Below are positions 1 through 64,000 of a DNA stretch of 64,000 nucleotides, piece by piece (position 1 is the first letter of the stretch; each line of letters opens with the position of its first letter). This stretch comes from Owenia fusiformis (lineage: Eukaryota; Annelida; Polychaeta; Sabellida; Oweniidae). Below the pieces are notes generated by a model. That model had not been told where the DNA came from, searched no databases, and saw only the letters and a list, made by a program, of their open reading frames with translations. The stretch covers positions 34,378,538-34,442,537 of the forward strand of contig CAIIXF020000007.1 in assembly GCA_903813345.2 (NCBI GenBank), written 5' to 3'. The position numbers and the translations under genes were made by a program.

Positions 1-5620
<5,620 letters not shown>

Positions 5621-6387
5621 CTTTGTATCAGAATGCTTTCCTCAGAATATTGAGTATGATGAAAGTTGTCTATTTACTGAAAACACTGTCATTGAAACCA
5701 GCAGACCATCAGAGTGTCTCAAAGTATGTGAACTTCACCTGGCACAAAAGTTCTTATTTCTTGTGCTGGATTAGACATGCATATTACTAAAGAAGCAGTA
5801 TGGGAGATCAAGACAAAAAAATGTAAATTTTTCATAATTGAAATTATAACTTATATCAGTTTAAACTATTCATGTACAGCACTCTTAAAAATTTAAACTA
5901 TTATATAATATATATAATTATATATAAATAATAGATATACTATCTTATATGCCTAGGGTGCCTATTTAGTTATTTATTTGTGTTAGTACAAGGCAAAATA
6001 GTATTCATTTAGTTTGTGATGATTTTATGAATATTTGATATGCCATACTTGTAGTTTTGTGTTAATTTGAAATACTGTTAAATGTGTTGAGATAAAATAT
6101 AGAGAACCTTTTGTGGGCATATTATGTTCACACATCATTTATTTTGAGCATCATGTCTTAACACATCTATTGTTGTGAGAATCATGTCTGCACATCTTGT
6201 ACTGTTATGTATTTTATTAATTTACATTTATAAACTTACAACTTAAAAATCACAAAAATAAATTATTTCTTTCTAGATGAATCTACTGATTTAGAAAAAT
6301 ATTATCTGATCTTTGTAAATACTATATGTTGTGTATTATAATTTATAAATTATAATGATGTTAAAATTGCAGTAATTACAAACAGTA
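5621..6387 (+). other. Arkadia-like 3' UTR, first candidate poly(A) signal
   Basis: AT-rich non-coding sequence follows the stop codon. An AATAAA hexamer lies at 6257-6262; a second lies further down at 8339-8344, which would put the minisatellite inside a long 3' UTR. No other gene signal is seen. Which signal is used cannot be told from sequence alone. Confidence 0.5.
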
Positions 6388-7100
6388 TAAAAATGCACAT
6401 GTATACACTGTAGGGGGGAATCATGTACTTGCACATGTATACACTATAGGGTGCAATCATGTACTTGCACATGTATACACTATAGGGTGCAATCATGTAC
6501 TTGGACATACACTACAGGGTGCAATCATGTACTTGCACATGTATACACTATAGGGTGCAATCATGTACTTGCACATGTATACACTTTAGGGTGCAATCAT
6601 GTACTTGCACATGTATACACTATAGGGTGCAATCATGTACTTGCACATGTATACACTATAGGGTGCAATCATGTACTTGGACAAACACTATAGGGTACAA
6701 TCATGTACTTGCACATGTATACACTATAGGGTGCAATCATGTACTTGCACATGTATACACTATAGGGTGCAATCATGTACTTGCACATGTATACACTATA
6801 GGGTGCAATCATGTACTTGCACATGTATACACTATAGGGTGCAATCATGTACTTGCACATGTATACACTATAGGGTGCAATCATGTACTTGGACATACAC
6901 TATAGGGTGCAATCATGTACTTGCACATGTATACACTATAGGGTGCAATCATGTACTTGGACATACACTATAGGGTGCAATCATGTACTTGCACATGTAC
7001 ACACTATAGGGTGCAATCATGTACATGCACATGTATACACTATAGGGTGCAATCATGTACTTGCACATGTATATACAAAATGGTGCAATCATGTACTTAA
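6388..7100. repeat. 36-bp minisatellite, about 19-20 copies
   Basis: Tandem array of a 36-bp unit containing CATGTACTTGCACATG and ACTATAGGGTGCAAT. Four copies carry a shortened form of about 32 bp in which CTTGCACATGTATACAC becomes CTTGGACATACAC. Because 36 is a multiple of 3, the array is open in several frames on both strands, giving meaningless repetitive ORFs. The first and last copies are degenerate, the inner ones nearly identical. Confidence 0.95.
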
Positions 7101-9412
7101 AGCTATATATATGCCACCTGGAACCATTGAGCCCCTATTTAAAAATTCACATTTGAAAAAATGGTAGTAATACTATACTTAATGTGGTGCTTTTTAATTT
7201 GGCAAAATATGAAAATTGGCGAAGATTCAATTTGGCGAATGTAGCCTGTGATATTGGTGAATTTGACAGCAGTGAGCATGTTGCTAAGACAGTGTAAAGT
7301 CAAGGGTCATATTTTGACATTGCCATAAATGAAGACTTATTAATCTTAGGGCCTCATATTAAACTGAATTTCTTAATATGCATGTGCAGATGCTCTCGCT
7401 GAAATGTCTTCTTTTATTTATGATTTTAGAAATTTTTACAAATTGCCAAATTAAAATGGTTTCCAAATTAAGCAGAGTTATTGTAATTCAGGAAAGAAAT
7501 TTGTTTGCAAACTTCTTTAACCAAGAGAGTGGATGTGGGTGAGATTGAGAAATATTTTGTAAGGTTGAGGGTTTGAAAATCTTAAAGATTATATGGCAGT
7601 CTTTGAGATTATTTGTTGGTCTAAAGGATTATACATTCTTTTATATTGTTGTGCAATATGAAGTAAAATTCAAACATACGCTGTACAAAATTGCTTTTAT
7701 GTATGATAAGTTTCAGTTTATTTTGGAGATGCAGTATAATTAATCGATATGGTTGCTATAGCAATAATCATGTGAGTCATGCTCTTGTGAACCAATAGTT
7801 TGGCTGAATGGAATGTGCCAGGATGTTAAGACAGAGGTCAGAGGAGAAAGGCATATTTGAAGATCTGATATTCTTGGATCATTTCTTGGTTTCAACCTCA
7901 AAGAATCATGACTTTTGTATAAATTGAATTTCTGTGGAATTTCAAAAGAATTTGACTGTTTTGCATTTAATGCATTGGGTTGATGTTACCATTTCACACA
8001 TTTTACTTGGGCTAATTCAGTTTCTGAATCATGAGAACACTTTTACAGCCTTATCTTTGACTTCTCCATAGATCAAAGGAAAGCACACTTTACTTTTTGA
8101 ATTTGATTTATTATTCTGGAATATTTTGTAAAGAGGCGACATAGGAGAGCCTAATATTCACTATATACATTGTTTTGTTGTTTATCAACTATATTAACTG
8201 CCAAAATTGACCAGAAAACATTAAGTTTGTAATTGTGCATTTGCACTATATTTAAGTCATATTCTGTATATTAGTTATTTACTGCAGATCTGTTTGAATC
8301 TTGTACAGCTGTATTGAAATATAATTGAATCATATTGTAATAAATGGACTTTATTGAAACCATTGTCTTTTGTTTTCTAGTTAGAATTCTGTCATGTATT
8401 CACCACCAAGAAGTGCTTAGTTTTAGTATTTATGCATAGTGGGTTGAACTCCCACTAAAATATGATGGAACAAACGAGACAAATTATCCAGATGCCAGTA
8501 GGTACAGTAAGTTACCAGTTTTACCACCAGGTGGCTAGTTTGGGTAAGGTAACATTGCAGATATAGTAGAAAGTTCCCTTAAACCTGAATATTCATCAGT
8601 TTTAGTGGATCAATTTTCATATCAACCTTATGTGTCTGCTAATTATACAAATTGAAATATGTCCAGTAAAGGAAAATGCTATCTGTCCAATACAAGATAT
8701 TTCACGGTGATTTATAAACATGGGATCTCTGGAAATCACATTTTCAAAGAAAGTTTTTCAAAGTTGATTAACAATTTTTTGAAACACCAGATAGATGTAT
8801 TGTTACTTGTAGATTTAGAATAGGATATAATTTTGACTAAAGAATATTTAATGAGGTAAATCAAGATTATTTCTACCTGCATCTGGTCTATTACATATCA
8901 CTCTCAATGGATGGGATCTGTTATTTTAGAAAAGCGCAACAGAATAACATTTAACCAAATCAAGGATTTTGCACAATATTTCACCTCGTTTTTTATCACA
9001 CTTTAAAAAGTGCTACAATGTTATCTTCTGGGCTGTTGGGCTAAATGTGTAGGTGGCCATGCAGGCATCTCACCAGCTTAAAAGGGCCAGGTATGCTATG
9101 GCAATTGATTTTAGACAATTGACCATCAGTATTTTCTCAATTCAATATTTTTCTCATTTTTATAACTAGGAGATCTATAAGTTCTTTAAAGGAAGAAGTG
9201 CATTGAAAGTCTAATTTGAAGTTGTCAACTTTTTGTGACCAAAATTAGCCTGAAAACAATGGAAAAAAAAGGGATATATTGTTTCAATGCCCTCCCCCTT
9301 TCAGAAGCTACTGACATAATACAGGAGAAACTTCATGTGGTTAAAATTGGATTATTTTTTAGAAAATAAGTCAGACATTTTGAAAAAATGAGATGATGGT
9401 TTTTCGGAGAAT
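7101..9412. other. Intergenic or long 3' UTR, no gene seen
   Basis: AT-rich sequence without a convincing ORF. It holds fragments resembling dispersed repeats: an AATTTGGCGAA-type stretch near 7195-7240 like the ends of the 43.3-kb MITE, a CACCACCAAGAAGTG fragment near 8400 like the start of the 44.4-kb repeat, and a TTATCACACTTT..AAGTGCTA motif near 8993 that also occurs near 5230. AATAAA at 8339-8344 could end the Arkadia-like transcript. Confidence 0.5.
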
Positions 9413-10009
9413 TGAATTATTAGAGAGATTTCGCACCTAGTGAAAGTACAACTTATAACATGTTTAGTTGATCCAAATGTGTTCATCTAGAATAAAATAG
9501 GCTCATATATAGTACATATGTTATAGACCCATCTCTTCTCAAATTGACTTTTTGGAGATGCTCGTTATGAAACACCCTGTATGTCATATGTTGAGCTACT
9601 GAATTGAATTCCAGGAATTGCTAGAACCTACTGGTTTGATTGGTGTTTCAAATTGATGGTTAAAGTATTTGATTGGATACTGTTCCCACTCAGCCAATTA
9701 ATTTTAAAAAATGCTTGCGGTCAATTGTTCCCGGATATGTAGGCAAATCTTTATACGGAGATCCAACTGTATACGTTATCATCTACGTAAATATATTTTG
9801 TAAGTTCATTGAACTTATACTGATCATGAAAACATTGAAATAATCAACTTGTTTATGTAATACCTCACTTTAAAGAATCATGACTCACTTTAAAGGATCA
9901 TGTTTATAATACACTACAACTACAAGGACACGGAAGCAAGCATTATTAAACTATACATATACGTATAAGTTGTACTTTCACTTATGTGCGAAATCTCTCT
10001 AATAATTCA
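9413..10009. mobile_element. Fold-back/TIR element, about 600 bp
   Basis: A 45-bp arm at 9413-9457 (containing GAATTATTAGAGAGATTTCG and GTGAAAGTACAACTTATA) is repeated in inverted orientation at 9963-10009 with only a few differences. The interior has no ORF. I read it as a non-autonomous DNA transposon; no clear target-site duplication was found, so the superfamily is unknown. Confidence 0.65.
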
Positions 10010-10573
10010 TTTTTAAACCTTATAACATTATTCAAACTTAAAGATACATTTGATTGATAATAGTGATATTTTATTTTATACATCAACAAATATACATATA
10101 AATACTAATATATAATATTCAAAAATGTGAAGTAACAAAAATAAGTTTTAAATATCATGAGACTGCATCTCACAGTTGCACATAATACCATACTTAGTTA
10201 TGTCATGGTGAAGCCATATTTATGAAGGGCCAATAACTGGAATTCTTATCTTATCCTAAAATACTTTGAATCATAATGAAATCAAATATATACGATCAAT
10301 GACTTAGACATAAACATTTTTCTATAATAATCAACGCTTGGAAAAAGTACTGATAACTTCAGAAAAATTGTATGTCCAATTAGTGACCCTTTAACAGTTT
10401 AATGACCTTGAAAAGAATATGTACTGTGACAAAACCACATACGTACATATTACATATTCTGTATAAGTACTGTATTACCCTTTTAAATAAACATTTAAAG
10501 CTTTAAATAAAAACATTCAAGACTGTGAAGGAACTAACATTGTATTGTAGACAATAATACCCTGACCATATCC
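10010..10573. other. Intergenic spacer
   Basis: AT-rich sequence between two mobile elements; no gene, repeat array or hairpin recognised. Confidence 0.4.
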
Positions 10574-10621
10574 ATTTTCACAAAAATATTTTTTCTTCTT
10601 TTCACAACCTTTATTTTACTA

Positions 10622-10663
10622 AACAGGACGTTTCGGATCCTGTCTGGATCCTTTTTCAACTGT
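10622..10663 (-). ncRNA. Hammerhead-ribozyme-like motif of the PLE (sense copy)
   Basis: On the minus strand the order is CAGTTGAA, a GGATCC stem half, loop AGACA, the second GGATCC half, then GAAACGTC. This matches the hammerhead layout known from PLE pLTRs: core box, stem II, GAAA box, cleavage-type GTC. The CUGAUGA core box is degenerate (CAGTTGAA), so catalysis is doubtful. The copy is sense relative to the nuclease ORF. Confidence 0.6.
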
Positions 10664-10799
10664 ATAAAAACTGATCTGAAGCGCTACAAAACAATTAAAT
10701 AAAAACAATATTACGTCATATCAATTCACCAAAAATTCATTCCAAATTCCCGCCAATTTATAGTTCCCTTGATCCCTGTTCATATTATTATCGTTTTCT

Positions 10800-11204
10800 T
10801 TATAAAAATAGATTCTTTAATCCATCTTTCAAGTATCTTATTGTCATTGTCCAAACCGTAGTATTGTTCCAGTCCATTACGCAATTATTCTGTAGGACGT
10901 GGTCCGTAATGGCTGATTTATTCATCACCCCTCTCATATTTTCTTTTGCTTGTCGCGTGTAACGTGAATTGTCCCTCGAATCTGCTTCTATCTTATGTTC
11001 TTTAATTCTAACTTTCAAAGGTCTTGAGGTTTCTCTTATATACGATTTGTTACACGTTTTGCAAGGTACCTCATAAATAACTCCTGATTTATCATTAATG
11101 TCAATTAACATTAGAGTCAAGTAGGGTTTCACTGCTGCATTAATTTTATGTTTTCTAAAAATTCTCTGGAGCTTCTCCATCGTACCTTTGATATACGGTA
11201 ACAC
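10800..11204 (-). pseudogene. PLE GIY-YIG endonuclease C-terminal fragment
   Basis: 134 codons from the first ATG. The GIY-YIG nuclease core is visible as VIYEVPC..C..SYI..T.RPL..RIKEHK. The usual motif reads Y(I/V)G; here the residue after SYI is Arg where PLEs usually have Gly, which suggests decay. In intact PLEs this domain nicks target DNA and sits C-terminal to the reverse transcriptase, which is missing here. Confidence 0.75.
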
Positions 11205-11331
11205 TATAGGAGAGGGGTGATGAATAAATCAGCCATTACGGACCACGTCCTACAGAATAATTGCGTAATGGACTGGAACAATACTACAGTTTTCGACAAT
11301 GACAATAAGAGACTTCAGTTCAGTTTTTATA

Positions 11332-11373
11332 CAGTTGAAAAAGGATCCAGACAGGATCCGAAACGTCCTGTTT
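11332..11373 (+). ncRNA. Hammerhead-ribozyme-like motif of the PLE (antisense copy)
   Basis: Inverted counterpart of the 10622-10663 motif, with the same stem II (GGATCC-AGACA-GGATCC), GAAACGTC box and degenerate core CAGTTGAA. It lies upstream of and antisense to the nuclease ORF, in the inverted pLTR-like flank. Confidence 0.6.
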
Positions 11374-11420
11374 GGTAAAATAAAGGTTGAGAAAAGAAGA
11401 AAAAATATTTTTGTGAATTG

Positions 11421-12819
11421 ATAATCCAACCTGAGGAACATGTTTAAGCATATCCATTTTGTTTCATATGACCAGGGCATTACTGCCAATAAATGAAAAT
11501 GAATGAATTAATGTAGGACCTTGTTCATCAACATGTGCAAAGTCCCCAATTCAGTCATGAATACTGAAGTGGTTAAAATAGTTTTAAGAGCTATTTACCT
11601 GTAAATCACACTGTGTTACATTTTACTTGACTTACTCTTACTTGTTACTCTATTTCCATTGGGATTCTGTCAACATTAGATATAAATAGACAAGGCAGTG
11701 CTGCCATCTTTCTGTCAAACGTGTGCATTTACATGAGATTCATTTGAGAATCTATATTTTTAAACAATATTAATATTGAACAATGCCATATATTTATTAC
11801 ATCAAATTTTCATGTAAAAAGAATCCTTGATGAAAGTAAGGTTTATTTTTTCAGTTTTCTTTTGTATGAGGCCTTCATTAGAAGTCCAAAAAGCGTTTCT
11901 CTAAATCTCAATAGATTTGATTAACCTAATAGAACTTTCAGATGTTTTTGATAATCAAATGATAATCAAATTTTCTGACATATGACCAAATGTCAAGAAT
12001 ATTCCTTCATCACTCACAGAATAATTCCATGTTTGTCAGTACACTTTTTGGGACACCTTGTATATATTGTAGCACATATGTACATAAAGCGAAAAATCAG
12101 AGATGTAAACTGACATGGTAAACATAAATGAATACGACTAATATGGTGTTAAAATAACAACAAGTTGTCGGAAAACAAAATTTTAGAATCCAACAAAATA
12201 TCAAACATTTTACAAAATAAAAAAAATTGTCATTTACCCCACATCATCAAAAGGTAATTAGTCCAGTTTTTCCACGACCCTAAGATCACCATCCCTCAAT
12301 TTAACATTTGGCAGTTTATATGTGCACAAAATATATAAGGCTTTAAATAAACCCTGTCTGGGGGGAATGCCTCATTTTGGAGAACCATTCCACATGGAAC
12401 ACATATTCAATTGCACTATACATATTTATTTTGCATTGATTGTTATATGAACTAAAACAGGGATCAGTCAGTCACTCATTGTTCGCCTAAAGATCCGATT
12501 CATTTTCTAGGAATTTTTAGTTGTAATCGTACCAAAGAATACAGACCCCTGACTATGAAAATTTAAAGTGACTACATAAAAAATAGAATTTGTAAGACTA
12601 GATGATCTCATTTCCAAAGTTGTATATAGAAACTGTATCAATACTGATTGATCAACTTTATCATTTTGATTTTGAATAAAATAATAGTCCTCTCTCCACA
12701 CTGATCTAATCTAGTGATCTAATCTCAACTCTTTACCTTATACAGTATAAGTCCAAGTAAGGGAAATATAGAAGAGGGGCAATTATTAATCCATGGTGAA
12801 GCATTATTTGCATTGATCA
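11421..12819. other. Intergenic and GPR155-like 3' UTR
   Basis: No gene seen. On the minus strand a poly(A) signal (TTTATT on the plus strand at 12425-12430) lies about 390 bp beyond the GPR155-like stop codon and is a plausible transcript end. The Arkadia-like and GPR155-like genes therefore converge here. Confidence 0.45.
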
Positions 12820-15800
12820 CTAGCAGGATGATGAGGGCTTACAATGGTCCCTTGATGCCAACTCAGTACTACTACAAGTAGTATATCCTCCCATGCTGCT
12901 ACTAACCCTGCTACTCTCTGTCTCCACATCAACTCCAACAATCCTGGTAATATCCTGCATATCTTCATCAGATGCATCATGATGACCTTCACTCTCATTA
13001 TCCTTAAACCTATAGAAATATGGCAAGTCATAAAAGTGGTGCTCATCCTTGAAATGGTGTATTACTCCACCATCCAGGAGTTTTCTGCCATATTGGACAG
13101 CGTCAGTTCTCTCATCACAAAGACCTACACGTATGAGCCAATCAACAAGACTAGACCCAGTGAACACATAACGGTAGACTCTCAAGCGGTACCTGAAAAT
13201 ATAAAGTGAAAATGCAGAAATATTTTGAGTGAAAATGAACTATTTTGAGTGAAAATGCAGTGCTATTTTGAGTGAAAATGCAGAACTATTTTGAATGAAA
13301 ATGATAGTTTTGCCTGTTGCATTGTTTACAATTAAAATAATTGCTTCAAACAAGCATGGAATAAAAATACTGGCACAATTAGACATGAAGTTTTTATCAT
13401 TTGAAGAGGTCATTTGGCACTATTACATACATACACCTTGCTGTCTGAAACCTTGGAATGAAATCAGATCAAATATGTGTAATGGCACCTTGGATTAACA
13501 TCTGTGAGCTAATACCAAATTTTCACGCTAACATAATAAGAAACCATCTGTGAACCAATCATATTTAGTGATTTATTACCTCCTGTCTGATACAATTGCT
13601 TCCTTGCACTTTATGATATGGTATGTTTTAAACTGTTCACAAATATGGCGGGTTTCTTCACTGAGAGTTCTCGCATCATTGGGCTCAACATGGTCTTCCC
13701 CATACATTATACGACGCCATCTACATAAAACTAACATATGTTAAATAGGCAAAATACCAAATATATATAAATTCAATTTGTGGTTTGTGATAAAAATACC
13801 AGACATCATATTTAGTGCTATTAGATGAATTCCTCTTTGATACCATGAATATATCTACATATACTGCACTCATAATAGTTCAAAATGTTGAAATGCATGT
13901 GACATGCAATAGTTGCAATGTAAAAGATGGATGTGTTAATAGCTTCAGTTGGATGACATTAAGTTAATTAAGGAATTATTGTTGTTATTAAAATAAATAA
14001 TAATAATATTATAGTATTAAATGTCAGCTAGAAAACTGCAGCAATATTTTAAATTCTTCTGTGCGAATTCCAAAGCAAACATGCAATAAAGTCAAACATG
14101 CAAAAGTGAATATGTTGACGTTTTTATTGACATAACATATAAAAGAAAAATAGACTTCACATTGATTTCCTGGCACAGACAATAAGAAAGGTAAACTGCA
14201 TTAATTAACAAAATGCATGTTAACCTTGCTAGATATCCAGACATTGAGAATGATAAATAGGAGAAGTAAATTGAAACTGATTTCCATTTTCCGGTGACAA
14301 TGACACTGTATGTTGTCAAGTATATATTGTTGAATGACATTTTATTATCCAGGCATCAATTAAACATGCCACTAATAACAAAACATTGAAGCTCAAACAT
14401 TCTCTGATGCAAAAGGCCACATTTGTTATAAGCTATATAAAATGAATGTGGAAGAAATAAATCACTTTTAAGGAAACCAATCACCAACATATTTAGAAAA
14501 ATGTCTGCTTATTCAGTAAAGAAAGTCAAATTATTTTTCCGGGTATTAATACAGTAAAATCTGTCTAAGTGGAATGTCCTTGGTACCTCTAAAAGTGTTC
14601 CACTTGGGAGGTGTTCGACTTGTAAAGATTAATTTAACATTAAGTCAGTTGGTCTTGGGACTCTGAAAAGTGTTCCACTAACAGAGGTGTTCCACTTTAC
14701 AGATTTCACTGTATTTCAAGGTTCAAGTAATGCCAATCGATTATCTGAGTTTTCCTTTCATTTTAGTCTTTTTCATATCATCATACAGTATTTAGAAACA
14801 TATCATGTACAATTTGACATATTGTATTCAATATTAGCCATGATAAAAGCTGCAAATCTGCCAGAGCCTAAGTTATCAATAACAGTTACCAAAATTGACA
14901 GATGACAGATTTGAACTCTGATATAACACTGTACAGAAATACAGATCAAAAAATGACCTCTTACCCTATTCTAGCATTAACATATAAGCCCACAATGCCA
15001 GGCAAGCTCCACTAGATGATATAACCTGGTAAACTACAACTGCAGAGAGTTAAGCTATCCACTAGCGGGCGATACACACTAAAACACATTGATATTTTGA
15101 AGATTGACAACCATGCATTTACTCTTGGACAAAATAGATAATACTACAGTTAAGGATATAGAATAATAGAGAAGAAATTATTATAAAGATAGAAATTAAC
15201 TACTGTAACAATATAATATGTGAGTAAGGCATGCCCGTAGCCAGGGGGGGTTCGCAGGGTTCGGGCGATCCCCCCCTGGCCAAAAATTCTTTCAAAATCA
15301 TGCAGTTTTTGACCATTTAGAGCACTTCTCAAGTGATTTTAGCCAAATTTGGGCCAAAATTGTCAAATGTGAACCCCCCCTGGAAATTTTTGAAAATTGA
15401 ACCCCCCCTTGGCAAATCCTGGCTACGGGCCTGTAAGGGCTGGATAAATAAAGAAAGTAAAAATAAATAAAACAAAGATATTAAAGAGGTTAAGCTCAGG
15501 GGGCTGTCGTCTTATGTCTTTGATGCTGCAAACTAGCGCGATTTGGACAATCAATTTTCTTTCATCTTGCTGCCCACTTTGGTGTGATTTATTGAAAGGG
15601 TCTCCTGACTACCCTGTGTATAATGAATTATATCTCGATAAATACGTGACTGAAAACAGAATTGAGGACACAAGTGTTTTGCTCTTGAAACTGAGGTTCT
15701 AATCATGAAAGTTTCTAGTGATATGGTGTATCATTGAAAGAGATACAATGTTGGAAACTAAAGGTTAATATTCTATATTATTTTGATGTTACATTATTTT

Positions 15801-18800
15801 TCAAGGTTGGTTTTTCATTGTGTTAACGGTCCTTATAACCATGAATATATCATCTTAAATTACGGGAAGGAAACAGTTTTTGAAGGTTTTTCTAAAAAGA
15901 ATATATTCATAGCTAGATATACATCTAAAAATTTTAAAGATTAGAATTCTAATTCTCTTCATGGAGCAAAAAAACAAAGTGGGCAGTAAGATGAAAATTA
16001 ATCATTATGAAGATGGCTCACTGTGGGTTAAGCTACATGTTTTAAAGGGAACTTGTACATAAACATGTAAAACTGTGGTTCTTTTGAGACAAGTTCTTTC
16101 CTTTGTTTATGTATTTGCCTGACTATGTGTAAAGATATGAGGAAAACCAGGCCTGTCAACCTGGGAACACCTAAAATGAGCGACTTACAACTATTGAACA
16201 CCTAAACAAGAAAATTCGAAGCAGATGCGTGACACACATACGCAATTCGCGTGAAAATTCGGAACCAAGTGCATTCATTTTTTTCAGCGTTTGTTCTTAA
16301 GCAAATGCCTGACAAATACACAAATCGCAGGACAGTCATAATTTTACACGTTCAAGCACAAGTTCTCTGTAACAGCCTGATATGGTGTGAGACGACAAAT
16401 ATAATATAACTACTGCAAATAAATATAAAACATAAAATATTCCTACTAAGTGATGTAGAACAACAAGTAGTCTTACACTTATTCAAATCAATTCACTTTT
16501 ATTATTTTGTTACTCAAAAATATGTCTGCGCTTTCCTGAAGTTCCATTTGCAGAATAGTGTGCTTTTTAATTCTATTCTTGTGAAAGTCCAAAGTGAATT
16601 GTTTTGAAAAGATTTTTAAACAGAAACCCTTTACCTCGGCCTACGTCTACCCAACTTCCTCAAGCAGGGAAACACACGCAAGAGAGCAGTTCTTTTTTAA
16701 ATAAAAAAGGTTGAGTCTCAATACTACTTTTTTTAACTGGAACTCTATTAGATAAACATTAAGTACTACTGTGATTTGTCATCAGTGAACCTGTATCAAA
16801 ATGCCACCCAATGTCATGCTTTTCATTTTGAGATGTTTCAAAGTAATGGGAATGCATTATACAAGTGCTTATTGTAATGGGAATGCATTATACAAGTGCT
16901 TCTTGTAATGGTAATGCATTATACAAGTGCTTCTTATAATGGGAATACATTATATAGATGATTCTTGTAATGGTAATGCATTATATAGGTGCTTCTTGTA
17001 ATGGTAATGCATTATACAAGTGCTTCTTGTAATGGTAATGCATTATACAAGTGCTTCTTTTAAAGGGAATGCATTATACAAGTGCTTCTTATAATGGGAA
17101 TGCATTATACAAGTGCTTATTGTAATAGTAATGCATTATACAAGTGCTTCTTATAATGGGAATGCATTATATAGATGCTTCTTGTAATGGTAATGCATTA
17201 TACAAGTGCTTCTTATGTTGGTAATGCATTATACAAGTGCTTCTTATAATGGGAATGAATTATACAAGTGCTTATTGTAATAGTAATGCATTATACAAGT
17301 GCTTCTTATAATGGGAATGCATTATACAGGTGCTTCCTATAATGGGAATGCATTATACAAGTGCTTCTTTTAATGGATGGGAATGCATTATACAAGTGCT
17401 TCTTTTAATGGATGGAAATGCATTATTCAAGTGCTTCTTTTAATGGGAATGCATTATTCAAGTGCTTCTTGTAATGGGAATGCATTATACAAGTGCTTCT
17501 TGTAATGGGAATGCATTATACTAGTGGTTCTTTTAATGGGAATGCATTATACAAGTACTTATCGTAATGGTAATGCACTTTACAAGTGCTTCTCTGTACA
17601 ATTGTTATCAAGAGTGAGTGAACAAGAAACTCATTTGTTTATCAGTTCAAACAGGCTCATCTTATTCATACCAAAAACATGTGTGCTTTTATGTCAAAAT
17701 GATTCTGATCTCTAAACACCTTTAGTATGACATCCAGGGATGGCATTTAGGAATCATGTGCACATGATTGACAATGTGTCCACTAATTGATATTCATGTC
17801 TTATGCATGTATTACTCATTTGTTAATTGTACGACAAAATTTTGTTCTACAAATACAACAAAACCTGGAACAAAGGGAAACATTACAATAAAATGCAGTG
17901 TTATCAAAAAATCGGTATCATATTGTTCAATTGTTAATATTTCATGTAGTTGTTTATATGCCTCATGTACGTAATGACTACTCTGACATTATCAAAAGAG
18001 AGACATATCATGAATGTTAGTGTAGCTAGGAGTGGGACATCAATCATTGGCATAGCAACATCAAACATTTTTGGAAAGATTTACAGCTACATCAAGCAGA
18101 GCAATGAATCTTACACTATTTCTCAGTTATATTTCATTGTTATTACATGATAGCAGTGCAAATTGCCTCTTCAACAAAGTTGCTAACTCAGGCAGGAATG
18201 ACAACATCTTACGTAGTTTCTATGGAAGCAACATACGGTGTGCACTTGAGTGCGTCTTAATGAAAGGGACTTGTACATCATACAACATGAGACAAGACAA
18301 ACTGTGTGAACTGAATGGACTAGGTGAGGGTGAGCCAGTTACAAGTACAGATCGCTACTACTATAGACCAGGTGAGGGACTATTTTGAAAATTAGTTAAA
18401 CCTGTGTGAGTCCATATGCACATGGGGTGGAAATAGTCATTTTGTCCCCTTACAGCAACAACAGAAAAACTCATTTTTCTTAAGAAGACCTCACATGTTA
18501 GATATTGTATTTAGTGATCTTTCAAGACTTTTTATCAACAGGGTTCTAAAACCTATTTTTACTTGTTTTTATTAAAATATTCTCAATGTTTTCTAGATTT
18601 TCAAGAGGGTATTATGTCATTTACAGATTTTCATAGTTCATATCTCATACTTTTCAAGATTTGATAAGTCAATAGGACAGAAAGTCCAAAATAGCATCTC
18701 AAAAATATGTAGACAAGACAAAACAAACATTTTAGGACTTTATGGAAATTATACCAATAAGGAAGATTTATTTGGTGTATCTAACTTCAGTAGGATATTG

Positions 18801-21800
18801 TGGTGCAGCTGTGGCTACAACCAGTGGTGATGCAGCTGTGGCTTTAACAACCAGTGGTGATGCAACTGTGGCTACAACAACCAGTGGTGATGCAGCTGTG
18901 GCTTTAACAACCAGTGGTGATGCAACTGTGGCTACAACAACCAGTGGTGATGCAACTGTCGCTACAACAACCAGTGGTGATGCAGCTGTGGCTTTAACAA
19001 CCAGTGGTGATGCACCTGTGGCTACAACAACCAGTGGTGATGCAGCTGTGGCTATAACAACCAGTGGTAATGCAGGTGTGGCCATAACAACCAGTGGTGA
19101 TGCAGTTGTGGGTACAACAACCAGTGGTGATGCAGCTGTGGCTACAACCAGTGGTGATCCAGCTGTGGCTACAATAACCAGTGGTGATGCAGCTGTGGCC
19201 ATAACAACCAGTGGTGATGCAGTTGTGGGTACAACAACCAGTGGTGATGCAGCTGTGGCTACAACCAGTGGTGATCCAGCTGTGGCTACAATAACCAGTG
19301 GTGATGCAGCTGTGGCCATAACAACCAGTGGTGATGTAGCTGAGGGTACAACAACCAGTGGTGATGCAGCTGTGGCTATAACAACCAGTGGTAATGCAGC
19401 TGTGGGTACAACAACCAGTGGTGATGCAGCTGTGGCCATAACAACCAGTGGTGATGCAGTTGTGGGTACAACAACCAGTGATGATGCAGCTGTGGGTACA
19501 ACAACCAGTGGTGATGCAGCTGTGGGTACAACAACCAGTGGTGATGCAGCTGTGGGTACAACAACCAGTGGTGATGCAACTGTGGCTACAATAACCAGTG
19601 GTGATGCAGCTGTGACCATAACAACCAGTGGTGATGCAGCTGTGGGTACAACAACCAGTGGTGATGCAGGTGTGGCTACAACAACCAGTGCTTTGGCTAC
19701 AACTACCATTGATGGTTGTAAGTTTTTTTTTCAAAATACCATACAATTGTTAACTAATAAAATTGATATCTGTTATAGGTAAAGACATACAAGTAGCCTT
19801 GATGGCTTTTACAAGTACAGCATTTAACATACAAGTAACCATGATGGCCCATACAAGTTCTCGTACATGAAACAATAAATAAAAAATGTTGATTGATTTC
19901 AGCTTGTGGGGTATTTACAACTCAAACTGGCACACTGACTTCTCCAAACTATCCATCCAATTACCCATTCAATATGATATGTATCTGGACCATTCATGTC
20001 ACTGGGGGATCTGTTCGAATACAGTTCATTGACTTTGATGTACAATTTAAAACTGGCTGTATGTTTGATAACGTCAGGGTGAGACTAATATATTATTTCT
20101 TTAATAATGCCAATATTCCAGTTTTAGAAGAATAAGCAGAAAGGTAAACGAAAACAGTTCAATGAAACCCATTTTAATTGCGAAATGAATCAGTGACTTA
20201 TTCAACCTTTTATAAAAGTGTTAATTCTTCATAAATCATAAAAAATCATACGCTAACATTCTTACGATAATTCACACCAAAGTATTTTTGAATATGGGTA
20301 AGAGAAACTGGGAGCATATATAAGACATGGCTGCAATGCTACATATACAATGTCAATGTTAGAGAGTCAATTCGCTCCGTAGCTCAAGTGGTACAGCATA
20401 TAATCGATAGGTTGTGGGTTTGATTCCCACCGAGATGGAGTGACTTTTTCACATCAGCCCTTTATAGCATATATAATAGGATTTGATCAGAAGTGAAACG
20501 CTGCTACTCATACTTAAATAATAATTTGAATATCTTAGGTGTATGATGGTGACGTTCAAATCGCAAGGCTATGTGGCACAATGACTGACATCAATCCAGG
20601 CCCTTATATTTCAACAGGCAGTGTTGCTCGTGTGAGACTTTTCAGCGATAACAATAAAAGCCACAAAGGCTATTCATTGACCTGGGCCACCATTTAAAGG
20701 TATGTAACTGCAAATATCCTCAGTTCTCCACAATTTTCAATTCACTCTTTGTTCAAGATAGAGACCAGCCTCTAATATTACTTGCACTTTTTTGTTGATT
20801 TTATAAAAAAGAAGCTATGTCCATTTATCTATTGTTTCCTATTAAATGTTTCTTGTATGTCATTCTATTGCAGAAACCTAACCTTGGTGAAAGAATGCAT
20901 TCATGGCTATTAGAAGCAGACTGTAACATACAAGTAAAAGCCTTCATGGCTATTAGAAGCAGACTGTAACATACAAGTAAAAGCCTTCATGGCTATTAGA
21001 AGCAGACTGTAACATACAAGTAAAAGCCTTCATGGCTATTAGAAGCAGACTGTAACATACAAGTAAAAGCCTTCATGGCTATTAGAAGCAGACTGTAACA
21101 TACAAGTAAAAGCCTTCATGGCTATTAGAAGCAGACTGTAACATACAAGTAAAAGCCTTCATGGCTATTAGAAGCAGACTGTAACATACAAGTAAAAGCC
21201 TTCATGGATATTAGAAGTAGACTGTAACATACAAGTAAAAGCCTTCATGGCTATTAGAAGCAGACTGTAACATACAAGTAAAAGCCTTCATGGCTATTAG
21301 AAGCAGACTGTAACATACAAGTAAAAGCCTTCATGGCTATTAGAAGCAGACTGTAACATACAAGTAAAAGCCTTCATGGCTATTAGAAGCAGACTGTAAC
21401 ATACAAGTAAAAGCCTTCATGGCTATTAGAAGCAGACTGTAACATACAAGTAAAAGCCTTCATGGCTATTAGAAGCAGACTGCAACATACAAGTAAAAGC
21501 CTTCATGGCTATTAGAAGCAGACTGTAACATACAAGTAAAAGTATTTAAAAGTATTAGAAGTACAGAATGTAAAATACAAGTAACCATAACGCTATAACA
21601 AGTACAGATATAACATACAAGTAGCCATGATGGCTATTAGAAGTGCAGGTATTACATACAAGTAATCGTGTGGAATTACAAGTACATAATACAAGTAAAG
21701 AAGTAACCATCTGGAATTACAAGTTCCTTGCAAGAAAAAAAGGTTTTATGGTTGCAAAGGTGTTTCACTTCACAGATTCAACATATCTCACAGAACCTGG

Positions 21801-24800
21801 ACAAGCAATCTGGGATATCCTACTAAAAGAATCTCTAGCTACATGTATCTTACTATATAGTGCCATGACTACAGGTGACACTAGATTTAGAAATCCTCTT
21901 AGCAAATACAGTTCTGGTAATGTCAACCTAGCAATGGGGGGATGTGCCCTGGCAACAAAGGTTCTACTTGCATGGAAATTAAGTACTCGTATAGTATTTG
22001 CTTATTGTAAATATTTCTAAATATGAATCAAACAGCTAAGAGGGAGACTTTAATAGGAATGAATATAATCAAACGTATGTCTTAAGTAATCTGCTTTAGG
22101 TGATCATTATAAAAGGTGTAAAACTAAAATTCTATATACCTAAAACTTTCGCAGTTCTCAAAATCTTTGTTTTGTATTTAAGAGTGGGTTGATGGTTAAC
22201 AGTTAATTAGAATGAATTATGTGTATGTGTAGAATCGGGAGCAACCTTTGGGAAGGATGTGAATGTGCATTGTTATTTCTTTTACTTCTTAAATCTTAGT
22301 TCACCATTATACACATATAGGTGCAAGTAATATAAGTATATAAGGCCTAGTATATTCAATGGAAGAATGTCAGTTTATCTGTACTACATTATACATGCAA
22401 GAAAACAGGTATCTTTTGAGTAGAAAATGAATTTACATACATCCCCTATTAATTCAGGTTGAGTTTATATCTAATTAGTTCCAAGCAGTGTTTTATACTA
22501 TTAGCAATATTATTGAACACCCTGTAGATGTTGATCTAAGTGCTGTCAACAGACACAAGTAAAGCTTTGTGTTAAATATCATTAAAATATTATCACACAC
22601 CAACTCTGTTATTGTTAAAAACGTAAAAACGCAAATAAGGAAAAGATTACCTTCTAATGAATGGGTTGATGACAAGCCTTGTGTCAAGTCCAAATATTGC
22701 AAATGCGAAGAACCCTTGGCCAAAGTTAAAGACCCCATCTATGAACTCTAATTCCACATAGACACCCGAAGCCAGAGCGTTGCTACTTCCAAAAGTAAAA
22801 AGTCTCATCGAACAAAGAAACAAACCCTGAAAATGAAATAAAGTGCTATTAAAGTCAGTACATTGCAAGTCATTCATCATTTGAATTCTTGAAGATCCAG
22901 AGAAATAAATTACATAATTTTTAAGCCTGCTTTGGATGATATTTATTAAGTTCCCCCTTCACTATCATGAATGACCTTTCCCAGAATCCACTGAATGGTA
23001 GGTCATGGCAGAGAATGTTAAAGCAATAAGCAATGTATGTTGAAATACAAAAGTAGATCAAATCATATGGGCAGCCTACATCTTTGCATATATGCAGTCA
23101 GCAAACAGATCCAAATGTTATTCAATTCTACCCACCTTAATAAGTTATACTTACTAATGACGTAGAAAACATGAGCACCAAGAGAAACACCACATGTCTC
23201 ATTAATTGATATTCCTCCATTTCTTCAAGCACCAATTCATCACCTTCAAGGTTAACAGGGACACTTTCATACGACTGTATGGCACGACCACATTCCCGCC
23301 TCTGCTCTGTTGAGCACCCTGCATTGATGCTACACGTCTTATCAAGAATGTTGCTTTGCTCATTTGAGTCAGAGTCTTGACTATCAGCGCTGATCAGGCA
23401 TTTTCTGAATGGAACTATTTCTTCAATTGCAGCAGCTGGAAGTGCAAGTACATGTTTTTTGTGTATGGTTTTGCAAAAACTCTTACATTTTTGCTGGCAA
23501 CAAGTTTATGTAATCTTGATTTTCAAATTTCTGTGAGACAAATTTGTAGCACACAATAGTGTCATGTATCAACTATTATGGTTAATGTTGAAAAAACACC
23601 AACTAGACCACATAAATTGACATTAAAAGCAGTTTAAAGTACACATCCCTAAATAGGTATGTTCAAGTGTTCAATTCTTTAATGGATTTGAATTTTGTGG
23701 CTCCTGCCCCTCAGAATGTTCATAAACCCATTCAAAAATTTAAAAAAAACAAATACTTGTGATTATTCTACTTATATATCATAAAAGACAGCTGTCAAAC
23801 TAAGAACAAAGTGCAACAAAAATATAAAATAAAAAACTCATTTTTAGAAAGTGTGATATCAGAAAAGTAATAGATCATTGCTTCTATGGAGCCACCTTTT
23901 GACAGTAAACTTAACCCCTTTTTTGTTATAAATTAAACTAACCATCTCCGGAGCATGACTGATTTGCACATGGAGATTTCAGTCCATTTTGTCCTGGGCC
24001 ATTATTTGCTCCTCTCTGCCCTTTAAGGAGACTTTGCTCTTCCTCGTTCTGGACATCCTCCCTCTGTATGTGATCATGCTGTGTGAGTTTACGCTCATTA
24101 CGCATCTGGTAGACAAGACACACTATGGTCGTGAGAAGACAGATTGACAAGAATGCCACAGAGACAATAAGCTGGAAAGAAAAATCATTGTATATTGTAT
24201 ACAAAAATACTCCAAGCAAGAGCTGATCTAGCCTTAATCCAATCAGAATATGAAGGCAGAAACTCACGATAATACATTCTTATGATTCATTAATTACTAT
24301 TAAGACAATTTGAGATTTTTAGATCTTATTAGCAAAAACACTGTACAATACCATGTAGCAGGTTTGAGGATTATGTGACTATGAATAGATTTCTATGAAA
24401 CCAGTGAAGGACTGATCTTGAAAGATGGAATTTCAAGGTTTAATAAAAAGTGAGATTCATGTGAATAAGCCCCGTCGAGTTAGTGTAGCATGCCACACCA
24501 CTTGCATGACTTTGCTGCGATAATCACCAGGTCTAATTGAGGCCTCCATTCTACAATGTCTCTGGCCTATACAATCAATTCTGACATAGCTGAAGGTCTC
24601 TCGACCCCACCACTTTCTGGTCTAGATCCGAGGACTTTCCCCAAAGCATCAACAGTAAACAATACTCTCATGTAGCTTCGAAGCAAGTGTACATGACTCT
24701 CCTATTACACCCTAAAGAAAATGTCCTTATATATGGGATTTTTGTATTTTGACAAAAATATAGGATAATGCATTTGAATTATACAAATTGTTTGCTAGCT

Positions 24801-27800
24801 TTAACTTGTTACTTTCTCATTCCCTTTAGTTACTTCTCATGAGGGTAATGTCCACATGAAAGTGTTAACAATTTGAAAGAAGCCTTACTTTAAAAAAAGT
24901 TGAGATTGGATTTTTAAAACTGATTTTTTGCAAACTCAGCAATTTTTCTCTTTCTTCACAAATACAAAAATTTCAATGTTTCTTCACACAATGCTGCTAT
25001 TAAAGAGTGAACTGTTTTGAAAAATATATCAACCTGAAATAATGAAGACTAGTTAAATCATTTTTTTACAAAGTCAGCAATTTATTAAAAACAAGATTTT
25101 CTTTCATCATTTTCTTAACACTCTTTATATCAACATTCATAAAATCAACACTCCTTCATGTTAATATCTTAACTAAACTAACTTAAACTTGGGATAAATA
25201 AGGGTTATGTACTGTGAGGTTTTGGATATGGGGTTTATCCAGAGGGAGATATGCATATCTACCTGAGGGACCATAGGGGCCGAAGGTAGATGTGCATTTC
25301 TCATGAGGGATGAACCCAATATCCAAACCGACCGTACATAACTGCTTTATCCTATACCAAGTAGAGTCTTCTAATTTTCTTTCAATTTTTTTATTTTTTC
25401 AATTTTTTTCACATTTTCAAATTTGTTTTCTATTTTTTTCCTTTTTTTGAATTTTTTATTTATTTTTTTCACATTTTTTTCTTTTTTTTCAATTTTTCTT
25501 ATTTTTCAAATTTTTTTCGAAGCGGGAAGATATGCCCTGGAGCGGGAGATATGGCGGGAGATATGGAGGTTCAGGATATGGAAACCTCAAAATCAGGATA
25601 CGAGATATATCTTACCAACTTATCTCCCTAAAACTCTACTTGGCATAGGATAAATTGTTTTATTATACATTACTGATACACATTGTCTGACAGTCTATGC
25701 TTAATGTTCTTGCAAAAATAATTCTATTTGGAAGTTAGTGACCAGTGTCTCATAAGCCGACATTGGCTGGTGGTATTTTAACTATGTCCTACTAATATAT
25801 GTATTATTGTATCAGTGACACTTAAATAAAATATTTTAAACTTTTAAACTAAAAAATGTACAATTTGAAAAACTATTGAACTTGTATGATGGTTCAATTT
25901 CAAAATGAATTTTGGCTTGTTTTGCTGATCAAGCAATTTAATTCTAAATCAGCTTTTCTATTACATCAATACTTGTATACTTTTTGTGTATCCCTGAATA
26001 TTGTTAATAAAGTTTCACAAAATTGTCCTGTTTTGTACTCATAGGCTTCCTTAAAACAAGTCTGTAATGAAACACTGATTTGATGTATCAACAATGAAAT
26101 TAATCAGGAAGATCATTTACTTCTTCAGCACCATTTCTTTTACCAAGTTTGTATAGTTAACAATTTAGTTTACTAAATATGAGGCATACCTGGGCTTTGC
26201 CATACTGAAAGGAGGGGTCTTGGGTTCCTTCCCATGTACTCAGCATTATAACAAGACCTGTGCTCATAACAGGGGCACTGGAAACATAACAATAAATGGT
26301 ATACCACAACTACCAATTGAGGAGGAACTGGGTAAATGCACATCAAAAATTTCCTTGATATGATCCAAATATATATATATTCAAAAGACTTTTCATAACT
26401 AAATGTTATCAAATGAAACACATATCAATCAGAAAATAATTTGAGGCACAATGACATTTAGAAATTTATGAGTATATATTTTCAGAGACAATATCTTTCA
26501 CAAAAATAATATATCCAATATTACATTCTTAATCATCAAGGAATAACATCTAGGTTTCCACATAATTTGGGAGGAAATTTGAGAAATTGGGAAGTAATGT
26601 TTGAAAATGTCACAAAAATGAAATGCAGGAAAATGCCTAGTATTTACATGTAAACAAATCAATATAATCATAGCATATTCCCCATGCATCACCTACCCCC
26701 ATCCGATCAGCAGAAGCCAGGATTTGATCCTAAACAAGTAGCAAAGACTTCTACAGCGCAACACGCATAGTGCAATAGCTAACATAGCCATCCAGCTGCG
26801 CGTCCCAAGGACACCAATGAGAAATATGATAAACTGTACATAGTGCTGCCAGCTGCTACTTAAATTCAGAAAATGCCAAAGGATCATACCAAGACATGAA
26901 AAAGTCTGGAAATAAAGAAAATTGAATACTTATTAAAATAACTTGTGAAACATTGAATATAGGTGCAAGAGTTGTTGTATGTAGGGTCTCTTAAGATCTT
27001 CAGATCTAAAGTTTAGATCAAACTTGAAATATATACATTTATATATGTAATAATAAATATAGTATGAATTTATGCTTTCAACAGGGAGTTCTTTTTCAAG
27101 GGGCTTGACTTTTTCAGCAGAGTTCTTTGTAATTTCCCTGGGTCAATACATGAAAGCAAACAGGACACTTGAAAAGGTTCTTCCTTTTAATAAATATATA
27201 TATATTAATTAAAACAGGAACTTAAGTTAAACTACGAAGCTTTGTACAATGATATGGCATAATATTGGCAGGAAGTGATGGCATAAAAATGTTCATGCTT
27301 TTGTAAATGAAGTAAAACATATTAGAAATATTCTCATATCAATGCAAAAGCCTCATGAGTAGATAAATCCTATACCTGGGCTATGACAAGACATAGAGTG
27401 AATGAGTATGGAACACGTCGCCAGCGACCACTGAAGCATATTACTCCGATCACCCACAACTGCAAGGAAAGAACCATGGCATACATTATGGTAAATCTGT
27501 TATATTTTGAGCACATTTGACAATTTGAACATGAACATCATTAGCAAAATCATTTTGATCCTTTTTAGATCATTCCCAACATTTTTGTCAACTAGATCAT
27601 TAAATACAACTACATTTGATTCAAAGTGATATCCATGTCAAGGCGTTCAATTGCATCTTATGACGTCATAATTGCAAACTTTTCAATAATATTCCTTATA
27701 CCAAACTTCTTTTCATTTGTATAGTGATGATGAAAACCCTGGTCTTGGTAACTCACACTGCAAAGAATGCCCACAATGCTTATATCAAAGCAAGTCTCGT

Positions 27801-30800
27801 TGATCAGCTGTCCGTAATCATCTTTCTGGACCACTGGCAGCATAATCATTTTGGCAGAGACGAACATGAGCGGTGCTGAGAGAAATGTACACACAACTAC
27901 ACCAGTTGCCATCTGCAAAAATATAAACAGAATACATGTGAATGGCATGCAATGTTCTTGACAATGATGTTACACAAGGTTATAAAAGTTGTTATGGTAC
28001 ATTACATGCATGGTGGAATATGACTTTTTTTTATAGGAATAAATAATCATAGATAAATTCTAGGGTAAAAAGTTTGCAAATGGGGTATTACATGACATGA
28101 AAATAATGCATATAATGGCATTTTCTAAAAATGCTGAAATGATCAGCTTTCAGGGGCCAAAATATCCTGGCTATGGGGCTATAATATATATTTGAACATG
28201 ACTGTATTCACATTTCACAGCTTCTCTAAACTTCACCCGGTATTTATTCACCAATACAATACCTAGTCTGTACAAAGTGTTTCGTTCAGTGCACCTGAAG
28301 TAGGAAATGAAGTGATGATTTTGCATAATTTTGGTGAGTTTTCATGTTGAATCTTATTATAGACCTCAGATCAGGTATTATATTGAGTAATAAATACCTT
28401 AGGGCTAGGAACAAAAGCCTTCGAACCCCTCACTTCCTTTCTAAAGGCTAAAGTCATTCGGGTACAGAAAACATTTATGCCTAGGCATGTGGTATCTATT
28501 CATCAATATAATACCTGCTCTTTGGTCTATTATTTCTTAAATATTAGAATTTATTCTCACAGTGTCTACTGCAATAGCGTATTGTGTACTGTACACAAAC
28601 ACAGTTGGGGCTGTGGGAAATGTCCCATACAGAAAACCATACATCCCAAATGCCAAAGTTGCATTCCTCTCTCCACCTGCATCCATGGCAACTACTACCT
28701 CTCGTATAATGAATGGTAATAATAGCCTGAAATCAGAAATAACAAACTGTAAGGGACTAGCTTACCCTTAATTCTGTGGAAAACATGATGCTGCAAAGAA
28801 AACATGGAACGTGGAAAATGGCACCATTTGGTGTGAAACATGGTGAAAAAGATGAACTTTCCAAAAAAGACAAGTCATTAACGTGCAAAATGTCACCACC
28901 TGCCATTTGTTACAGGCATTGACCACTGAATATTAACTACTGAACACTGAACACCAACACCAATCACCTTCCACAAAAAAGTTGGAAACTAACAATATGT
29001 CGACCCTTGGGATGTTGACATATTAAAAGCAAGAGACTTGACCAATAGTGTGAATTACAAGGCTGAACATTATGTAGTATAACTGACTAATGGAGCTCTT
29101 ACAACATGGAACAATGTTAAAAACCTAATATGTGAATGCAAAGGTTTTATTACATACTTGTTTATATGAAAATTTGTATCCATGGATATGTCTGACAACT
29201 TACGTTTTAGCTATGATAAGAAGGGCTGGAGTTATCAGGCCTCTACCCAGTTGACCTGTTACCTTGCCAACCAGGCTAATACCCAGGTAAAACAAAGCTG
29301 TAGCACTGAATGAATCACCTGAAATTAATAATTAACCATAAAACATATGTGTGAACGCACCCTTTCCAATAGTTTAGTTTTGAGTTGCATTGACACTCTT
29401 TAAATTGGAGATAATCCTTTGATCTAGCGTTACCCAATCAGGATGGGTTGTTTGAAAAATTGTTATTGTTTTGGCTGCAGATATAATATATCAAACATTT
29501 CTATTCTAATAACATAGACAAATGAATGAAAAGAAACAAAATTATGTCATTAAATACTCACCTAAAATTTTTAGTATATCTGTTATAACAATTGGAACAT
29601 TACGTTTGAAGAGGAAATTCCCCATAATGCCTATGATGGTCATAAATACGATGGGATTTAGGATAACACCTTTCAGAACCTTCCCAACTGCAGATAGATT
29701 GTTCCCACGCTCATTAGGAGCGGACGTCTTCCAGTTCTGAAACTGTGAATAATAATTGCTTTGTTATCTGCAGTTAAACAATATGAATATTTTTAATTTT
29801 AATTTGCATTCTTAAATCGTGAAAAGATTTTCAGAACTGGACACAAGCCATAAATCAGTAAAAAAGGGGATTAATTTCATAAGACTTAATACGAGGGGTG
29901 ATTCAAAAGTAATGGACAAAATTTTATAGGCACGCTTACCTTTACCAGATTTGAATGAAACTTTGTACAAATAAAGATTAATCAATTATCTATTAGATGT
30001 TAAAATTTTATTAACTAAATTCAAATACATTTTGAGATAGAGCACTTCTCTTGGATCATGGTGCATACACCCGGAATCCATTTTTAAGGCTATTTTCATC
30101 ATAATAACAAATGGATTTTCAATGAAAAGTTTGCTGGTGCAATATATTTTGTAATGCAAGATGTATATGAAAAGCATATCGCAGTAAGTTCAATCCTTAC
30201 AATCCTTTGTACTGTAGAGTAGGACACATCTGTAATGGAACTTATTTCTCTCAGTGTCAATCTCCTGTCTGCATTTAGGATGGACTCTACATGGTGAATA
30301 GTGTTATCAGTGCGGCCAGTCTTGGGCCTTCCAGATCGCTTTAGATCTAAGACTCTCGTATCCCCTTCACTAAAGTGTTTGTACCATCGCTCAATGGCTT
30401 GCCTTGACAAGGCCTTGTCTCCATGTGTCTCTTTTATTTTCTTGACAACTGCCTGCCTTGTCTCTCCAGTAGCTACCAAATATTCAATAACAATCCTTTG
30501 CTTAACTTTGATTTGTTGTAAAGTAGACATTTCTTGGATGTGTGTGAGTCTAAGAGTCTGATCTACTTTCTGACTCACTGTGACTCATCATTCTTAGAAA
30601 TATCATTGTGATGTCATAGCACAATTGGTTGCTGAATTTAGAACTCAACAGCAAACACATGGGCATGTGAGTCTTGCTTGACAATTGCATTACCATGCTT
30701 GTTAGACATATCATGTGTGGTAATTGAGTCATTAAAACGAAATCAAGCAAAAATGACAAAAACATTCAATTATAATTAAAAAACCGATTCCACCCATGCT

Positions 30801-31957
30801 TACCCTTGTTACCATGGTTACGCATAGCTGAAACAATTTCAAATGCATTTAAATGAGAATTCGACACAAAGTAGAGAATTGATTGATCTATTCACTGTGA
30901 AAAAATTAGACTGATTGGGTGAAATTTAGTATGCCTATAAAATTTTGTCCATTACTTTTGAATCACCCCTCGTACAGATGGTTTTTATGCACAAAAATAA
31001 AAACCAAGGAATATTATTTCTGCGTATGGTATCCTACCTCCATCATCATGAATCCTATGGGGTTAAGGATGCACAGGGATATGGGGCCTATCAGGTAGAT
31101 ATACGTTACATACTCTGGGTGGGTTTTATTGAATAAAGCTTGCACTGAAAGAAACAACAACAAAAATGATATATTAATATAAAGTTACTAAAGTTCAATT
31201 TGAATCTACCAATTTAATAAAAAAAATACAATTTAACAATACCAATAATATCAATAGATATAATTCTGAAATGGTGATTTCATCATTTAATATTAAGAAT
31301 CTCTGTTGGATGACTTTTGTTTAAAGTCCAATCTAATTAGCCAGATTACACATTCTATTGGCAGTTAAAGTACATAGCAATAGAGTAATTTACAAACTAT
31401 GTTAAGATGATAAAGAGTTCATAGCGATTATCTATATCTATATCTAAATTCAAAAATGCATGTACCATATGTGGTAACATTATTACTTTATATCACCATA
31501 AATATTTACCTATTAAGTATCCAATGGCAAAATCGTTACTCTGTGTTGTAAATATAGCATAGATTCCAGTTTTTCCAAAATCTCTTACAACTAACAGGGA
31601 TATGATCACCACAATTGCGAATACAATAGCCTTTGATATAAATATACTTGCTAAAAACATCCAGTTCACTTTGTCAAAATTGATTTCCATCATCGATTTG
31701 AAGAGAAGAGCTGGGAGCGCAAATGTTGACACATATGAGCCAAGTCCTTTAGATTGGTTCTTGCTTATAATACTGGCTCTTCCTGCAATGTACCCTAGCA
31801 GTATAATGGTAAAGCACTGCACAATGGCAGGGTAGAGGTTATTTATAATGTCAGCATCTTCCGACAGGGCTGGTCTAGTAATGTTCCTCCCTTTGCTGTC
31901 CACCAACACCGTTGAGACATTATCCATAGCTTCGTTTTTTGTCATGTTTAAACTCAT
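12820..31957 (-). CDS. GPR155: GPR155/LYCHOS-like lysosomal transporter-GPCR-DEP protein
   Basis: Fourteen minus-strand exons: 31957-31510, 31144-31038, 29742-29562, 29318-29204, 28726-28561, 27912-27757, 27459-27376, 26905-26697, 26277-26190, 24171-23943, 23435-23155, 22826-22651, 13720-13580 and 13192-12820. They join in phase to 2754 nt (917 aa plus stop; human GPR155 is about 870 aa). The N-terminal half is the PIN/auxin-carrier-like fold: first TM near residue 42 (VQCFTIILLGYIAGR), then FALPALLFKSMMEI, THPEYVTYIYLIGPISL and LNPIGFMMMEFQNW. A 7TM part follows (FDISIVGILCS, GVFNFGQGFFAFAIFGLD). The last two exons encode a DEP domain (about 775-858: GSSLVDWLIRVGL, GGVIHHF, FYRF). The start ATG at 31957 precedes acidic and NxT/S-rich residues ahead of TM1. 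Family role: a lysosomal membrane cholesterol sensor signalling to mTORC1. It is convergent with the Arkadia-like gene. Confidence 0.93.
13205..13305. repeat. Short tandem repeat in the last GPR155-like intron
   Basis: Four imperfect copies of a roughly 24-27 bp unit containing ATTTTGAGTGAAAATG, immediately upstream (minus-strand sense) of the acceptor of the final DEP-coding exon. Confidence 0.8.
14550..14715. mobile_element. Small TA-flanked MITE (pogo-like ends)
   Basis: Begins TA-CAGTAAAATCTGTC and ends ACAGATTTCACTG-TA, so about 163 bp with terminal inverted repeats and a TA target duplication. Internal GTTCCACTT-type words are repeated. The CAGTAAAACCTGT-type terminus resembles pogo/Tigger-derived MITEs. 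A relative lies at 58941-59096. Confidence 0.7.
15229..15434. mobile_element. Short TIR element with GCCCGTAGCCAGG ends
   Basis: About 205 bp bounded by GCCCGTAGCCAGG and its inverse CCTGGCTACGGGC, with C-rich/G-rich subterminal blocks (GATCCCCCCC, GAACCCCCCC). Non-coding. Similar termini bound the larger 45.8-47.9 kb element. Confidence 0.75.
15551..16001. mobile_element. Candidate MITE, about 450 bp
   Basis: Inverted arms of about 27 bp: CTTTCATCTTGCTGCCCACT near 15551-15581 and its inverse near 15975-16001. The interior is non-coding. The long arms suggest a non-autonomous DNA transposon; no target duplication was confirmed. Confidence 0.5.
16842..17594. repeat. 31-bp minisatellite, about 24 copies
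   Basis: Unit of 31 bp containing AATGGGAATGCATTATACAA and GTGCTTCTTGT. Copies vary (GGGAATG or GGTAATG, CTTCTTGT, CTTATTGT or CTTCTTATA), so this is an older, more diverged array than the 43-bp one at 20.9 kb. It lies in the large GPR155-like intron, upstream of the nested plus-strand gene. Confidence 0.93.
18104..20697 (+). CDS. Secreted PAN/apple - mucin-like repeat - CUB protein (nested gene)
   Basis: Exons 18104-18371, 18791-19717, 19903-20078 and 20539-20697 join in phase to 1530 nt (509 aa plus TAA). Start: the in-frame ATG at 18104 opens a signal peptide (MNLTLFLSYISLLL); the frame extends upstream only to a TTG. Residues about 22-89 look like a PAN/apple domain (CLFNKVANSG, CALECVLMKGTCTSYN, LCELNG). 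Residues about 90-398 are some 30 tandem 10-residue repeats of the type TTSGDAAVAT, rich in Thr/Ser and likely O-glycosylated. Residues about 399-509 are a complete CUB domain with four cysteines (SCGVF, GTLTSPNYPSNYP, MICIW, TGCMFDNVRV, ARLCGT) ending in YSLTWATI. It lies wholly inside an intron of the opposite-strand GPR155-like gene. Probably an extracellular, mucus or adhesive/matrix protein; the exact role is unknown. Confidence 0.87.
18809..19700 (+). repeat. 30-bp coding tandem repeat (mucin-like)
   Basis: About 30 copies of a 30-bp unit (ACAACCAGTGGTGATGCAGC followed by TGTGGCTACA) encoding TTSGDAAVAT, with two 27-bp copies that drop one codon. A 117-bp higher-order block near 19092-19208 is repeated directly after it (to about 19325), which points to recent segmental duplication within the array. 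The strict 3-bp multiple keeps all frames open, producing spurious long antisense ORFs. Confidence 0.95.
19782..19868 (+). repeat. Diverged copies of the 43-bp repeat inside an intron
   Basis: ACATACAAGTAGCCTTGATG and ACATACAAGTAACCATGATG are recognisable relatives of the 43-bp unit expanded at 20.9-21.5 kb. They sit between the mucin-like exon and the first CUB exon. Confidence 0.7.
20373..20442 (+). other. tRNA-like sequence (tRNA-derived SINE or pseudogene)
   Basis: Contains an A-box-like TAGCTCAAGTGG and a B-box-like GGTTTGATTCC with a T-arm stem (GTGGG..CCCAC), and CTCC/GGAG acceptor-like ends. The A-to-B distance is shorter than in a functional tRNA and the anticodon stem does not form well. 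This suggests a decayed tRNA or SINE head inside the intron between the two CUB exons. Confidence 0.6.
20891..21545 (+). repeat. 43-bp minisatellite, about 15 nearly identical copies
   Basis: Unit of 43 bp: AAGCCTTCATGGCTATTAGA, AGCAGACTGTAACATACAAG, TAA. Only isolated changes are visible (GGATATTAGAAGTAG near 21207, a T-to-C near 21482). It begins about 190 bp after the stop codon of the nested CUB gene, so it probably lies in or just past its 3' UTR; ATTAAA at 20841-20846 is a candidate poly(A) signal before the array. Degenerate copies continue to about 21700. Confidence 0.95.
25200..25652. mobile_element. Compound inverted-repeat element in a GPR155-like intron
   Basis: Two inverted pairs are visible. 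One is imperfect: GGTTATGTACTGTGAGG and TTTTGGATATGGGGTTTATC near 25203-25240 against GAACCCAATATCCAAAC and CCGTACATAAC near 25311-25342. The other is TTTATCCTATACCAAGTAGA near 25343 against TCTACTTGGCATAGGATAAA ending about 25652. Between them lies a 140-bp T-rich tract (25375-25520). Non-coding; likely a MITE or fold-back element. Confidence 0.6.
29892..30972 (-). mobile_element. Internally deleted mariner-like transposon
   Basis: Terminal inverted repeats of at least 30 bp begin CGAGGGGTGATTCAAAAG and continue into TAATGGACAAAATTTTATAG; the element is flanked by TA on both sides (29890-29891 and 30973-30974). Length is 1081 bp. It encodes only the N-terminal helix-turn-helix part of the transposase on the minus strand, so it is non-autonomous. 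It lies between the second and third GPR155-like exons. Confidence 0.92.
30099..30578 (-). pseudogene. Mariner transposase N-terminal fragment (HTH_48 type)
   Basis: 159 codons from the first ATG; an inner ATG at 30530 is the more likely start. The Mos1/GVQW-type DNA-binding domain is clear: RIVIEYLVATGETRQAVVKK, LSRQAIERWYKHFSEGDTRV, KRSGRPKTGRTD, LREISSITDVSYSTVQRI. After RIV the sequence departs from the family and stops. The catalytic DD(D/E) domain is absent, so no active transposase is made. Confidence 0.88.
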
Positions 31958-32971
31958 TGTAAAACCATATATAGTACTGTGTAAAGTATTACATAAATGC
32001 TGCCTGTTTAGTAATCAGATTCATGGATTATAAAGTACAGTATCGGGTAATAAATAATAATGTCGCTTTTGTGTAATAACGTGTGTGCATATGTTTCAAG
32101 TCATTAAGCTTATATTCAATTCAATAAAAAAAGTCAGTCTCTGTTTAAATATTTACTGTTGAGACATGAGTTATCAAAAATGTGCAAATAAACAATTGTC
32201 GAGAGTGTAACAATGAACTGTTAAACTGTTTGTTGTGTACTTTTATCAAGTAATCTTTGATTTCTAGATGTTATCGGAAATACTCGGCTTCTCTTTTAAC
32301 TTCAGTTATGACATTCAGATTCTCCGGTATAACGCTAATAATGATGCAGTTGAGATGGATGATATTTTGGTTTGTTCATCATTTTATCAAACCAACCCTC
32401 AACTAGAGGGCACTCTTGATGTTCCTTTACATCTTTGCTCCATTTGCCCAAATCAGATTCAACTGAAAATAGAAAAAATTGAAATATATATAATTGACCT
32501 AGAAATTAGCAAATGCATATATGTCGAATGCCCATAAAGAATGAAATAAAATCAAATTCAATGTTCTACACTGATTATTTAAGCGACACATTATATATTT
32601 ATTCAATTTAATAAGAAAAACTCATTAGTAACAAAATGTTCTACATTTAATTGTTGGTTGCTAATGTTTATAATCTCTAAATTCTTCTTTTCTATTGAAC
32701 AGGCAATTTTCACTTTAGAGCATTGAATGTTAAAATGTGAAATTCATAAATTGAATGTTGACACTTGATAGATGTTTTTAATATATTCAATGTAACAGTT
32801 TTCACTTTTGTTACTCACAGAAAAAAGTTTGTTTACTTAAAGAAGAAGTAACATGATAATTTTCAAAACAACTTTTAAAGCATCAAAGTTCAATGCATGT
32901 CTAGACTCAGAAGAAGGTTATCTCCACAATGCCATGCACTAATCCACATTGATGATTAAGTTCAAAGCATA
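31958..32971. other. Upstream region of the GPR155-like gene
   Basis: AT-rich; holds the presumed 5' UTR and promoter of the minus-strand gene. No TATA box or CpG-rich stretch is evident, and the single ORF (32268-32537, plus) has no recognisable features. Confidence 0.35.
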
Positions 32972-33760
32972 AGAGAGCATTTGATATCAGAAAATTACTG
33001 TATTTGAACAGCAAGGGGGGCAGGGGAGGAGGCCATTAGCCTTAAAGGACATCTGAAATAGTAAATTAAACTAAAGGAATAAATTTATTGAATAATGGAT
33101 GTATTTGGACATGTCACCTTATCCTAATGTGGCAACTGTTTATTTCAAAAACATGGTAGCTGAATCATAAGCAATATCTAATACTTTGTGACATATCTTA
33201 GCACCCATATTGAGTCATTTTGATTAAAACAGGTATACATTTTTGGGATTAATATACAAGTAACATTAGAGATTTAGTCATATCTATTATTAATTAACCT
33301 TCAAATCCATTTCAGGTACTTATATCCCAGAAACACATATAGTGTTATAAATATGTCTCATTTTTGTAAATAAATTGGTTTCAGACTGTGAAAAAACAAC
33401 AACATATTTTAGCACACATATAACTTTTCACTGGTCCCCACATGGCCCGTTTTGGTCTATTGAGTCATGATGTCATAATTCCAAGATGTTTTGTTATTTG
33501 TTTACACAACAATCGTGTGGTTGCCGTGACGTTGTGATTACCAAGGAATCAATAAACCAAAACTATAAATTATGTACATTACTGATCATGGGCCAATCAG
33601 ATCTGGAAGTTTTGTCAGTGGTGTCTTGTCATATTATGCTGTGAGTTTCGAAATATCACATATCAACATTTCTCAAACACAGTTTAGTTATGAGGAGGTT
33701 ACAGATTAACTGTATAAATACAGTTAGTAATCCTACATTGAACTTTTGAGATGCTCCCTA
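32972..33760. mobile_element. MITE family copy 1 (Harbinger-like), about 790 bp
   Basis: Left end GAGAGCATTTGATATCAG followed by AATTACTGTATTTGAACAG; right end CAGATTAACTGTATAAATAC running to GAACTTTTGAGATGCTCCC. These are inverted relatives of each other and of the copy at 54456-54942, including the G-rich subterminal block and the word TTAGCCTTAAAGG/TTGGTCTTAAAAG. Non-coding. Confidence 0.65.
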
Positions 33761-34730
33761 TCCCTAATTTTGAGAACATCTACTATTGAACTAACTCAAA
33801 GCCTTGATACTCTATATAATATACCCTATATAATAAATGGGCAATGACTTATCTACAGCTCCTACCTTTCGTCAGAGAGCTGCGTAGAATTACATGTATG
33901 TCCAATTACATTTTCTTCTTCTTAATCCTCTAAATTTCAAAATGGTGGATGCTTCAAAAAATAACATGATATGACAAGTCATTACATTTTGTAAACTTGA
34001 CTATCATACTTGAGATTGTTAATTAAAATTTATTACATTATATGAAATTAAATATGTTTAGAATAGTTTGTAAACTGGATTTACATTAATTGAATCTGGA
34101 TATTTATTATTCTGGATATTTATCACCCCTTCAAAAGTTTAACCATAATTCATTCATGGAATTCTAGCAAATTCTTGGAATCTGAACAGAGGGTTGAGGA
34201 GAAACTTTTCTCAAGAAAATTACTGAGTTCCTTATTGCACTTGGATCTGATTTCGAGAATCTGCCTACTGACAAGGCACACATTTGACTTCAAAAAATAA
34301 GTCATGTAAATATGAGCATGGGCTTTCACACTAGTTGAAAGCCCATGATATGAATAAGTAGACCAAATGATTCGATTGAGGCATTTGAACTTTTTCTAAA
34401 AATTGATTTTTCGACTGTCGGAAAGAAACTGAAAAATATTTTAGCCTAGACACCAAGAAGAGGTAACTGGCAGAGGTCCGTGAAAAATAAAAAGACGCTT
34501 CGATTGAGGTATGATTTGTGTCATCTTTTTCTGAAATTCGGAAAATTTATATTTTCTTGATTTTGGAGTCAGTTTATCAATAAATATCACATGTCATACC
34601 TCAAACAATGCCTACTGTTGTTAGCTTCATCTCCAATCCCTAAAGCCACACATTCAAGAAAGCGTTTGTTGATAAAAGCATAAAATAAGCAAGCGTATAT
34701 TTAATGGAGTGCTTCGGTTATTTCCGTTGT
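33761..34730. other. Intergenic, no gene seen
   Basis: AT-rich non-coding sequence. The only local structure is a perfect 12-bp-stem hairpin at 34317-34347 (CATGGGCTTTCA, 7-base loop, TGAAAGCCCATG). Confidence 0.4.
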
Positions 34731-35414
34731 TCAAATGTTTATTCTCGAAGTCAAATGTCTTTTCTGAGAATATGGCACCACTCTGGATGACGTCACATCA
34801 GAGATCACTGAGAAACCCCATGACGTATCTTTAATATCCTGTAGAAACAATAACAACAGTTTGTTAGGATACCAATCTTTACTTTCATTGGCTGTTTGTT
34901 GCGATGTGACGTAATTTGAGAGACAAACTGCCCTGTTAACCCTCACGCATTAAGCGTGATTGTCACCTGAGTTGTCACGCATTTGCCGGAAAAATAGAAA
35001 TCACGCATCAATTTAGCGTGTATGATGAAATATCACGCAAATCACACATTTTGTTGATACTTTTAAAAATCGTTTTTTGTAAAATGCCGATAGGGTAAAA
35101 TACCGAACGACGAAAAACAGCGAACGCATTCCGTTCGGTCTTTGCATGCGATTGCCGTTTGGGTCAAGCATTTGTTCCAAACTATGAGTATATATCACAC
35201 ATTTGTTTCGAAAATATTCACACCCTACAATGCCCATCTGATAGAGCCCATGGTACGAGCGAGGGTCATATTTTTGGGTGGTCATTTTTTTTGATGTAGC
35301 ATTTTGGGCTTTTGTTGCTTGTGTCTTATCTTCCCATTTATCCTTTGAGGCTACTACCAATAGGTGCAGTATCTGGCTCCGGATCTGTGCTACAAATAGG
35401 AAATTTGCCGACAT
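34731..35414 (-). CDS. Candidate two-exon small gene, 97 aa, unrecognised
   Basis: The minus-strand ATG at 35414 opens 62 codons ending ...YDPRSYHGLYQMGI at a GTAGGG donor (exon 35414-35229). An acceptor TTGTTTCTACAG leads into exon 34838-34731 in phase 0 (DIKDTSWGFSVISDVTSSRV and so on to a TGA). The composition looks protein-like (Lys/Arg/Gln-rich, with Trp and Tyr) and no TM segment or signal peptide is clear. The donor is weak and I recognise no family. The flanking DNA is transposon-rich, so this may be chance. Confidence 0.3.
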
Positions 35415-35434
35415 CTAAGCTTAAACTCTGTAAA

Positions 35435-37879
35435 CTGTTAAAAATAGCAAGAACATAACTTCGACATATGAGTGTTACCTGATGAATGGAACCCTCACGT
35501 GCCTTCCAAATGGTAGTAAACGAACTCTAGTGTAACTACATCAGCTTATCTTTACGTCCGATCAACAATAAGTACAGTTATACAAGAAATGTAAACGAAG
35601 TGAAAATATTCCCAAAATTTTTCCGAAAGGCATGTCATTCCGGAAGTTATGATACGTTATATTACCGAACATGCGTGAAGATGGAACGTTTGTTCGTTCA
35701 TTTTACGAGAGCTAAATAAAATGCGAACATCCAAGCATCGGGTATGACTCCACCATTGTTTGCCGTTTTACTACTTGCCACAATCAACCTTACTGCCACC
35801 ATATCAAACAAGGCCCATTTTCCATCAAACTTGGCCCAACTACTATAAGGCGGATGTCCTTGAAAAATCAAGTTGACATGGTTACCAAAGCCTAATAGTT
35901 GCCATGGCAACCATAGTAATGGGCTAAAAAATGAGAGCAAAAAAGCACCTAAACCCACCATAATGGCACTAATTTATAAAATATTTCTAGATATACAAAT
36001 TTTCTTAAACTTAGATATCATCGAGAACACTTCTAGACAACAAAACTGGGGGTAGGTTTACCACTTCGATTTTTTTCTTGGCTTGGTCAAAGTTAAACTA
36101 CCAAAAGGCACTAATTTTTAGTTTTGAATCATCTATTACCGCCCAAATGGATATATTTTTTCAAGGTCAAGGTCGCCATGCTAAAATTTGAATTACGGTG
36201 ATAAATCTGCTCTTCAGACAATGTTTGATAGCTTTTCTTCACCACGGAACAAACATCTTTGCGCTGGTATGCCCATTTCCATGAGATAATATACGTGAAG
36301 GAGGAACTGTGTCTTTAAATGTCATCAAAACTTTATGCCAACACGTGATAAGGCCATTTTCGCACTATTTTTGGTGTAATAATGCCATCGAACAAACATT
36401 CCATTTTCACCCATGTTCGGTAATATAAGGTGTTATTACGGTAAATACCACTTCCGGGTAGAGTGTTTTTTAATACTTTAAAAACAAACCCATGTCATTG
36501 TATGGGCTAATTTGTTCGAAAATGGCGATATGTACCCCAGAAGGTGTGAGTACCGAAATCCAACACCAAATTCGAAAAATTCAGAACAATACTTTGCACA
36601 TATGGCGTTCGTGATCAACTATAAAACGCTTACCCCCATAGTGTTATATATCAAAATGTACCTGTTCATATAGGGGGTCGATTGCTCTACATCAAATTAT
36701 AGGGAGTCAGGTTACTTTTTGAGATATCAGCGTCCATTTATTGTAACTCGCGTTTGCTACCATTTCCTCAATTCTGAGATGACGGGCAAATGCGTAGTAA
36801 ACATGCTCACGCCGGAACTATTTTGATCTACCTCGCTATTTTCGTAATTCAAATGAAAGTTGAACTCCTCATTATTTTGATACCAAATAGTGCCATACTA
36901 GGTACCCTAGAAGCCAACTATGGCGTTATTTAGAACAAAACCACACATTTTTAAAGGTCATACCTTTTGGCGGATGGATATGGAACCTCACTCAAGAACT
37001 TGAATTTTGTGATTTTTTTCAATGATTTACCGTACAGTGCTGATATATAATAATTAAGGGTGCGTTTTCAAACTAAACAGAGTGCTCCTACCAAAATGAA
37101 TTTGCCTACATACCCCTGAGACTCTTATCTGATAGATAGAATGCACAAATAAAACAAAAGTTTTGCTATTATAGGTAAAAAGTTCTCTTGAAATTTCGAA
37201 GTGATTTTACCTGTTAATTCTGTCCATGGTCAGCCATTTTTGCGGAAGTTACACTGAAACGGAAACTCCATGAAACGAAACGAAATCACTAGAAAAAATA
37301 TGGCACACATTGTGCGCATGTGCAGCAAAGTTTAAACCAATCATATCATTTGATTTTTTTGCGCACGTGAATTATTTGCTTCTGAGCACTTACAAGCTTA
37401 CCACAATAAACAAACCTGGCAAAGACTACCCTTAGCCTACTTCATTTTGGGGAAATTTCAGCTCAAACTCGTGACAAATGCATAATGCATACGCTGGTAT
37501 GAAGCCTTGGAGACACTAATTTTGGTAAATATGATTTATGGTGTATACTTTTCTGCAGTTTGTGGGAGTTTGGGACATTAAATGTTAAAATTCAAGAAAA
37601 TATGCCAATTAAACGACTGATCAATTAATATATACCAGCACTGTAGTGACACCATAACATATCATAACTTTCGGAATGACATGCCTTTCGGAAAATTTTT
37701 GGGAACATTTTCACTTCGTTTACATTTCTTGTATAACTGTACTTATTGTTGATTGGACATAAAGATAAGCTGATGTAGTTACACTAGAGTTCGTTTACTA
37801 CCATTTGGAAGGCACGTGAGGGTCCCATTCATCAGGTAACACTCATATGTCGAAGTTATGTTCTTGCTATTTTTAACAG
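35435..37879. mobile_element. Long-TIR element, about 2.4 kb
   Basis: Terminal inverted repeats of roughly 230 bp: 35435-35665 (starting CTGTTAAAAATAGCAAGAAC, containing CATCAGCTTATCTTTACGTC) is matched in inverted orientation by 37650-37879. A second inverted pair lies inside (35640-35696 against 36384-36452, around TATATTACCGAACATG). No intact transposase ORF is visible in the interior, which is coding-poor. Confidence 0.75.
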
Positions 37880-38282
37880 GTACAGCTGGAAAGTAACATT
37901 TTGGTAAAAAATTGCTATACCTGCCCATGTTATTTTCTGGTACGAAATAAAGTATGAAGGCATGTGTCAATTTCCTTGCTTTTTTCAGGAAAGTATCATT
38001 ACATTGTCTTCTTTTAGAATATCTGGTAGGCGTTTAATGGGAACTACAGGAAATTCTGATATTTCACACTTTCTATTTTTCCAAATTTTCTTTCAAAGTT
38101 TCCAGACAACTCAAGAGCTACCATTGACCTGTTTCCAGATATTCTAAAAGAAGACAGTGTAATGATACTTTCCTGAAAAAAGCAAGGAAATTGACACATG
38201 CCTTCATACTTAATTTTGTACCAGAAAATAACGTGGGCAGGTATAGCAATTTTTTACCAAAATGTTACTTTCCAGCTGAACC
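37880..38282. mobile_element. Near-perfect hairpin element, about 400 bp
   Basis: Arms of about 150 bp (37880-38030 and 38125-38282) are almost identical in inverted orientation, starting GTACAGCTGGAAAGTAACAT and GGTTCAGCTGGAAAGTAACA, around a loop of about 100 bp. A TTAACAG direct repeat flanks it (37873-37879 and 38283-38289), a plausible target duplication made on insertion at the very end of the preceding element. Diverged pieces of the arm recur at 39408 and 41883. Confidence 0.8.
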
Positions 38283-38300
38283 TTAACAGAGTGTAGCCTA

Positions 38301-38537
38301 CAGTTGGGGACATAAATAAATGACAGGTGGATTTGCTGAAGTGAGGATTTCCCATGTTAAAAATAAGAGAATTTACAAGAGGCCATACATCAGTGGATGA
38401 GATTATACAAAATGTAAAGTATACAAATTTTAAGGGATATATATCTAGACAATATTGGAAATTATGGGCTTTCAGACCACCATAATTAGGAAATGGTGAT
38501 CGAAAATCGACCTGTCATTTATTTTTGTCCCCAACTG
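38301..38537. mobile_element. TA-flanked MITE, 237 bp
   Basis: Termini TA-CAGTTGGGGACATAAATA and its inverse TATTTTTGTCCCCAACTG-TA give a TIR of about 28 bp with a TA duplication, typical of Tc1/mariner-type MITEs. It ends 249 bp before the ATG of the CX-module gene. Confidence 0.8.
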
Positions 38538-38786
38538 TATGTTCACGTCCGTCAAAAAATTGAAAATGTACTTGAGCTCTATGTGATTTTCAACCATCAG
38601 TACAATATGTACTTACCGCTGCGTATGGCTACGAATAGCTTGTCTAATATCCGATACCCTGAGGGGGTGAAACTCCATAATTTGACTGTGATTCGATAAA
38701 ATATTGAAGATTAGATAAGAAATTATTGTACCGGAAGACCGCGAGATCTTGCGAGAATCTGGGAGATATCAAACGAGAAGAGAAAG

Positions 38787-41700
38787 ATGGTGAACTTGAA
38801 ATCGATAACAAGCAACATTTTGATTGCTTTCTGTGCCTTTTCAGCGTTAGGTAAGTAATTTATGTCATCCTTAATGGAATTTGATTATTGTGTGTTGAAA
38901 TTCATAGATCTAACGCTCAAGTGAAATCTTACAGTGATTTAAACATAGTTCTAAATATTCATTCGACTTCTTTCACAATCACCAGTTTCATAACTGCTCC
39001 TTACTGAACACACCTGGCTCAAAAGCCAGCTGACACACCGTTAGAATATACCGGCTTGTGAAGCGTTTTTCCCCAACTTCCAGCTGGTGCGCTGGCATAA
39101 GTAACGGTATTTAGGAAGATAATTGAATATTACTTGCCCCTTTTTTGACGCGTGGTGTCAACAAGTCCTATTTGTTGTGTAATTTGCAGTTAAATTGGAG
39201 AAATTTCTGTTCCGGCGCGCACCATCTTTTAATTTTGGCGCATGCGCTCATAAACTTCTCTTCATTGCAATGCCAACGGAACTTCCCAGAGCTGACTTCT
39301 GTCAGCTCGGTAGAGTAAACTGCTCCTATTACGGAACGGATAAGTTTGATCGCGTTTTAATCGAGTTCTTAATCTGGGAAATGCTAACTGCTTTTTGTAG
39401 GATGAGGTACAGCTGGAAAATACACTAAGGGCAATCTACAACTCGGTTCTTTGATTTCGGTTCTCTGTGCGTATTTTCTGCGCATCTCAAATTTGATTGG
39501 TTGCTTTTTTAGTGAACATGCGCAATGTTGATAGGAAAAAACACTATAGAATTTACCCAGGAGACTTTATGTTCTCAGCTTGGGCCCTTTTGCCACATTA
39601 AGGTGCTATGGAGGCCCAAATGCCCTAAATATGTCACTTCCGCTGAATAGAAAAAAGTAGTTTTCAAAAATGAATGTAGTCCCAACACAATTGTGATCAT
39701 GACGAGTCAGTAAGCTAGTATGTAGGCACAGTTGTCATCTTTTTGCAATGTCAACATGCCATTTCTTCTGAAAATGCGTTTACTTGGGTTATCTCCCGGG
39801 GGGTTCACTGTATATAAAACTCGACAGGGGTCCTAGGCTGAAGCCTCAAATATCAATATGTTCCCATACCAATCTGTCAAATTTCAATATGTTCCCATAC
39901 CAACCAAAATAACGCCCAAAGGCCATACCAAATATCCAAATATAGGACCAATGCCATACCAAATATCCAAATATAGGACCAATGCCATACCAAATGCCCA
40001 ATTATGGGACCAATGCCATACCAAATGTCAAAATGTAGGACCAATGCCATACCAAATGTCCAAATATGGGACCAATGCCATACCTTAATTCAAAGTAAAT
40101 GAAATATAGGATCGTTGGAAATCAACCACTTTTCGAATCGAGCGTCCATTTTTCTTGGCGGCAAGTTTTGTATTGAAATCACGAAAAATCTCGCGAGACT
40201 TCATCAAAGCCTATGATTGGGGTTCTCATTTCCCGGGAAAAGGGCTAAAATTCAAAAGTTTAAGAAGGCCCTGGAAAAGAAGATACTTCGGGAAACGATC
40301 CAAAACAACTTCAAATTTGCAACTACTGGACCAATGCCATACCACGAATATTAGGTAACGTATCTACAACGACCATTCTCATACCAGAAGAGCAAAAGTC
40401 CGACCATTGCCATACCTCAGAAGTCAGAAATTTCCGGGCATTCCCATACCAAATCCTAAAATATGGGTCCATTGCCATACCAAACGTTGAAAAAGGTACC
40501 CCACATGCGCCGAGGATCCCCGTCAAGGTTTTTATATAGTGAACCCCCCGGGGGTTATCTGAAGGAAAATTTCGAATCAAGTGGCGTATTAATTTTGCCT
40601 TCATTTTTGTGAATTTCAATTTCTGTCGGCAGAGAGAGGGGGTAGTGTCACAATTGACCAATTATTTCAAAAAGTAGATGTTTGGCCCCTATTGAGTTTA
40701 GTGTCAAAATGTAGCTTAGACATAGCTTTAGAACCTCAGATAGGCCAGTGAGGCCACATACATCCATAACTCGAGATAAAAAGTCAGGCGTTTGCCTATT
40801 GCCCATTGACTAGTATGGTGACGTGAATTAGGGCAGTTTTGCCGGAAGTTAACAGGAAATGACAAAACAGGAAGTGACAATTTTTTTGCATTTTTAGACA
40901 TTTTTTGAACAAAGATAACAGAGTTCTGTTTTGACCTCCAGTCAATTCAACTAGTTCCAAATACCATTTACAGGTCAAGGATCACAATCTTCATGGTCAG
41001 AATGACCCTAAACATTATGAAATAACCTTTTTAGCCGTTTGAATGTGTGACTGAAAAAAAGCTAAAAGTAGGAGCTAGGGAAGGTCACTGAACAGAATCT
41101 TTTGAATTTTTCAGAAAATGTGTCCAATATAATGCTCTAACTGATTCAACCTTTGAAATTTTAGAACATTGTCTAAATAGATCGCTTTTCAAATCAGTTT
41201 TTTCATTTTTTTTCTTTTCTATGAATGATATCAAAGGACGATTCTCGGTTTGGAGAACAGTCTCCTGGGCTAATAATTTTTTAATGAAAAATATAGAAAT
41301 ATTACCCAAATTAAACTATGAATATTCAAAAGGGGACATTTAAATCTACAAGATGTAAAATTAACAAATTGGTCTGAAGCAGGGATAGCGTTCAATTTGA
41401 CCAATTCAATAAAATACAAGTACCGGTTTGGGGAAAAAAGTTCATCAGTGTACTGTGCTAATATTTTTTTGCGAAAAATCTAGAAATATTACCCAAATTA
41501 AATTATGACTATTCAAAAGTAGACATTCAAATCTATATTACGTAAAAAAATCAAATTTGTCCGAAGCAGGGATAATGCTCATTTAGATTGATGAACTTCG
41601 TTCTCCAAACCGAGAATCGTCCTTTACAAAGATTGTATCAGCATTATATATGTGGAAATAGTTAAATTGACTGGAGGTCAAACCAGAACTGTTATCTTTG

Positions 41701-44700
41701 TTCAAAAAATGTCTATAGTTTTGTTCACAGCATTAATGATGGTGATTGAACGATAATGGGAGACTGCTTTAACCGAAAGGTATCATGGGAAGCACCTTTC
41801 ATTGTTGCGCATGCATAAAAGTGAACTGAATCAGTTACAGATTGCTATAGAACTGAACCGAATCAGATGCAGATTGCCCTTACTCGGAAAATAACATTTT
41901 GGTAAAAAAATTGCTATACCTGCACACTGAGGCCGGAATATACTGTCATTAATAAAAATAATTCTTATCCATAAAGCTTATAAAAATCAGTCTTATTCTT
42001 ATATGTGTAAGTAATCTAGTAAAAGAATAATATACATGTAAGATCTCAGTATACGTGGACATTTTAAACATTTTTAACGTATTCCTAGCCCTCAGTCTGC
42101 GTGTGTTAGTGAATTCACCCCAAACATACAAAATCATATACATACGTTGCATTTCTTTTATGTTATCCAAAATTTATCTTTATTATCATATGTAAACAAT
42201 GATATAATATATGATGTAAAATGAAATTATAGCAAATAAATATGTTATAGAAGAAAAAAAATAAAAGAAGATTTTGACACGGATATTGTCATAATTTCCA
42301 AAATGGCAGCTCCCTCGGGAAGGAACTAGAGTGAATAATTTGAATGATATTGATGCATATATGTCGATTAACCCACAAAACTATAATCAGCTGATTGTTA
42401 AACGCATGAAGAAAACATCGAGGTATGATATTATGTTATCAAGTTGGAGAGGGTTCAGTTTCAAGGAGGAAAATCATAAAAAAAACTATTATCGCCCATA
42501 TATGTGTACCATTCAAAATCCCCAGGGATTTTGCAATTTGGACATCTCCTTAAGGAGAATTTGGGAGACCCACTGTGCCTTTATTAGAATGAATACGGTA
42601 TGTTAATCTCTGATATAAAAACTTAAACGAATGCATGTTTATTTTCTGATTTTTCGATTTACATCATTCATATATTGCAAACATGTTTATGGGATGACTG
42701 CTAATCAAATCCATACATAACTGAAAATGTGATCTCTTAATATGGGAAGCTGGCCAAGCTCAGCCATCTTGAAAGTCAGAAAGAGGTTTTTCTAGATGTG
42801 GATTGATAGCATATTGATATGTTTGTGTCCTCTTTGTTAATTTTCAGATGATCCTCTCCATATAGAAGTTTCATTTACATTAATATTTCAGAATTTGTTG
42901 ATTGTCGCAGAGGTGGCGGCAGATTTAGAGGAGGTTTTAGAAGCTTCAGGTCTTCAAGAAGTTACAGGAGTTATAGAAGCTATAGGAGCTCTTCCATATC
43001 TCGGTAATCAAGATCTGCCAATCTTATTGCAAGCTTGGTTGCTTGGTGATGGATCTTGTTGCTATGATACACTTCTTTTTCCTAGGCTACATTGCTGGTG
43101 CAGCTTGGGTTCAAATAATCAAATAAAATGACAAATTTGCATGCAAATGGGATGATTTTGCATAATTTAACACGCGCTTAGACTAATCATATTTAATGGT
43201 ATATCCTTTTACATAAGAAGGAATTGATTATAATATGTTTATATAAAGTACATGTGCATGAATTTGAACAACTTATTGTCAGTTGGGAAAGAATGAATGA
43301 AATACTGTAGATTGGGTTAATTTGGCGCCCGCTTTAATTTGGCGAATTTTGCGAAATTGAAAAAATCGCCAATATAAATCTTCGCCAATTTAGAATGAAT
43401 CCCCGGGAATTATCTAGGGTATTTCGTCCAGAATATTTAGGTCACTTCCGATTTAGTTTTTTCCAAAAATATGAAAAAATGGCTCTCATAAATTGGCTCA
43501 GAACTGGTCAGTCACTCATTAATACTCAGGGAAAAACTAGTACAGGAAAAGCGCGGTATAATAGCAGCATCGATCGAGGTGCAAAATGTAAAAGATGATC
43601 TCACAAAAATGTACAAACGTGGTGAATATCGCCAATGGTCCTCATAAGAAAAAATGAACATAGCCAAAGATGCCCATTCACATGGTAATTAGCAAACAGC
43701 GCGTAAGTTTAAAAAGATTTTTTGCATATCCACCAAATTAAATAGCCGCCAATATGCCAAAAATGGCAAAATCGCCAAATTAAGTAGCGCCAAATTAACC
43801 CAATCTACAGTATTGCTTTTTGGCCCTGGAATTAGTAAATCAACACATGTTAAATATAAGGTATATAGAGGGGATTAGAAAAACCTGATGTACTTAATTT
43901 GAACTGTTGATATTTGGACATTATCCCATGCCTCACAGGTAATGAAAGCAACCCAAAAGAAAAAATATGGACATTTTCCAAAAAGTAAAACATATTTTTA
44001 TCATGATTTATTTTCTCATTGCATTTACACAATGATTTAAAAATATATCAAATATGCTCCATTCCTTGCCTTTTTTCCTATAAATGAAGCAAAACATTTT
44101 ATCTATTTTATTTCTCTATGCCTTATTTCAGGGCCAAGTCAATATACTATTTCTATTTATATACTATAAAAATTGAACTTTTGTTCAATGTTATTGGATG
44201 TCTCTACAATTAAATGTATCAGGGTATGGTTGTATATAAAACCTTGTTTTAGGTAAATCTGTATATAAAACCTTGTTTTAGGTTAAGCTTTAGTATAAAT
44301 ATAGCTTTTACTGTTACCAGTGATCACCCCAGATAAGAACAGCGTGCTTTAAATCCTGTTTTTGTTAATTTTTTATGTCACCACCAAGAAGTGGTGACAT
44401 ATTGTTATGGTCTCCGTTTTTTTTTACAGTGGTTGGCGAATGACGAACGGCGTCTGTTACAAATTCTTGCAACTCCCAATAACTTAACAAAAACTGTTTA
44501 GACTGACTTTTTTCAAAATCATCTACATGTTTTCAGAATTTCAAATCTGACTTTGTATAGAATTGGCCTTCAATGACCTTTTGAAGGTCAAAAAGGTCTT
44601 TTTCAACTTGCTTCAGATTGACAAATTTTTTTTCAAAATCATCTACAAGTTATCAGAAGTTCAAATCTGACCAAGATTTGACCTTTAATGACCTTCTCAA

Positions 44701-47700
44701 GGTCAAAAAGGTCTTTTTTCAACTTACTTCAAATTGACCAATTTTGTTTCAAAATCATCTACAAGTTCTCAACAGTTCATATCTGACTATACATTTGACC
44801 TTCAATGACATTCTCAAGGTCAAAAAAGATTTGACCTTCAATGACATTCTCCTGGTCAAAAAGGATTTTTCAACTTGCTTCAAATTGACCAATTTTTTTT
44901 CAAAATCATCTACAAGTTCTCAACAGTTCATATCTGACTATAGATTTGACCTTCAATGACATTATGAAGTTCTAAAAGTATTTGACCTTCAATGACATTC
45001 TCAAGGTCAAAAAGGACTTTTTTCAACTTGCTTCCAATTGACCAATTTATTTTTTCGAAATCATCTACAAGGTCTCAGATATTCAAATTTGACTTAAGAT
45101 TGAACTCATAATATTGTGAACAAATGTGTGTTTACATTTTGTCAGGTTAATGCCTTGTTCTAATTTTGCCAAGCATCTCAATATTCTACTTTTTCAACGG
45201 GATACCCAGTTTCTATAATGCTAGGGCAATCACTGGTTATATATGATAATTAAACAATATCTGTGCCATGGTTACGGTATCATTATTAACTGCCTTTCTC
45301 ACCCATCTGCATTTGTAAATAGGCTAGTGGTGAAACAAACTCACTGATGAAACAAGCAGCTAGTAACAACAAATGCTTTCATGTTTACACCTACTTTCCT
45401 AATTAAATATTCTCTTTGACCTTGCATCCTACCAGAATATGTCCATGAGGTACAAGGGGACCCATCTAGAATAAGGATCAGGGTAGGAAGTCGCTATAGG
45501 AGCTACAGAAGTTATAGGAGTTACAGGAGTTACAGATCATACAGGGCTGGTTCTAGCATTTCCAGGTATCCATTTGATAATTGTTAAGAATATGCATGCT
45601 TCTTTGCTCATTAACTATCTCACACTTTTTAATGCTAAATTAACCATATTCCTAAATAAAGGATTTAAGCCCTGCAATGTGGAATGACCATTCCTTGAAG
45701 GTGTCGCTTTCCAAAATTTGCATGAGATGCGCAGCATCAAGTGTTAATTTTAGGGAACAATGCCTGTAAAGAATGGTCATTACACATAGCCGTAGGCAGC
45801 GGGGGTTCGGTGGGTTCGAACGAACCCCCGGTCAAGATTTCCCAAAATATCATTTTGCGGGACAATGCATATAACCAGAAACATTAAATTACTGTGCTAT
45901 TTGAAAACTACATATATGACCAGTAAATTGATTGATATTTGTTACGTTGAACATGAGCAAGCCTTATTTTGTTAAAAGCATGTCATAGTGAAGTTACACT
46001 TCCCTCAAAACGTTTGGCAATCTTAGGTACGGGATGAGATTTAATTTTGGGAAGACCCCAGAGCATGAGATTTTACACTTAGAAATAACAATAATTTCGC
46101 ACAATCAACTAAAAAGCTGCTTCTTCTCGGACAAAATAACCCATCTTGGGCAATGGCTAAATCAGTCCTTTGTAGGAATTTTGTTTTAAGCCAGTTCTGG
46201 TCCAATATGAAGTTATTGAAATTGAAAACAATGCAGACGTCCCATACTCCGAATGATTTTTACAACATTGGCGAATAAATATCTGGAATAGTCGTAATAT
46301 TGATGAAACACATGTTCTTTCAAATGTGTACATCTGTTTTGTTTTATTTCAATTAAAATTTAAAATATTTCTTGGGACGTCCCTTGGGCTGGCAAGTCCC
46401 CAAAACGGATTGCGTTAAATAATTAAAAACGTTGTGAAATGAATTATTTTTAAGCATATATCATTTATAAACACAAGCATTTGTTCAAATTTATTCATTC
46501 TTTCATTTGTTCAGTATTTATTACCCATCAGTTTTTCAAAGAAAATCAATCATTGCAAAAAATGATTTTGTTTTTTTCAGATACACTCCACTCATCTAAA
46601 AGATTGTATAGAATTCAAATTGTTATCGTTCCAGTTTACTTGCTCTCCATTTTCATATTAATGTCATATGTTTAGCGAATAAATTACATGATAAAAAAAA
46701 CATTGAAAAATCATATGGTATTAATCTTCAAATAATGAAGGCATAATTTGTTATCAAGCCGTCTGAACTTAACAAAATACGTTTTATATTCGAACAGTCG
46801 CTTGTATTTATATATGATTTATATACACCAAAACGTTTTTATTATCAATTGCAGTTGATCTGCTCCGGGGGACTTACCACTGAGCTCCGGGGACGTCCAA
46901 AGAAATATTTTTAACTTTTTAAAACAAAGCATAACCGAGACCCACTTATTTGAATAACAGATGTTTTCATCAGTAATACGACTATCCCGGATAGTTTAAA
47001 AAGTGTAAACGTTGTGAAAAGTTATCATAGAAGAACGATCTTTCGGAGTATAGGGTGTTTGCACAATTTTCATTAACCTTGCATTTGATCCGAATTGGCT
47101 TCCAACAAAATTCCTGCAAAAGAATGATAATCCATTGCACGAGGTGACCTATTTTGTCCTAGATGAAGTAGCTTAAGTTAAAGAAAAAATCGTGCGAAAT
47201 AGTTGACATTCCTTGGTAACAAATCATGCTCCAGGGTCTTCCAGAAATCAGACGAAATAATGGTGGATTCGGGGCAAATCAGATTTCAGGATATACATTC
47301 AGTAAAGGATTGACCGAAAAATATTTTGATGCCGAAAATTAATTATAAGTTGTCTGACTTTTTGCACGTTGCCTGTTTATTTTACTTTGTGAACATTAAA
47401 GTTACAAAGCTACAAGGTAATTTTTGAAAATCATTTTTACGTCCTGTGCTATTTCATTGGGAGAGGTTTCTTGATAAAGCCTATTACTTTTTGCCCTTTG
47501 CATTCGTTCGACTTCACTTCTTAAAAGAGAGCTTCGTCTTCGTAGTTTATAACTAGACTCTGCACGCAGGGTATACGTTATTAATTTTAGACTTTGCTTA
47601 GCGTAAATAAAGACATCATTTTTGTTAAATAAAATTTAAATTCAATTGTCTACTTAACTTAAGCAAGGTATTAAAATGACTTATATTTCCCCTCCCAAAA

Positions 47701-50700
47701 TAGTTCTTTCTTTACAAATTATGCATATAGGAATTCAAACTTAAAGATGCTTTAACACATAATCCAATGGGTTAGTTAGGATTGCCAAACTTTTGGAGGG
47801 AGTGTAATTGTACAAATTGCATTATTTGAGGAACCCTAATGAAGGGGGGTGGATTTGTGAATAACTTAAAAATAGAACCCCCGGTCACCAAATCCTGGCT
47901 ACGCCACTGACACAATGCATTGGGTCTTGGGCTTAATTTATTTTTACTCATTGCAAAATATTTTAGACAATATCACTTAAAAGATATGAAATGACTTAAA
48001 AGAATATATTTTCAAGGAAACTTTTTGCAAGTATCAAATTGTTCTTTTTGTGTCAGTCAGCATTAGTGACCTTGGATTCGGTGAGGTTATATAATAGAAT
48101 GCAGTTACATGAAATAGTATGTCCTGATTGGCTGGAATTAGACACACCTTGTCTAGCTATTGTTTTATGACTGGCATTGGAAAACCCACCATTGTGAATT
48201 TAATTTTCAAATATAAGTTAATACAAATGGAACAAATCTAAAAAAGACATTATTAATCTTCTTTAAAAGAGTGCTTCATCTGCACTAAGATCATCATTTT
48301 ATCAAGCCTTACCTAATCAGATGCTTCAAAATACAGTTTCCCACTCAGAAGTGCAGTGACATGTCTACACCTTCATGAGTTTCTACCATTTGGTCTATAT
48401 TATTTAAATTCTTGTAAAAGTATTCTATAGATTTATTTGTCTTATTCAGAGGAAGGTACTTACTACAAGTGTCTTGGATTCAGGGAATAGTCATGCACTT
48501 GTTAAACAATAATCAGAAACAGTGAATGATTTCATGATATAAAGAGTGTTTTCATACCAATTGTTCTCATCTACCCTTGTATCGTGAGTCTCATTTGCTG
48601 AAGCCGATGGTACTGAAAATTATTATTGAATAATATTTTAGTATTTATAATGTAAACAGTGTGAAACTATAATAAATATTTTACTGACAAACTAACTGTA
48701 TATGCCACTAAGTTGATAATATTGTAGCAATTCATTTTAACATTTGGGCCAATCTATATCATAGGGGAATGTGTAAAAGTTATTTTAACTACAATCCTCA
48801 AGGGAGTGCATACCATTCCAATCTAGTAATATGAGATCCAGTCTATATTGATTGCTTATATTAGATCAACTTGAAAAATGAAGGTTATATGGTATGTTCA
48901 TAATGTAGTTGTTATTTCTGCCTCATACTTTGAGCTCATGGGATCAACAAGACATCTGTCCTTGGGTGTGTCTGTCCATCCGTTGGTTCATCAGCTCATA
49001 TGTCACTTCAACCATAAGTGGTATAAATTAAAACTCTGATCCTATTAGGACGTATCTGCATTCATTTTATGTCTAAATTGGTACATAATATGTCAGATTA
49101 CCAGGTTCTGCAGCTGATTAACGTTTGGGTGATTGTCTCATTTTCAGACCTCATTCTTTTGAAATGCTCCCTTAGATTTATATTGAAGAAAATCCTATTT
49201 AAAAGACAAAAATTTTGAATACTTGCAAAACAGACATTTAACTCGAAAGGGCCTTATTAGCAACCAGTGTTCCCCAGTGTTGTCTGAATAACAATAACTA
49301 ATGCTAGTAAAGAGAAGACTTTCCATTACGATAATTAAATAAATCACATGCTAAAAATCACCATACAGTAGTTTATGCAGAAGATGAGTCACATGTATTA
49401 TGTTAAACATTGATTAATAGGGGAGATGGAAGAGTATGCTTTTTGATGTGTATGTTTCGTTCTTCTACTTCAGGAGAATACCATATACCCTTTACAAACA
49501 CAAATCACAAAAATATGAGTGTATTCATGCTGAATTATTTTACTAACTTTCATGAATAATCTACCAACTCCCCCAAATGATCAAATATGGTCTATCCTTT
49601 TCATTTTATATGCAGTAAGTCATAATTTCTCTGGTTTTGTGGTTATTATTACATGTACATATAATTCTTATTTTTTGACTTATAGAAGCAGTGGGACATG
49701 GTGGAAGACGGCACTTGTAGCAGGAACCATATATGGTTCAACCCGATATATGACAAGAAGACGCTATAGGGACTACCCTGATAGACGTAATACACTTTTT
49801 AATATTTAAATCAACTGAAGTCATGAGTGAATCCATTATATGAAAAGATTACAAAAAGTAAATTACTTTTTGGGTCTAATCCAAACTTAGCCTTTAGAAA
49901 AATGTGCATGGAAATTTTCTATCATACTTGATGTTTAGGTCACATAAATATTCAATTGCTAAATTATGCATCACCACTTTAATGTTCATTCACATTTGAA
50001 ACTTAAGTGTCTTAGTTCAATAGAGTTATCTTTGTAAATCTCAAAAAATAATTTAATTTTTTTGCAACTGTAAAACTATCATATTAGTTTTAAGATGAAA
50101 ACTGATGATTATTTAAATTTTAGAATAAAAATTGATAATTCTATGCTTATGTTTACATAATCTTTGTTTTTATAGAGCCAACAATTTGTACAAATAATGA
50201 TGACAAAATCGACAAGGTGACAAATGCTACTTACAGGATGGGCCAGTTTATATGTCCCATGTGGGACCAAGCAGACAGTATGGAGCATTGCTGTGGACCA
50301 ACCAATAAACAACATTGCTGTGGAAGACAAATGTATGTAACCTACAGAATGATAACTTTAATATTTTATTTATTCTTGGCAGAAAACCCAGTCATTTTGG
50401 TTCATTTTCGTGTCAGTATTAAAACGATTTTCTGTATAAGCCTTGTATAATTCACGATTCAGTTTTAATATCTTTGTGATATTGTTAAGTAAAAATGAAA
50501 TATGTCTCCTAAACTATAACTGAAGTTTTAATTTCAGCCAATAAGCATTCATCGGCATGTATATCTAATCAAACATAGAATAAGGCTGTATCTATTTTAT
50601 ATCAAGGGCATTTTTTAGATGACGAGAAAACTCGTCAATAAGTTAAATAAGGAATTTTTTTTATTTGTTCCTCTTTCAAATGAATGCCTGTAGCTTATAA

Positions 50701-53700
50701 TTGAGAAAATGCAGTGAATTTACTTCACTAACTACGGACCTACCCATTCTCAAAAAGCTACCACTTAACAGCATTGATTGTGCATTAAATTAAGCATAAA
50801 GCAAAGTAAATGACAGCAAGAAATATATGTTTCAATAGGTCTGGAGGTAGCATAGCAGGAACTGTAATTGGGAGTCTAATAGCAATAGCTCTGTTGGCCA
50901 CCTGCGTATATTGCTGTTGTTTCCGCAAGACTAAAAGTGGAACTACATATGCCGCATCATTTAGGAAAAGTAAGCTGTTTTTAATGACGATTGCTGACCT
51001 CAACTGTCTTAGACTTTACCCCATACTTTCATTTGGAGTTTCTAGAAAAACACTATGAGAACTTTATGATCACCCTTGTATATTATTTTAGACTTGACTT
51101 GTATTTGTGATTGAAAATAGCAGCTACCGGGTTGATTGCAATTTGATGGCAAACTCATTTAAATATGAATAGTACCTGCCGTGCATCCCGTTATTTGCCA
51201 GCTCTCGCCTCAAAAACAATAGCTGACCTAAATAATGATTGAATCTGGCTATTAAAGCAGTAGCTAACATCGACTATCGAGGTGTTCAGAATACTAAATA
51301 GCGTATGTACATCTGGCACACGCTCATATACTCAAAACACATTTTATAAGTATGTTCAATCATGTGACAATGGCATAAAAAGGTTGTTCGTAAATTACAA
51401 CTTAACGGTTTAATTTATGTAAATTAATGGCTTAATCCGGTAGCCAATAGCCATTAGTTGCATTCGCGAATACAAGCATAGTCTCCTGGATACTTAGTAT
51501 TTATTTTTGTTCAGTTTAAATCTAACAAATGTTTGAATCTTAAACTTGAAAAGGTGGTCATAGAGTAATATTAGTGTAAAATAGTGTGAGCCACATTTGC
51601 ACTTAAAGATACCATTTATGTACAGTATAACAATTTCCCCTTGCTGATTTGTAGAATCTTTAATTTTGACTTGTGTTTCCTATTTCCCTTACATTGATTG
51701 ATAATAATTTCAATTTTTGTGATTGTGTTGTTTTACTTGCTTGATGTCAGAATGTGTATGATGTTATTTCAATAGTTGGCTTGATTCACCTGCAAAATTC
51801 ACTAATTTCACTAATTTAACTTGGAGAAAGCTTGGAATAGTATTTTTGCCTTTTTTCTTTTCTTTTTGCTAATTCTTTCTTTTGTACTGTATTTTATGTG
51901 AAGATCCTAGACTGCATTCTGTTACTTCACTTATTTATTCTTATTTATTTATATTTAACATGTGTCATTTGTAGATTAATCGCTTATTTGAATAGTAAAA
52001 CTGCAAAGTAGAAGTTTCATTAGGGACCTATCTGCCAGAATGAAGCTTCAAAACTACATGTACATGTACTTTGATTTGCAACTTGAAAATGAATCTTTGA
52101 ACTGGTTAAATGACATGTCCATCTAGGCACTAGTAGGCAAGAGCTTTAGTTTTGGAGTTATTAAGTACCCTATTACTGAAACTTATCCTTTGTAGTGCTT
52201 ATCTTTTGATTTGTCATGCATTGCACTGAATATTGAATGTAAAAATGACTGGGTTTTTTCACACACATACAATTAATATAGATAGTTACTTGCTGCATTA
52301 AATGTATATGTTTACTTCTATACTGTATTTAGTCTTAATTTTGGCATACAAAATACATTTCCGGGAGTTTATTTAATTTGTCATTCTTTCAAGATGGAAA
52401 ATGACAAAGACTTCATTGAAAAGATTTATTCGCCAAATTGAATCATCCTCCAAAGAAATACAGTAGTAGTATACATGTAGTTTACTATTATGTCATAATG
52501 ATTTCATGGTGCATGTCCTCCATATTTCTCTTGACTTTGGCATAAATGTCCATTTTCGCCCAATATAGAAGTTTGACGAGTACCATTGAAATAGTTATCT
52601 TTAACTTAACTCAGGAACTCATATTTTTTCCTCTGCCTCCATGCTTTGAAATATCTACTAATGATATTTACCACATGTTTATAAATTCCTGGACACCATG
52701 AAATCTATGTATGACAATATCCTTATGTAGTGACACTTAATATATTGATGTCCACCCTCCTGTTGTTATACTTCTGTACTGATCTCTTTCTGTGTGTGTT
52801 TTACAGTAGTTCAGAAAGATTGCTGGGGATTATCCTGGGTTGTACCCTACCAGTGCTTATACTTGGGATTGCCATATACATGTATTGTCATGCTAAGGCT
52901 GAAAATAAAGAAATTCAAGAATGGTTAAATGAAAGCCCTGGCACTCATTCTAAAAGTGAACCCAGTGAGTACCTAGGCTAAAAATGTTCTGAGGACAATA
53001 TGTCCATGAAAGCTCAATCACATTCATACAAATGATCAAATACATGCAAAATTAACAAGGGGTCATTGGGAAACATCTATTTTCTTTTCCTCTCTTTATT
53101 TCTGTTATTTCCGTACATTTCTCTGTTTTTTCTTTCTTTTTTTTAATATCTAATTATGGTAAATGCACAAAACATAGCAGGGCTGCAGGGGTACCCCATT
53201 ACATGTAAGTGCTTTTGCAGAGTCCTGGGGCCAGTTAGATCTGATCTCGCCTAGACATATGATCCATATAAGTATATATAAAATATGTTTTCACCAGTTG
53301 GCTTGGAATCCTTATGACACATCCTCATAAAGAGTCATCAGGGAAGATTTCTTCTATTATCTTGATTTAAGCTTATTCCTTTATTATGCATTTGATAGCT
53401 TATGGTGAAAACAATGCAGGATATGGGCCTTCTTCATCATCTCCCCCAGCATATGCTTCTCCCAAATATGATGACAGGGGGATATCACATCTGAAGCCTG
53501 TCAAAACCTTCCCGCAGCCTAAATCACGTGGTAAAGCATAGACTTCAAAATAATCATTTTATATAACCCATCTTCAGACAATCATATTCATATAATCAAA
53601 TAACAGTCTTACCATGGCATCATAGTTATAACTATTAATTAATTCATTTCTTGGAACATAACTAAGCAAAGTAACTACATCTTTATCATAATAGCTATCT

Positions 53701-56700
53701 AAACTAACTTTTCTTGTTTTAACCAGCTAATTTGTAGCGACTACTTGTTAAATAATAATTCAACTGTAATAATCATTCATAATGATTGTCTTAACTTTGG
53801 TAACTATAACATTATCCTCAAATCAAAAGTATTACTGCCTTAACCTTAGCAACCATTACATATTCTCATATCCCAATGACAATCTAAACTTTAGCAACAG
53901 TAACATTAACAATATCCCTAAATTAAAGAAATTCTGTCTCAACTTAAGCAACTCATTTACCAATGACAGTCTAAACTTTATTAGCAATTATAACATTAAC
54001 ATTATCTCTAAATCAAGAAAAAACGCTGTCTAACCTTTAAAAACTATAACGTTATCCCTAACTCAAAAAAATATGTCTAAACTGTAGCAACTATGACATT
54101 ATTCCTATATCCTAATAATAATGACGGTCTAAACTTTAGCAATTATAACATTATCTCCCAATCAAAAGGATTGCTATCTGAATTTTAAAACTTTTAAATT
54201 GCTCTTATATTCTAGACTCTATTTGGACTTTTTGTGAATGTTTATTATTATTAGACTCGATTTGTTTCACAATATTTTAGCTTATAATTTACCATCAATC
54301 TTTCTTAAGAGTTTGGGTCAAAACATATCAGTCTTCAGCTATGTTGTATGTGTGATTTAAATCGTTGTCATTATTTTTTAACATGTGGTTACAGCTTCCA
54401 AAAAGTGTAATGCTTTTCACTAATTAACTATTTATAATGTACCTACTGCTTAGCTTAGGGAGCATTTCAAAAGATCGATATTGGAAAATTAACTGTATTT
54501 GCACAGTTAGGGAGGGAGGGGGTCATTGGTCTTAAAAGTTACCATTGTTCTGACATCATTCCCGGGAATTTTCTTAGTGCATGCTCTTTTTGTCCAGTGA
54601 ACTTCTAGTACAAAAAACAACAAAAAAACATGTACACAACAAAAGTAAAATAATACAAAAAATGAGCGGCTATTCATTTGTTTTCAACAGTGATTCTGAA
54701 TTCACAAGTCGCGATAAACTTGTCAAGTATTAAACCTACTGCTGATAATGTACAGAAATACAGATTTGAAAAGTTATTGAAATGACTATATTACATGTTA
54801 CGTTAGATATAGTGCGACTCTCGAAACAACGCATATCAATCTTTCTAAAACACAGTTATAAGGAGGTGAGGCAGGGGTGTCACAGATTAACTGTGCAAAT
54901 ACAGTTAATAATCCTCCATTGAACTTTTGAGATGCTCCCTTACATCCTGTAATTTAGTGAAGTGCTTTTTAGTTATTGCCTTTTGAAACACTTGCTTATT
55001 ACTAGAATTCACCTTGTTTGTTTTGCCTTTCTGTTAAACCTTGTTGATTGTATTGAGTTGTTTGTTACAGAAGAGCCACATGGGCCCTCCTCTCAACCTA
55101 TGTTGAAATCACACAGTCAAGGTAGTGGGATATTTACTACTGTACAGGGTGGGCCAAAAATGCCCATATTTGCCAAAAACTTTTCTGACAATGCATATAT
55201 TTTAGAAATGTTTTTGATTGAAATGCAGTTATCACTTTTGGAATTGTTCTTGAAATGAAATAATGAAAGACTTAGGGGTTTTTGAAAAAGAATCAGAAAT
55301 ATATATAACACCAACATATGCACCATACATAATGTGCCTCTTTAAGATGACTGTTTAAGATGTCCACCTTGTATAATGTATGGGGCATAACTGAAATCAC
55401 TGTACAATTGTAACCAAATATTACCTTTAAACTAGGAGTTTGCACTCACACCCCTCACCCCACTTTACTCATTAGAATATCACTATAGATATAATTTTGG
55501 GACTAATTGAATATTAGATTGCTGCATATCTAATCTATCTGCATATTATTGAAATCCATTCATTATAAAAAGGTTAAAGCAAAATAGAAAATGTGGAAAT
55601 TTTTGGCCCACCCTGTTGATGTAATGCCTCTCTTATTTTGGATATCACTCTCATGTTGTTAGAGCAAAAGCCCACTGGAACAAGATGAATTCCATTTTCC
55701 AAGAACATGGTGAAAAACCACATCACACTCGAGGATATTAATGATATCTCATGAGTTTGATCTGCATTCCTTTAGTTAACCCATAATCATTGTCTCTTCA
55801 TAGCAAGTGAATTTGTTCTCTTACTTATGAAGCCAAATATCCAAACCAGAAGACTTTAAGCCAGTTATTATCACAACCACATAATCCAAATAACTCCCGA
55901 TCTGTGCAAGTATATATATATTTCCAAGGTTTTATTTTGCATTCTGCTCATTTTCTTGATTTAGACTGATATTAACATATTAATACAATATTATGACTAA
56001 TTACTAACATGGCAGAAAAGTGTTCCACATGGGTATGTACATTGTGCATGGTACATTTCATTGTACATTGTGCATGGTACATTTCATTGTACATTGTGCA
56101 TGGTACATTTCATTGTATGTGGATATGCTCAATTTTTCTCTTAAGTGGAATTGCAATATCAAATTCTAATTCCAGCTCCTAATACGGGCACTGCATACCA
56201 ACCACCTCCACAGCCAGTTGCCCAGCCTGTTGGGGTACAACCTTATCCAGGGGCACCTGCACCTGGTGGTTACCCAACTGCACCTGGCGGAGACATGAGC
56301 AAGCAACCACTACCACCTGGAGAAGGTGCAGCTTACCCAGTGAACCCAGGTAAACTTTTAGCAGCTTGATTGGGAATAAAAAATTATTTGTCAATGATTT
56401 ATTTTTTAGAAGAGTTTATTAGAGTTCAAGAAACATGAAGTTTTCACAAAGAATCTTAAAAGACACCTCATTTTGTAAACTGTATGTCCCATAATAGGAC
56501 AACATGCCATTGTTCATGTTTGAAATTACATCATTAGATTACATTCTCATTATGAGGTAAATGGTAAGTAAAGTGCAAGGTATTTCTGTTTTGACCAAAC
56601 TCTTGTTTCGCTTTCAGGGCAACAATATCCCCCTGGCCCTGGAGGACCTGGATACCCCCCAGCTGGTGGCCCTGGATACCCCCCTGCAGGAGGACCTGGA

Positions 56701-56940
56701 TACCCTCCAGCTGGTGGACCTGGATACCCCCCAGCGGGTGGCCCTGGATATCCCCCTGCGGGAGGACCTGGATATCCCCCTGCAGGAGGACCTGGATACC
56801 CCCCAGCTGGTGGCCCAGGATATCCCCCTGCAGGAGGACCTGGATACCCCCCAGCTGGTGGCCCAGGATATCCCCCTGCAGGAGGACCTGGATATCCCCC
56901 TCCTTCTGATGCACCACCTCCACCCTATGGAGCCCAGTAA
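38787..56940 (+). CDS. CX-module/Shisa-like single-pass membrane protein with PGY-rich tail
   Basis: Exons: 38787-38850 (signal peptide, MVNLKSITSNILIAFCAFSA), 42892-43003 or 45436-45565 (Arg/Ser/Tyr-rich), 49686-49786, 50176-50332, 50839-50969 or 52807-52964 (transmembrane), 53399-53530, 55071-55121, 56176-56349 and 56618-56940 (stop). Choosing one exon of each pair gives an open frame of about 414-429 aa. The ectodomain has TALVAGTIYGSTRYMTRRRY, then six cysteines in a CX/Shisa-like pattern (TIC, FICPMW, EHCCGPTN, QHCCG). The cytoplasmic part is Pro-rich, ending in GPGYPPAGG-type repeats as in many membrane-associated adaptors. Family knowledge: CX modules are of unknown function; Shisa proteins trap or modulate receptors. 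Which of the two it belongs to is unresolved. The exon chain is my inference from splice sites and phase; no transcript was available. Confidence 0.78.
39795..40552. mobile_element. hAT-like non-autonomous element with 8-bp target duplication
   Basis: Terminal inverted repeats CCCGGGGGGTTCACT and AGTGAACCCCCCGGG (the similarity extends over about 50 bp: TATATAAAAC, CGACAGGGGTCC). Both sides are flanked by GGTTATCT (39787-39794 and 40553-40560), an 8-bp duplication as made by hAT-type transposases. The inside carries tandem words of the form GGACCAATGCCATACCAAAT. It is nested in the composite fold-back region and has no transposase. Confidence 0.82.
39857..40086. repeat. Internal 30-31 bp tandem repeat of the hAT-like element
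   Basis: About six copies containing CCATACCAAATATCCAAATA and TAGGACCAATG, with scattered single relatives continuing to about 40485. The periodicity makes a spurious ORF. Confidence 0.8.
42892..43003 (+). CDS. CX gene, alternative exon 2a (RSY-rich)
   Basis: Acceptor TTAATATTTCAG, donor CG-GTAATC. Enters in phase 1 and leaves in phase 2. Encodes EFVDCRRGGGRFRGGFRS followed by RSYRSYRSYRSSSISR. It shares its start (acidic-aromatic-V) and end (SSISR) with the exon at 45436-45565, which has the same phases, so the two cannot both be used without a frameshift. Confidence 0.75.
43305..43810. mobile_element. TA-flanked MITE, about 505 bp
   Basis: Ends TA-CTGTAGATTGGGTTAATT and AATTAACCCAATCTACAG-TA. 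The inverted similarity extends through TTGGCGC/GCGCCAA and further AATTTGGCGAA-type words. Diverged relatives are seen near 7195-7480 and 52320-52468. Confidence 0.85.
44385..45115. repeat. Dispersed repeat with internal tandem units
   Basis: Starts with a hairpin GTCACCACCAAGAAGTGGTGAC and then carries about five imperfect copies of a roughly 110-130 bp unit (TTCAAAATCATCTACAAGTT, GACCTTCAATGACATTCTCA, AGGTCAAAAAGG, TTCAACTTGCTTCAAATTGA). Non-coding; probably a decayed retroelement tail or an old satellite in the intron between exons 2a and 2b. Confidence 0.7.
45436..45565 (+). CDS. CX gene, alternative exon 2b (RSY-rich)
   Basis: Acceptor TTGCATCCTACCAG, donor CCAG-GTATCC. Phase 1 in, phase 2 out, identical to exon 2a. 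Encodes EYVHEVQGDPSRIRIRVGSR followed by about five RSY repeats and AGSSIS. The TAYAGRAGT-type codon repeat is shared with exon 2a at the nucleotide level, so the pair looks like an exon duplication. Confidence 0.75.
45786..47912. mobile_element. Large fold-back element with CCGTAG/CTACG ends, about 2.1 kb
   Basis: Left end TAGCCGTAGGCAGCGGGGGT and right end AATCCTGGCTACGCCACTG are inverted relatives, both with G/C-rich subterminal blocks as in the 15.2-kb element. Inside, 46000-46400 is matched in inverted orientation by 46880-47240 (for example TTTGTAGGAATTTTGTT against AACAAAATTCCTGCAAA, and CATACTCCGAA against TTCGGAGTATA). The central 460 bp and the right outer part are unpaired. No transposase ORF. 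Confidence 0.75.
47913..49685 (+). other. Intron sequence of the CX gene
   Basis: AT-rich intron before the exon at 49686. No further RSY-type exon, hairpin or repeat array was recognised. Confidence 0.4.
50839..50969 (+). CDS. CX gene, alternative transmembrane exon 5a
   Basis: Acceptor TATGTTTCAATAG, donor AAAA-GTAAGC; phase 2 in, phase 1 out. Encodes a single TM helix (SIAGTVIGSLIAIALLATCV) followed by a CCC palmitoylation-like cluster and basic residues (FRKTKSG). It shares phases with 52807-52964. Confidence 0.77.
52320..52468. mobile_element. Diverged small MITE in a CX-gene intron
   Basis: About 150 bp between ATACTGTATTTAGTCTTAAT and AAAGAAATACAGTA, with inner TTTTGGC and GCCAAATTGAA words. 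Probably an eroded relative of the 43.3-kb MITE. Confidence 0.45.
52807..52964 (+). CDS. CX gene, alternative transmembrane exon 5b
   Basis: Acceptor TGTGTGTTTTACAG, donor CCCA-GTGAGT; phase 2 in, phase 1 out. Encodes a different TM helix (GIILGCTLPVLILGIAIYMY) and an acidic/polar cytoplasmic stretch (CHAKAENKEIQEWLNESPGT) in place of the CCC-basic cluster of exon 5a. Using both TM exons would shift the frame, so they are mutually exclusive by phase. Confidence 0.75.
53765..54190. repeat. Degenerate tandem repeat, about 70-75 bp period
   Basis: Words such as TCTAAACTTTAGCAAC, ACTATAACATTATCCC and CCTAAATCAAAAA recur five or six times. Intronic and AT-rich. Confidence 0.65.
54456..54942. mobile_element. 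MITE family copy 2 (Harbinger-like), about 485 bp
   Basis: TIRs of about 55 bp: left GGGAGCATTTCAAAAGATCG with AACTGTATTTGCACAGTTA, right the inverse ending TTTTGAGATGCTCCC. TTA is present on both sides, compatible with the 3-bp TWA duplication of PIF/Harbinger. Same family as 32972-33760, with a shorter interior. Confidence 0.75.
55145..55615. mobile_element. MITE with CAGGGTGGGCCAAAAAT ends, about 470 bp
   Basis: Left TA-CAGGGTGGGCCAAAAATG and right ATTTTTGGCCCACCCTG are inverted. The left flank is TA while the right flank has mutated. This is a common Tc1/mariner-type terminus. It begins 24 bp after the small exon 55071-55121 of the CX gene. Confidence 0.8.
56036..56116. repeat. 26-bp tandem repeat, 3 copies
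   Basis: TGTACATTGTGCATGGTACA plus TTTCAT repeated three times with almost no change, about 60 bp upstream of the Pro-rich exon at 56176. Confidence 0.85.
56618..56940 (+). repeat. Coding Gly-Pro-Gly-Tyr-Pro repeat in the last CX exon
   Basis: About a dozen copies of GPGYPPAGG-type units (roughly 27 bp) before SDAPPPPYGAQ and the stop. The C-terminal PPPPY could be read as a PPxY/WW-ligand-like motif. The antisense and shifted frames stay open because of the period. Confidence 0.85.
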
Positions 56941-59900
56941 AGCAGATTCAATAAGATTGGGTTGCCTTAGTATCTGGATTATCACCATAAATCCTCTACA
57001 TTAACACCATGACCCATCTACATTATATCAGAGAAGAGAGCAGTTGCAGTTAACCTTGGAAATAGATTATTATATCTTACTAAAATCAAATCAATTAACA
57101 CTATGTATCTACTCTAGAGACAGATTGTATATTAAAATTATGTACAGTTATATGTTATTTGACACTGAATTAGCTACATAATGTTGTCTACATTTGTTGA
57201 AGCATGATGTGTTCTTGATGGTCACCACAACATCCTAAAATAGCAGATATCTTAACATTTTCATATACCTCAACAATTAAAGTGGTTTGCTCTTTAGATA
57301 CTGTAAATATTTTAATTACTGTATATAATTGTATAGATGTATTCATTCTATAAAGGTAACATGACAATTTATATGGATTTGTCTTTGCCCAAATTGCTTA
57401 TTGTTCAATAACATTCAGCATAACATGGGATAAAGAGGATGTTTCTCCTCACTACAATCAATATATCACCAAGGAGATGTAGGAACATTGTTAAAGCCAC
57501 CATTTTTGGTGGCTTTTAGTTGGTGAAATTTTCCCCAACTTAATGCCTTTAATATGATTTTGTTTGAATCATCCTGGTTGTATTTTATAGCCTACATGTT
57601 GGAGTAGTATACATATCATTTGGTTTTGATATTTTAATAGTTAAGAAATACTCTTCTTATATATTTACATATACAGTTTAATATATATTTAGTCTAATGT
57701 GCAGTCCCAAAAATCTTAAAATAAGGGCATACTTTGTCTTGTCTGTGCAGTAGACTGTATCTAAAAACTCTACAAAGTATTTTATTTTTACTAGCACAGC
57801 AATTGCATTTTATTAACTCATAGCAGTCGGAACCAAAAGTGGATTTGCAACAATGCTATGCAATTTTTCAATAACAAGAGAAACGTAATCCCAATCGGTA
57901 GTCACTACTGTCAAAGGGAAATTTGAAATTCTCAAGGTATAACAATACCTCTAGTTTGTTTGTTTGCCAGTTTGTGCCACTTAAATAATGCTGTCTTGTT
58001 GGCTCCCCTGTATGATACTAAACACAACAGAGTTCTTTAAAAAGATCTGAAAGATAAGTCAGCTCAGGGGAGTAACTTGTACTTCAAGTCGTTCTTAGAC
58101 AGCTATTGGTTAAGGAATGCAAAGCAGAATGTGTTTGACTCATCAATATTGAATTTTACATATGCAGACTTGCAATTATTTTTGAGACAATATGGTTGTT
58201 TTATGTATTTTATATCTGTTGTATCTTCATGTGTTATTGAGATAAAATCTTAGTGGAATATCTAGTAATACATTATATGGACTTCTCCAAAACATGTAAA
58301 TCAGACTATAAATGAAATTTGTCGTAATGTCTTTCTTTTTTTGTGATGTCTGCTTAAGGGCAGAGCTTGGACACACGATATGCAGTTATAAAACAATCAA
58401 ATCATAATATTTCATTTGCATGATTATGAATGAAAAACATCTGTATGGACAGATGCTATAATGCTTGTAGACAGCTTAAATTGGAGAAAATCAAAAATAC
58501 ATCCTTAGTTGCTCAGTTAGCAATTTTACAAAATCAGTTCATGATTGAGTCATTGATTTCAATTACAATTTTTGCAAATTTTGAATCAGAATTTGAGTCT
58601 TGGGAAGATGTCTGCTTCAATATCTTTTTGCCTTGAAGTATTCTTTATATTCATTTGAAATTAGTTTAAATATCCTAATCTTCTTGAGATTTAATATTCA
58701 GGATTGTAATGGACAACTTCTGATAATTGTTTAATTATACAATGAAATGTTTGAACAATCATTCTATTTTTACTACATCTACATATATTTCTTAATACTA
58801 CATATACACATATTTAATATTCTTAACTTACAAGAAATATGTACATGTATCTGACTGTCTGATAAGTATCTAATAAAATTATAAATGGCTCTGGTATAAA
58901 TATGAATTCTGTTTGTTGTAGTATTGTAATGTTGGTCAAGTACAGTAAAACCTGTGTATCCAAACACCTGTTATATCAACACCTCTCAATGTGAACACTT
59001 TTTGCGAAATACTTTTGTCTCAGAATGTGAACACCCGCTGATGTGAACACTTTTGGCAAGTTCCTGTAGTGTTTCCATTGGGCAGATTCTACTGTGGATT
59101 GACTAAAGCCATAATTTTGCGTCGGCTAAGTTTATTTTAATTGACATTTTATACAAATTTATGTCAATACTGTACCAGTCAGTCAGGCTTCATATCCGTT
59201 GTGTAAGTCAGTTATGAAGGAAAAAGAAAACATCACAATAGGGAAATTCAAAATTAACAATTTCAGTATTTCAATAAATATGACTATTAGGCGATGAGGC
59301 TATGCAACAATTGATTGAAATGTTCCTAGCTTTTCCTATATCATCACACAAAGTGCTATATTGTTGCCACTGTGTGTCTGTCTGACAGTTGTGCCAAGTA
59401 AATGTTGCCATCAAAATTCCAGGAAAACTGCTTACCTGTTCAACTTTCACATACAGCAGAGTAGTGCTGATATCACTGGTCCCTACGTTACGTCTTTATA
59501 ACAAAATGGATGTTATTATTAATACATACTGGTTAAACATTTGGATACAAATCAAGCTCATTGCTAGTGAAAATGAGAAAATAAGAATTTCCTCTTACGA
59601 AAGTTCATCCATTTTGTTATAAAGACGGAACGTCTTTATCCCCAGATATTCAGATATTCACTGGGGACCAGTGAATATCTGAATAGGCTTTGACATCTTG
59701 AGTAAATTACTCAATGGCCATTTTGAACTTTTGATAAAAGGTACAATATGCATCAATATGTGTCTTGGTATTCCCAATGGCAAATTCTTTAAAAATCACT
59801 ATTTAATTCCATGAAGCAGCTAATAGACACTGAAAAGTGCAAATGTTTTTATAGCACCCTTTTTTAATATAATATTAATCATACTTCATAGGTTTTGTTA

Positions 59901-60567
59901 TAGTCTCCAACTTTTTTGTGGCCTGCGGTTTGTGTTAGGAGCGTCTGTAACAAATGGCAGGTAGTGACATTTCTCATTTTGAGGCCTTGTTTTATAATGT
60001 AAAAGGCAAATAAATCTGAATTATCTACTCTTTGAAAATATGCATCGATATGATTGTATTCCTTATAATACATTTTGTTAAAAACTATTGTTAACATTGA
60101 ACATGCAGTCAGAACATGCAGTCGTGACAAGTCTACCTTCTTTGCTTGTAACTACGTCAAAAAGATATTTGAGGTTTAATGACTGTTTTTGGTCTTAGAT
60201 ATTTCCTTTTGATATGTTTTGTTGTTATTGGCATCCATTGAGCACTTTGGCACCTTACTCATTCCATTTATTAAAGTTAAAATTGTTCCATTGTTATCTG
60301 GTTGATAGCATTAGCCAAAGTTTTGCATTTTTGTTTAGTTATTCCTAGTATTCTAAAGATTTCTTCCTACGTGTTCTGAACTATTGCATGATGTAATCAC
60401 ATGTATTAACACACACGATTTGATGTGCAAGTATGCTACTGTTTCAAGACACTTTAACATAGGAGTCTATGGGATAAAAAAGCCAAAAATAAGTGTTAAG
60501 ATTTTAGGTTGATTTCAACATATTTTATACTGCTTTTGATATAGACAATCATATATCCATATTTCAG
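56941..60567. other. 3' UTR of the CX gene and spacer before the second cassette
   Basis: A candidate poly(A) signal ATTAAA lies at 57276-57281. No convincing start exon (ATG plus hydrophobic stretch ending in phase 1 before GT) was found for the downstream cassette. Contains the small MITE at 58941-59096 and an inverted pair near 59491/59622 (TCTTTATAACAAAATGGATG against CATTTTGTTATAAAGACG). Confidence 0.45.
58941..59096. mobile_element. Small MITE, pogo-like ends
   Basis: Starts TACAGTAAAACCTGTGTATC and ends GGCAGATTCTACTGT (TA target lost on the right), with repeated GTGAACAC words inside. Related in layout to 14550-14715. Confidence 0.65.
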
Positions 60568-62839
60568 ATTATGTCACTTGTCGTGGTGCTACAGGTTGGG
60601 GCAGTTATACAGGCTACAGGGCTTATAAGTAAGTATAGTCCAGTGATATGTCAGTCCAACAAACCAAATTTACAATCACAGGACCATCGTGTAATAGTCT
60701 ATGGAAAATACATTCATATTTTTGCAAAGTTTTGCATATTTTGGATTGTCTGTGTTTTGGCTAATAAATGTCTCCCTCTTTTCTTTTGATGCTTCTCTGA
60801 CATATTATTTTCAAAAAAATGTTATGACTGAAGTCAAAGGTTTATTGCAAATAAAAATTTGTCCGAGATTTGTAACATAAAATCGTTTTCCCATATTATA
60901 TTGCACTGTGGTCATTTGTTTATTTTTTAATTTCGAGACTTATTAACATTTGTTTGAGTTCCCTTATCTGGCTCACTCTGTATAATCGATGATGTTCCTC
61001 CAAAACGAATGTCTAGAATTGTTCGGCTGTTCTGCTGTACTTTGATTCCTTGTATATTTCACCCTGCTTTCCTTCAATGCTTATATATTTGCAGTTTTCT
61101 ATTTCTTCCAGCCCATGTATGGACCACATCTGATATGAGCTTCACCATATTTATATCTTATTGTGTTACAGTGCAGTTAGAATGAACTCAGTCAGTTCAA
61201 ATAAAATTGGTGAATATATTAAAAAACATGTTATTTTACAATCAGTTATTTGCATCATTAATTACTTTTTAACGTTTAGTTCTAGAGGCAGCGGTGGAAT
61301 ACCTTGGAGAACAGCACTTTTGACGGGAGCGTTATTCGGCTCAACAAGATACATGTCAAGACGACGCTACATTGACAATCCTGACAGAGGTACATTTATT
61401 TCACTTTTTATTTTCTTCGTCTCAACTTACTCGTGAGGGTGACTGATCACACTATAGTAACATTACATCATGTTGTATCAACATTATTGTACCAAGTTGT
61501 AAGTACTTGTAGTAAAAATGACATATTTACACAGCTGCCCATTTTTGCAGTAAGAAATTAAAGAAATTCTAGATTCAAACAAAAATGTTAAATAGCGACT
61601 ATTGCTGATATTTTTCGTTATGTTTTAGAGCCTGTAATATGTGTAAACTATGACAACCAGATTAACGCTACAGCCGGTGTAATAGTGAACGCTACAACAA
61701 ATGCTACTACTAATGCTACGTATGTCATGGGGAGGTTTATATGTCCAATGTGGAACCAAAATGAGAACATGCAATGTTGCTGTGGCCCAACAAATAAAGA
61801 GTATTGTTGCGAATGTACCATGTACGTATCATCATGATAAAACATAAGGTAGAAGGGTATATGGGTTGCCAAACTCATCGAGGGGGTATAGCACAAATCT
61901 CTAAAATGGCATTCTATCGGTACAATTTATGCATTACAATTTATGTTATTGACTCTGCTATGCAACTTCCAGTAGCACCTGAACAGCTCATAGGTAATGA
62001 TTGTTAGAGCTCAACAACAGACTAAAACGGCAAATCAATTCTTTTTAGAGCTCGTATAATTTCAATACTGTGCCAGATATGATTTTTTTCATTTAGTTCA
62101 GAGTTTGAGCATGCCAAATGCAATGCGTACGTGGTCGGTAATCTCTTTATCTCAAAGAGCATTCCCTCTACTTCTCACTTTCTTTTTTGGTATTACACTC
62201 TTCTTTCATTTTGACTAGTTCACATTGTACTATTTATGCAGGTCTATAGGGGCTATTGTCGGAATCGCAACAGGGGGTGCCCTAGGTCTAATCATTTTGG
62301 TGTCCATCGCTATACGTAGCTTTTGTTATTCTGACCTTCAGAAAGGCCGTTGTCGGAAGAAAAAAACTGGATGCGCAAAAGGTAAGTAGAACTTTGTCAA
62401 TAAGAGGAATTTAATTATTAGACAGTTATCCGCTTTGTGCAAATTGTTTCGCATACACAGGTTTCATAGATTAAAGGGGCAACACAATTGCCCACATCAT
62501 GCCTTTATTTTAGAATGACATGACAAAGTGGAGATATCTGCAGATTAAATCTTTAATGTTTTCTATATTTGATCAGACAACTCTTTTGTAAAAATAGAAT
62601 TGGGATTGTATTTAGGAAACATTAGAATGCTTTCTAAAAATATTGCTATCAACATTCGACTCCCTCCTCACCTTAACTATGACGCTAACTTTGACCTAGA
62701 TGATGTTGTGGGCGTTGCAAAGACCTTCCCTGATGGCTACCAGACAACCTATGGCAACACTCCTGCAATCGGTGATAAACAAGCTAAAGATGACTTAAAT
62801 AAGCAACCATGGCCGGGGCCAGAAGAAGGTTCATCTTAA
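60568..62839 (+). CDS. Second CX-module membrane protein cassette (5' exon not found)
   Basis: Exons 60568-60628, 61280-61389, 61629-61821, 62242-62381 and 62616-62839 join in phase (243 codons including TAA, entering in phase 1). Order matches the upstream gene: an aromatic/Gly-rich short exon (DYVTCRGATGWGSYTGYRAY), TALLTGALFGSTRYMSRRRY, a six-cysteine CX/Shisa-like exon (VICVNYD, FICPMWNQ, CCCGPTNKEYCC) with extra NAT glycosylation-type sites, a TM exon (GAIVGIATGGALGLIILVSI) and a short polar tail. It lacks the PGY repeat. No signal-peptide exon was identified upstream, although its first exon has the phase needed to accept the first exon at 38787-38850. A candidate poly(A) signal ATTAAA lies at 62909-62914. 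Confidence 0.72.
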
Positions 62840-64000
62840 TTTTATTATTTAATTGATACTAAACAGCATGTTTATCGATTTGCATACTCAAGATTCCAAC
62901 ATACAGCAATTAAAACTGTAAAACAGCAAATATATAAAATTAAACCAGACTCAAAGCCTAAAATTCAAATTGCCATTTAATATCATGTTTCTCAAGAGAT
63001 AACTGGTGGAACTAAGTTTACAAACCACTTACCACACATTAATATATGTATATGGCATTAAAGGACAACTATTTATTTATATAAACTAGCAGGGTATCCA
63101 TTGGGGGATGGCAGATCCCTGGCGGTTGTGCGACAGAAGCAATAGAATATTTGGATAAAATGAAATTTATCAATATAGCATATCAGGTTGGCTCTCAATT
63201 TCAGAAAAATGTCTCTTGTTTGGAAAAACAAGCTTTTTTGAAAAGATGAGTCCCAATTTTGAAAATGGGTCCGCATTTTAAAACAATGTGACCATATTTT
63301 CAAGAAGTGGCCAACATTTTGAGGCCATCATGTTTTCACCGCAAATATATCAAGGTTACCTTCCCTTGTGAGCTTTCAAATCTGATTGGTAAATGGTTGT
63401 CAAAATAGTTGGGCAAGAGTTCGAACACTTGGACAGCCAAGAGCAGCTGGGCTTCCACACATGTGCGCCAACATCGTTATTTTAATGCTCGATACCACTT
63501 AATGATTATCGAAAATAATAATCTGCGAGCCTTATACGGATTTGCGAAATTCATTTCTAGTTTTTAGGAAGCACTGTGGAAAGACAAATGTCAAACCGTA
63601 GCCCTAAACTTTGTTTTTATGTTATTCCAGAAAAATGTCACTCAATAGGCCAGGCAAATTATGGTTTGGTTTAAATAAAATTAATGTGAAAATCCTAATT
63701 CAGTAGACTATAATTTTTAAAAATGGTATTAAATACTTCAAAGGTAATATTTACATTTTGTCTCATTTGTTTTAGGATACTGGAAGTTGGATTGATAGTA
63801 TGGCTTTGATTCGGTACGTACTTGTTTATCACAGATGTAGACTAAATGGTAGTAAATTTTAATATTTTCTGGACGTTTCACATCCACATATCAATGCTAC
63901 ATATTCTCATTGCTACATGTCTCGTATACAAACAACATTCATCTTAAAGTATTTAAATGTGATCAGTGGCCCGGGAATGTTGCACTTTCAATAGCATAGT
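62840..64000. other. 3' flank, no gene seen
   Basis: AT-rich; no supported exon. A splice-acceptor-like TTTGTTTTAG at 63766-63775 is followed by only a few codons and is not enough to call an exon. Confidence 0.35.

Follow-up and report, generated by a model that had tools for sequence, protein, structure and literature searches.

The plus strand of the 64-kb window (the whole stretch of DNA analysed here) carries a Shisa/CYYR1-like gene at 38787–56940, with a signal-like exon 1, a C*C*CC*CC domain, a single transmembrane (TM) segment and two PPxY motifs in the tail. Two of its exons – A (50839–50969) and B (52807–52964) – are probably alternatives for the one TM-exon position in this type I adaptor, and at the level of the open reading frame exactly one of them is permitted per full-length product.

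Both exons had been placed at these coordinates, and credited with one TM helix each, in a preliminary description of the DNA, and both points were borne out: each exon is preceded by AG and followed by GT, is entered in phase 2 and left in phase 1, and encodes a single strongly hydrophobic stretch on the Kyte–Doolittle scale. Exon A (131 nt; acceptor tttcaatag, donor AAA/gtaagc) and exon B (158 nt; acceptor gttttacag, donor CCA/gtgagt) have one open frame apiece, namely the one that fits phase 2/1; spliced to exon 4 at 50332, A yields M-SGGSIAGTVIGSLIAIALLATCVYCCCFRKTKSGTTYAASFRK and B yields I-SSERLLGIILGCTLPVLILGIAIYMYCHAKAENKEIQEWLNESPGTHSKSEP. The best 19-residue Kyte–Doolittle (KD) means are 2.39 for A and 2.65 for B, next to 2.37 for the corresponding exon of a tandem paralogue. 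Scored with generic splice matrices (based on textbook frequencies), acceptor and donor reach 2.5 and 7.0 in A and 6.1 and 7.8 in B, the acceptor of A being the weakest internal one of the gene and that of exon 6 (2.7) the second weakest. We regard A and B as very likely to be real, well-formed exons.

Such exons are rare by chance. A strict scan of both strands for AG...GT segments of 90–220 nt, with splice scores at or above the lower of those of A and B, an open phase 2/1 frame and a KD mean of at least 2.2, returned three candidates on the plus strand of the window and none on the minus strand: A and B, which pass by construction, and the paralogue TM exon. The null set, 40 sequences of 64 kb simulated with a first-order Markov model and scanned on one strand, yielded no candidate. 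Lowering the KD threshold to 1.6 gave four candidates on the plus strand, the fourth at 55006–55148, and none on the minus strand, with a null mean of 0.225 and a maximum of 2; laxer splice cut-offs (0 and 4, at KD 2.2) likewise gave four and none, with a null mean of 0.2 and a maximum of 1. Apart from nested variants of the three known exons, the lax scan added no further TM exon to the gene.

Upstream of the pair, all on the plus strand, lie exon 1 (38787–38850; signal-like peptide MVNLKSITSNILIAFCAFSAL, phase 1 out, donor score 10.3), the two versions of exon 2 (2a, 42892–43003, the Arg/Ser/Tyr-rich start of the ectodomain with one Cys, and its alternative 2b, 45436–45565, each phase 1 in and 2 out), exon 3 (49686–49786; ectodomain, phase 2 in and 1 out, with a weak donor scoring 1.2) and exon 4 (50176–50332; phase 1 in and 2 out), which encodes the six-cysteine C*C*CC*CC domain. 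Exon 1 is called signal-like on hydrophobicity; a scan of 33000–42000 for first exons with an ATG, a hydrophobic stretch and a phase 1 donor gave it as the sole match. Downstream, also on the plus strand, the tail is encoded by the constant exon 6 (53399–53530), with the first PPxY motif (PPAY), by exons 7 (55071–55121) and 8 (56176–56349) – these three all phase 1 in and out – and by exon 9 (56618–56940), with PGYPPAGG repeats, the second PPxY motif (PPPY) and the stop codon. Splice sites and phases agree with the junctions at 50332 and 53399 and with the exon 2 pair, as previously described. At the end of exon 6 (53528–53532, plus strand), two GT dinucleotides, at 53528 and 53531, stand 3 nt apart and could each serve as a phase 1 donor, amounting to a one-codon difference. 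The stretch of the last exon that encodes PGYPPAGG (56639–56900, plus strand) is a 24-bp repeat in 10.9 copies, with possible length polymorphism.

The four combinations of 2a or 2b with A or B are all open, encoding 414, 423, 420 and 429 amino acids. With both TM exons included, translation stops within exon B (product of 228 or 234 residues; 396 nt upstream of the last junction), and with both omitted within exon 6 (147 or 153 residues; 350 nt upstream). Tested with TM exon A, leaving out exon 2 puts the stop in exon 3, 714 nt upstream of the last junction, and joining 2a to 2b puts it in 2b, 866 nt upstream. Because double use or double skipping breaks the frame, a full-length product contains one exon 2 and one TM exon. 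The earlier statement that phase forbids the use of both TM exons is correct for the protein but not for splicing, as phase does not stop the spliceosome; mRNAs with both or neither would be expected to enter NMD. One could imagine that both exons are purposely included or skipped, either to make truncated proteins – double inclusion keeps the exon A helix without the PPxY tail, double skipping yields a protein that lacks the helix and ends behind the Cys-rich domain, giving anchored tail-less or soluble products – or as an NMD switch that lowers expression; we consider this whole reading extremely improbable, since the distance of both stops from the last junction leads one to expect decay. 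The claim of at least four isoforms, for its part, holds as four complete ORFs of one gene with one slot and matching phases, whereas their real production, the independence of the two choices and mutually exclusive splicing are more than the frames establish.

Two criteria for mutually exclusive exons set out in extracts of PMC3228551 describe A and B well: they are neighbouring exons with the same frame and phases (2/1), and their lengths differ by 9 residues, within the allowed 20. The ORF logic is consistent with a further criterion, a single exon of the pair per mRNA.

The strongest independent support for a phase 2/1 TM slot after exon 4 comes from the tandem paralogue (60568–62838, plus strand). 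Tblastn with exon 3 and exon 4 found second copies at 61290–61388 (E 3e-12) and 61628–61810 (E 2e-19), and the two-exon proteins (exons 3+4) of gene and paralogue are 59% identical when aligned. The paralogue exons run, on the plus strand, 60568–60628, 61280–61389, 61629–61821 and 62242–62381, followed by a last exon that ends with TAA at 62838 and whose start is fitted by four acceptors; the TM exon (62242–62381; phase 2 in, 1 out) stands after the exon 4 copy with the phases of A and B. A lax scan of 61822–62700 found no second TM exon, no PPxY occurs in the 45-residue stretch of the tail that was checked, and the paralogue matched no Pfam family. The comparison is silent on the age of the second TM exon and lends no support to an old pair. 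The exon at 60568–60632 (plus strand) can be read in two ways, either in phase 1 as DYVTCRG..., like 2a, or from an ATG at 60571 as a signal-like stretch, MSLVVVLQVGAVIQATGLIS, which continues in frame into the next paralogue exon by way of the donor at 60633 rather than that at 60629, 4 nt away. An exon 1 common to both genes is less likely given this own ATG and signal-like stretch, and a separate start for the paralogue is likelier; a first-exon scan of 56950–60567 gave no strict match and, when relaxed, one weak candidate (59302–59371).

By the relative alignment score used in WebScipio (BLOSUM62, gaps −10/−2, homology cut-off 0.15; extracts of PMC3228551), A and B fall short as homologues, with 0.072 and 0.058. 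The paralogue exon of the same slot scores 0.044–0.086, also below 0.15, and exons 3 and 4 of gene and paralogue score 0.58 and 0.51; at this locus, TM exons change too quickly for such a test. Exons 2a and 2b, with lengths that are both 1 mod 3, reach 0.383/0.333, above the cut-off, with much of the score coming from an Arg-Ser-Tyr repeat, and by this test the exon 2 pair appears better supported than the TM pair as an either-or choice.

An ungapped comparison of 28 residues from the splice junction (100,000 shuffles; window and blocks chosen after seeing the sequences) gave a BLOSUM score of 41 for A and B, with a block-shuffle p of 8e-5 and identities at 6/28 positions (p 0.11); the values were 27 (p 0.003) and seven identities (p 0.06) for A and the paralogue, and 14 (p 0.019) and seven identities (p 0.04) for B and the paralogue. 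Aligned in this way without gaps, the three TM exons agree at four positions, S2, G8, G12 and L20 (block-shuffle p 0.0014), with a GxxxG spacing that sits equally far from the junction in each; GxxxG is a frequent motif of TM helices. Used as a query, each of the three also picks out the remaining two ahead of all other non-self regions among 1,329–1,881 candidate segments (932+949 with A as query, 677+652 with B and 858+840 with the paralogue exon), a match to which shared hydrophobicity contributes in part; with A and the paralogue as queries, the best B segment stops at a nearer GT, 52955, and the annotated exon B ranks 3 and 5. At the DNA level, blastn aligned the two regions in seven places, and exons A and B lie outside all of them. 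Common descent of A and B thus appears likely but unproven, and tandem duplication is not established. B is not a remnant of a whole gene copy, because a tblastn search at E ≤ 10 gave no second exon 4 or exon 6 in 50333–53398, the sole match being a chance one of exon 6 to 12 residues inside exon A (E 5.3).

Exons A and B are separated by an intron of 1,837 nt and both use GT/AG sites, which leaves no evident steric or splice-type obstacle to their joint use. A 16-nt perfect complement (50383–50398/52242–52257; blastn E 0.002) would loop out exon A, yet complements of at least 16 nt occurred in 8/140 placements of the same geometry elsewhere in the window, and its duplex energy was reached by 2/20 shuffles (13/20 and 14/20 for the other two intron pairs); intron pairing is therefore not claimed as a cause of exclusivity, none of the pairs standing out from chance. 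An alternative last exon after A was set aside on the AATAAA signal, of which 50970–52806 has none. The same long intron might instead house a promoter, which would make B part of a transcript with an alternative start and not an internal exon choice; alternative-promoter exons are indeed a stated source of false positives for such predictions (extracts of PMC3228551), but we hold an alternative start to be very improbable here, given the acceptor score of 6.1 in B and its need for an upstream exon of phase 2, which exon 4 supplies.

The juxtamembrane difference between the two forms, reported earlier as a CCC plus basic cluster against an acidic stretch, is real, with a net charge of +5 in A and −2 in B. 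The helix of form A ends in CVYCCC, followed by FRKTKSGTTYAASFRK (five K+R, no D+E), and that of form B in YMYC, followed by HAKAENKEIQEWLNESPGTHSKSEP (three K+R, five D+E). Because the corresponding stretch of the paralogue is basic (eight K+R, one D+E; net +7), the basic edge seems to be the older state, with B as the odd one out, which agrees with a weak CYYR1 profile match present only with form A. These contrasts also feed the proposal that the gene regularly uses just one TM exon and that the counterpart – A for its weak acceptor (2.5 vs 6.1), or B for an acidic edge unlike that of A and the paralogue – is a rarely used or decaying duplicate; the lax scan, too, found just one TM exon in the paralogue. 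We judge regular use of one exon alone unlikely: decay should in time erode frame and splice sites, but A and B are both fully open and in phase, with donor scores of 7.0 and 7.8, and a dead exon A would sit poorly with the fact that isoform A, not B, gains its weak, below-cut-off CYYR1 match through the TM part.

If A and B are alternative TM exons, exchanging them would leave the Cys-rich ectodomain and PPxY tail untouched and alter the helix with its cytoplasmic edge. The Cys cluster of form A might be palmitoylated, next to its +5 stretch, and form B would present one edge Cys and a net charge of −2; palmitoylation of Cys at the TM end has been proposed for Shisa-1 to -5 (in passages of PMC10531659). 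The membrane address would probably be changed in this way through acylation and charge, the same adaptor reaching different membranes or partners with a constant recruitment of WW-domain (Nedd4-type) proteins, PY-motif/Nedd4 links being described for short TM adaptors in extracts of PMC5578492. Regulation of the choice may act through the weak acceptor of A. A more elaborate scheme, which we offer as speculative and doubtful, has two separate switches, with 2a/2b setting the face of the ectodomain and A/B the membrane or juxtamembrane address, so that the same Nedd4-recruiting PPxY tail would serve different cargo and membranes, from a palmitoylated, basic-edged surface form to an acidic-edged form kept in another compartment. 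The gene would, if the choice is real, provide a small test system for the role of the TM helix and the first cytoplasmic residues in adaptor sorting, with Cys-rich domain and tail held constant, and would suggest that splicing, besides gene number, diversifies Shisa-like proteins.

To our knowledge, a choice between TM exons has been proven in few genes. The precedent closest in kind is exon 17 of insect Dscam1, where one of two TM exons is likewise chosen, alongside a separate choice among ectodomain exons (passages of PMC3364881); Dscam1 is, however, an unrelated Ig-family protein with thousands of ectodomain forms rather than two, and the choice is established there and predicted here. By this analogy, the gene would represent a known kind of splice choice in an apparently new instance. 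No title with Shisa stood among the matches listed for Shisa and mutually exclusive exons in the literature, which does not imply absence from print.

As to family, the C*C*CC*CC pattern of exon 4, behind a signal-like sequence found by hydrophobicity scan, is that of Shisa-like (STMC6) proteins (extracts of PMC5578492), as are the single TM segment and the PY-motif tail, with PPxY in exons 6 and 9. The Pfam profile scores lie below their cut-offs (Shisa_N, PF13908: 17.8–19.3 bits, cut-off 22; CYYR1, PF10873, with form A: 19.3 and 16.8 bits, cut-off 31, spanning profile positions 26–112; no CYYR1 match is listed with form B), and we therefore call the gene Shisa/CYYR1-like by sequence and file it in neither family. 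With Shisa proteins it shares the signal-like first exon, the six-Cys domain, one TM segment, the Pro-rich PPxY tail and, in form A, Cys at the TM end, but it differs in its extra Arg/Tyr-rich ectodomain exons and its two TM exons. CYYR1 has a similar Cys-rich ectodomain, Cys in the TM segment and a PPxY tail (extracts of PMC5578492), but the splice variant described for the human gene in passages of PMC1863428 is a 3-nt acceptor shift and not a TM swap. Adaptors of the Commissureless/PRRG4 type are also short, single-pass, PY-bearing and receptor-moving (extracts of PMC5578492), although Commissureless, unlike this gene, is without ectodomain Cys. The resemblance is one of mode of action only; according to the abstract of the same paper, CYYR and Shisa failed to reproduce the effect of PRRG4 with Robo1.

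Those protostomes that have Shisa genes have one or two, with a loss in one mollusc (passages of PMC7653359), and in the gill of one mussel a Shisa domain is among the over-represented annotations (passages of PMC5549309). Among prokaryote genomes and viral contigs there were 39 and 25 pattern matches, respectively, none confirmed by tblastn, as expected for an animal gene, and solved structures gave three matches, to the TM segment only (best E 0.63). Elsewhere in the window, the minus strand carries, in 12820–32014, an ORF with a DEP domain (12820–13239) and another with a Mem_trans domain (31493–32014). Taken together, as a putative single gene, they resemble GPR155/LYCHOS. A Mos1-type HTH fragment lies at 30099–30584.
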